A stretch of 44,173 bases of DNA from a virus. The translations under genes were made by a program, and so were the position numbers. The stretch lies in IMG/VR virus record IMGVR_UViG_3300025168_000170, positions 1 through 44,173 of that record. One strand, written 5' to 3'. A model generated the notes under the pieces. The model saw only the letters and a program-made list of their open reading frames with translations. It had not been told where the DNA came from and made no database searches. This document shows positions 1-44,173 of the stretch, one piece after another. Every line of letters begins with the position of its first letter. The stretch's first letter is position 1.

Positions 1-11
1 TATAGTATATC

Positions 12-527
12 ATGTCAAAAAATATCGATTCAATTTTAGAATTTGGAGATTTCTCCAAAAAGAAGCGCGTTAACAGTAAGCGCAAAGGCAGTAACTTTGA
101 GCGTAAAATCGCTAAGATACTGAACGAGAGGTTTAAGACTAAGGAGTTTAATAGGACTCCTGGTTCAGGTGCTTTCGCTACCACCCATAAGGATTTACCC
201 GACCATCTACGGATTCAAGGGGACCTTATTACCCCCGTTACTTTTCCATTTGTTATAGAATGTAAAAATGGGTATGACGTTCAGCTTGATGATTTGTTTA
301 AACGAAAAAGCGATTTTAAGTCTTTCATCTCACAGGCACAGAATGACGCCTCTCACGCCGATAAGGATTGGATGGTAATCTACCAGAAGACGCGCCGTAT
401 GGCTATAGTAATCGTTGGGAAGCCTTACAGTATCAAACCCGAGCTAGTTCTAGACGGTCTTTACTTTATCTATCCTCTTAATGAGTTCTTGAAGCTGTCT
501 AACGAAGTCTTCGGCTTTCATAGCTGA
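12..527 (+). CDS. PD-(D/E)XK nuclease, Holliday-junction-resolvase (Hjc)-like
   Basis: This 171-residue protein has the signature of a small PD-(D/E)XK nuclease. A helix-borne glutamate lies in KGSNFERK (E30), a GxG-like loop follows (TPGSGAF, 50-55), then QGDLI (D71), and VIECKNG supplies E83-x-K85. The order E...D...ExK and the size match archaeal-type Hjc resolvases and related phage resolvases, which cleave branched DNA before packaging. The family is inferred from these motifs, and substrate specificity is not visible. The ATG at 12 is preceded by AT-rich sequence without a Shine-Dalgarno element. The gene is convergent with the 866-residue orphan, and their coding ends overlap by 78 bp (450-527), an unusually long overlap. 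A T4-like phage normally uses the unrelated endonuclease VII for this job, so this could be a functional replacement. A general repair or restriction-type nuclease remains possible. Confidence 0.72.
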   Translation: MSKNIDSILEFGDFSKKKRVNSKRKGSNFERKIAKILNERFKTKEFNRTPGSGAFATTHKDLPDHLRIQGDLITPVTFPFVIECKNGYDVQLDDLFKRKSDFKSFISQAQNDASHADKDWMVIYQKTRRMAIVIVGKPYSIKPELVLDGLYFIYPLNEFLKLSNEVFGFHS

Positions 528-3050
528 GTTTCCTACCTCTTTATCAGGTGGGTTTACTCCCCTAGCGGTTCTACCTCCGCTCATGTTCTTCATATTCTTC
601 TTAGTCTTCTTAGAGGGGTAGCGGACCTCTTGAACCTTAGAGTTATCTTTCACACGGCGGGTTAATTCCTGTCCCGTACTAAGTTTAGTAGAAGTTCCTG
701 TTACGGCTATCTCCGCCGGACCTTCAGGGTTTCCGTACCCCAAAACCTCCTCGATAACCTGTCTATTAACTGCGTCCGCCTCCGTGCCTATGTACGTATC
801 TCCTCCAGGGTCAGTAATAACCAGTAATTGATTTTGAGAAGCTGAACCTGCTTGCATCATTTCTATAGCCAAATTTGTTCTAAATCCAGGGCTATCTTTA
901 TGCTTGTTACGATAAGCTTGGGTAAGGGTAGTTTCCAACCGTTTTCTAGCCTTCTCCTTCTCAACACTTCCCTCAGGGGCATTCTCATACTCCCCAATAT
1001 GTTTGTTGAGCTCTCCAAGTGCATTAGCGTCTTTATAGCCCAGTTTCTTCATCTCCTCGTCGACAACTTGACCTATAGTTCCTGGGTCTAGCCCATCCAA
1101 AGCAGCCATCGTATCATGGGAAAACTTAACCTCCCCCAGCTTATAGTCTTCAGCCGCTTGCGCGTCCTCTGAGGTAAAGGATACTCCAAGATTTTTCGCA
1201 ACCGTCTCTATGTAATTCAAAGAACGATTTCTAGCCGATTTAGTATCCGGGGTGAAGCCGATAATATCCCCTTTCTCGTCTCTTTCCACTGAGTCAACTA
1301 CAGCAGCACCGATTTTGCCCATCTGGATTGAATCACCTCCTTGTGAAACTTTCACGTTTACACCTACGGTGCCCGGTCTTTCATCTGCTTCGTAATGCTC
1401 ACGGTTTTTATCTTCATCGCTTCCGTAGCTTCCTTCTCCTGAGCCCACATTAAATTTACCTCCTTGGTCTGCGAAAGCTTCTAGGTGGGTTTTCTCTTTT
1501 CCAGAACAGTTCACCTCAATATCTTGGGTAACTTTACCGCCATTGGGTTGTTGTCCGGTAGGACCTCTTCCTACTACTTCAAAATCACAGTTTTTGAACT
1601 GTGGGTCCGATACCAAAGGGTCCCACATGTTTAACATGTTGGCAGTAAACCAGGCTAAAGCTTTAGCGCCATCAATCTCGCCGCCCAGCTCTTCTTCCAT
1701 CTGGTCCAAAATAAGGTCCGTGCCAATCTCATCGATATTAGCGAATTGAGATTGTGGGACGGTTCCCCCACTCCGTTCTTCGGCTCCCCACACAAGAAGA
1801 TTTAAATTAAAATTTTCTTGAGCCATCATATCTTTGAGTTGGGCTTGGAGTTCGGGACACGGTTGTTGGTAATTACATCCCATCCATGCCTTAGAAAGTT
1901 TGGGACCGTATTCATTCATTACTCCCATCATTGCACGGTATGCGTTTCCTTTGGCTGCGTTTGTGCCTCCCCAGAAAACAGCTGGCTTTGGCTTCCCCTT
2001 ACTATCCAGTCCGTTCTCTCCGTATAAAGGGTTCTTCTCCTTTAAACTATCATCGTGTATCTGTACCATCATCGCATACAAAGGACCATCTTGGTTATTT
2101 ATTTGTACACCATAACGCTCGCCTCCGTCTTGGTATTCTATAGCAGCGGCGGCTAAGGGACCTCCACAGAACTGCCCGGTAGCATCATCAGGAACCATAT
2201 AAATACCTTTCTTTGCAGAGCCTCTTTGCCCTCGTAAGCGAAAGCAATCGGTAAGGAACTTACGGTCAGACTCCGTCAAACCCTTTCCATCGTTATTTAG
2301 TTTCCTTTTAATATCAACCAACTTCTGGACGGTCTTCTCTAAATGCGCAACATCCTCGGCACATGAAGCCGCTTGCTCCTGAGCCTTTTGTGCTCCTTCT
2401 TCAGGGGTTAAGGTAGATTGCGCGTCCTTGAGCTCGTCGCCCGGTAATTGCGTCACGCGGAGAGCTTCGTCAGACTTCTCTCTAGCCGCCTTTTGTAAAG
2501 CTCCAGAGCGACCGCCACCGCAGACCTGGCGGAACATGTTTCTTATTGCGTCGTTGTTGTTGGCGAAACCCACAGAAGCTAAAGCTTCTTCTGTTCTTTG
2601 CGCCGCTGCGTCGGTGACGGCTTGAGTCTCTTCCTCTACTTGCTTTTTTAATTTTTTCGCGCTTAAGACTTCCTGAGGGGAATCGGCTGGCACGTCACCG
2701 GGGGTAAGTTGAGCTCCTTCTTTAAACCTTCCTAAAAGGGAGGTCCAGTCGGTTTTATCAAACTTAATGAGTGGGATGTCTGGTCCTTCTGGCTTACATC
2801 CAGTTCCCACATAATACACACTCTCCTTTGGGTCCGTCGGACTTTTGGTTGTGTACGACCCATATTTCATACCCTTAGAATCTTTTAATAGGTCATACGC
2901 TTTGCTTGGCTCGGTTATTGGCACCTCAGCGGGTGGGTCTACTAACCCAGCAAACAGACACAAATACTTGTCTAAGTTATCTTTGAGCTGCACTTCCAGC
3001 AAAGTGTGTCCACTGTCTCGGTACGCGTCGATGAATTCAGATAGTTCCAT
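450..3050 (-). CDS. 866-residue protein of unknown function, probable late or virion-associated protein
   Basis: I do not recognise a family. The protein is hydrophilic, with no signal peptide or membrane segment. Residues about 100-260 are rich in charged residues and alanine and likely helical. The middle (about 280-480) is richer in glycine, aromatics and cysteine (for example FCGGPLAAAAIEY and GCNYQQPCPELQ). A glycine- and aspartate-rich stretch follows near 550-590, and the C-terminus is basic (KKTKKNMKNMSGG). It is the last gene of the minus-strand structural block, directly after the tail tube, with its own late-promoter-like TATATAATA at 3076-3084. No Shine-Dalgarno element lies near the ATG, which follows TTTAATATAAT. 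Its position and promoter suggest late expression and perhaps a virion or ejected protein; this is inference. Its 3' end overlaps the convergent nuclease gene by 78 bp. Confidence 0.8.
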   Translation of the reverse strand: MELSEFIDAYRDSGHTLLEVQLKDNLDKYLCLFAGLVDPPAEVPITEPSKAYDLLKDSKGMKYGSYTTKSPTDPKESVYYVGTGCKPEGPDIPLIKFDKTDWTSLLGRFKEGAQLTPGDVPADSPQEVLSAKKLKKQVEEETQAVTDAAAQRTEEALASVGFANNNDAIRNMFRQVCGGGRSGALQKAAREKSDEALRVTQLPGDELKDAQSTLTPEEGAQKAQEQAASCAEDVAHLEKTVQKLVDIKRKLNNDGKGLTESDRKFLTDCFRLRGQRGSAKKGIYMVPDDATGQFCGGPLAAAAIEYQDGGERYGVQINNQDGPLYAMMVQIHDDSLKEKNPLYGENGLDSKGKPKPAVFWGGTNAAKGNAYRAMMGVMNEYGPKLSKAWMGCNYQQPCPELQAQLKDMMAQENFNLNLLVWGAEERSGGTVPQSQFANIDEIGTDLILDQMEEELGGEIDGAKALAWFTANMLNMWDPLVSDPQFKNCDFEVVGRGPTGQQPNGGKVTQDIEVNCSGKEKTHLEAFADQGGKFNVGSGEGSYGSDEDKNREHYEADERPGTVGVNVKVSQGGDSIQMGKIGAAVVDSVERDEKGDIIGFTPDTKSARNRSLNYIETVAKNLGVSFTSEDAQAAEDYKLGEVKFSHDTMAALDGLDPGTIGQVVDEEMKKLGYKDANALGELNKHIGEYENAPEGSVEKEKARKRLETTLTQAYRNKHKDSPGFRTNLAIEMMQAGSASQNQLLVITDPGGDTYIGTEADAVNRQVIEEVLGYGNPEGPAEIAVTGTSTKLSTGQELTRRVKDNSKVQEVRYPSKKTKKNMKNMSGGRTARGVNPPDKEVGNSAMKAEDFVRQLQELIKRIDKVKTV

Positions 3051-3062
3051 ATTATATTAAAG

Positions 3063-3097
3063 TAGGCTTCCCTGATATTATATACCAGGAAAGCCTA
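3063..3097 (-). terminator. Hairpin between tail tube gene and 866-residue gene
   Basis: Arms 3063-3074 and 3086-3097 pair over 12 positions with one mismatch (TAGGCTT then CCTG). The 11-nt loop holds the TATATAATA motif. On the minus strand only CTTT follows the stem, so termination of the tail tube transcript may be partial. On the plus strand AATATTTTTC follows, so the element may also stop plus-strand transcripts. The terminator role is inferred from position and structure. Confidence 0.5.
3076..3084 (-). promoter_or_regulatory. Late-promoter-like TATATAATA for the 866-residue gene
   Basis: The minus strand reads TATATAATA, 25 nt before the ATG at 3050 and inside the loop of the 3063-3097 hairpin. 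The same nonamer precedes the first gene of four other units in this window. It resembles the T4 late box TATAAATA. No -35 element is apparent. Confidence 0.5.
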
Positions 3098-3116
3098 AAT
3101 ATTTTTCAATTAAAAC

Positions 3117-3788
3117 TTAACCTATAGCTATCGGGGACATTACGGAATCGATATCAGAGGATTCAGTGAACTGAACAGCGAAGTCGTAGCGTAGAGTCAT
3201 TTCGATAGTATGGAACTCGTTAGTTGAGTAGTTAAACTCGCCAAGCTTCCAGCCTTTAGGGTAACAGCCGTAAAGATTAACGTGAGTAATCGGGTTACGG
3301 TGAGCATCTAATTGCCAGATAGTTACAGTTCTCTTGAAGATAGGAGCTTCAGTAAGACCAGCAAGACCTTCAGGGCTTTGGTTTACTTCGCTAGTGCCGT
3401 TGCCTAGACCACCGTAATGAATACCGTAGACTGGGTCGTACACACTTCTCATCCACGCAAAAAGAGAGTCAGCGATATCACCTTTGATTAAGTTATCAAA
3501 AGTAACTGTGATTTCATCAGGGGTTGCTTTGCCTGGGTAGTAGAACTTTTCGTTTACACGATGAACTTCAATATCTTCAACAGTGAAGCCCGGTTGAGTA
3601 ATTTGCTTTGCAGCGAGAGTCAGACGGTCTTGAGAATCAAGACCCGGAACGTTAGAAAGAGCGCCCGCGAATTGCGGAATTTGAATCTCCCAAGCGTATG
3701 CACGGAAAGATTCCAGTGCGTGGGAAAGACGGGGGCTGTCGGCTATTAGCTCGGCAGCTCTGTCTACGTAGTATTTTCCATTTGCCAT
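3117..3788 (-). CDS. Tail tube protein (T4 gp19-like)
   Basis: This 223-residue protein is the probable tube subunit of the contractile tail. It forms stacked hexameric rings around the tape measure and conducts DNA. The start MANGKYYVDRAAELIADSPR, the central VNEKFYYPGKATPDEITVTF with LIKGDIADSLFAWMRSVYDP, and the late HVNLYGCYPKGWKLGEFNYS followed by IEMTLRYDFAV match the T4-like gp19 family pattern. It is longer than T4 gp19 (163 residues). It follows the sheath gene, as in T4, but a separate TATATAATA at 3806-3814 and a hairpin downstream suggest its own transcript, fitting the high copy number needed. Upstream of the ATG the leader contains AGG about 13 nt away, a poorly placed ribosome site. 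Confidence 0.9.
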   Translation of the reverse strand: MANGKYYVDRAAELIADSPRLSHALESFRAYAWEIQIPQFAGALSNVPGLDSQDRLTLAAKQITQPGFTVEDIEVHRVNEKFYYPGKATPDEITVTFDNLIKGDIADSLFAWMRSVYDPVYGIHYGGLGNGTSEVNQSPEGLAGLTEAPIFKRTVTIWQLDAHRNPITHVNLYGCYPKGWKLGEFNYSTNEFHTIEMTLRYDFAVQFTESSDIDSVMSPIAIG

Positions 3789-3805
3789 GTTATTTGTTTA
3801 CCTAT

Positions 3806-3814
3806 TATTATATA
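3806..3814 (-). promoter_or_regulatory. Late-promoter-like TATATAATA for the tail tube gene
   Basis: TATATAATA on the minus strand lies between the sheath stop (3818-3820) and the tube ATG (3788), leaving 17 nt between motif and start codon. It is one of five copies, all at transcription-unit starts. Confidence 0.55.
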
Positions 3815-3817
3815 GTG

Positions 3818-6223
3818 TTATACACTAGCTGATTGATTTGTGAGATTAAGCTCGAATACCAAGATTTCAGCGGTCTTAGTAGGCTTAAGAATAATCTTGC
3901 ACCAAAGTTCGTTTCTATCAACGCGAAGCGGGGTGTTAGTAGTTCCGTCACAGGTTACCGAGAACTGTGTGATACCTCTTCTTTGTTGGATATCAGCTAA
4001 TGCTGGGTTAATGACGTTTCTAACTGCTTCCCAAGTAATAGGGTCGTTAGGCTCAAAGACAAATCTACGAGCAGCTTGCAGAACAAGTCTTCGTAAGTAA
4101 ATCATCAAGCGGCGAACATTAATTCTATCCAAAGCAGTAGATGCTCTTTGGGTTGTTTTTTGACCGTAGATAACAATTCCATCTTGTAGGAACTTAGTAA
4201 TTGGATTAACAACGTTACCTGGACCGTAGAGAGCGTCTCTATCACCTTGGTTTAGTTGAACCTCAACATCAGTCGGCTTCGTTAAACGACCTCTTCGCAA
4301 GCCCGCAGGAGCGAACCATGGGTCAGAGACCTCATCAGTAAAACACATTTGTCCAATAGCGAAGATTGATGGGTCGAACCATTTGTCTGCTCCGGTATAG
4401 GTATCAAAGGACTTTACCCACGGCCAATATAAAGCAGCGTAACTGCTGTTTAGAGCAGAACTTCTGCCTGTTGCGGTGCCGTTAGACCACGCAATAGCTT
4501 GTTGTGCACTTCTAAACCCTACTGGAGGGGATACGATTGCGATAAAGTTTTGAGTAGTTTCCGCCAGAGACACAAGCTCGTTCTGTACATTCTGGTCAGT
4601 TATGCCAGGGACAGAAGCCATAGTAACCGGAGTTGCCTCCGAATCTAATGCCCGAAGACCTTGGCTAGTAGTTTGTCCAATTATTGCAGTCCTTACGTTA
4701 GCGTTACTTAAGTTGCCTCCGTAATCACTTGCATCACCATTCTTGCCCCCAGACAGGTCAAAATAAATGTTAGGGTTATTGGCGGTGCCGTCTAGGGAGA
4801 CACAACGGAAAGCGTGGGCAGCTGTAGCTACTTTTGCAGCATCACCAATGCTGTAAGCAGTGGAAATTGTTGTGGCGTTAGAAAACTTAGTAGCAGGAAC
4901 CCATACGTTAGCCCCAGAAGGGGTAATGCCAGCTTCGTACTGGTAGAAGTTACCTTTAGCGTACTGAGACACAGAATTGACGACGCCTTGACTAAGTACG
5001 TCCTCTGGGAATAAGCTCGTTGCGGAAGTCGTAGAACCTGGTTTCCACAAACCCATATCATAGCTTTCTTCTAAACCTCCATCGGAATAGAGGTTGGTCA
5101 CAAAGCGACCTTGGTCGTTAGTGTGTACAATATCAGCTTGCAAACCACGGTACTGCAATCCTCCCGCGTAATTCATCGCGGAGTAATTGTAACCTAGTCC
5201 GGGGTATAAGGAGGCGATTTGGTAAGCGCCAGCCTGGGTCGCGCCGATGTAGTCAAGAAGAGCTCCAGAAGGAACGTTTCCAGTCCATTCACTATCTGTA
5301 TATCCTAAAGTATCGGCTTGGGCTGCTTCAAGTACACAAGCACTTCCGTTGAAGAAGGTGGTTGGTCCTGTTGACATCTTCGGAACGACGAATAAAGGTG
5401 TGGCGGATACGGTTCCTAGAGAGTTTTCTGTAGTTGCCGCAGCCGACCATACGAAATCGTTGGTGTCGAACGGTGTTGCTGATAACCAGGTTCCGGTGAA
5501 ATCGAATTGACCTCTGGCACCTCCGCCAACGCTGAGGGAGGAGGAGATGAAGGTGTTTATCGTAAGTCGTGAGGTGTTTCCTGCTGTTGCACCAGGCTCT
5601 TTCGCCACAAGCATACCACTAGCCGCGCCATAACCACTAGCAACAAAACAGAAAGGTCCTGTAGTTGCGTTTACGGCGTCACCTAAACCAGCTTGGATGG
5701 CTTCTTGCCATTTACCGGTAGTCATTCCTGCCTCAGTTAAAGGTGCAGGCATGATAGACAGCCCGGAAGCATATGGACGGTCACGATAAGCGTAGAAAGT
5801 AGTAGTAGCATCTCCAACGGCGACACCATTCTTATCATAGGCATCGACATCAAACCTGTAGGCTACTGTACCGTTTGCCAATCCAGTGAAGCCGCCCATG
5901 TTTAGCGCAACGTTGGGGTGGGTAACTAATGGAATAGTGTACCTTGCGTCATTTTTTAGCGTGGTTGCAGCTCTAACATAGTAAACTTGGTTAGTCTTTT
6001 GGAGAATCTCCAAAGCCGCATAAATGCCTTGACCACCTGTAACTAGGTCAGGAGTACCGAACTCCCGTATCACTTGTGCAGGGTTAGTAAGTAGAGTTGG
6101 GGTATCGACAGGACCGCGAGAAGCGAAGCCTACCAAGCCAACAATAGATGGATTGACGGAAGGAGCGAAATCAGATACGTCCTTTTCAATTGTGTATACA
6201 CCGGGGGAAACGAAATTAGCCAT
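3818..6223 (-). CDS. Tail sheath protein (T4 gp18-like)
   Basis: This 801-residue protein is the contractile sheath subunit. The N-terminus (MANFVSPGVYTIEKDVS, then PSIVGLVGFASRGPVDTPTL and VIREFGTP) is the classic sheath N-terminal domain that links neighbouring subunits. The C-terminal part (TQRASTALDRINVRRLMIYL, FVFEPNDPITWEAVRN, NPALADIQQRRGI, LWCKIILKPTKTAEILVFEL) matches the conserved gp18 C-terminal domain that binds the tube. It is longer than T4 gp18 (659 residues); the extra length lies in the middle, glycine-, serine- and threonine-rich protrusion region (about 130-480), which in T4-like sheaths faces outward. AAGG six bases before the ATG serves as ribosome site and overlaps the end of the 58-residue ORF, suggesting translational coupling. 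Confidence 0.95.
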   Translation of the reverse strand: MANFVSPGVYTIEKDVSDFAPSVNPSIVGLVGFASRGPVDTPTLLTNPAQVIREFGTPDLVTGGQGIYAALEILQKTNQVYYVRAATTLKNDARYTIPLVTHPNVALNMGGFTGLANGTVAYRFDVDAYDKNGVAVGDATTTFYAYRDRPYASGLSIMPAPLTEAGMTTGKWQEAIQAGLGDAVNATTGPFCFVASGYGAASGMLVAKEPGATAGNTSRLTINTFISSSLSVGGGARGQFDFTGTWLSATPFDTNDFVWSAAATTENSLGTVSATPLFVVPKMSTGPTTFFNGSACVLEAAQADTLGYTDSEWTGNVPSGALLDYIGATQAGAYQIASLYPGLGYNYSAMNYAGGLQYRGLQADIVHTNDQGRFVTNLYSDGGLEESYDMGLWKPGSTTSATSLFPEDVLSQGVVNSVSQYAKGNFYQYEAGITPSGANVWVPATKFSNATTISTAYSIGDAAKVATAAHAFRCVSLDGTANNPNIYFDLSGGKNGDASDYGGNLSNANVRTAIIGQTTSQGLRALDSEATPVTMASVPGITDQNVQNELVSLAETTQNFIAIVSPPVGFRSAQQAIAWSNGTATGRSSALNSSYAALYWPWVKSFDTYTGADKWFDPSIFAIGQMCFTDEVSDPWFAPAGLRRGRLTKPTDVEVQLNQGDRDALYGPGNVVNPITKFLQDGIVIYGQKTTQRASTALDRINVRRLMIYLRRLVLQAARRFVFEPNDPITWEAVRNVINPALADIQQRRGITQFSVTCDGTTNTPLRVDRNELWCKIILKPTKTAEILVFELNLTNQSASV

Positions 6224-6231
6224 ATTTTACC

Positions 6232-6408
6232 TTAAATTATGTTGAGAAGATGTCTTTTGTGAAGCTCCAGACAAAGGTCTGTAATTGATTTTTCTGGAAC
6301 AGAAATCTTCTGTCCGGCAGTTAAGCAGATATGCTCAAATAAGCGACCAGACTTTAGAACTATTTCTAAATCTTGACCAGCGATATTTATTATTGTACGA
6401 TTTTTCAT
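6232..6408 (-). CDS. 58-residue hypothetical protein between neck/terminator and sheath genes
   Basis: This short reading frame fills most of the gap between the gp15-like gene and the sheath. It begins MKNRTIINIAGQDLEIVLKS and ends HKRHLLNII. GAGGAAG lies about 7 nt before the ATG, one of the better ribosome sites in the window, and the stop at 6232-6234 abuts the ribosome site of the sheath gene. No family is recognised. The sequence alternates hydrophobic and polar residues as in a small beta-alpha fold and has no membrane segment. It could be a small tail-assembly factor or a leader peptide controlling sheath translation. The strong start signal and tight fit argue that it is real. Confidence 0.65.
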   Translation of the reverse strand: MKNRTIINIAGQDLEIVLKSGRLFEHICLTAGQKISVPEKSITDLCLELHKRHLLNII

Positions 6409-6468
6409 AAACTTCTTCCTCTTTAGTATTTAGTTGATTAGGAGGCAAAAAAAGTCGTATTTTAAAAA

Positions 6469-7308
6469 TTAACTCGAAGGTAGGGGGGGAACTACTAGAG
6501 TCTCAGAACCAGACGTGGCTAATATAGATTCAGAAGGTATACCATTCCCTGAAAATGAGATATCGGTTTTTAGCTCTACCTCATAGTTCATCTCTCTAAT
6601 GGCTCCATTACTTTGAATCATGTACTGCCTCGTAGGCATCCACGTCTCCACTTCAAAAGTGACTGTCTTCTTAATAATACGGTCCTCTCTATCAGGCACA
6701 GTAAGGGTAGAGTTATCTGATATAGATGTAATAAATGCAGGGGCATTTGTATTGAAGTCCGTATCAACCGTTAATTGAGGTCGAAACTTACTCATAACGT
6801 ATTCAATAAGCTGGTTCATATCCTCAACATATCTCGACCATAAATTCAATTGGTAAGACACTTTAACAGCTTTGGGTGCCATAGCAGCCACGCGGGTATA
6901 TCTCATACTTTTCTTATCATGAATCGTCCAGAACTCGATATCAGTATTAGGCTTTCTTCTTTCAAGGTCTTCCACGGTATCCGCTATAGCTAAGGTCATT
7001 ATAGGTAATGTTAGATTGCGGGTCTTGAAGAGCATGGCGATAGCTCTTTCGTAGTTAGCATAAGAGCAGTTAACGCTTTGTATTTCGTTATCACTGCCTA
7101 GTATTTGTCCATCGGAAAAAATATTTAAAAGTTCTCTGGATGTCTTTCTATAAAAAGCTAAGCTTCTAAAATTTTTATTTTCTCTTTCAAAGATTTGACG
7201 CTTGATATCAAAAATATTAGAAAGACGTTTGCCATTGTAAAACGTTTCTCTAGTACCATCCACCATCGGAGGATACCTATCATACGGGGGTCCAGATACT
7301 CTAACCAT
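6469..7308 (-). CDS. Tail sheath terminator/stabiliser (T4 gp15-like)
   Basis: This 279-residue protein probably caps the finished tail and forms the interface with the neck. The best match is YQLNLWSRYVEDMNQLIEYV followed by MSKFRPQL, which parallels the T4 gp15 segment YELSIFTRYEDDMFQIVEQI. Further on, KKTVTFEVETWMPTRQYM matches the gp15 pattern of a late beta strand ending in GWM/TWM. The N-terminal third (FYNGKRLSNIFDIKRQIFER) also resembles gp15. The start codon overlaps the stop of the gp13-like gene as TAATG. A proline-rich tail ends the protein. Homology is judged by eye. Confidence 0.82.
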   Translation of the reverse strand: MVRVSGPPYDRYPPMVDGTRETFYNGKRLSNIFDIKRQIFERENKNFRSLAFYRKTSRELLNIFSDGQILGSDNEIQSVNCSYANYERAIAMLFKTRNLTLPIMTLAIADTVEDLERRKPNTDIEFWTIHDKKSMRYTRVAAMAPKAVKVSYQLNLWSRYVEDMNQLIEYVMSKFRPQLTVDTDFNTNAPAFITSISDNSTLTVPDREDRIIKKTVTFEVETWMPTRQYMIQSNGAIREMNYEVELKTDISFSGNGIPSESILATSGSETLVVPPLPSS

Positions 7309-8189
7309 TAGTAAGTTGTAAACGCAGCAGGTTCTTCAATCTCAGATAGAAGCTGATTTTCTAGAAGTTCTATTTCTCGTTGGGACTCTGCTATAAGTGC
7401 AGGACCATTAAGAACAGCGCCTCCTTGGGGAGATGGTAGTGTTGCGTACTTACCTCTAATCTCACCTAAAATACCTTTGGATATTGCTAAAGTGTATCTT
7501 TGGAGCCAGCTGATGAAGTAGTGGTGTAGTGTATCCGAGTTAAGGCATTTGTATTCTATTACCACACTGTCTTGGTCAGAGAATGAAGGTGTAGGGTATA
7601 CCATAAGGTATTTGTTGTTAGTGATTTGAAAAGACCCTTCACGCCCAAGAATCTTTCTAATAGATTTGAGATGCATTTTCATTAAGAGGAAATCACTTAC
7701 GGCGAAGTCTTGAAATAAGAAGTTATCCTGGAAGTACTTAATAAAGAAATCCATCTCCATAGATTGACCTGCTAAAGGTACGCTAAGCAGGGATTTCTTG
7801 TAGGCAGCATACCTAAAATTGTTTACAATGAATGAGGGCATTTCATACATGTTACACCCTGCTACTGTTTCGAAAGCAGCTAGTTGCGTACACCAGTCTG
7901 GTGCGTGGTAGTCCAGCTTACTTATCGCTTCATCAATAGCAGTTAAGATTTGAAAATCATCCAACTCAACTCTTACGACAGGGTGACCCAGCCGCGATTT
8001 AACCCAGTCTTTAATAATCATGTAAAACCTGTTAAACTCCACGTTCTCAGAGAAGTACCTTCTGTTTAAAGAATCATAAGGGATATCTCCAGAAGGGGCT
8101 GTAATATTAGAGGCATTGGAGCCTGCGCCATGACGGTCGACTAAAAAGGGTCCCCATGAGAAATTCGGTGTTACTGGTCCACTTGACAT
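7308..8189 (-). CDS. Neck protein (T4 gp13-like)
   Basis: This protein of up to 293 residues probably forms part of the head-tail connector. The N-terminal core MIIKDWVKSRLGHPVVRVEL parallels T4 gp13 VILRRLGAPIINVEL. The C-terminal YTLAISKGILGEIRGKYATL, then PQGGAVLNGPALIAESQREI, parallels the gp13 ending with GQxLIEEAR. The start is uncertain. The ATG at 8189 lies only 4 nt after TATATAATA with no ribosome site. An internal ATG at 8021 (residue 57) has AGG six bases upstream and lines up better with the T4 start, giving 237 residues. Both are compatible with a promoter at 8194-8202. It is the first gene of a neck-sheath unit (gp13, gp15, 58-residue ORF, gp18). No gp14 relative is adjacent. 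Confidence 0.82.
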   Translation of the reverse strand: MSSGPVTPNFSWGPFLVDRHGAGSNASNITAPSGDIPYDSLNRRYFSENVEFNRFYMIIKDWVKSRLGHPVVRVELDDFQILTAIDEAISKLDYHAPDWCTQLAAFETVAGCNMYEMPSFIVNNFRYAAYKKSLLSVPLAGQSMEMDFFIKYFQDNFLFQDFAVSDFLLMKMHLKSIRKILGREGSFQITNNKYLMVYPTPSFSDQDSVVIEYKCLNSDTLHHYFISWLQRYTLAISKGILGEIRGKYATLPSPQGGAVLNGPALIAESQREIELLENQLLSEIEEPAAFTTY

Positions 8190-8193
8190 ACAC

Positions 8194-8202
8194 TATTATA
8201 TA
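8194..8202 (-). promoter_or_regulatory. Late-promoter-like TATATAATA before the gp13-like gene
   Basis: The minus strand reads TATATAATA-GTGT-ATG. The motif follows the capsid-gene hairpin (8206-8236) immediately, so one transcript ends where the next would begin. The 4-nt spacing to the ATG is identical to that at 13185-13193. Confidence 0.6.
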
Positions 8203-8205
8203 TGG

Positions 8206-8236
8206 AAGAAGCCCAGCTAAAATAGCTGGGCTTCTT
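8206..8236 (-). terminator. Strong hairpin after the major capsid gene
   Basis: A perfect 13-bp stem (8206-8218 with 8224-8236; arms AAGAAGCCCAGCT and AGCTGGGCTTCTT) has an AAAAT loop in plus-strand terms. It lies 22 nt past the capsid stop. On the plus strand it is followed by TTTATT, giving an intrinsic-terminator shape for rightward transcripts. For the leftward capsid transcript the T-tract is short (CTTCTTCC), so it may also act as a 3' stabiliser. Confidence 0.8.
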
Positions 8237-8258
8237 TTTATTAATCTACTAAGGAGTC

Positions 8259-9935
8259 TTAGTAAGAGCCGTAGCCTAAGTTGTTATTGTTTGACGCCTT
8301 CATGAATGGAGTTGTCAAGTAACGGCTATCTGCACCAACGATACGGATGATACGGTAGAACCTTGAAGAAGGGTTAATTTGAGCAGTCGCATAGCGAGTA
8401 ATCAAACCTTTTCTTGGTTGGAATGTCTGTGGGTCCGTGATAGTCGGAAGCATTTGTAGCGGAATGTACGGAGCGTACACAAAGCCTGCATCCATCGGTG
8501 AAGCACCTTTGTAACCAAGAAGAATTTCGTCTTCAGGGTATAGAGGGTCGACATACACGTCATACTGTCCCATCCACTTACCTTTGTACTCAATAGAAGC
8601 ACCTAGGGAACCGGCTTGGCTTTGGTCAATACCACCCTCAAGTTTAGCAGCAGACTGTAACATAGCAGCCACGAAAGGTGAACATACAATGTAGTTTGCA
8701 GCAGAACGAAGAGTAGTTCTGTAGATGTCTTGTGAAGCAAAGTTAACAACAGCAACTAAGTTACTGTAAACTTCACCTACGTGACGAGGAGCTAGTCCAA
8801 GAGCAGTTGTACCGAAGTCGCAGAAGAATACGTTAGAACCTCTGTTAGGCTCTGTTGGCATACCAGTGCCATCGCCTGGGTTACTTCCTAAACCATACCT
8901 ATCAGAAGGGACGCTACCATCACCACCATAAGGTTGGTTGAAAGTGAAGCTACCCTGTGCACCAGTGCCTGTACCGTTGTTACCTGCACCCTGTGGTAAA
9001 CCAGTGTTGCCAAAGTTGTTAGAGTTACCGCTATCAGTGTAAGCATCCCATTCAGAGTTGTTTAGACCTGGAACGATGCCGTAAGCTAAAGTACGAATAG
9101 ACTCAACGATTTCACGGTCGATTTCCAAAGCAACTTCCTTAGAAAGAAGCTCAGTCAATTCACGCTCAAGGTCAAGGTTGTGGTAAGCACGAAGGTCTTG
9201 TGAAGCTTCCAACGTCCATAGGGCGCGGAACTTACGAGTACGTGCAGTCACAGACTGTTGCTCGATAGTGAAGTTAACTTCAGGAATACCTGAACCAGCA
9301 AGACGCTCACCAGCAGATACGAAGAACTGCGGACCAGCGATACCAGAGTTAGGGAAGTTCGCAATACGAGACCCTGCAGTCATACCTGACATAGAATCAC
9401 CGCCAGTGCCTTCAGACCATGCTAGAGAGTCAGTATAAGCTTTACCTGCAGCACCACCAGAAAGACCTGATAAGGAGAATCCGCCAGTACCAGCAGTAGC
9501 TGCTGCGCTGTCAAGAGAGCCAATGTTGCTTTGGGCTTTACCCATGCGACCAGCGTATACCATGCGGTACTTAGAGTAGACCACATCAGAGATAGAGGCA
9601 CCAGTACTGTCAGCGCCAGCACGGTTATAACCTAGGTAGAAAATCTGAGACACAGGACCTTGCATAGGCTGTACACCACAGATTTTGTTAGCGATTAGTT
9701 CCGGGAAGACCCGGCGAACGAGAGGAAATGCGAACTTTTGGAAAGTACCGAGGTTACCCACAGTAGTTGCTTCTTCAAGAGTACCAGAATCGCGAGTGTT
9801 CTCTGTAAGAATACTTTTGGCTTGGTTCTCCAGTAGAACGGCAGTCATCTGACGAGTTGATTCATCGCCGATTCCTTCCAGGATTGGTTCCCACTTCTCA
9901 CATAAAGATTCATTAAGATTTGAATTGTTTAACAT
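8259..9935 (-). CDS. Major capsid protein precursor (T4 gp23-like)
   Basis: This 558-residue protein is the HK97-fold shell subunit. FPLVRRVFPELIANKICGVQ followed by PMQGPVSQIFYLGYNR (about 70-105) is the diagnostic T4-type capsid signature. A likely prohead-protease site is LEE|A at residues 53-56 (cleavage after E55), comparable to the T4 cut after E65; an alternative LTE lies at 43-45. Relative to T4 gp23 (521 residues) it carries glycine- and asparagine-rich stretches near 145-185 and 290-365, probably surface loops. It follows scaffold and protease genes as in T4. The ATG has no Shine-Dalgarno element; the upstream sequence is TAAAAATAATATT, which may itself be a degenerate late box. No separate vertex protein (gp24) is present. 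Confidence 0.96.
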   Translation of the reverse strand: MLNNSNLNESLCEKWEPILEGIGDESTRQMTAVLLENQAKSILTENTRDSGTLEEATTVGNLGTFQKFAFPLVRRVFPELIANKICGVQPMQGPVSQIFYLGYNRAGADSTGASISDVVYSKYRMVYAGRMGKAQSNIGSLDSAAATAGTGGFSLSGLSGGAAGKAYTDSLAWSEGTGGDSMSGMTAGSRIANFPNSGIAGPQFFVSAGERLAGSGIPEVNFTIEQQSVTARTRKFRALWTLEASQDLRAYHNLDLERELTELLSKEVALEIDREIVESIRTLAYGIVPGLNNSEWDAYTDSGNSNNFGNTGLPQGAGNNGTGTGAQGSFTFNQPYGGDGSVPSDRYGLGSNPGDGTGMPTEPNRGSNVFFCDFGTTALGLAPRHVGEVYSNLVAVVNFASQDIYRTTLRSAANYIVCSPFVAAMLQSAAKLEGGIDQSQAGSLGASIEYKGKWMGQYDVYVDPLYPEDEILLGYKGASPMDAGFVYAPYIPLQMLPTITDPQTFQPRKGLITRYATAQINPSSRFYRIIRIVGADSRYLTTPFMKASNNNNLGYGSY

Positions 9936-9945
9936 AATATTATTT

Positions 9946-10533
9946 TTAGTCTTTTAAGACTTCTCGCTGAGCGAGATTGATTACGTCTTCGGTGAGGAAG
10001 ATGTTGTTAGCCGCTTCTCTCGAAGGTCGACTCGAATCGGTTTCGTTAGTTATAACTACAGCGGACTCAGAAGATTTAAACGGTAGTTTATTACTTTCAG
10101 TTAGCTGCTCGTTTGCTTCGTTCAAACTCTCTACTTTACTAGAAAGCATAGAATTTTCGTGAAGAGAGTTTTTAAGTCTGCTGTTTACTGCAAACAGGCT
10201 CTCTTGTAGTTCCCCAAGCTCTTCGGCTTGTTGGGCAATTTTAGAATCAACGTCGGAAGTTTCGACTTCAGCAGCGACCATAGCACGAATGCTTTCAAAG
10301 ATTCTGTATCCACGAAGGATTTCGTCCTCAGACTCCACCTCTTTCTTGGCTACTTCTTTTAGGTCAGCTATTTTAGTACGAAGGAAACCGCTTACTTTGG
10401 TCTCCATTAACTTAACTTCAGCGGTGACACGTTCTTCGACAGCCTCATTAACCATCTTCAAGACCTCTTGAAGACCGGCTTCCGACAAGCTATCAGGAAG
10501 TAGTTTTGCGATTTGTGTTAGTTTATCATTCAT
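9946..10533 (-). CDS. Prohead scaffolding core protein (T4 gp22-like)
   Basis: This 195-residue, highly charged, alpha-helical protein lies between protease and capsid genes, the exact position of gp22 in T4. It probably forms the internal core on which the capsid assembles and is then degraded. Coiled-coil-type heptads run through about 25-75 (EVLKMVNEAVEERVTAEVKL) and 100-145 (QQAEELGELQESLFAVNSRL). The C-terminus AANNIFLTEDVINLAQREVL contains an LTE motif that could be cut by the prohead protease and resembles the T4 gp22 tail NFVTEAVED. AGGAG lies seven bases before the ATG. TATAAACA at 10548-10555 on the minus strand may be an additional late box, a weak inference. Confidence 0.85.
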   Translation of the reverse strand: MNDKLTQIAKLLPDSLSEAGLQEVLKMVNEAVEERVTAEVKLMETKVSGFLRTKIADLKEVAKKEVESEDEILRGYRIFESIRAMVAAEVETSDVDSKIAQQAEELGELQESLFAVNSRLKNSLHENSMLSSKVESLNEANEQLTESNKLPFKSSESAVVITNETDSSRPSREAANNIFLTEDVINLAQREVLKD

Positions 10534-10581
10534 AGAAATTCTCCTACTGTTTATATCTACTGGGTTTACGAAAAAAAATCG

Positions 10582-11190
10582 TTAATTTTCATTCAGAAGT
10601 CTGCGTAAAGCTGTTAAATAAACTCGCTCTTCTTGTAGTTTATCTTGGTAATCTGCGGAAACATCTCTATGCTCCATCAGTTGCTTATGCTCGACTAGAG
10701 ATGGAAATGCGTTTTGGCACGATGGGTCAGCTACCATGTCCCAAGTAATCATACGTAGATTATCTTGAACCATGTAAGCGTCTTCTTTCATATCATGCTC
10801 AACGCTACCAGTAGCGCGGGAAGAAATGCCAATACGTACACCAGCTTTAGCTAGTTCTTGTAGGATTCTTCCGGAAGGTGTGTCGAGGAATTCAGCTTCC
10901 CCAATCAAATTATTGCCTTCCATTTGTAAGTTTGTAATAATGTGAGATACATTCGAAAGATGTACAATCTCATCATTAGGGTGGTCTAGTTCACCACATA
11001 GACGGCGCTCGTCCAACATAGGCTTTAGTTTCTGCACCTCTCTCTCTAACAACTTTCTTTCATAAATTCTACCGTTGCCATTCTTCTTCTCAGCTTCGCT
11101 GAAGATACCACGTACTTTCATGGTCTTGCTACCCTTACCTTCACTTAGAATTTGTAGGGGTTGGAAATCGTTAAAGTCTCTTAATAACAT
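10582..11190 (-). CDS. Prohead maturation protease (T4 gp21-like)
   Basis: This 202-residue serine protease cleaves scaffold and capsid precursors inside the prohead (herpesvirus-assemblin-like fold, T4 gp21 family). KVRGIFSEAEKKNGNGRIYE (about 25-44) is the conserved start. GELDHP (H70) supplies the catalytic histidine. GVRIGISSRATGS (118-129) holds the nucleophile, S123 or S124. MITWDMVADPSCQNAF (147-162) is the conserved block after it. The length is close to T4 gp21 (212 residues). Its ATG overlaps the preceding stop as TAATG. The C-terminal 30 residues are charged and helical, as expected for a segment that tethers to the core. Confidence 0.95.
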   Translation of the reverse strand: MLLRDFNDFQPLQILSEGKGSKTMKVRGIFSEAEKKNGNGRIYERKLLEREVQKLKPMLDERRLCGELDHPNDEIVHLSNVSHIITNLQMEGNNLIGEAEFLDTPSGRILQELAKAGVRIGISSRATGSVEHDMKEDAYMVQDNLRMITWDMVADPSCQNAFPSLVEHKQLMEHRDVSADYQDKLQEERVYLTALRRLLNEN

Positions 11191-11690
11191 TAGGCTTTTA
11201 GGTAGTTTAAAAAGTCACTGTGTGTGGCTTCGGTCTTCACTTTTTTCGTGCGTTTTTTGGGACTAGCCTTTTTATACTCTGGTCCTGGTAGTTTAACTTT
11301 CTTAGCGTCTCCTTTAGCGCCGCCTGCCATGTTAACTCCAATAGAGCCGACGCTTGTCATCTCTTGAATTTTTTCTATAATTCTTTTGGCTTCGGACAAA
11401 GTCTCTAGCTCTTGGGCAGTAAGCTCTAAGCTTGTGGATGGTGCGCCCCACCCTGAAGGAGTAGAGGTTTCTTCTTTCGTTTCGACGATAACTTCTTTCT
11501 GAGAGTTTATCCCAGCGACTCCCATTAGCTCAGCTCGTTGTGTGTCGTTCATCTCGAGCAACGTATCGTTGGGATTCATTGCAGGCATAGAAGCTTGATG
11601 TCCTTGTGTAGGGTCCATAGGATTTTTAGAGGGGTCCGTTAGAGCCCCTCCAAGAATCTCGTCAGCCATTTGCGCCATGGATTTTTCCAT
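11190..11690 (-). CDS. Small lysine-rich head-assembly protein of unknown function
   Basis: This protein lies between an acidic core-like protein and the prohead protease, where T4 keeps the small core proteins gp67 and gp68. No family is recognised by sequence. It has an N-terminal methionine-rich helix (MEKSMAQMADEILGG), a low-complexity middle, a helical segment LTAQELETLSEAKRIIEKIQ, and a strongly basic C-terminus (KKASPKKRTKKVK). I chose the ATG at 11690, which begins just after the previous stop and gives 166 residues. An upstream TTG at 11732 would extend it by 14 residues with a 35-bp overlap. Neither has a clear Shine-Dalgarno element. A prohead core or internal protein is the best guess, from position only. 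Confidence 0.62.
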   Translation of the reverse strand: MEKSMAQMADEILGGALTDPSKNPMDPTQGHQASMPAMNPNDTLLEMNDTQRAELMGVAGINSQKEVIVETKEETSTPSGWGAPSTSLELTAQELETLSEAKRIIEKIQEMTSVGSIGVNMAGGAKGDAKKVKLPGPEYKKASPKKRTKKVKTEATHSDFLNYLKA

Positions 11691-11697
11691 CACTTTT

Positions 11698-12423
11698 TTA
11701 GAATGTGCCGTCTTTCTTTTGCTGCTTTTCAATCGTATCTAAGTCAGCGTTGGAAGGTCCGTCTTCGTCATCCTCTTTCAACTTCTTCTTTAGCTTCTTT
11801 AGCTTTGCAGCAACTTCATTTACCTCAAAGTCTTTGCCTCCGTGGGTCTTAGACTTGTCGCCTTTCTTACCGCCAAAGGCGCGTGGGTCACCCTTCTCAT
11901 CGTCCTTGTCAAAGTCTTTGCCTCCGTGGGTCTTAGACTTGTCGCCTTTACGTGCACCGGTCTCAAAGTCACCTTTGTCGTCGTCCTTATCTTTGTCAGC
12001 AGACTTATCGCCTTTCTTCTTACCTTCATCTAGCTTGATAAAGATTTCGTCGCCAAAATCGTAAATATCACCTAGAGAAAAAGGAGACTCTTCAAAACGT
12101 ACTTCGTTAATGAAGAGGTCCGAATGGCTTTCATCCAAACTCATGCGAGTTCCGCTATCTAGTTCAATAGCCTTTAGAAATAGGTCGCCTTCGATTTCAA
12201 AAACTTCTTCGTCAAGAACAAAGACAGCATCATCCCATTCGTATAAGCTAGGCATATCAGTGTTGTCTTCAACTTCAGTTTCGTGAGCTACAGACTCATT
12301 AATTTGTTCCGAGGCTTTTGGAGTGTTAGGTGTGTAGCCCATGCTTTCCAAAACCTGATTGCGCAAGTCGTCAGAGAGGCTTGCTGCGCCACAACGGTTA
12401 TCTTCGTTTATAATGTATTTCAT
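11698..12423 (-). CDS. Acidic repeat-containing protein, candidate prohead core component
   Basis: This 241-residue protein opens with MKYIINEDNR and contains an acidic beta-rich region (about 60-130, for example DDAVFVLDEEVFEIEGDLFL). A very polar Lys/Asp/Gly stretch (about 133-205) follows, in which KGDKSKTHGGKDF occurs twice 28 residues apart. The end is a Lys/Glu helix (AAKLKKLKKKLKEDDED). No family is recognised. It heads the group leading to protease, scaffold and capsid, so a role in the prohead core, analogous to gp67 or gp68, is inferred. The duplicated segment corresponds to an exact 41-bp DNA repeat. The ATG has no adjacent ribosome site, and a small hairpin lies just upstream. Confidence 0.62.
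   Translation of the reverse strand: MKYIINEDNRCGAASLSDDLRNQVLESMGYTPNTPKASEQINESVAHETEVEDNTDMPSLYEWDDAVFVLDEEVFEIEGDLFLKAIELDSGTRMSLDESHSDLFINEVRFEESPFSLGDIYDFGDEIFIKLDEGKKKGDKSADKDKDDDKGDFETGARKGDKSKTHGGKDFDKDDEKGDPRAFGGKKGDKSKTHGGKDFEVNEVAAKLKKLKKKLKEDDEDGPSNADLDTIEKQQKKDGTF
11825..11949. repeat. Exact 41-bp direct repeat inside the acidic protein gene
   Basis: Copies at 11825-11865 and 11909-11949 are identical over 41 bp, and the start-to-start offset is 84 bp (28 codons), so the reading frame is kept. The repeat encodes KGDKSKTHGGKDF. Recent in-frame duplication is the simplest explanation. Confidence 0.9.
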
Positions 12424-12429
12424 AATTGG

Positions 12430-12447
12430 GTAGAGGTTTTCCTCTAC
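12430..12447 (-). promoter_or_regulatory. Small leader hairpin before the acidic protein gene
   Basis: The minus strand reads GTAGAGGAAAACCTCTAC, a perfect 7-bp stem with an AAAA loop, ending 6 nt before the ATG at 12423. No T-tract follows, so a terminator is unlikely. AGAGG, the only purine-rich ribosome-site candidate, is buried in the stem, so it may modulate translation. Confidence 0.4.
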
Positions 12448-12473
12448 TGTATCTAGAGGGGTTTAAAAAAAAT

Positions 12474-12932
12474 CTATTCTTTTTTACCTAGCATTTCTTC
12501 TATCTTTGCTAGGCGGACGTCTTGTTCTTCGTCTCTAGCGTCAATATCTTTCTGAGATACGGTATTTCCGAGGTCGGAAAACTTCTTTACCCATTTTCTA
12601 CCGCGCTTAGTTACCAGAGGTACAAGCACGAAGATTGCCGCATACCACCAACCGAGTTGAAAAATTAAACTTTTTGTTTCGTAGATGGTACTTGCTGTAG
12701 TTCCTGGTGCGGGCTTGCCTGAGTTAGCAGCCGCCAAAGCGACGGCATCACTTATAGGCGCATCATTACTAGGATACGCCATTTGGGCGACGGCTACACC
12801 AGCCCCACCACCTAAAGCAGCGGTTGCTGGTCCTCCTAAACTTCCTACTGCTGCACCAGCTGCGCCTCCAAAGATGGGGGCTAAAGTTGAACAGCTAGAT
12901 GTTAGCAGCAGGACGCTTATTAAAAGTTTCAT
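12474..12932 (-). CDS. Small membrane protein with lipoprotein-like N-terminus
   Basis: This 152-residue protein starts MKLLISVLLLTSSCSTLAP, a short signal sequence ending in a lipobox-like SSC. A glycine- and alanine-rich stretch follows (about 20-52), resembling a glycine zipper. A second hydrophobic segment (LGWWYAAIFVLVPLV) is followed by a basic patch (TKRGRKWVKKF), then a charged helical tail (DEEQDVRLAKIEEMLGKKE). Its ATG overlaps the stop of the 83-residue membrane protein as ATGA. The pair could be lysis proteins (holin- or spanin-like) or a membrane-associated head-assembly initiator. No family is recognised. The lipobox is weak, with Thr at -3. Confidence 0.7.
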   Translation of the reverse strand: MKLLISVLLLTSSCSTLAPIFGGAAGAAVGSLGGPATAALGGGAGVAVAQMAYPSNDAPISDAVALAAANSGKPAPGTTASTIYETKSLIFQLGWWYAAIFVLVPLVTKRGRKWVKKFSDLGNTVSQKDIDARDEEQDVRLAKIEEMLGKKE

Positions 12933-13180
12933 TCGGCGTCTGGAGTTTCCTCGTCGTCACAGCATTCGGCGTCTGGAGTTTCCTCGTCGTCACCGGATGT
13001 CTTTTCGACCACATAATCAACCGCATCAGTTAGAACCTCTTGGGTTCCGTCAACGATTTTGTTAGTCATAGCGCAGGAAAGCAGGAATACACCTGCGAGA
13101 GCTCCCAGTACAAACATGAAAAGAGCTTTCCAGTTCGCTAAGATGAGAGTATTGATATTATTTAGAATTGTTTTCCACAT
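12929..13180 (-). CDS. 83-residue membrane or lipoprotein with acidic tandem-repeat tail
   Basis: The N-terminal part carries one hydrophobic segment (ALFMFVLGALAGVFLLSC) preceded by a lysine and ending in LLSC, a possible lipobox at C36. The C-terminus is very acidic and contains DDEETPDAE twice, separated by CC. It is the first gene of the head-assembly unit. The ATG at 13180 lies only 4 nt after TATATAATA and has no ribosome site. An internal ATG (13117, residue 22) would leave a signal without positive charge, so the upstream start is preferred. It overlaps the next membrane gene by 4 bp, suggesting that the two act together. A spanin- or holin-like role is possible but unproven. Confidence 0.68.
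   Translation of the reverse strand: MWKTILNNINTLILANWKALFMFVLGALAGVFLLSCAMTNKIVDGTQEVLTDAVDYVVEKTSGDDEETPDAECCDDEETPDAE
12930..12993. repeat. 31-bp tandem repeat (33-bp period) across a gene junction
   Basis: Copies at 12930-12960 and 12963-12993 are identical over 31 bp with a 2-bp spacer, giving an 11-codon period in the 83-residue gene. Each copy ends in GAATG on the minus strand. In the downstream copy this ATG is the start codon of the 152-residue membrane protein; in the other it is out of frame and meets TGA after one more codon. Confidence 0.92.
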
Positions 13181-13184
13181 AGTC

Positions 13185-13193
13185 TATTATATA
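13185..13193 (-). promoter_or_regulatory. Late-promoter-like TATATAATA for the head-assembly unit
   Basis: The minus strand reads TATATAATA-GACT-ATG. The motif lies in the AT-rich 41-bp gap after the tail-fibre operon and immediately before the 83-residue gene. The spacing of 4 nt equals that at the gp13-like gene. Confidence 0.6.
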
Positions 13194-13221
13194 GGTTTAA
13201 AAATTATAATTGAATTATTTT

Positions 13222-14814
13222 TTAAGTGTTGTCACTAAAACCGGTAGGAGATGATACGGCTACGTAATATCCTACCACATTATTGGAGTCTGCTCGTAGG
13301 AACGCATCGAACTCGTCGTTATTTGCGCGTGGGATAGCAATCTGCACTTCTGCGGCATCAGTTAGTGTGAAAGCCAGTGACATTGTTGCAAACTGGTCAG
13401 CGTCTGTCCGCACATTAGTGGTTATACTCACTACGTTAGGGGTAGTATTTCCGCCTGGGTAACTACCTCCTTTATGAATACCTATTCTAACTCGCCCGTC
13501 ACTCCTTTGAGTGTCGTTTAATTGGACCATGCAATTCATAATATAACTTCCTGCAGGGAGGAAAGTAGAGTTTGACCTATTTGATGCGAGCGCCGGCGCA
13601 AGATATCTATAAGCTTTACCTTTCATGCTTTCTAATTCAATAACCCTACTTGTAAGGTTTAGAATTTCCTGATTGAGAGTATCTGTTATAGGGACTGTAA
13701 TAGCTTTAGCATGGGTCTCAGTAACAAACGGGTTGTTTGCGTTAGGTGAAAGGGAGGCTGCGATAGCTTGTCTTTCGGCAAGTGCCAATTCAGCAGTTCT
13801 GAAGAATGGTCTGATATCCTTTAAATATTGTTCGGGGATTGGTGCACCTTCTACGTGGCTTTGAGGAACATACACATAAGCAAGGGGAAGAAAGAAGCTT
13901 GCGTTCTTATTTGAGTCTGCCCACTCCGCTAGAGTCTGTGAGATTTCTCCGTTTGCCATTATATCTCTTGCGAAGTTAACATTTATTACGTCGTCCGGGC
14001 TCGGGATAGTACCAAACTCAGGGCTGGGAACAATATCCCCTTCTAGATTTCTTCCGTAATCATTTAAAGTTTCCTGGCTTTCGCCCACGGTAATAAACCT
14101 TTCGCCAATTACTACTTCTCGTCTGTTATTACCTCCTACAATTCCAGCACCTTTTACGACTGCTAATCGAGGGAATCCGTCGCCCGTCAATACTCCTGGA
14201 GCTTCAGCATTTCCCGGTACCCAAGGGTCGTCCATAGACCCATTCATAGTAGTAATACCGATAAGGTCGATACGACCTGCTGGCGCGGTTGTGTTCCCGT
14301 CAAGGCTAGTTGCGTCGACCCAGTCTTCGAACTCGTCAAAGCCGAATTTATCTATACTAACATTACCACCTTTAAAATTAAATACAGAAGTTCTGCCTAC
14401 GTCTGAGTTGTTTATGGAGCCTGGGTTAAATACGGAATAGTTTCCTGTTGGGTTATTCCCGGTTCCGAATGTGGTAGGAGGCTCTGTCACCTCCTGTAGA
14501 CCGTCAAAGCCTTGATTAGTATCAGGAGCTCCGCCACCAAGTTCGGAGGAGGAACTCCTTTGTGTGCGACCAATAAAATTACCAGGTCTTACAGATATAG
14601 TTCCTGGTATCCCAGCATCTATAAAAGGTTGGAGCTCTGTGAACCCAGCTCTGCCTACAGTATTTCCCCTATCAGATGAATTAATCTCATCAATTTGAGA
14701 TTGAAGTCGTACATCGTTGGACAACAAATCCTCTAAAGGAAGGTTGTCTACTTGATAGTAGTACGGGTCTGCGGGTAGGTAAAACCTAATATCTTCATTA
14801 ACTCTTTGTGCCAT
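13222..14814 (-). CDS. Virion structural protein, probable fibre or baseplate appendage (530 residues)
   Basis: The N-terminus MAQRVNEDIRFYLPADPYYY then QVDNLPLEDLL carries a DN[LI]PL motif shared with the next protein upstream in the operon, suggesting a common docking site on the baseplate. A beta-rich middle with many Gly, Asn and Pro residues follows. A coiled-coil-like stretch lies near 375-400 (LNQEILNLTSRVIELESMKG). The C-terminal domain (about 405-530) looks like a beta-sandwich (SYIMNCMVQLNDTQRSDGRV, MSLAFTLTDAAEVQIAIPRA). Coiled coil plus beta domain suggests a trimeric fibre. It is the last gene of the 30-kb tail operon. Its ATG forms TAATG with the preceding stop, and GGAGAG lies about 9 nt upstream. 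Function is inferred. Confidence 0.75.
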   Translation of the reverse strand: MAQRVNEDIRFYLPADPYYYQVDNLPLEDLLSNDVRLQSQIDEINSSDRGNTVGRAGFTELQPFIDAGIPGTISVRPGNFIGRTQRSSSSELGGGAPDTNQGFDGLQEVTEPPTTFGTGNNPTGNYSVFNPGSINNSDVGRTSVFNFKGGNVSIDKFGFDEFEDWVDATSLDGNTTAPAGRIDLIGITTMNGSMDDPWVPGNAEAPGVLTGDGFPRLAVVKGAGIVGGNNRREVVIGERFITVGESQETLNDYGRNLEGDIVPSPEFGTIPSPDDVINVNFARDIMANGEISQTLAEWADSNKNASFFLPLAYVYVPQSHVEGAPIPEQYLKDIRPFFRTAELALAERQAIAASLSPNANNPFVTETHAKAITVPITDTLNQEILNLTSRVIELESMKGKAYRYLAPALASNRSNSTFLPAGSYIMNCMVQLNDTQRSDGRVRIGIHKGGSYPGGNTTPNVVSITTNVRTDADQFATMSLAFTLTDAAEVQIAIPRANNDEFDAFLRADSNNVVGYYVAVSSPTGFSDNT

Positions 14815-17800
14815 TATACTAATCTCTCCAGGTCAAATATGTTGAGCGACCTTACTCCCACTCCAAACGAGGCTTTATCGGTGTCGGCATCTCGACCCTC
14901 TCCTCCGGCTTGACCCCCCATATGGGACCTATAAATGGAGACCCCGTTAACTTTATCTTCAGCCATATGTTTCGCGTTTTGCCACATACCAGCTGCACTT
15001 TCATCGAACCAATTTCTCATATACCCTAGTGAATCCATACCTAAAGGTGGTAGAGGGGTTACTGGTTCAGCGGTGGTATATATCCATCCACTATAATCTT
15101 TACCTTCCAAGCCGGAAGTTGCGTTGTAAGCACTGAATCCACCTAATCTAGGTTGCATGGTTGCTACACCTGCAGAAGGGTTCATCGAAGGCATTCCCCA
15201 GCCAAATACCCTTAGGCAGCTGGATAGTTGGTAGATACCATTTGGGAAGTCCGAGTCGGTTCCTGTAATACGTCGGATGTTATCGGCTGGACCTAAAACA
15301 CGAACATTCTGTGTCCAGTGCGGGTATCCTGCGCCGTTAACTTGGTCTACAGGGGAGCCTCCTGATAATGCGGTGTCTCGCCATCCGTCTGCGCCCGTTG
15401 ATACCCCACTTAAAGTACTTACATCATAAAACGATTTAAGGTCGCCTCGAGTAGACATCATTAGGCGGAAAACCCCAGTATTAGCAAAGACAGAACCACA
15501 ACCACCATAGGTAGTTCTACGACCACCTAAACCGTAGTAGTCACAAGCTACTCCGTTTCTCCATTTACCCATTGGACCGTGACAGTTACTTGGGGGGTTA
15601 GGGTTGCCTACGGAACTTAGAGACCATGTTAGTGGGTCCATTCCGTTTGCTAGAATATTTGAAGCATGGATACGAGAAGTATCTGCGATATTCCAAATCT
15701 GAATTTGGCCGCCCATACATTCCACATCGGACATTAAACTTCCGTCTGGTGCGTTGATAATGGCTCCCGCTTTCGTTCTCATGTAAGCACGGTAACGGAC
15801 GCGAGGGTCTCGCTCATCTCCAATTACAGTCATACTTCCTACCTGGTCGTTCTGTGTGGTTGCGCCAAACTGGGAGTCTATTGTTCCCTGTCCAGCTACA
15901 GTTGCTAATGCACCTTGATTAGTTTGGTTTTGGAGTGTAGCATTGGTCGCGGTACTGCCGCCAATTCCAACAGTATTGGTGAAGTCGTTACCGGTTTCGC
16001 CAGTTCCACCTCCTAAGCCGTCGCCGTCTCCATCCAAGGGACCTGGACCCTCGCTATACAGTTGACCGTCGCCCGGCTCGATGTGGTAAGTGTTACCTCC
16101 ACCTCCAGCTCCAACATCTGGTTTAGTGTCTGCGAATAGTTCACAGCCTGTTCCATTTAGGTTGTAATATATACCTGATACAGAAGACGCTGCGCCTTGG
16201 AAATGGAAGTTAACAAGGTTTACGTCTATCGCGCTATCTTCAACAGCTCGGACGCACATACCGCCTGTCATACCATCTCGGTGAAAGTGGTCTGTGGCTC
16301 CAGTATCCTGCGTTCTGATTTCAGGGGTGGTAGTATTGAAACTTAAGTTGTTGGCTAGACCTGGTGATAACGACACTCTTGCTGCATAATCAGTTATTAC
16401 GCCACTCACAAAAGCATTCGGATAAAACTTAACATACCCAGCAGAGGTGGACCTATCCCATTGAGAGTTTTGGTCTCCGATATACGCATCAGCATATCCC
16501 GTAGCAAATACATCGACAGAGTTAAGAGTTTGTGAAGTTGGACCTTCAACAACCTTCCCGCCCAAACCAAATAATTCGATATTAGAGTTCTTATTTGCAA
16601 CCAAACAAGCTCTCGTCGAATGGATTTCCAGTTTTGTATGGTTAGGCTGTGTTACTGCGGTACTTACATACGGAAGAAGATGGTACCCGGATATGTCCAG
16701 GATATTATCGGTACCGATAAAAGTAGGAGGTTTAACTTTAAGATTAGAGTTATTCTCTGCTAAGAAAGGTACTCCAAATCGAGTGGATTTGGTTGGACCA
16801 GTTACTTCAACGTTTGAGTTATCACTCGCTACTACGCCCGCAGACATCCAACTTCTAAATTGCTGTGCGTGAGTGGTAACAGGAAAATAATTAAAAGTGG
16901 TACAGGTAGAAGAGGTTCCTCTAAACGTTAAGTTAGAACCATTAGAAGCGATAGCGACTTTACCTTTTCCAGTATCATGTGAGTCGACAGCATAGTTAAC
17001 CCCAACCAGTTCTGCGTCAGAGTTATTAGTAACGACTATTCCCGGCTGATTATTTGCTCTATATGGAGTTGCTCCGAAGTGAGTTGCTGGTAGGTATCTA
17101 ACATCGTTAGCTATGTCGTAATCTGAGTCGGTAGGGTTATCATTTAGCCAATCGCATCCCCCCCATTGTCCTACATGTAAAGGGATATTATTTATTTGTG
17201 CTACTTGTATAGATGATGACTTGTCAATCAATAAGTTTTGGTTATTGGAATCTACGTGGAATTGTGCACGGTTTCTAATACGCCGGTTTTTTATTTCAGT
17301 AGGACCTGCGCCAAAGTTATTTGTTTGAATAGAACCGTTGATAATACGGGAACCTTGAGTAACTTGAGAGTAGCCGTCTGCACGTACTAGGAAGTTTTCA
17401 CTTCCTCCTCCATACGTCAGTTGGGAGCCTTCTAAACTTACACCCCATGCCGAATTATTATTACAAGTAAATTGAGGGAAAGCTCCTTGGGAGCGTCTTA
17501 GACGAATACCATCCCCTACGTTGAGGTAAGAGTTTATTCGCCCATTGAAATCAATGTCAGTTCCTTCGCTGTATAATCCATGCTCATTACAATCAGAAAT
17601 ATTGATTGTGGTTGTGAGGGTGTCACCGCCAGCACCTGAACAATTTATCAATGAAATCCCATTAACCGTTCGGTCCAGACCGTAGAGCTGCGAACCTCCG
17701 TTAGGGACTGCGGACACATCCGCGGTCCAGTTAATTCCGCCTCGTATCGTGGAATTTCTTAAATCCATGCCACGCTTAGACTTAGTAAACAAGTTAATGT

Positions 17801-19055
17801 ATTTTCTTGAATCTAGGTAACTAGTAGAATCCCATTCGACATCGCTATTGAGGGCGTAGAAGCCTACACCATTCTGTAGTCTCTCGGTAGCCAGTTTTCC
17901 AGTTTTTGTATAGTTGCGATAAGCAATACAGTGCCCTGTCACCTTAACTCTAGAGTTAGTAGCTCTAAACCCGCCTAAGGCACTTCTCATAGAAGTAACA
18001 TTATCTAAAATCACTTCGGTGTTTTCTATATCAAGACCGTACTCTCCTCTATGAATTTGTCCTTCCGCACCGTCGTAATCATTTTGAGTGTTACCTGCGT
18101 CAACAAGAATATCCCTAAGAATAACCGTACCTTGACAGTCTTTGAGCGAGATAGAGCTAAAGTATGCTCCATATCCGACAAGGGTACTTTGTCCTTGGGT
18201 GTATTCTACGGCACGTTTTTGAATCATGTAGTCGGCGGTAGATGAGCCGTACCAAGGGGTTGCATCTCCCCACGCGCTTGCAGCAGTACCTGCGATAGCT
18301 GTATCTGCGCCAGCACCCCAATCATTTCGCCAATCGTATGGGTGGGGAATGACAAACCTGCCGGCAGCGGTTCCTTTCCAGCTACGCGTGGTGCCTCCAG
18401 ATGCGACATACGCCGTAATATTATTTGCTTGGCGGTCTGTGTCCGGTCCCTGCATGGTGAATAAGCGGGCATTATCGTACCAGGAAGTTGCGTCCGCAAA
18501 CTCTAAACCGAGTCTAGTGGACGAGACATTCATCATAGTAGCTGAAGCGAATACCGAATTGACGCTTTTAACGTACTCGCGGTTTGTTAGCGCGGAGTCA
18601 GCTGGGCTTCCAGACACGTCTTCTACAGAGAAGGCAGATGCATTTACATCTTGGAAAAACGCTTTGTTTCTAACCTCTAATTTTCCTGCTCCCTCACAAG
18701 TAATATTGGCGAGGTCCAAGTGTCCAAGTTGCCCGTACCTACAAATTTCAATTAGGACAGGGAACTTAAGTCTTTTAGGTATTCTTTCAACAATATCGTC
18801 AATAGAATCATAAATGGCTTTGCTTTCATCGTAATTACCTTCAGACGAAAGGGTAAAAGTTACGCCTTCGGGGTTTCCTCCGGGGGAGCCCATGGCATTA
18901 TAAAGGGTATCTCCTCTTTGTTCGATAACCCACAAAGGTATATTATCTTGTTCCCAGTTATAAAAAGAACTTGGGTCATATTTAGGAACATCTCCCCAAT
19001 TGAGGGGGATGATTCCATCACCGCCTACACTACTTACGTTTTTGAAACTTACCAT
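14814..19055 (-). CDS. Giant beta-helix virion protein, probable tailspike or fibre
   Basis: This protein of about 1413 residues has a probable right-handed parallel beta-helix from about residue 340 to 850. Short coils repeat the pattern N-[SNT]-x-[LIVA]-x-[LVF], for example NTEVILDN, NSRVKVTG, GSNLTFRG, NSNVEVTG, NSNLKVKP and NSNIELFG. The N-terminal YNWEQDNIPLWVIEQRGDTL shares the DN[LI]PL docking motif with the 530-residue protein. A Ca-loop-like DGDGDGLGGG lies further on. No catalytic triad is obvious, so binding rather than depolymerisation cannot be excluded. I place the start at the second Met (19055), where it forms TAATG with the preceding stop as at several other junctions; the first ATG at 19073 would add 6 residues and overlap by 19 bp. 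Confidence 0.8.
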   Translation of the reverse strand: MVSFKNVSSVGGDGIIPLNWGDVPKYDPSSFYNWEQDNIPLWVIEQRGDTLYNAMGSPGGNPEGVTFTLSSEGNYDESKAIYDSIDDIVERIPKRLKFPVLIEICRYGQLGHLDLANITCEGAGKLEVRNKAFFQDVNASAFSVEDVSGSPADSALTNREYVKSVNSVFASATMMNVSSTRLGLEFADATSWYDNARLFTMQGPDTDRQANNITAYVASGGTTRSWKGTAAGRFVIPHPYDWRNDWGAGADTAIAGTAASAWGDATPWYGSSTADYMIQKRAVEYTQGQSTLVGYGAYFSSISLKDCQGTVILRDILVDAGNTQNDYDGAEGQIHRGEYGLDIENTEVILDNVTSMRSALGGFRATNSRVKVTGHCIAYRNYTKTGKLATERLQNGVGFYALNSDVEWDSTSYLDSRKYINLFTKSKRGMDLRNSTIRGGINWTADVSAVPNGGSQLYGLDRTVNGISLINCSGAGGDTLTTTINISDCNEHGLYSEGTDIDFNGRINSYLNVGDGIRLRRSQGAFPQFTCNNNSAWGVSLEGSQLTYGGGSENFLVRADGYSQVTQGSRIINGSIQTNNFGAGPTEIKNRRIRNRAQFHVDSNNQNLLIDKSSSIQVAQINNIPLHVGQWGGCDWLNDNPTDSDYDIANDVRYLPATHFGATPYRANNQPGIVVTNNSDAELVGVNYAVDSHDTGKGKVAIASNGSNLTFRGTSSTCTTFNYFPVTTHAQQFRSWMSAGVVASDNSNVEVTGPTKSTRFGVPFLAENNSNLKVKPPTFIGTDNILDISGYHLLPYVSTAVTQPNHTKLEIHSTRACLVANKNSNIELFGLGGKVVEGPTSQTLNSVDVFATGYADAYIGDQNSQWDRSTSAGYVKFYPNAFVSGVITDYAARVSLSPGLANNLSFNTTTPEIRTQDTGATDHFHRDGMTGGMCVRAVEDSAIDVNLVNFHFQGAASSVSGIYYNLNGTGCELFADTKPDVGAGGGGNTYHIEPGDGQLYSEGPGPLDGDGDGLGGGTGETGNDFTNTVGIGGSTATNATLQNQTNQGALATVAGQGTIDSQFGATTQNDQVGSMTVIGDERDPRVRYRAYMRTKAGAIINAPDGSLMSDVECMGGQIQIWNIADTSRIHASNILANGMDPLTWSLSSVGNPNPPSNCHGPMGKWRNGVACDYYGLGGRRTTYGGCGSVFANTGVFRLMMSTRGDLKSFYDVSTLSGVSTGADGWRDTALSGGSPVDQVNGAGYPHWTQNVRVLGPADNIRRITGTDSDFPNGIYQLSSCLRVFGWGMPSMNPSAGVATMQPRLGGFSAYNATSGLEGKDYSGWIYTTAEPVTPLPPLGMDSLGYMRNWFDESAAGMWQNAKHMAEDKVNGVSIYRSHMGGQAGGEGRDADTDKASFGVGVRSLNIFDLERLV

Positions 19056-19657
19056 TAGAATTCTATCGTCCATCTAAAGACTAAAATAAATGCGTCGGTC
19101 TTATAAATCTTTTTAAAGTACCGGTACGCGCATAACATGGAAGCATCAGTGGTTTCCACATAAGGGTTTTTGCTATACAGCCCAATCTCATTAATGTACC
19201 CTTCAGGGTAATCAGGAGTGGGGTCGCCTACGTTGAGGGTTTGTTCGTCTAATACAATTTGCCACATACATTTCGTGGGGGTAATACGTTTAATATAACC
19301 ATAAGGGATTCGACCAAAAGGAGTAGTAGAGCCTCCTTTAGCTCCATCCGCGATGAGGTTGTGAATGCTCATATCCAAGTTTCCAGTTCCGTACTGTGCG
19401 CGGTTAAACGGGTCTTCTACATCCGACCTACTTGAAACTTGGTAGGCTGCTTGCCCTCCAGACCCACAACGAAAATATACGCATTGGAAATTTTCTACAT
19501 CTACAGTCGGCTCTGCATCAAACATCTCCGCTAAGGTGGCTCCCATACCACTACAAATAACATTGTCGTCTTTGAAGTGAAGTTCCTTGCTTCCATCTGG
19601 ATAATGCTTCCAGACTTCTAAGTGTCCATGGGGATTTGATTTTTCGAGAAATTTCAT
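19055..19657 (-). CDS. 200-residue virion structural protein, paralogue of the ends of the 1501-residue neighbour
   Basis: The N-terminal HGHLEVWKHYPDGSKELHFK and the C-terminal YINEIGLYSKNP and ILVFRWTIEF give a compact beta-rich protein. The neighbouring 1501-residue protein begins with a similar pattern (GNIEIFQSYGDEHKSLYTGS) and ends similarly: both have GLY about 40 residues before the C-terminus and finish with an aromatic [FI]xW(T/D)I(E/N)[FY] strand. I infer that the two are paralogues. It is probably a minor baseplate or fibre-attachment protein. It sits in the fibre operon with 1-bp spacing from its upstream neighbour. There is no Shine-Dalgarno element; TACTAAA precedes the ATG. 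Confidence 0.75.
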   Translation of the reverse strand: MKFLEKSNPHGHLEVWKHYPDGSKELHFKDDNVICSGMGATLAEMFDAEPTVDVENFQCVYFRCGSGGQAAYQVSSRSDVEDPFNRAQYGTGNLDMSIHNLIADGAKGGSTTPFGRIPYGYIKRITPTKCMWQIVLDEQTLNVGDPTPDYPEGYINEIGLYSKNPYVETTDASMLCAYRYFKKIYKTDAFILVFRWTIEF

Positions 19658-19658
19658 T

Positions 19659-22600
19659 TTAGTAATTGATATCCCATATTATAGTAATATGGTCTGTGTT
19701 ATCGTAATCTATTTTTAGACCAGGTGGAAATGTTACTTTCTTATTGGTTAGATTAAAGACAGGATTCCGGGAAGGGTCTGCTATTTTATATAGTCCTACT
19801 CGTGAAGTTCCGTCATATGTGGTTCCAGTTCCGCTAATCTGGAAAGCGGTGCCTAATTTTTTATAACTTTTCTTGTAATCAAGGCTGTTTAGTCCTAAGG
19901 CTCCCAGTCCACCCATATAATAATCCAAAAACCTCCAATCGTCTTTATGAAGTTTTAAGACATACCGAAGAGTTTTGTGGGAGTAAGTATTAGCCGGAGT
20001 GCTCAAGTAAGAAGATACGATAAACCCAGCGCTGGCGTCTCGCGCCGAATCGTCAGGACTAGCGAGAACGTTACGGTAAATATACCCATCGCTGTTGACG
20101 ACGCCCATTTGGTTGAGAACACCAGACACTAAACCTCCACTAGGAGCTAACCCGTAAGGTTGTTGGGAGTTCTGTAAGCCATAAGTTCCTGAGCCGAAAA
20201 AGAGTCCTGCAGAAGGGAGGTAGGCTCCCATGGCTACAGCTTCCTCTAAAGTCTTCTCCCCTGTAATAGACGGAGCCATTGGGTTATTAATCGCTCGCAA
20301 ACCGCTTAAGTCTGGACCGTCAGTGGCGGCTTGGCTTGTTAGTTTTGCTGGGTAATAGTCAAAGAAATTAATTCTGTTTAAGAATTGTCCGAGTTCGCCG
20401 GGGTTACCAGAAGGTTGCGTTGATTGAAGTGTTATGTCAGCTGGAGTCGGGAACTCAGGGAAATTAAACGTTGCCCCCGATACATGGTAATGGTTGGAGG
20501 AGGCGTCAGTCCATTTATAAACTTTAAAATCTTTTATAGCAATATCACGCGCGTTAGTTCCCCCAGCATCCACAATAAAACTTGCCGTTATCTTGGTGTT
20601 AGGTCCAAACGGGGGAGTTATAACTTGAGAAGAAATCAGTTGATTCCAAGTTTTAGCGTCAGCGAAAAACTCATCAGTGCTTTGGGCGCTTCTGTTGTAT
20701 AAAGGAAAAGATAAAATTCTTAGTTCTGTCCCTGGATTCCATTCTCTTGTAGTGAGGTCATACTGATAGCGTACCCCGTTGTACTTTGCTTCAAGCGCTA
20801 CTTTAATACTGTCGGTAGCTGTGTCGAGAGAAATTCCTTCTAGCCCAACAGCAAACAGCTCTCCGCTTTTGAGATTATACTCCCCTAATGTAAAGTTTTG
20901 GGTAAGCCACGGAGCAAACGACAAACTGGTCTCATTCTGAATTTGCATAAGGGGAACGAAGATTGGGTTTGCTACTCCACCCCCACCAGAGGTAGCTTTA
21001 AACATGAGACCTCCAGGTGTGGTCCACGCAGTCATGGCTGACGGGGAAGTTGTGTTGGATAATATTGCCGCGCCGTTATTACGGTTTCGAAGTTTGAAGA
21101 CGGCGCCGTCGTCGTATTCATCGTAATGAGTGTTTCCGTAGGGCTCGCTTGTCCACTTGCTTGCATCTCGAATCCATCTACTTCTACCGTTACTGGCTAC
21201 TAAGGAGACATCTTGCAAGCTAACATCGTAGAGGGTGTATACTCCACCTGCAGCATCGATAATGTTAAGTTGGTATTCAGTATCTCTATCCAAACCATAT
21301 AAAGCCATTTTGGAAATAAGATTACTTGGGCACGAAATAAAACTTTCTGGTGAGTCGTCGGTGTTTTCAGAATAGTAATCCGTGGCTTGGATGGGTTCCG
21401 GTTGCCAGTCACCAGCTGTAAAATTATAATATAACTCTTTCCATATATCCACATTGGTTCCGAGACCGGGTCCCTTGAGAGCAAGGTCGCTAATTAAGGT
21501 TGAGCCGGCTTCTGCGTTAGGTCCGTACACGCCTGCTGTTATCCGGTAATCGCCACGACTGCCTAAAGTATCAGGCGTCTCTGCATAGTATCTGCGGAGT
21601 ATTCCGCTGTTTACACTGGGTAGGGTAACCTTGTTCGAGTATGTGTATGGGGTGAAGTTGGAGGTATTGGTTTCAGAAGGTAAAGGCAAGAAGTACATTC
21701 CGGAAGCGCTTCCTCGGTACCTAGGTATTGTTCCCGTTACAAAAGAATCCCATTCGGCTGTCTGCCAGTTAAAGAATGTAGGGAAGCCGGAACCTTCACT
21801 CATAGAACTTAGTACAAAGTAAGAAGGTGTATTTAAACTGTTAAATACCTTCATAGAGAGTGTGTACTCTCCAGCATTGGCAGCGAGGGTATCAGAGGTG
21901 ATAGAGCTTGCAGCGGATGAGCCGGATGCCGTAACCCATAAACCCCAATCTAAAGGGGTGGAGCTCTCATCGTTTAGAGATTTAGAAAAGAACGGGTGCG
22001 TAGCTCTGTGAGCTGCGGTATTGGTAAAATAAGGGTTTAAGTTAGTTGGGGTGTTTAACGCGCTGTAGTTTCCCCCATTCTCTTGCATCCATGTAGATAA
22101 GACATTATAGTTATTTGTCCCAGGAGTAGTTCTCGCTTTTGCCTTTAAACTATACTTAAATTGAGGTAACGTGTTTCCCGCGTAAGTCCCTTTGACTGCT
22201 ACCCTATAGGTTTTAGTCGGTTCCAACCCAACGAAGTTTTGGACTAATTGTGTTTTAGCTGGGACATTAATCCCATTTATTGATGTAGTAATGTCAGCAG
22301 CAGCCGTGCCTCCTAACGTAGCGTACCTAGTAGCACTTAATTGTAATCCTGAAAAAAGTTTGCCTGGCGTTACGCGGGGTCCGTCCGAATTAATTGCCCA
22401 CTTGGAAATACCACTTTGGTCGTATACATAGGTTCTCCATCCAGCTAGTGGACCAAAAGAAAAATTTCTTATTAAATAATAACAGAACCCGTTAGTCCCA
22501 TCGCTTCTTCCAGTACCCGCGATGCTAATAGTATATGACTCTTGCTGCGCGTCGGCTGGGAGGATGACCTGGGCTCCTGTATGGTACCAAGTATTTTTGG

Positions 22601-24164
22601 CGGTGTAAGAAGTATTAAAAGTATTCCCCCCAGCAACCCAAATATCATTTTGTAAAGTTATGCTTTGTTGTGTGAAGCTATATTTAAACCCATCGGAATC
22701 TCTTGTTAAGGTAACTTGAAGATTTCCACAATTCGCTGCGGTGGCTTCCCCGGACACCATTGTGTCGAAAGATAGCATTAAGGTTCGGTTGTTATCGTAT
22801 TGCCCGTTAGCGGCGGCTAGTAGCTCTGGTTCACTGCTGTTCTCATTGGCAAACGCGAAAGTATTTTTATACTCGTTTCCTAAATTAAACGTTTGTTCTA
22901 TTAATGCAGCCCCACTAGAATCTAATTCAATGGAAGACGCATACAACGCTATCCCATCAAGTTGAGTGAGGTCAATCGCTTTTTGATTTGTTGACAGAGG
23001 AAAGACTGCCCCTACCTGATTGTTGTCCTCTCTATTTCCAGGGTCGCTTGAGTCCCTGACGAGCGGGTTTAACTGTGTCCAGCCTGGAGTCTTATAAAGA
23101 CCTGCTTGGCTGCATCCATTAGGATTCTTGGCATCAGAAGCAGGGAACTCTGCCACTATGTCAAAATCGTTATTGATTAACAAGCTTTGATGTTCTAGAA
23201 AGTTAGGGTTCCTGAGAATTTGGTGGCGCTCGTCACATACTTCCAGACGCACAATATTAATGTAAGGATTTACGTAATTCTCATCCCATGGCGCAAAACT
23301 TTCATCTACAAAACCTATGGACGGAAAGATATATTCAACAAAGTATTCGTTGTTTGGTTGGAATGCTTGGTCTCTTGCGCTACCATTTAAGCGGAATCTG
23401 AACTCATCAACCTCGTAGAAATTCTTGAGCCTTACCGTATGGCTCAAATCGGTATTGTCTTTGTCCAGAACAACAAATCGTTCAGTAACAAAATCATAGT
23501 ACTCCAAAGGAACATCATTCTTTCCGCGCGAAATACGAATATCCATAGTGGCGTTAAGGGCTTTCCCGTTAGTGTATAAAGTATAAACACCCCCCATTTC
23601 CATTTCCGGGAGTCTTTGTCGCAGAGTTACTTGTTCCTGCCCTGCGACCAACTCGAATTTGGTGATATGGACTTCGCCTTCCGAGGTAATATCTGTTGTG
23701 GGGGTTAGCATGCCCTCCGACATATTATGCAAATAGTTTACAGTCCATCCTGCTGTCGTCCTTAAGGTCGGGTTAACTAATAAGTTAGCGTCTACTTGGT
23801 TATCATATTTCCATTGGTTGAATCCTATACTAGAATAGCAATCCCACATCTCGAATACGGCATTATCCGTAACAGGTAAGAGTTGGTAGTTCTCGGCGGA
23901 CGTTGCCATCCCACTATACCAGAATCTCGAGTCTCGTTGAGAGTATCCTTCTTTAGCACTTCCTAAGGTCATAGCTTGGATTTGATAGCTAGATACTGAG
24001 CTTGTCCCAACTTCCATTTGTGCCCCTCCACTAGGGTTAGGCATATAGGTCATTACGTCGGCAATAGTTTTCCTAAAACCATCAACCACCATGTTGGAGC
24101 CTGTGTAAAGACTCTTATGCTCGTCTCCATAACTTTGGAAAATTTCTATATTACCTTTAATCAT
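19659..24164 (-). CDS. Giant modular adhesin (1501 residues) with repeated carbohydrate-binding-like modules
   Basis: Conserved ends (about 1-110 and 1400-1501) resemble the 200-residue neighbour. Between them lie repeated beta-sandwich modules. Each module starts with a strand like GxxYxLxVxG (GGVYTLYTNGKA at about 191, EPTKTYRVAVKG at 648, AGEYTLSMKVFN at 764, GDYRITAGVYGP at 871, GELFAVGLEGIS at 1101). Four also contain an aromatic-[DN]-x-x-T-xx-[WF] turn (YYDFVTERF at 222, FFNWQTAEW at 797, YYNFTAGDW at 912, YQYDLTTREW at 1133). NLLVNPTLRTTAGW (127) resembles the opening of CBM4/9-type domains. It probably binds host glycans from the tail. The start overlaps the upstream stop by 8 bp. Confidence 0.78.
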   Translation of the reverse strand: MIKGNIEIFQSYGDEHKSLYTGSNMVVDGFRKTIADVMTYMPNPSGGAQMEVGTSSVSSYQIQAMTLGSAKEGYSQRDSRFWYSGMATSAENYQLLPVTDNAVFEMWDCYSSIGFNQWKYDNQVDANLLVNPTLRTTAGWTVNYLHNMSEGMLTPTTDITSEGEVHITKFELVAGQEQVTLRQRLPEMEMGGVYTLYTNGKALNATMDIRISRGKNDVPLEYYDFVTERFVVLDKDNTDLSHTVRLKNFYEVDEFRFRLNGSARDQAFQPNNEYFVEYIFPSIGFVDESFAPWDENYVNPYINIVRLEVCDERHQILRNPNFLEHQSLLINNDFDIVAEFPASDAKNPNGCSQAGLYKTPGWTQLNPLVRDSSDPGNREDNNQVGAVFPLSTNQKAIDLTQLDGIALYASSIELDSSGAALIEQTFNLGNEYKNTFAFANENSSEPELLAAANGQYDNNRTLMLSFDTMVSGEATAANCGNLQVTLTRDSDGFKYSFTQQSITLQNDIWVAGGNTFNTSYTAKNTWYHTGAQVILPADAQQESYTISIAGTGRSDGTNGFCYYLIRNFSFGPLAGWRTYVYDQSGISKWAINSDGPRVTPGKLFSGLQLSATRYATLGGTAAADITTSINGINVPAKTQLVQNFVGLEPTKTYRVAVKGTYAGNTLPQFKYSLKAKARTTPGTNNYNVLSTWMQENGGNYSALNTPTNLNPYFTNTAAHRATHPFFSKSLNDESSTPLDWGLWVTASGSSAASSITSDTLAANAGEYTLSMKVFNSLNTPSYFVLSSMSEGSGFPTFFNWQTAEWDSFVTGTIPRYRGSASGMYFLPLPSETNTSNFTPYTYSNKVTLPSVNSGILRRYYAETPDTLGSRGDYRITAGVYGPNAEAGSTLISDLALKGPGLGTNVDIWKELYYNFTAGDWQPEPIQATDYYSENTDDSPESFISCPSNLISKMALYGLDRDTEYQLNIIDAAGGVYTLYDVSLQDVSLVASNGRSRWIRDASKWTSEPYGNTHYDEYDDGAVFKLRNRNNGAAILSNTTSPSAMTAWTTPGGLMFKATSGGGGVANPIFVPLMQIQNETSLSFAPWLTQNFTLGEYNLKSGELFAVGLEGISLDTATDSIKVALEAKYNGVRYQYDLTTREWNPGTELRILSFPLYNRSAQSTDEFFADAKTWNQLISSQVITPPFGPNTKITASFIVDAGGTNARDIAIKDFKVYKWTDASSNHYHVSGATFNFPEFPTPADITLQSTQPSGNPGELGQFLNRINFFDYYPAKLTSQAATDGPDLSGLRAINNPMAPSITGEKTLEEAVAMGAYLPSAGLFFGSGTYGLQNSQQPYGLAPSGGLVSGVLNQMGVVNSDGYIYRNVLASPDDSARDASAGFIVSSYLSTPANTYSHKTLRYVLKLHKDDWRFLDYYMGGLGALGLNSLDYKKSYKKLGTAFQISGTGTTYDGTSRVGLYKIADPSRNPVFNLTNKKVTFPPGLKIDYDNTDHITIIWDINY

Positions 24165-27100
24165 TTTCTATAAATCCGTAAATTCCGTTTGTAGCAGAAT
24201 GGCTGCCTCCCCAATATTCTAGATACTCGCTACGGCTTCCTCCTGATAATAGGTAGGTTCCGGAGGAATCTCTAGCGTCTCTCGAAGATTTGCTTATACT
24301 TAAATCATCAAAGAAATCAAATATATCTACAAAATCCTTTCTAGTATAGTCTTCAGCATAAACATTATAGAGTTTATTTACAATATCTACTCCTAATAAT
24401 GTTACTCCATTAAATTCTCCAGTTCTATCTCGTTTACCTACCTCCACATAGTAGACAGTTTCGTCATTATGTACTGGACCCGCAGAAAGGAAGTATCCAC
24501 CTAAGGGACCATCTTGAGAGAGGGAATGGTACTTGAGGGGGGTGCGGCTGTTCTGAGTGTTAAACTCGAGGATGTGGCGAGTAGGCTCGATAGAACTCCC
24601 AGGGAAGGTTAACTGTTTCCACTGCCTATCGTTAGAGGTTTCCTTCGAATTAGACCATGATTTGGATACCCAATCATAACACCAACTCTTGGCGAACGAA
24701 CTCCAGCCGTTTCCTAAAAAAGGTTTCAGGTCTGTTACAACTCTCACATACAAGTTTTCATTAGGGTGGGTTTGCGCTGCTGCTATTCTAGCAACCCGTG
24801 CATTAATACCTAAGAGGTACTCCTCATCTTTGAAGAGTTTATTTCCCTGTCTACCAGCAGTAATCTTTGTAATACCTTGTTCATGGTTTTCGATTCTGAT
24901 ATTTCTTATAACGTACCCATTAACATTAGTTTTAGCTCTGGAAGCGGGGGAGATAAATAATTGGTAATTGTCGTTTTGGTGGAAGGTAGATGACGGGGTA
25001 ATAGTTCCTATAAAAGTACTAAACGCAGGTTCTATCACAACGCTACTAACCATGCAGTTTACTAAATTAGACGATAAAGTGTTATCTATTTCCCTCCACT
25101 GTCCCACAGTGTTTGTGTCGTATTGCGTGGTCGGCTGTACCCATTGTTTATTTTGAGTTACGTTAAATAGGGCGTACGTAAGTTTACTGTTTACTCCCGG
25201 ATAGGCAGATGCGTCTATGGAAAGACGGTATGAGTTAGACGGAGTTAATGTTCTTAAGTTAGCAGGGGTTTGGCGGTCCGTTACATCAACAACGGTCGCG
25301 ACGTTAGGGGTTTGGGCTGTTCCTAATACCCCCGACATAACACCTAGAGTTCCTGTGCCAGAAGTCCCTCCTTTGCCCTGTATGCGGATGTAAGGTAGCC
25401 CGCTCGCAGCTGTATTCCAAAACTCTATTTTCGAGGTTCCGTGTCCGAGATGCCCATCTTGATTAATTACGGGAGTTCTGTTTTCGTCTTGGAGTGCCCA
25501 GCCCGCGATTGCGGATAGCGATTTGCTTCCACGAGCTTCTAGATTTCTTGGAGGAAACTTTAAGTTTCCATTATAAGAGTAATTCATATTACCGTCTAGA
25601 GCATATCTTGCGCGAACTGTTTGGAAAGGATTGTCCGTTCCATGCCGTTGCACCAAGGTAATCCCACTTGGAGAAGTTAAATCAATATTATAAGATGGGT
25701 TGGAAGGGTTATTCCATACCGCAAACGAGTTAACTTGAGGAGCCACAAAATCTATACCAGAAAGCAGAGTATTGTTGGTGTGGTAAATCTCACTTGGGTG
25801 TTCAAACACATCCAGCGGGTTTTCGTACGTGCCATAAGCTCCGGCAGCCAAAATACCGTTTGTAAGTTCGACGTCTTCGCCTAAAACGTTAATATATACA
25901 TTGTTTATTCCTACAGCCCGTGTAGCTGCAACCCCACTCCAATCTGGGTTAAGGGCGGAGATGCTTCCTCCGAAGGTTCTAGGGTAAGATTTAGACCCTA
26001 AGTTATCTTGTATATTACCTTTAATAGAAAAGTTATGGTTAAATAATAGAGGACCAAACACATGAGCTAGGATGTTAAACCCTCCCGCGTACCTGTCACC
26101 ACCCACCTGCGTCTCTTGGTCTATCCAACACTGAAGTTGTTTTCTGAACGTGTTGTTGTAATCCCAGTAAAGTTTTTGGGTGCCTTGTCCGAACTTAAAG
26201 TTCTCGAAACCTTGGTCTGTAAAACGGTACCACCTAGCATCCTTCCTCCCACGTCTCACAAAGGTTTCCGTCATAGCTCGCAAAATCTGCGAGCCAAAAA
26301 CATCCCTTAACTGATTAAAGCTAGAAGCATTCGGTTCAAAGTCTGGGATGGCACGGGCAGGGAAGAATGATGATGAGTTAAACTCGAAGAACGGTGTAGC
26401 AGAGGTGTTATAGTATGAGTAAACTGAGGATAAACTTCCGCTTGTGTCTACAAAATTTTGAGAGGAGAAGTTAAATCCTTTTGGTACGAAGCCTGGAAGA
26501 TTAAGACCTCTGGCTTTAAGAACGGGTTGGAGGGTTCCTCCACTCATACCAAACCAATCTGTGCTAATAGGTTGGTTGAGTCCTTGTCTGTTTTGTGCCC
26601 AGCCGGTAAATTTATATTTTAAATCTTTTCTTCTGCCGGCGGTTCTTCTTGCGATAAGCTGTTTAAGACCTAAGTCATCTTCAACTCCACCACCACTCCA
26701 GAAATACCCCGGGGCTGTAGTTCCTCTTGTTCCAACGAGAGTTGCGGATGGTAGATACCGTCCGTTCTGTGGATTCCATACGCTAGGAAATACCCCAACA
26801 CCACTAAAGGAGCCACCTGCAGCCCACGCGCCTGGGAAGGCGGACGCGGTATACGAGCTATGGAGTTGGTCCATGTCGGATTGAATAGTATTTACTACTT
26901 CAATGTCTGTAGTTCCGGACCACGGGATGTCGTGGTTTGTATCACCAACGGGACCATATCGCGTTCCCCAATAATCATCAACGATACCGGACCCAACATA
27001 AATCTTATTCAGGGTGTGAAAAGGTGAGAATTGGCGGAATATATTAACGATGGTTGGGATTCCTTTACGTCCAATTTTAGTCTTGGCTAGATTTGTATAA

Positions 27101-29037
27101 TCATTAGAGGAGAAATCAATCGAAGAAACAAAAAACTTGCTGTGCACCTCCGAAGATTTGGAATTCCAAAAATCAAAAACACTCATACTATCTAAATCAC
27201 CGTTCCTAATCACACTTTCGTAGTTAAACGGAAGTTGTAAAGAAGAGGTCATAAATTTGAATGAATTATTGGCTCCCCACCCTGGTTCATTTATACCGTT
27301 TGCTTGTTTAATAGAGACAGAGCTTGAAATATATTTTGCTACACTATTGGCAGCAGTAGAGGATACTCCACACCCTGCTTCGTTAAACGTTCTTGATAAT
27401 ATAGAAGATACGCTACGAATAAAATTATCCATATTAGGACCAATACCGCAGTTCTGGTAGAACCTGCTTTCTTCCCAAGGAGGGATAGTAAGGAAAGCGT
27501 CTCGGTACTGGTAGCCCGGGTTTTTACCTCTCACAACCTGTTGTTGCCAGTAAGCAGTTTCCTTGTAAGGGATTCCCCCAATGTCCAAATAACCGTAATG
27601 GTAATTCAGCAGCTCTAAGATGGCGTCCACCGCGAAGCGGACATTGTTGTCTTGGTTCTGCGGGTCGTAATTAGCCACGCTTATAGGTATTCCAGACGCC
27701 GCTAAGGAAGTGGTCCACGCCTGTTTGAAGTTTAAGTACGTTTGGGGATTTTTTCCTAAATCAGTCTCGGTCTTGAGAGTGTAATAAAGAAGGTTTGGTA
27801 CGTAAGACTCCCATAACTCTTGAAGTCCCGACACCTGGTTGTTCGGGCTATAAACGGAGGACGGAATGACCATGTTGGTCGCGTTTGCCAGCGCCTGTCT
27901 AGTGCCTTTAGCTTTATAAAGATAGATAGCTTGTTTTAGTTGGTCACGCCACTTGTCAGGGTCATCAGAGAAAAATGTCCACCCTAAGTATCTTCCTAGG
28001 TATTGCAGAAATTCTTCAGGGCACTGTTCAATATCCAATAAGTATTGTATATCTCTAATAGAAGTTTGTACATCATAGAATCCGTACGCAAGTGCCTTAA
28101 GCATTTTACCCATAGGACCAGCGTTCTCCATCCTAGTTACGTCAAGTCCCAGGAGAGACGCGTTAACGATGTCTCTGAAGTATAACGAGTTAGGGTCGTC
28201 TTCGTTTACCCATACGTTCACAAGCGTGTCTAACGCGCTTACAAGCTGTCCTCCCGAGGCATAAAAATTACCTTGCTTTCCTGCAGCAGGAATGAACGTA
28301 GAGGAAGGAGTGTTGAACGGAACAGGTACAAACTTTTCTCGTACAGGAGACCATAAAGTAGACCCTCCCTTAGCGTTAGTGTACATCCATTTAAATAAGT
28401 TTCGTACGCCATCAGAAGTTTTAATTCTCTTACCGTAGTATATGTTGTCCATAATGGAACTATACAAAAAGGAACTTACACCTACTGAATTAGAATCAAC
28501 GACGGTTCCAGAAGTATTTTGGAAATATACCCATCCAAGCTTATCAATTAAGGTGTTGGATACAGCTGAGACGGTTGTAATATTAGGGTCAACAGTACCG
28601 CTGAATGCTTGAGCGAATGTGTCGCTTACATAATTGAATTGAGTGTGCGGAAGGGCGGAGGTTAAAAGAAAATTAGAAAATTCGTCCTTGTTCGTGAAAC
28701 TTCCAAAGGTTCTTCCCAAAGGTTTTAAAACATAATTCTCGTAAGTGGTAGGGCTTACATCGGTAAGATTATTGAAGGGTACAAAGTATGGGACGTACGC
28801 TTCACTTCCACTAAAAGCAGATACTTGGAGATTGTAAGTTGTCGGTGCGCCAAGCAAACTAGAAACATTATTAGCAAGATAAAGGATAGACCCTAAAACC
28901 CTATACTGTAAATCCTCCTCGGACCCAAATAAGTTGTACTCGGTCGTTTCATAATACTCAGGAACAATTCGTCTGATTACTTCAATGTAATTAGATTGAA
29001 AGTGTTCTTGTCCCGCCCCTTTGTCCGACATTGTCAT
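24157..29037 (-). CDS. Giant baseplate-fibre linker (1626 residues) with P2 gpI-like region and adhesin modules
   Basis: Residues about 325-400 (IRDIQYLLDIEQCPEEFLQY, then GWTFFSDDPDKWRDQLKQAI, YLYKAKGTRQAL) match the tail protein I type domain of contractile-tail baseplates, which connects the J-like wedge to the fibres. The gene directly follows the J/gp6-like gene, the usual I position. Beyond this the protein is far longer than gpI (about 170-200 residues). It has a long beta-rich middle and C-terminal modules of the same type as the 1501-residue protein (SYRLSIDASAYP at about 1269, TYALFNVTQNKQW at 1287, EEYLLGINARVA at 1405, CYDWVSKSWSN at 1453). It is probably a fused linker and receptor-binding protein. 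An in-frame ATG two codons in is an alternative start. Confidence 0.8.
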   Translation of the reverse strand: MTMSDKGAGQEHFQSNYIEVIRRIVPEYYETTEYNLFGSEEDLQYRVLGSILYLANNVSSLLGAPTTYNLQVSAFSGSEAYVPYFVPFNNLTDVSPTTYENYVLKPLGRTFGSFTNKDEFSNFLLTSALPHTQFNYVSDTFAQAFSGTVDPNITTVSAVSNTLIDKLGWVYFQNTSGTVVDSNSVGVSSFLYSSIMDNIYYGKRIKTSDGVRNLFKWMYTNAKGGSTLWSPVREKFVPVPFNTPSSTFIPAAGKQGNFYASGGQLVSALDTLVNVWVNEDDPNSLYFRDIVNASLLGLDVTRMENAGPMGKMLKALAYGFYDVQTSIRDIQYLLDIEQCPEEFLQYLGRYLGWTFFSDDPDKWRDQLKQAIYLYKAKGTRQALANATNMVIPSSVYSPNNQVSGLQELWESYVPNLLYYTLKTETDLGKNPQTYLNFKQAWTTSLAASGIPISVANYDPQNQDNNVRFAVDAILELLNYHYGYLDIGGIPYKETAYWQQQVVRGKNPGYQYRDAFLTIPPWEESRFYQNCGIGPNMDNFIRSVSSILSRTFNEAGCGVSSTAANSVAKYISSSVSIKQANGINEPGWGANNSFKFMTSSLQLPFNYESVIRNGDLDSMSVFDFWNSKSSEVHSKFFVSSIDFSSNDYTNLAKTKIGRKGIPTIVNIFRQFSPFHTLNKIYVGSGIVDDYWGTRYGPVGDTNHDIPWSGTTDIEVVNTIQSDMDQLHSSYTASAFPGAWAAGGSFSGVGVFPSVWNPQNGRYLPSATLVGTRGTTAPGYFWSGGGVEDDLGLKQLIARRTAGRRKDLKYKFTGWAQNRQGLNQPISTDWFGMSGGTLQPVLKARGLNLPGFVPKGFNFSSQNFVDTSGSLSSVYSYYNTSATPFFEFNSSSFFPARAIPDFEPNASSFNQLRDVFGSQILRAMTETFVRRGRKDARWYRFTDQGFENFKFGQGTQKLYWDYNNTFRKQLQCWIDQETQVGGDRYAGGFNILAHVFGPLLFNHNFSIKGNIQDNLGSKSYPRTFGGSISALNPDWSGVAATRAVGINNVYINVLGEDVELTNGILAAGAYGTYENPLDVFEHPSEIYHTNNTLLSGIDFVAPQVNSFAVWNNPSNPSYNIDLTSPSGITLVQRHGTDNPFQTVRARYALDGNMNYSYNGNLKFPPRNLEARGSKSLSAIAGWALQDENRTPVINQDGHLGHGTSKIEFWNTAASGLPYIRIQGKGGTSGTGTLGVMSGVLGTAQTPNVATVVDVTDRQTPANLRTLTPSNSYRLSIDASAYPGVNSKLTYALFNVTQNKQWVQPTTQYDTNTVGQWREIDNTLSSNLVNCMVSSVVIEPAFSTFIGTITPSSTFHQNDNYQLFISPASRAKTNVNGYVIRNIRIENHEQGITKITAGRQGNKLFKDEEYLLGINARVARIAAAQTHPNENLYVRVVTDLKPFLGNGWSSFAKSWCYDWVSKSWSNSKETSNDRQWKQLTFPGSSIEPTRHILEFNTQNSRTPLKYHSLSQDGPLGGYFLSAGPVHNDETVYYVEVGKRDRTGEFNGVTLLGVDIVNKLYNVYAEDYTRKDFVDIFDFFDDLSISKSSRDARDSSGTYLLSGGSRSEYLEYWGGSHSATNGIYGFIEND

Positions 29038-29039
29038 AG

Positions 29040-30671
29040 TTACACAAGCTCCGTACTAAATTCAAAGTTGTTTAACTGGACAATCTCGTTAAAATTAACA
29101 TAAACTTCTTCTGGAAGATTGTTTACTTGAAAGAACCTAATCTCTGGGACCGTTAACATAAAGTTGTTAACATCAGCCATGCTTATCTTTTGCCCGAAAG
29201 CTAAGTTATCAACGTCAAAGAACTCAAGAAGTTTATCTGCTGCTTTTTGTTGAATCGAATCTATAAACCTCTTGTTTGATTTATCTATGTAAAGGGTTGC
29301 TACCATATCTAACGTTCTTACTACTCCATCAGAAATAACAATGTCATCAGTTAACATTTTGTAGTTCTTAAAATAATCTAACAGTTCCTTTTTCATTGCA
29401 ACAGATGCTCTTTCTAGCTGAGTCTGGGATGCTTTAGAGAGCACGAACAAGTCAATAACGTTAGCTGCAGCCCCATTAGTTCTTAAAGAAGCCATAGCTT
29501 TGGCAGTCGTTCCTCCTGTACCCACAAACGAATTGGCGAGAACATTATAATCTTCTCCCGTAACTGCTCTGTATTGAGTTCGGAAGAAGTAAGGCGCGTA
29601 ACGTTTTGCGTGAGCTACGGACTCGGGAGGGTTTCCTCCTGAGCCTTTGGTTGTGTTTGTTATAGTTGCGTCAATCGGGTCGGTCCCTGCATTAAAGCAC
29701 CTTACGGTAGTGTCCAATGTTCCTTGGGCAATATTTCCATTACCTCCCCCACCAGTGCGGTAAGTTACTACGAAATTAGCGCCAGGGCTAGGAAGCCTTC
29801 CTCGCACTCCATCGCCGAAAGTAAGTACACACCCAAACCCACCAGTATATGTTTTCTCGAAAACAGGGGTCGTTCCGCCGGATGCTAAGAATAAGTTACT
29901 AATCTCGTTATATTTGATTCCGTTACCCGTTCCCTCAGTTGAAGATACACCAATGCTTCCCTCAATGACGGGACCATCAGTAATCTCAAAGGTTTGACGT
30001 GTTTTTACACCTCCTCTGAATACTCCTTGCGCAGTATTAAACTGCCCTTCGACCAAAAATAACCCGCTCGCGACCTGCCCATTGAAGTTCGTCGCGTCCA
30101 AGGATAAGTCCTGAGAAAATAAATCCAATGTCCCATCGGTTAATTGTTTTGTTACCGTGTAGGTTAGAGGAGAGTTACTTCTCTGGTTAATAACCTGAAT
30201 GCTTCGCGCGGCATTGTTGATTACCACCGGGAAACTTGGGGTAACGTCAGTGGGGAAGGTTAGAAGACCGGTAGCTTTGGAGGCGGTAGGTCCTTTCATA
30301 CTTACACCAATCAACTCCAGAAGCCTTTTTAAGTTGTCCTCATTCTTTACTGTATCAATGTACATTTCATTGGCTGTCATGTCTGCACGTAAGGCTAGAA
30401 CGGAGGACATATAAGCAAACATCTCCAACAACATCTGACCTAAGTCTGAGGCTGCGAAGTTATTATAGTCCAGAGGATACACTGACCTTAAGTAGTTTTG
30501 CAGAGCCTCACGGTACTGGTCAAACCCGTTTATATTGTAATCAATAAGGTCGGACTTTCGGTCGTCAGGTACCTGTCCTAATTTTAAAAAGTCGGACTCA
30601 ATGGTCCCATCAAAGCCTGAGATGTTATACAGACCTTGGAAATAGCGAGAGTAATCGGTGTTAGTTGGCAT
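29040..30671 (-). CDS. Baseplate wedge protein, J-like / T4 gp6-like
   Basis: This 543-residue protein should form the wedge ring around the baseplate hub. The N-terminal QNYLRSVYPLDYNNFAASDL, then GQMLLEMFAYMSSVLALRAD and NEMYIDTVKNEDNLKRLLEL, is the diagnostic gp6/baseplate-J pattern. A beta-rich centre contains TFGDGVRGRLPSPG. The C-terminal YRAVTGEDYNVLANSF, TLYIDKSN and KISMADVNNFMLTVPEIRFF complete the J-like fold. It is somewhat shorter than T4 gp6 (660 residues). Immediate neighbours are gp25 upstream and the gpI-like gene downstream, the conserved order W-J-I of contractile systems. Confidence 0.93.
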   Translation of the reverse strand: MPTNTDYSRYFQGLYNISGFDGTIESDFLKLGQVPDDRKSDLIDYNINGFDQYREALQNYLRSVYPLDYNNFAASDLGQMLLEMFAYMSSVLALRADMTANEMYIDTVKNEDNLKRLLELIGVSMKGPTASKATGLLTFPTDVTPSFPVVINNAARSIQVINQRSNSPLTYTVTKQLTDGTLDLFSQDLSLDATNFNGQVASGLFLVEGQFNTAQGVFRGGVKTRQTFEITDGPVIEGSIGVSSTEGTGNGIKYNEISNLFLASGGTTPVFEKTYTGGFGCVLTFGDGVRGRLPSPGANFVVTYRTGGGGNGNIAQGTLDTTVRCFNAGTDPIDATITNTTKGSGGNPPESVAHAKRYAPYFFRTQYRAVTGEDYNVLANSFVGTGGTTAKAMASLRTNGAAANVIDLFVLSKASQTQLERASVAMKKELLDYFKNYKMLTDDIVISDGVVRTLDMVATLYIDKSNKRFIDSIQQKAADKLLEFFDVDNLAFGQKISMADVNNFMLTVPEIRFFQVNNLPEEVYVNFNEIVQLNNFEFSTELV

Positions 30672-30673
30672 AG

Positions 30674-31084
30674 TTATACGAGAACCTCCACCAGTTCTCC
30701 ATTTAATAAATCATCTTTCGATGTGATGTAAAGCTCTACTTTTAAAGTATGGTTTTCGTAGTCGGGTGTTAAAGATATACGTTTAACGATAACTCTTGTT
30801 TCATATTTAGAGATTGTTTCTAAAATCTGAGTTCTTAAACCGTCAATCATATCGTCAGTAAATTGCTCAAACACAGAGGCTCTTAAATCGGTACCGTAGT
30901 CAGGTCTCATCACCCTGGCACCTCTTCCTGTCATGATTAATTGCACAACACAATCCCTTAAAGACCGTAAATTTTCATTCTGTGCAACGTATCCACCAAT
31001 CCCTTCATTCATCATAGGGAAAGCAACGCCTAAAATATTATTCTTAGCGCTAGTTTTTACATAAGTTAGTTCAAAGTTGGTCAT
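30674..31084 (-). CDS. Baseplate wedge protein gp25-like (GPW/gp25 family)
   Basis: This 136-residue protein is a small wedge component that starts sheath polymerisation. It shows the family order: an N-terminal strand, NLRSLRDCVVQLIMTGRGAR, VMRPDYGTDLRASVFEQ, a helix DDMIDGLRTQILETISKYET, and strands RVIVKRISLTP and TLKVELYIT. The MRPDYG block corresponds to the conserved P-xYG site after the TxxGER-type motif, here in the form TGRGAR. Length is typical (T4 gp25 is 132 residues). It lies directly before the J-like wedge gene. Confidence 0.93.
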   Translation of the reverse strand: MTNFELTYVKTSAKNNILGVAFPMMNEGIGGYVAQNENLRSLRDCVVQLIMTGRGARVMRPDYGTDLRASVFEQFTDDMIDGLRTQILETISKYETRVIVKRISLTPDYENHTLKVELYITSKDDLLNGELVEVLV

Positions 31085-31086
31085 GT

Positions 31087-34000
31087 TTAAGGGTTTGGTA
31101 TTAAGATATTATGAAAGAATCCTTTTTGGCTGTCATAGTTTCGCTTGGCTTCAGATGTATTTAGAGGTCGAGAGTAAACCTTAAAACTTCCGATAAAGCC
31201 GTCTAAACCACTGCGAGGAATAATTCTTCTACTAGAAGAGGTTCCACCTTTTCCTCCAGAGAGTGGCGGGTCATGTTGACCCACAACATAATCTCCCATC
31301 GTACCGCAGTCGATTGAGGATACAGAACCCCCTTTTTGTGTCTGTTGATGGTAGTTATTAGTATTACTTCCTAGAAATCCTTGAGGTCTGAAGTTAGTAC
31401 CCGGTATTTTGGGTATGTTATCCGTATAACCACCTCCAATAATCCAAGGAGTGAATACCGGAAACGCTACTCGTTCGGGGGTACACCTTTCATCATAAAC
31501 AGTGTTCCCTAAAAAGCTTTCAGCCGTGGGGTCATTAAATAAAATCACGTCGGAGTTATTTTCCAGTTCTATCTTCACTCCGGTTGGGAGGACAGTATCG
31601 TCGGGAGACCCTCCAAATGTGTCCGTTATTGAGGAGGTAGTAAGCAATTCTCCGTCAAAATGAAAATCTACTTTATTTTGGGGGTAGTCGAAAGATACGC
31701 TGATATGGTGGTACCCAGAGCTAACATCTTGTATTCCGTAGCCACTGGTGGTAACCATATAATTAGTTAAGGCGTCACCGCTAGGAATGTACATTCCCAC
31801 TTGCGTAGTTTCTCCTACCAGTGGGGTGACTGATGAGGCGGACCACCTCTCAGCTAAACAAACACTATGACCCCAAGTTGTCAGGGGTTCTGTAGCATAT
31901 GATTGGTTTTGTCCTACAGTAGGGGAAATACAAAACTCCAACCCACTTGAATGAAAATCATAAACGCCACTAGTAGTATTATTGGGGGAGCCCTGGTCTC
32001 TCCAACCCATTATCATTCCTATAGTTCTATCAAAATTGGTACCACCCGCCGTTAGTCCGTTGGATTGGGATGTCTGTGATTGTGTAGAGGCAGCTATAAA
32101 GTTTGAGGGGACCGGACCACTATTTTCGTTAGCGAATGCCAATCTATACCTATGGTTATCATCCATATCTCTATGAACTCTCGGGACATAAGCCCAAAAA
32201 TCTAAAGTAACCCCCTTTTGGCTGTAGAATAGATTATCTAAAGGTCTCACCCCTCTAAAAGGTAGATTAGGTTGTAAAGTGTTGTAATCTTTGGTTGAGT
32301 TAGGCATTCTCACATAAGAGCCTCTAATATCAGCCCACAAAGGGTTTTGAGAGGCTTCTTCATCAAAAATAGTTCCCCCAAAATAAGCTTGCCCTACACC
32401 CGAAGGAAATATAAATGATTTATCATACCCTACCAACTTTCCGTCGAGACGGTTGGAACCTTCAGCTGCATTATTTAAAGCGTACAAAGTTCCCGAGGGT
32501 TGGGTGACTGCGTCTGGGTCTAGGAAATTGTAACATACCAACAAATCCTTGGATACAATATCATCAGTCAAGGATTTGTATAACGGGGTTGTTGCACTTA
32601 AACTTCCAGAAGTTTGTCTATGTGTCCAGTCTCCCAGACCAATTGGGTCTACCGCTAATGATGCGACGGACCTCGCTGGGATATCAGTAGGGGCTACCAC
32701 GTACCTCGCTTGGAACGGGGCAATAACACTATCTAAATCTTCTGAGAATAGTGTTATATTTTGTTGTACGTTTAGGGGGATGTCTGATTGCTTTAGATAA
32801 GAGAAGTCGTTGATAGGAATCCTAGGGAGCTCTTTCCAAGTACCGACTTTACTTAAAATATTTTCTGGGAGGTCGATGTCTACTACGGACTTAGATTTAG
32901 TATTCCATGGGACGGTTTGCCCTCCTTCTAAGGTATAGAAGGTCAGGCTTTTAAGGTGGTCGGGTAGGTCGTTATATTGCAACATATACTCAAACGCTTT
33001 ACCGATAGGTGGCTCATATTGGAAGAACATTCCCTCCCCTAAAGGATGGGTCCTATTAGTTACTAAAAAGACTTCTCTCCCATAAATCGCTGCTATTGTT
33101 AACTGTCTTTTTCGCTTCTTTATCTTTCCATCATACACGGAAGCTACTGCGCCCAGCTGCGCGGTATACGATTGGACGAGCGCGTCTTTTGCGCCATACC
33201 CGTTTGCTAAAATCTCGCTGATGTAACCGGAAACCTCGACCATGTGGGACATTTTATCGTCTTCAAATTGCTGGAGGACATCGTCGTATTTCCAAAAATC
33301 CTGTACCCGGGGGTTCTCACCCTCGTATGCTTTATTTAAATCAAAAATAGTATTTACAGTACTCTCCCCGTCCTCCTCCGTAAAAGATAAGCCTCGCCCG
33401 CCACGGTTGGAGGGGTATTGAAGGTCCCACATGTCGGCAGAGACAGGGTAAGGTGTAATATTAGGAACCTCCCCAGTTCTAGAGTCGTAGTACAGCCCAT
33501 CTCTAGACAGTACGAACCTCTCTTCCGTAGATATGGGAGGACCAAAATCTAAATCGAAGACGGGGTCCAGGTCTCCTAAGGTTCCAGACGCTTGAGCTCT
33601 CAGAGAATTCAACACTCTTTGATTATTAACAAAGGGAGCGATGATTTGTGTTTGGATAAATCGCTTATTACTCTCCATTGCTATTTCCACCTTCTCCTGC
33701 GCGGACGGGGGTAGCGCATCTAAGTTTAGAGCAGACAGGTTAAGAACTGGATTTGACAGTTCCCCCGTAGCTCTTAGTTCTAGGATGGATGCAATAGCAG
33801 CTATGGTGTCATCTATCTGCTTAATCGCTACTTGAAGTTCGGATACAGCGATTCCTAATGTCGAGATTTTCGCTGTGGTGATATTACTAGTAGGAGTTTC
33901 AGTGGTAGAGAAATATGAATTCACTTCATCGGACATGTCAGATACATCTTGCGAAGATGTTTCGGGTGGGACAGTTCCAGGAACGTATACTGGCTGGTTA

Positions 34001-34293
34001 GACTGGTTAAATTCCGGATTATTTAGCAAAGATGCTCCAGTAGAAACCGATTTAGCGGGAGCACTTAAAGACTCTTGACGGTTAGCAGCACCTGGACCAC
34101 CTCCATTAGCAACCTGAATTCTTCCCGCTACAGGGCTCCGTAAAGTTGAAACCCCAGACAACTTGGCTATTTTACTGTTAGCGGTTGATAGGGATACTTG
34201 TTTAGCTTCCTTATCTACAAGTAAGGAATTGCTCAACCCCGTTAAAGCCTGTGAAGGCATTAAGTTGAGAGATTTTTCTGTGAATAACGTCAT
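31087..34293 (-). CDS. LamG-domain virion protein (1068 residues)
   Basis: The C-terminal half (about 585-1060) reads as a LamG/concanavalin-A-like jelly roll. It contains LLVCYNFLDPDA, LDGKLVGYD, GVTLDFWAYVP, the classical GYHHISVSFDYPQNKVDFHF with DGELL, and the closing GLDGFIGSFKVYSRPLNTSE. Such domains bind carbohydrates. The N-terminal half is different: a helical stretch at about 145-240, a loop DGLYYDSRTGEVP, and a second helical stretch at 335-400. It is encoded between gp25 and an unknown virion protein, within the baseplate rather than the fibre part of the operon. I infer a baseplate-attached appendage that recognises host glycans. No gp7, gp8 or gp10 relative is otherwise evident, so the N-terminal half could fill a wedge role. 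The start has no ribosome site. Confidence 0.8.
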   Translation of the reverse strand: MTLFTEKSLNLMPSQALTGLSNSLLVDKEAKQVSLSTANSKIAKLSGVSTLRSPVAGRIQVANGGGPGAANRQESLSAPAKSVSTGASLLNNPEFNQSNQPVYVPGTVPPETSSQDVSDMSDEVNSYFSTTETPTSNITTAKISTLGIAVSELQVAIKQIDDTIAAIASILELRATGELSNPVLNLSALNLDALPPSAQEKVEIAMESNKRFIQTQIIAPFVNNQRVLNSLRAQASGTLGDLDPVFDLDFGPPISTEERFVLSRDGLYYDSRTGEVPNITPYPVSADMWDLQYPSNRGGRGLSFTEEDGESTVNTIFDLNKAYEGENPRVQDFWKYDDVLQQFEDDKMSHMVEVSGYISEILANGYGAKDALVQSYTAQLGAVASVYDGKIKKRKRQLTIAAIYGREVFLVTNRTHPLGEGMFFQYEPPIGKAFEYMLQYNDLPDHLKSLTFYTLEGGQTVPWNTKSKSVVDIDLPENILSKVGTWKELPRIPINDFSYLKQSDIPLNVQQNITLFSEDLDSVIAPFQARYVVAPTDIPARSVASLAVDPIGLGDWTHRQTSGSLSATTPLYKSLTDDIVSKDLLVCYNFLDPDAVTQPSGTLYALNNAAEGSNRLDGKLVGYDKSFIFPSGVGQAYFGGTIFDEEASQNPLWADIRGSYVRMPNSTKDYNTLQPNLPFRGVRPLDNLFYSQKGVTLDFWAYVPRVHRDMDDNHRYRLAFANENSGPVPSNFIAASTQSQTSQSNGLTAGGTNFDRTIGMIMGWRDQGSPNNTTSGVYDFHSSGLEFCISPTVGQNQSYATEPLTTWGHSVCLAERWSASSVTPLVGETTQVGMYIPSGDALTNYMVTTSGYGIQDVSSGYHHISVSFDYPQNKVDFHFDGELLTTSSITDTFGGSPDDTVLPTGVKIELENNSDVILFNDPTAESFLGNTVYDERCTPERVAFPVFTPWIIGGGYTDNIPKIPGTNFRPQGFLGSNTNNYHQQTQKGGSVSSIDCGTMGDYVVGQHDPPLSGGKGGTSSSRRIIPRSGLDGFIGSFKVYSRPLNTSEAKRNYDSQKGFFHNILIPNP

Positions 34294-34305
34294 CGTCTAT
34301 TGTAT

Positions 34306-35418
34306 TTAGGTTACTGTCCCATTTAGCCAAAATGCTGGCATTTGTCTGGCTGTATGAGCTTCGGTGGTTGTTGGTATAGCCGATTCGAAATCATACAATC
34401 TCGCTGTTAGCCACTGTCCCTTATTTATTTGTAAAGGTCCTAAGTCTTTAAGAAGACCATTTATCTCTAAGTCCGAGACTGCCCCGCCGACGAACCGAAC
34501 GTACTTTCTAATGTACCTGGTTGCAGGAGGGTTACCTTCGGTGTGTAGCATTATGGAATACATGAACTGAGTTGTAGACGTGCCTCCCCATGGGTAAGCG
34601 CTTCTAAAATCTAAGCTATTCAACTGGAAGGAGGAGAATGACGAGGTGTTGAATGGGGGCTCGTTCAGTGTTGGTGAAGTGCTTTGGAAATCCAAGAGGG
34701 TTACGTCTTGCCACGGGTTAGAGGTTAAAGAAGCAAATTTTTCGGTGTTAACATTTACATTATTAAGACTTTCGCGATGGAAATATTGGGAGGAAGGGGA
34801 AAACTCCTCAAACTCAATTCGTACTTTAGCAACAGGGGTTGTTCTTTTGTAAAACTGGTCCCTCCACATCTGGTACCTGATATTATCGGCTGCGCTTGCC
34901 ACTGGTAGGGTACCGCCTAATTCTGCGCCTAGAAATTTTAATTTTAAATCGTCCCATGGCTGCAAAGCGAACTCGTCATCAAAATGGACATCATTAACCA
35001 CTTCCGGGGATACCGCAGGACCCCACTGGTTTATCCTCCACTCCGCATCGTCGGACCCAGATAACCCAAAGAAATTTTGAGTTAAATTATTTAAAGGTAG
35101 TGATGCGATGAAAGGTTGTATGGAAACATTGGTGAAATAGGCGTAATAAGTTGTTGGTCCCACTGTAATAGCACTGGGATTTAAATAACTAACATCCCAT
35201 AAAGGCTCTATACTAATCCTTTTAATACGTTTTTGTGTCGGGGGAAAAGAGCCATTAGCTTGCGGGTCCCGGTTGCGGTATATGAATACTGACGAGTCGT
35301 CCAAAGAATAGCTCTGCCCAAAAAACGTAGCAATCCCTGGAAGAGTGTTAGTGGGTCTCGTGTTTCCATAAAAAGTTAAGGAACTTGCATATATTTCTTT
35401 TTCTACGACTGTAATCAT
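34306..35418 (-). CDS. Virion structural protein of unknown function (370 residues)
   Basis: No family is recognised. The protein is rich in aromatic residues, Ser, Thr, Pro and Asn, with predicted strands throughout, for example TYYAYFTNVSIQPFIASLPL, KVRIEFEEFSP and FMYSIMLHTEGN, and it ends FWLNGTVT. It lacks signal peptide, membrane and coiled-coil segments. The pattern is that of a beta-sandwich structural protein. It sits between the spike and the LamG protein inside the baseplate cluster with 2-bp spacing, so a baseplate wedge or hub accessory role is inferred. Confidence 0.72.
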   Translation of the reverse strand: MITVVEKEIYASSLTFYGNTRPTNTLPGIATFFGQSYSLDDSSVFIYRNRDPQANGSFPPTQKRIKRISIEPLWDVSYLNPSAITVGPTTYYAYFTNVSIQPFIASLPLNNLTQNFFGLSGSDDAEWRINQWGPAVSPEVVNDVHFDDEFALQPWDDLKLKFLGAELGGTLPVASAADNIRYQMWRDQFYKRTTPVAKVRIEFEEFSPSSQYFHRESLNNVNVNTEKFASLTSNPWQDVTLLDFQSTSPTLNEPPFNTSSFSSFQLNSLDFRSAYPWGGTSTTQFMYSIMLHTEGNPPATRYIRKYVRFVGGAVSDLEINGLLKDLGPLQINKGQWLTARLYDFESAIPTTTEAHTARQMPAFWLNGTVT

Positions 35419-35420
35419 GA

Positions 35421-36665
35421 TTATGGGGTGGGTTTCGCCGGTCCTGTGTTACCGCCCTCAGAGTCAAGGTGTATGTGGTTTGAAGGAAGGCTTGTGCCTC
35501 CGATAGAGATTGTTGATGTAGTCATTGCGCCAGCAGCTGTAACTGCACCAGCGTTAACTGTTCCTGTAGTAACAGAATTTGACTGAACGTCGCCACCGAC
35601 ACTAATACTTCCTGTACCAAAGGCTAATGTTCCGTTAGAGGCGTTGATAGTCATGGTAGGAGAGTTAAGGCTTATCTTGTCCTTGGATAATGTAATAGTA
35701 GAACTACCGCACTTCAACGTAATTTGTTTATCCGCTTCTAGCGTCATCGTTCCGTTATGTGAAGTAATATCCACATTACCTTTACCTAAATTGTCAATAG
35801 AGAAATCTTTATCACTCTCACTCGAAATGATGTGGTCTACCGCACCTTTCTTTGTTGTTGACATTATATCGCCTCCAGCTTGGGTTATAATGGAGTCGTC
35901 GGGCACATCATCGTGTCCTACGCTCGTGATTCTTATCTGGTTGCTGTTCTCGTCTATAAGCGTAATGTTTTCTCCTCCCGCGGGCGCGGGCGCGTCACTC
36001 ATAACAAGTCTTTTGTTTCCTGAAGTTTTTAATTTAATTTCGTCTATCTTGCGTTCAGAAGTGTTCTTATCTGTTAAGGATATACTGTGTCCTTTAGGGT
36101 GCTTTAACACGAATGAATCGGGTAGGTCGTTATCTCTATAAACATCATTTTCGTTAGGGACGCCGTAAGATACAGTAGGGTCATTAGGAAGGTCCTCACC
36201 ATTATCCATCACTTCATTTTTTGGAAGTTGGGAAGCGTCGCCTGTAATATAAGGTTGTGATTTGGTGTCGGGAAGCTCTCTTTGTCCAGCAGCGTATAAA
36301 CATCCAAACCAGAGGTTCTGGGAAGCTGGGTCATCAGAGGCGACTCTTGCAACTAGTACTGTCGCTCCTATCCCAGGCACAGCAAAAAACCCGTAACCAG
36401 CCCCTGCAATAGGAGATACGTAATCACAAGTCTGCGGTCCTTCAGGGAATGCAGGGGAATCCACTTTAATTCTACCTGCTCTCTGCTCATCCAAGGTTTG
36501 GGTAACAGTTCCCAGAGCCATAAACCCATGTCTTTGGCTATTTATAGAGGTAACTTCTGCTTGGACAGGGGTCTCATCCCCAAAAGGGGACATACGGTCA
36601 AGCATTTCCCTTGCGTACTCAGCTAGACCTCCAGCGGCGTTTATGTCATCGTTATTAATTGGCAT
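35421..36665 (-). CDS. Baseplate spike (T4 gp5-like / gpV-like) without lysozyme domain
   Basis: This 414-residue protein is the central tail needle. Residues about 50-125 form the OB-fold (LGTVTQTLDEQRAGRIKVDS, PIAGAGYGFFAVPGIGATVL, NLWFGCLYAAG). About 285-390 are short repeating polar/hydrophobic strands typical of an intertwined triple-stranded beta-helix (GNVDITSHNGTMTLEADKQI, TLSKDKISLNSPTMTINA). The tip SNHIHLDSEGGNTGPAKP carries the HxH motif (397-399) seen in metal-binding gpV-type apices. T4 gp5 has a lysozyme domain between OB-fold and helix; here that span (about 130-190) is only a linker. It follows the large hub gene with a TAATG overlap, as spike follows hub in related phages. 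Confidence 0.92.
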   Translation of the reverse strand: MPINNDDINAAGGLAEYAREMLDRMSPFGDETPVQAEVTSINSQRHGFMALGTVTQTLDEQRAGRIKVDSPAFPEGPQTCDYVSPIAGAGYGFFAVPGIGATVLVARVASDDPASQNLWFGCLYAAGQRELPDTKSQPYITGDASQLPKNEVMDNGEDLPNDPTVSYGVPNENDVYRDNDLPDSFVLKHPKGHSISLTDKNTSERKIDEIKLKTSGNKRLVMSDAPAPAGGENITLIDENSNQIRITSVGHDDVPDDSIITQAGGDIMSTTKKGAVDHIISSESDKDFSIDNLGKGNVDITSHNGTMTLEADKQITLKCGSSTITLSKDKISLNSPTMTINASNGTLAFGTGSISVGGDVQSNSVTTGTVNAGAVTAAGAMTTSTISIGGTSLPSNHIHLDSEGGNTGPAKPTP

Positions 36666-39600
36666 TATCTTGTATCCGTGAGATTAGATAAACTCTCGTT
36701 AGGAAGTTTAATCAAATCCAATTCCGTTAAGAACCCTTGGCTAGGGTTGATTAAATGTCTGAATCCAGTTAACTGGTACACCCCGCTCATCCAGTGTAAG
36801 GCACCGCGTAGTCGGGGGTCGAAGAATTTAAAACATATACGCCTTGATAAGTACTCAGACGTAGGGTCATCAATTTCAGGAATACCTAAGGTTGTTACTT
36901 TTAGATTGAAGGACTCCTGCTGCATTGCTACCGAGTAGTTGTAGCTAACGTCGGACATCTTTGCGGTTTGGGCGTCTAGGGATATACGACTGTAGACATT
37001 ATCTAAGTCAACCCGCCTACGCAAAATCCTATTTTGTTTTGTAACGTTAGGCTTCTTAGTGCCTCCAGTCACCATCAAAACCTCAGTGTTTAAAGTATTC
37101 GTCCTTCCATCTATATTTGCGGTTGGGAAAATCATTTCTAAGGTTGAGGGGTTAGAGACAAGGCTGGCTAATCTTCGGAGTTGGTCTAATTCGTTAGGTG
37201 ATATAACCTCGGTCTCGGACATATCGCCAACCCCTTTTTTAGAGTCCATCTGGTAAGCCTTAAGAAGACCTGGGAGAATATCAAGCAACTCCATATCTAT
37301 CAGCAGGTCAGTTTGGTCGTTCGCTAATTTATGCTGGCGCTCCAGCGTATCCATTTGCCGTTGCTGGGCGTCGGTGGTTGCGGTTGTCGTTTCCGTTTTT
37401 AGCCTCGCAATTTTATCTGCTAATAATTTGGAAATAACATTGGAAACCAGAGCATTAGATATCGTTTCGTTCCCATCAAAAAGTTGATTTACGTCGTTCC
37501 ACTGCCTCACGGAAAACATACTTTGTGCTAGATTGAGTATCGGTCGAACGTCACCTGTAAAGTCTACATTAGCTATAATAGATTTGGGAGTTCCATAATC
37601 TAGCCAGATGTAATTATTTCCTGTGTCTAAGCTGTAAGTCTGGGGAAACGAGTTAATTGCTTTTAGGACTACGTCTGCGAACTGTGTTGTTAAATCATCC
37701 CCAGGCATGCAAAAGAGTAGTGAGTGGTTACTTTTTGCCCAGGTCTCTTCCCACGTCACCCCGTCGAGAAGTGTACATGAATCTACTAGCCTCGCTTTCT
37801 CCTCCGTGGATAGAGCATTAATTTGAACTGATTCTATCCTCAGTTTAGAACTTTTACCCACAATCAATCGGTTGATATTATTTAATATGGATTGAAGGAA
37901 AGAAGTGGTGTGAGGGTTCTCCCCGTCATCTCCCATACTAACATAAGCGTTAGAGAATCTGTTCATGTACCTCCTAAATTTAACCTCTGGTGGGGCAGGT
38001 AAGGATGCGATGTACTCACGCGCGTCAGCCACTGTCTGGGCTACTAAAGTCTCAAATTCTTCTTTCTTTTTAGCAACCTCTTGTTTGTACTTTTCTATAT
38101 TTAGTGCTATAAATTTAACAGTCTCGACTGTAGGCTCCAACAATATAAGGGGTGGGTTACCTACAAGGCTCTTTAGTTCTGCTTCGTCATAATTATCTTG
38201 AAGGATGTTAAGAGAGGCAGCAGCGCCCATCCAAGTTTGAATATCTCCACCGGGAACCGTAACATTCTCCGCACTAAAATCATCAAACGGTAAAAAAGTA
38301 CCTGCCGATAAATCGATGACGGGGGCTTGTAGCTGCATTGGGTAAAGGAGACCTGCGAACCCTGTCAATGGCTCGGTTTGAAAGTTACTACCTCCGAAAT
38401 TGGATAACCCAGGAGGAAGACAAACCGGAACGGGGGGTATGTTGCTTAGTCCCGCTGCTTGTTCCCCAGTAAACTTTGTTTCTAGGTCTTGCTGAATAAA
38501 AGAAAATTTATATCCTGGGTCATCCCCTATGTTTACGTAGTTTTGGTAGTTGTTGGGGTTAACCATCCCAGCATTGAGCCAAATACGCCAGCCTCCGTTG
38601 GCATCTTTCTCTTCCTGACGGAGGGTTCGTAGCTCACCGTTATCAAGTGCCATCGGCCAAAAACTTAAACGGCGCACCTCAACCAGGTCTAAGCCTCTGT
38701 TGACAGTCGTAAACTGTGCTTCTAGTCCTGGGAATAACCATTCCCTCGCGATATTAATTTTATTTTGCCAAATATTGTTTAGTTCACCAGACTGATTCTT
38801 CAGGTCTGTCGTAGGGTCAGTGTTTAGACCAGTGGTTTGTTGTGGAGCTATGCTCCCTGTTACAGGCTCTGGTTGGTGGGGAGACCTCATCTCCCACTTT
38901 AAACCAATCTGTTCAAATACAACTTTAAAAGCTTGAAAAAGAACCTGCGGAGTTACGTCCCCTATAGCTGAGCGGTCTATATCTGTAGCGGTTATAAGAG
39001 GGCGGTCTAGCAAATCATAAAAAGCGGCTACTTCTGCCTCCGTTAATTCTTTAGCTTCGGTTGTTGTGCTTTCCGTAGAGGATAAACCTATCTCTTTAAT
39101 CACTTTATTTTTTGCAGCAATAGCATCACCTTTAGCCATAGCCTTAGCTAAAGAAAACACAACATTATCAAAAGGCTCTGTGTATGAAGCTAAATCTACT
39201 GCAGGAACACACTGAGGATACACAGTTAAGTATTCTGTTAATAGTTCTGTTAATATTTCCGAAGGTTTTCTAAGGGAAAACTCCCCGTCTGCTTCATCTG
39301 ACACCTCTGTTCGTACGACGTAAGGTCTTTTATTGAAAGTAGGATTGCTCGTTAAATTATATAACATGTCGTTGCCGTAAAGCTCAATAACTTTATCCTC
39401 TTTATCATTTACTAAGTACTTAACGTCTTGTATTCTAACTTGGTGAATCCTCGAGAGACCTGTGTTAGCGTCAGTCCCATACCCCCATCTCAAATAAAAG
39501 GAAGGGAGCATCGGAACCGAAGTGTTGGCAGTAAGGGATTCGTCGGCGCGACCAACTATCCCTTCTACATGGTTTAATCTCTCTTCCCTCTGACTTGCAG

Positions 39601-39925
39601 TTTTAAACTCTTCAATGGTGGACATGTTGGAGGGAAATACCTGCGAGTAGAAATCGAATATAGTTGATTCAAGCTGCGGAGTAGGGTTTAAAATTCTTAT
39701 TTTATAGTTTGCTTTATTGCCGCCCTCGGAAAAATTACACTCAAACGATTCCAAAACCCCACGTAAATTCATAGGGTCAGATAAACCATAAAAACCATTT
39801 TTTAGAGTGTCATCGTTGCCTAATCTATTTCCACCCTCTGCTTGGGACAGCAGGTCACTAAGGTTTAGCGACATGTATACTGCCGCAACCTCGTTAGCGT
39901 TGTACGCGGCTGTTTTTGAGTCCAT
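36665..39925 (-). CDS. Large baseplate hub protein (gp27/gpD-like, 1086 residues)
   Basis: The gene is directly upstream of the spike and follows the LysM wedge gene, where the hub is expected. The N-terminal part has hub-like beta segments (LRGVLESFECNFSEGGNKAN, YKIRILNPTP, SFYLRWGYG, VIELYGNDMLYNLTSNPTF). The extreme C-terminus (LRGALHWMSGVYQLTGFRHL, GFLTELDLIKLP) resembles the closing strands of hub proteins. Between them is a very large insertion including a coiled-coil-like stretch (KYKQEVAKKKEEFETLVAQT, around 610-640). T4 gp27 has only 391 residues, so this version is nearly three times longer. No peptidoglycan-hydrolase motif was spotted. Hub identity is an inference from position and from the two ends. 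Confidence 0.72.
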   Translation of the reverse strand: MDSKTAAYNANEVAAVYMSLNLSDLLSQAEGGNRLGNDDTLKNGFYGLSDPMNLRGVLESFECNFSEGGNKANYKIRILNPTPQLESTIFDFYSQVFPSNMSTIEEFKTASQREERLNHVEGIVGRADESLTANTSVPMLPSFYLRWGYGTDANTGLSRIHQVRIQDVKYLVNDKEDKVIELYGNDMLYNLTSNPTFNKRPYVVRTEVSDEADGEFSLRKPSEILTELLTEYLTVYPQCVPAVDLASYTEPFDNVVFSLAKAMAKGDAIAAKNKVIKEIGLSSTESTTTEAKELTEAEVAAFYDLLDRPLITATDIDRSAIGDVTPQVLFQAFKVVFEQIGLKWEMRSPHQPEPVTGSIAPQQTTGLNTDPTTDLKNQSGELNNIWQNKINIAREWLFPGLEAQFTTVNRGLDLVEVRRLSFWPMALDNGELRTLRQEEKDANGGWRIWLNAGMVNPNNYQNYVNIGDDPGYKFSFIQQDLETKFTGEQAAGLSNIPPVPVCLPPGLSNFGGSNFQTEPLTGFAGLLYPMQLQAPVIDLSAGTFLPFDDFSAENVTVPGGDIQTWMGAAASLNILQDNYDEAELKSLVGNPPLILLEPTVETVKFIALNIEKYKQEVAKKKEEFETLVAQTVADAREYIASLPAPPEVKFRRYMNRFSNAYVSMGDDGENPHTTSFLQSILNNINRLIVGKSSKLRIESVQINALSTEEKARLVDSCTLLDGVTWEETWAKSNHSLLFCMPGDDLTTQFADVVLKAINSFPQTYSLDTGNNYIWLDYGTPKSIIANVDFTGDVRPILNLAQSMFSVRQWNDVNQLFDGNETISNALVSNVISKLLADKIARLKTETTTATTDAQQRQMDTLERQHKLANDQTDLLIDMELLDILPGLLKAYQMDSKKGVGDMSETEVISPNELDQLRRLASLVSNPSTLEMIFPTANIDGRTNTLNTEVLMVTGGTKKPNVTKQNRILRRRVDLDNVYSRISLDAQTAKMSDVSYNYSVAMQQESFNLKVTTLGIPEIDDPTSEYLSRRICFKFFDPRLRGALHWMSGVYQLTGFRHLINPSQGFLTELDLIKLPNESLSNLTDTR

Positions 39926-39926
39926 T

Positions 39927-40226
39927 TTATAATTGTGGGATAATTATCTGAGTTCCTGCTTTCAAATCTTCTTCGTAATCGTATACGTTATTTGCTTCTA
40001 CAATAACCCACCACAAAAGTTCGTTACCGTATGCAGCGTAAGCTAGTAAATCGGGTCGACCTTCCATAGTATTAGGTACTACAGCAACTTTAGATTGTCC
40101 AGGCTCCTGTATTGAATTAACAAAACTTCTATAGGCTTTTGATTGTCCTATATCTGTTATAGTCTTTCCTCTATGGGAAATAACTGTTCCCGGAAAAATA
40201 TTTTGTCTATCACCATTAAATGACAT
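39927..40226 (-). CDS. LysM-type baseplate protein (T4 gp53 / P2 gpX-like)
   Basis: This 99-residue protein ends with a LysM-like fold: RPDLLAYAAYGNELLWWVIV, then EANNVYDYEEDLKAGTQIII. This matches both gp53 and gpX, which join baseplate parts to the tube base rather than bind peptidoglycan. T4 gp53 is about twice as long, so only the core is present. GAGGAG lies 8 nt before the ATG, and the ATG overlaps the preceding stop as TAATG. It lies between a tube-initiator-like gene and the hub gene, consistent with a role at the hub-tube junction. Confidence 0.85.
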   Translation of the reverse strand: MSFNGDRQNIFPGTVISHRGKTITDIGQSKAYRSFVNSIQEPGQSKVAVVPNTMEGRPDLLAYAAYGNELLWWVIVEANNVYDYEEDLKAGTQIIIPQL

Positions 40227-41284
40227 TAAAATATCTCCTCATCTTGCATAAATTTTCTGGTTGGGGACAGAGGGTCGATGTCTCCCTGAATAGCGATTGT
40301 GTCCCATCCAGGAAGGTCTCCCCCTACAGTAGAGTCGTTCCACGCATTACCGTTCACGTTTCGCATCTCTTCTAAAGATAAAGATATTTTAAGCCTTTGA
40401 GCAGTTAGAGATTTAGTGTCATAACCGGCGTTCTCTATTGGTTGTATTTTATAATCAGTTACAATACATGGCGTGAAGTTGTACATGGTACCCCATTTTA
40501 ACTCTACGATAGGAGGACCCTTCACAGGCATTTGTTGACTACCAATCACAGCACTACGAATATTATTTATTACTTTTTGTAGCATCTGATGATGGCTAAC
40601 CCATGTAGGTCCTGTCTGCATCACCCACATCAACGCAAAGTTCCAATAAAGCCTTGAACCTTCGGAAGCTTGTTCTGGATTTTTCCACCAGCGGTTTCCT
40701 CCCCAAGGACCATCCAGAACATTGGACCTATCAAACATTCTTTGGGTAGCCTGTACTCCATTTATCCCTGGCTCACTCCCTGTATCTGACAATAAGGTGT
40801 CGTAGAGGTATTGTGAGATTGCTTTAGTATCTTCGTAAACCTCACTGCCTTGAGTTACCCCAAACATGTCGGTTAGGTCTTGGCTTCCCACCATAGCTGC
40901 CATGTGAATGAGGCTATAATGGATATCTACTTTAAACTTACGCGCTTCACTACCAGTGTAAAGCCTTACAGGTTCGTTTCTTAGAAACACCTTGTTACTC
41001 GCGTAGTTAGCTTTTCTGGATTCCGATATCATTGGGTTTTCATAAAAAGGAATCCATACCTTCCTCGGAGATGCACTGTTATTTTCATTCGTATTTTCCG
41101 AATGAAGAGGAGCGTAATTAAAACGAAGTCCGCCCCGTTTCTCTAAAGCTTGATTGAGTTGAAACCTTTGAAGGGAGCCTAGCTGTGAGTTCAACTCACC
41201 TCTAGTCTGGTTACTAGGGTTAAACCACGCTGCAAAATCGTTAGTTGCGGAGTCTAATGCGTTTATAAAGCCTGTTGGGTTCAT
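40226..41284 (-). CDS. Tail tube initiator / baseplate cap (T4 gp48 or gp54-like)
   Basis: The most telling segment is residues 271-308 (TPCIVTDYKIQPIENAGYDT, then LTAQRLKISLSLEEMR), the strand-turn-strand ending seen in tube-initiator proteins that share the tube fold. Upstream, VRLYTGSEARKFKVDIHYSL is another tube-like strand pair. It lies between the tape measure and a LysM-type wedge protein, as expected for a protein on which tube polymerisation starts. T4 has two such proteins (gp48 of 364 and gp54 of 320 residues), whereas only one is visible here. The start overlaps the tape-measure stop as TAATG, and AGGGG about 11 nt upstream is a weak ribosome site. Confidence 0.75.
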   Translation of the reverse strand: MNPTGFINALDSATNDFAAWFNPSNQTRGELNSQLGSLQRFQLNQALEKRGGLRFNYAPLHSENTNENNSASPRKVWIPFYENPMISESRKANYASNKVFLRNEPVRLYTGSEARKFKVDIHYSLIHMAAMVGSQDLTDMFGVTQGSEVYEDTKAISQYLYDTLLSDTGSEPGINGVQATQRMFDRSNVLDGPWGGNRWWKNPEQASEGSRLYWNFALMWVMQTGPTWVSHHQMLQKVINNIRSAVIGSQQMPVKGPPIVELKWGTMYNFTPCIVTDYKIQPIENAGYDTKSLTAQRLKISLSLEEMRNVNGNAWNDSTVGGDLPGWDTIAIQGDIDPLSPTRKFMQDEEIF

Positions 41285-43020
41285 TAGAATTTAAACCCCT
41301 TTACTGGTGCTGATTTTTCCATAAAATCAAGCGTTCGCTCTTGAACTTCAAGTGATTGTCGTTGAATTTCTAACTGCTCTTCGGTATCAGCCGCTATTTT
41401 ATCTTCGTTAGAGCTGGTGCCCATAATGGCTTCTCGCGCGCCGGTCAAATGGTATCCTGCCTCTAATGCTGTTGCTGCAACTGTGCCGACGACCGGTATG
41501 GTACTTAAGACTCCAGAAGCTAAGTGAACACCGGCGTCTGCCCAATTACCTTTCAGAGCAGAGTTTATAGCCATTCCAGTACCGACGACAGCACCTAGCA
41601 CAGGAATCTTTTTAGCGACCCCTTTTATGGCAGTCCCCATGCCTGCTAACCTCTTACCAAAACGGGAGAAGAATCCACCAGTGACTTTGCTGGTGTATCG
41701 CCCGGCTGCGTCGCGCACCTGTTTTGCGGGTCCGAAGAAACTTGTCATCTTGGGGACGAGGCGCGCCAGACCTTGCACCCCTTTGACAATTGCGCCTGCA
41801 GTAAGTGCGATGGCGATTGTCCTTAACCAAAATACTGTTTTAGGGAAGTTCTCTTCGAGGGACTTCTTTGCATCCATTAAGTATTTCGTCGGACCTGCCA
41901 TAAATTTATTAAATTCTTGGTTTATAGTTTCTATAAAACCAGAGGCAACAGTAGCTATTTTCTGTAACAAACCTTGTAAAGTGGTTTGGATTCCGTCTAA
42001 AGCATTAAGCATCTGCTGTTGTATATTTATACGAGCGCTCGACCGCGATATCTCTTCTGTTTGTCCAACAGCCAAAGCCTGTATGCTTGTACCGATTTGA
42101 GTTTGAAGGTTGAAATCCTCTCGACTTAAACCAAAGCTTCTCTCTAGGGCATCGAAGAGGAACTGAGAGCCAGCTCCTTGTTTTCCGGACTGAAGCATAC
42201 TCATCTTCTCTAAGATGGTTTCGAATTTACGAGCCATTTCAGCAGTGCTTTCCTGCCCAGTAAACTGGACACCCATCTTAGCAGCTTTCATGTACCCGTC
42301 ACTTCCGGATAGGAAAGATTTAACAAATTTGGCGGACGATTCTTGAAGCTCAGAATTATTCTGGGACATCATGGCTGCTATTTTTTGAGCGTTTAAGGCT
42401 GCCTTAGGTCCTAGCTCTACGGTAGTTCCTATCATTGCATCCTTCATGCCGTTAATGGCGTCGATAAGCCCAGAGATAGAATCTTTGTTCCGAACAGCAG
42501 TTGAGACCAATTGGTCTGCAAGCATCAAACTTGCTTCTTCGGCTATGCCGAGACCTTGGGTGTTTGCTCTCATCAGCCTAAAAGACGTCTTATTCTGAAC
42601 GCCCAGAATCTTTAGCTGCATTCCGAATCGCAGAGTATCATCCGAAAATTTAGTCATACCCATCTCGACCGCATCGGCGAACATTTTAACCTTTTGCTCA
42701 AACCCTTGCTGCCCTGTAATAAACCTTTCAGAAACTGCTGTAACTCCTTCAGAGGCTTTTCCTACCTTACCTAAGGATTCCGCTAATGTTTTATTCGCAT
42801 TCAGCTGGTCGCCAACAATCTTGGATAGGGAGAGCATGCCTGTAGACAAACCTACCAAAGCTAAACCATTATCTCTTATAGCCTTTAAATGACGTTTGCG
42901 ACTACGTTTTTCGTCGCTCTTAGACTCCTTCGCCTTCTCCCCATCGGTCGCAGGACCTGCTATTTTCGTTAGCAAGTCTATAATTTTCTGTTCTGCGGCG
43001 GTGGGATTCTCGGAAGCCAT
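41284..43020 (-). CDS. Tail tape measure protein (T4 gp29 analogue)
   Basis: This 578-residue protein is mostly alpha-helical, with hydrophobic segments near the C-terminus (TVFWLRTIAIALTAGAIVKG, VLGAVVGTGMAINSA and VLSTIPVVGTVAATALEAGY), the usual build of tape measures. Length matches T4 gp29 (590 residues). At 0.15 nm per residue it predicts a tail of about 87 nm. The N-terminus is basic and coiled (KAKESKSDEKRSRKRHLKAI), and the C-terminus ends in a helical, charged stretch. AGAGG six bases before the ATG is a good ribosome site and overlaps the end of the preceding small gene. It determines tail length and is likely ejected with DNA. Confidence 0.87.
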   Translation of the reverse strand: MASENPTAAEQKIIDLLTKIAGPATDGEKAKESKSDEKRSRKRHLKAIRDNGLALVGLSTGMLSLSKIVGDQLNANKTLAESLGKVGKASEGVTAVSERFITGQQGFEQKVKMFADAVEMGMTKFSDDTLRFGMQLKILGVQNKTSFRLMRANTQGLGIAEEASLMLADQLVSTAVRNKDSISGLIDAINGMKDAMIGTTVELGPKAALNAQKIAAMMSQNNSELQESSAKFVKSFLSGSDGYMKAAKMGVQFTGQESTAEMARKFETILEKMSMLQSGKQGAGSQFLFDALERSFGLSREDFNLQTQIGTSIQALAVGQTEEISRSSARINIQQQMLNALDGIQTTLQGLLQKIATVASGFIETINQEFNKFMAGPTKYLMDAKKSLEENFPKTVFWLRTIAIALTAGAIVKGVQGLARLVPKMTSFFGPAKQVRDAAGRYTSKVTGGFFSRFGKRLAGMGTAIKGVAKKIPVLGAVVGTGMAINSALKGNWADAGVHLASGVLSTIPVVGTVAATALEAGYHLTGAREAIMGTSSNEDKIAADTEEQLEIQRQSLEVQERTLDFMEKSAPVKGFKF

Positions 43021-43021
43021 A

Positions 43022-43408
43022 TTAAACCTCTACTTTATGTAGGGCACGTACCTTATTTACATTATACGTCCGAACGCAACAGCTAGGGTCGTCTTCTGAG
43101 AATGACTTGAGTCGGTCAAATGATACAGACCCAACAGGGAGTTTGCCAAACTCTTCAATAATCGAGGCTTTCATATCAAGAGGAAAATCATTAAGATTTA
43201 CTCCGGTAAAATAATTCCCTCCTTTTTTAGCGGTCCATTTGGGAGAAATCATAATAATAAAAGGGTTAGGGTCAGTAGCAGTTATTGACCTGTAGTAGAA
43301 TGTATATAAACATCCTTTAGGTACCCTTCGGGGTAGTTTTCTGACCGTTTCTTTAGTTGGCAGCTTCTTGGTTGTACCCAAATACGAGGTTTTAAAAATT
43401 TTTGTCAT
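43022..43408 (-). CDS. First gene of the tail operon, unknown 128-residue protein
   Basis: The start is placed at ATG 43408 (MTKIFKTSYLGTTKKLP). An in-frame ATG at 43501 would run through the promoter region and into the divergent plus-strand gene. The protein shows GCLYTFYYRS, NPFIIMISPKW, NYFTGVNLNDFPLDMKASII and a late DDPSCCVRTYNVNKV. The layout G-x-x-Y-x-F-x-Y, then PFI, then F-x-G-[VI]-N-L-N is like a family of small uncharacterised proteins encoded beside tail genes in other T4-like phages, by recollection only. It lies two bases before the tape-measure gene, so a tail-assembly chaperone or hub-assembly role, like T4 gp51 or gp26, is a reasonable guess. Confidence 0.6.
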   Translation of the reverse strand: MTKIFKTSYLGTTKKLPTKETVRKLPRRVPKGCLYTFYYRSITATDPNPFIIMISPKWTAKKGGNYFTGVNLNDFPLDMKASIIEEFGKLPVGSVSFDRLKSFSEDDPSCCVRTYNVNKVRALHKVEV

Positions 43409-43418
43409 TTTATTGGTC

Positions 43419-43436
43419 AGAACCGGTCGAGGTTCT
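43419..43436 (-). promoter_or_regulatory. Leader hairpin of the tail operon
   Basis: A 6-bp stem (43419-43424 with 43431-43436, AGAACC/GGTTCT) with a GGTCGA loop lies between the TATATAATA motif and the ATG at 43408. It would sit in the 5' leader of the tail operon mRNA and could affect its stability or translation. It is small, so chance is possible. Confidence 0.35.
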
Positions 43437-43440
43437 ACTA

Positions 43441-43449
43441 TATTATATA
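43441..43449 (-). promoter_or_regulatory. Late-promoter-like TATATAATA for the tail operon
   Basis: TATATAATA on the minus strand lies 32 nt before ATG 43408, in a 54-bp divergent intergenic region. The plus strand of the same region reads TATATAAAATATAAATT just before the ATG of the divergent gene at 43463 and may serve that gene. Confidence 0.55.
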
Positions 43450-43462
43450 TAAAATATAAATT

Positions 43463-43774
43463 ATGGACGATACAATACGCCTTAGTGAGTTCATGGAACA
43501 AGTAAACTACTGTTTATCTTTAAAGTTTAAAGAGACATGGAGATACAGGTTTTCAACACACTTCATTGAAATATTTCAAGAAAAAGTCTTAAAGTCTTTA
43601 GAGACACAAAGACCTCTTAAGTTATCTACCCTTGTATCAGCTTATACTAAAAAACATAAGTATTCAATCAAGGAAGTTAGAAACTTCTTCGACTTGGTCA
43701 GTATCGAGGATTATTATCCTCTAGTTTACGAAGACCCTAAGTATTTTGCTATGAAGAAAGAGGCTAAACCTTAA
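43463..43774 (+). CDS. 103-residue hypothetical protein, plus strand
   Basis: No family is recognised. The protein is small, probably helical and basic, opening MDDTIRLSEFMEQVNYCLSL and containing KKHKYSIKEVRNFFDLVSIE, which could be a small helix-turn-helix-like or winged-helix-like bundle, but no diagnostic motif is seen. It is one of only two plus-strand genes in the window, divergent from the tail operon and convergent with the RecB/Cas4-type nuclease, overlapping its end by 11 bp. The ATG follows AT-rich sequence without a Shine-Dalgarno element. Its plus orientation suggests control separate from the late genes. Confidence 0.62.
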   Translation: MDDTIRLSEFMEQVNYCLSLKFKETWRYRFSTHFIEIFQEKVLKSLETQRPLKLSTLVSAYTKKHKYSIKEVRNFFDLVSIEDYYPLVYEDPKYFAMKKEAKP

Positions 43775-44173
43775 ACTTCTTTCTGGGCTTCTTGTTTTTA
43801 AGTGCCTCAGCATACTCAGCTAAGTGAGTAGTAGGGTTTTGTTTAGGACACATATCCTTATATCCGCACCAGTCACAGAACTGGTTCACTTGCGGAAAGA
43901 AATCATTCTTTTTTTTCTTCCTAATCTCCCAAATCTGCTGTGTCAGCTTCTTCATGTACATTAGTACGTGAGGCTCAGAAAATTTAAGGTGTACAAACTT
44001 GTCTAGGTGCGGGTAATAATGACCTAGAGTTATTGACGAGATAGGTACTGTGTATAAGACTGAAATAGCGTAAGCATATAGCAACATTTGTGGGTCCTTT
44101 ATAAGGTCACGTTTTGTAGAAGGTCTTTTACTTGTTTTATAATCTATTACAAGATAGCCTCCGTCTGTACCCT
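43764..44173 (-). CDS. RecB/Cas4-type PD-(D/E)XK exonuclease, 3' part only
   Basis: The reading frame stays open to the right window edge, so the start lies outside. The 135 visible residues begin GTDGGYLVIDYKTSKRPS, in which IDYK is the D-x-K core of the RecB-type active site. KDPQMLLYAYAI, the conserved Q-xxx-Y helix, follows. Near the end NQFCDWCGYKDMCP gives C-x2-C-x5-C, the last three cysteines of the 4Fe-4S cluster found in Cas4 and AddB-type nucleases. The first cysteine would be upstream, off the window. It probably resects or processes DNA ends in phage recombination or replication. An internal ATG at 44087 is not the true start because the motif residues lie before it. The basic tail is NKKPRKKFKV. 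Confidence 0.85.
   Translation of the reverse strand, partial: GTDGGYLVIDYKTSKRPSTKRDLIKDPQMLLYAYAISVLYTVPISSITLGHYYPHLDKFVHLKFSEPHVLMYMKKLTQQIWEIRKKKKNDFFPQVNQFCDWCGYKDMCPKQNPTTHLAEYAEALKNKKPRKKFKV

Follow-up and report, generated by a model that had tools for sequence, protein, structure and literature searches.

Two neighbouring giant genes of an uncultured T4-like virus encode proteins, here called A and B, whose modules would together form a polysaccharide-binding skirt on the baseplate, anchored through a wedge domain and conserved end domains; we give this reading a probability of roughly 60%. The window, by which we mean the whole stretch of DNA analysed, is 44,173 bases long and corresponds to one uncultured virus record; almost all of its genes lie on the minus strand. 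It is T4-like in that it bears gp23, gp25 and gp6, the major head protein being a distant one of the gp23 type. A first, sequence-only reading of this DNA had described two adjacent open reading frames of 1626 and 1501 residues, and both are present on the minus strand. The features discussed below are as follows.

30674..31084, minus strand: gp25-like baseplate wedge protein (phrog_261, E 6.8e-21)
29040..30671, minus strand: gp6-like baseplate wedge protein (phrog_219, E 2e-33)
24157..29037, minus strand: protein A, 1626 aa (open reading frame; Tail_P2_I; phrog_48 tail protein)
27766..28122, minus strand: Tail_P2_I domain of A, residues 306-424 (Pfam; best conserved stretch)
25537..25920, minus strand: A 1040-1167, beta-rich, uncertain, possibly a partial module (AlphaFold secondary structure)
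24880..25536, minus strand: A module 1 (1168-1386), predicted CBM4/9-like beta-sandwich (AlphaFold, Foldseek, CBM_4_9 matches of orthologues)
25141-25167, minus strand: hairpin FNVTQNKQW (A1291) of A module 1
24352..24879, minus strand: A module 2 (1387-1562), beta-rich, opening half not obvious (AlphaFold, profiles, orthologue hairpin)
24655-24681, minus strand: hairpin CYDWVSKSW (A1453) of A module 2
24160..24351, minus strand: conserved C-terminal tail of A (identity 0.70 in far orthologues)
19659..24164, minus strand: protein B, 1501 aa, module array (open reading frame)
23835..24164, minus strand: N-terminal anchor of B (1-110), with homology to the N-terminal end of the 200-aa product encoded next
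23217..23807, minus strand: B module 1 (120-316), opening ANLLVNPTLRTTAGWTVNY (AlphaFold, Foldseek, orthologue hairpin)
23475-23501, minus strand: hairpin YYDFVTERF (B222) of B module 1
22440..23216, minus strand: B module 2 (317-575), without a clear hairpin motif (AlphaFold strands, profile match)
22020..22439, minus strand: B module 3a (576-715), first half-module, with strands TQLVQNF, TYRVAVKGTY and FKYSLKAK (AlphaFold, profiles)
21459..22019, minus strand: B module 4 (716-902) (AlphaFold, profiles, orthologue hairpin)
21750-21776, minus strand: hairpin FFNWQTAEW (B797) of B module 4
21210..21458, minus strand: B module 5/3b (903-985), second half-module (AlphaFold, profiles, orthologue hairpin)
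21405-21431, minus strand: hairpin YYNFTAGDW (B912) of B module 5/3b
20490..21131, minus strand: B module 6 (1012-1225) (AlphaFold, profiles, conservation)
20739-20768, minus strand: hairpin YQYDLTTREW (B1133) of B module 6
19662..20489, minus strand: conserved C-terminal part of B (1226-1501; identity 0.63 in far orthologues)

Along the minus strand the genes run in the order gp25, gp6, A, B, then those for proteins of 200, 1419 and 530 residues, and the start of B overlaps the end of A by 8 bases. Residues 306-424 of A match the Pfam family Tail_P2_I with 26.8 bits (gathering cut-off 20.6; E 5.3e-6), and the gene follows directly after those for gp25 and gp6. Because of this domain and this position A is, judged by sequence, a gpI/gp7-like third baseplate-wedge protein that is greatly extended at its C-terminal end. 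The N-terminus of B is related to that of the 200-aa product (19055-19657; hhalign probability 93%, E 3.6e-7), and both match phrog_5417, a family of unknown function, although B does so weakly. This common N-terminal domain is likely a baseplate-docking domain. Homology between the C-termini of the same two proteins was unsupported.

Two other gene products of the window should be recorded here. The 1419-aa protein encoded downstream of B (14814-19073) has repeated short strands that appear beta-helix-like by eye, gave no Pfam match and no credible PDB match, and is perhaps a tail spike. A 578-aa protein of the tail operon (41284-43020) matches endolysin/peptidase PHROGs in its C-terminal part (phrog_34252, E 7.2e-9) and is possibly a tail hub lysin.

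Dozens of orthologous loci are found in IMG/VR, and B lies directly after A wherever the contig is long enough. In the far orthologues the modules show identities of 0.27-0.45, compared with 0.61-0.75 for the wedge domain and the end anchors (0.75 over A 301-430, the Tail_P2_I region); the modules are the fastest-diverging parts and lie between conserved ends. Module 6 is the stretch of B that diverges fastest. We note that in the most divergent B orthologue (L086:11009-14461) the strands that open module 1 are missing and the rest is kept.

All six aromatic turns quoted in the sequence-only reading are found at the positions listed above, and in the AlphaFold models each is a strand-turn-strand, that is, a predicted beta-hairpin. 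Five of the six motifs are kept in 15/15 to 23/24 orthologues, and the A1291 turn, by the pattern used, in 14/27; the turns are mostly retained down to about 40% identity, also where their flanks have changed. A hairpin pattern fitted post hoc to these quoted turns occurs five times in B (0.65 expected from composition shuffles, P=0.0007) and five times in A (0.93 expected, P=0.0027), with three of the five matches in A lying outside the modules and with gp6 also rising above its shuffles when the pattern is looser. The GxxYxLxVxG strand proposed alongside the turns did not hold up, the literal motif occurring 0 times in A and 0 times in B. A loose form, Y-x-[LVI]-x-[VIAS], is enriched in B (9 against 3.2 expected, P=0.014) and not significantly in A (5 against 3.7 expected).

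Structure prediction speaks for a common fold. An AlphaFold2 model of B 101-1300 built from 18 sequences (mean pLDDT 67) consists mostly of successive beta-rich stretches, and the Foldseek matches of this model in the PDB include a CBM22 tandem (4xup, E 4.5e-9), CBM61 (TMt 0.50) and CBM4 (1gui, TMt 0.47), together with glycosidase-borne CBMs, reelin and other jelly-roll proteins. The model of A 427-1626 is poor overall (mean pLDDT 51) and leaves residues 572-1029 unmodelled as folded structure, with C-terminal beta-sandwiches that match the same CBM22 tandem (4xup, E 2.1e-5), CBM4-2 (4bj0, TMt 0.62, E 0.015), GH101 and an alginate-binding CBM; for both models, searching with whole multi-domain structures gives low TMq, and the similarity is in part that of generic beta-sandwiches. 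Among viral models the B array has 319 BFVD matches at E<=0.001, many of them phage tail proteins and one named 'Carbohydrate-binding, CenC-like'. The modules are thus predicted, with moderate confidence, to have a CBM4/9/22-type jelly-roll beta-sandwich fold. The sequence-only reading was to be given up if unrelated folds appeared at these positions; its claim of a CBM-like fold is upheld, because the independent models of A and B both match CBM22 and CBM4 structures.

Whether the modules form one repeated family common to both proteins, as had been proposed, receives a mixed answer from profile comparison. Taken together, the module pairs outscore 440 module-decoy pairs (Mann-Whitney P=0.0008), and in several of the highest-scoring alignments the hairpins come to lie on each other; taken one by one, none of the pairs is convincing, the best reaching a probability of 23.6%. 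The profile of B module 2 matches that of B module 6 above most decoys, and the best match of B module 3a is A module 1, whereas A module 1 did not match B module 1 significantly when their profiles were compared directly, and A 1040-1167 did not rise above decoys. When A and B were compared in sliding windows, the best matches were in biologically sensible registers (A1254-1293/B637-676, B637-691/B1084-1140 and B913-987/B1135-1214) and were weak, none being significant alone. Since the group scores beat the decoys while individual matches stay weak, the modules are related or convergent at very great distance. Only short chance pairs were seen as repeats at the DNA level, where a recent duplication is thus absent. 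Five modules are confident (B modules 1, 2, 4 and 6, and A module 1), and the 'at least seven' of the earlier count is reached, at about seven to eight, when partial ones are included. Because B 576-715 and 903-985 each resemble half a module, module 4 could be nested, with 5/3b completing 3a around it; this is speculative, and joining the two halves gave no clear gain in profile score across the junction.

Sequence searches place the modules outside named families. A and B had no sequence match in 50,697 annotated phage records, and the modules of the window matched nothing in Pfam or the PHROGs. Searches of PDB sequences with whole-protein and single-module profiles gave nothing credible, PHROG scans across all orthologues nothing consistent, and Pfam and the PHROGs no fibre family for either protein. 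Orthologues of A module 1 match CBM_4_9 (PF02018) more often than any other Pfam family (4/20, best E 2.3e-4), and two orthologues of this module score 16.3 and 19.4 bits against it in 500-aa fragments, where the curated cut-off is 25.9 bits. We do not claim membership of this family, because the window sequences fall below the cut-off. Sequence support for a CBM fold is thin, and it points in the same direction as the models. A search of bacterial and archaeal genomes for a hint to the host found no relative.

More distant loci carry other domains at this place. In the 595-kb phage LR756511 (L095, LR756511.1 521000-570000), which is unannotated, the same gp25-gp6-gpI order is found, but the gpI-like protein (Tail_P2_I E 3.1e-10) has 617 aa and lacks the extension; the next products are a tail-collar-fibre protein and PKD proteins, the latter at the place of the window's module proteins. 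A head protein of this phage and a neighbour of it are also related to the window. A distant A homologue of at least 2102 aa (L093:2985-9290; 28-31% identity) has two Laminin_G_3-type (LamG, lectin-like) stretches, in and after the shared core. Because these two loci carry different domains there, the position after gp6 is one that hosts varied adhesion-type domains. In the same homologue a stretch NLIFNGNFEIES...GWYY reads like a CBM4/9 opening; it gave no CBM match when tested against Pfam and was set aside.

A simple explanation is that A, as the third wedge protein, and B, as the next structural protein, probably held to the baseplate by the N-terminal domain shared with its neighbour, have both been lengthened by beta-sandwich modules of a CBM4/9/22-like type, ancient and strongly diverged, which would be suspended from the wedge ring. 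Since several copies of the wedge proteins encircle the hub, these modules would be densely arrayed; their binding to host surface polysaccharide would be weak but multivalent, and would keep the baseplate attached to the cell during engagement of the actual spikes or fibres. We infer this virion location, this copy number, sugar binding and the role in adsorption; the 'multivalent glycan-binding adhesin' of the sequence-only reading agrees with the position of the genes and with how the proteins are conserved, the binding itself being putative. If this is correct, an uncultured myovirus group joins the few known contractile machines whose wedge ring, beyond the fibres, binds polysaccharide, and short modules with screenable sugar targets could hint at hosts.

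The main rival to a polysaccharide-binding skirt is a purely structural cage, in which the modules bind no sugar and act as spacers, stiffen the baseplate or hold fibres or spikes such as the 14814-19073 product. CBM-like sandwiches can serve structure only, and the CBM-like domains of AlgoCIS Alg11 do build a spike cage (PMC8894135). The conserved aromatics of the hairpins sit in strands and could belong to the fold core rather than to ligand platforms. A and B are also colinear across orthologues, which keep the module set and order, while receptor-binding parts often swap. We nevertheless consider such a cage rather unlikely, as the modules diverge faster than the anchors, lectin-like LamG domains are present in the distant homologue of A, and cell binding has been shown for a similar, CBM-bearing wedge protein (PMC11406892).

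Many of the structural neighbours are CBMs that belong to glycoside hydrolases, and the modules could, as in those enzymes, bring a domain of the same tail that degrades polysaccharide onto its substrate; the 578-aa protein with its endolysin/peptidase family matches lies in the tail operon, but Pfam and the PHROGs found no catalytic domain in A or B, and we regard this role as improbable. That generic beta-rich tail sequence was simply read as a motif by eye is the least credible explanation, and very improbable: it would account for the missing literal strand motif, the weak pairwise profile scores and the motif matches of A that lie partly outside modules, but it is largely refuted by independent predictions for A and B that land on the same CBM families, by hairpins that coincide with 6/6 motifs, and by the retention of the motif in orthologues.

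The preferred reading, a wedge-borne skirt that grips polysaccharide, has close parallels. Gp119 of the Bacillus myophage Vp4 is an 831-aa wedge protein with two CBMs that binds and decorates Bacillus cells (PMC11406892). Vp4 Gp119 and Gp111 and Deep-Blue Gp186 resemble the proteins described here in that CBM-fold modules sit on baseplate proteins of myoviruses, the third wedge protein among them, and 4BJ0, 4XUP, 8IC1 and 5W6H are among the best structural matches there as well as among the entries obtained here (PMC11406892). A is likewise a third wedge protein with modules of predicted CBM fold added, as in Gp119; the differences are that those are Bacillus phages, that the modules described here are spread over two adjacent proteins, and that A has twice the length of Gp119. 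In AlgoCIS, a contractile system of a marine bacterium, the wedge protein Alg11 also bears such modules: two CBM-like ones make up a large insertion, for which a part in attachment has been proposed (PMC8894135). AlgoCIS differs in being an injection system and not a phage, in its CBM27-like modules, and in that Alg11 is distinct from Alg12, which holds the gp7-like part (PMC8894135). The evolved Dit proteins of siphophages that infect Gram-positive bacteria (PMC7291167, PMC10688798) are similar in that a CBM inserted in a conserved tail-tip protein adds saccharide binding, and differ in belonging to siphophages and in having Dit as the carrier. Pfam CBM_4_9 and CAZy CBM4, CBM22 and CBM61 share the predicted fold, with the weak family match in A module 1 orthologues, although the window sequences are below detection.

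The proposal of an undescribed phage module family is therefore true only in part: the window modules have no Pfam or PHROG match, but CBM-fold-like arrays are widespread in phage tail proteins, as the BFVD matches show, and the literature already describes wedge proteins into which CBMs are inserted (PMC11406892, PMC8894135). With Vp4 Gp119 and AlgoCIS Alg11 as precedents, the kind of system is already described. It is possible, and we put it forward only tentatively, that the modules are a new sequence family of the CBM4/9/22 fold, specific to an uncultured myovirus clade and arranged on two neighbours as a wedge-borne, polysaccharide-gripping skirt, with B module 4 maybe nested in module 3 (576-715 and 903-985). 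What sets this case apart from the known systems is its size, a module that occurs in both of two neighbours, and an uncultured phage clade in which A and B are without a named relative.
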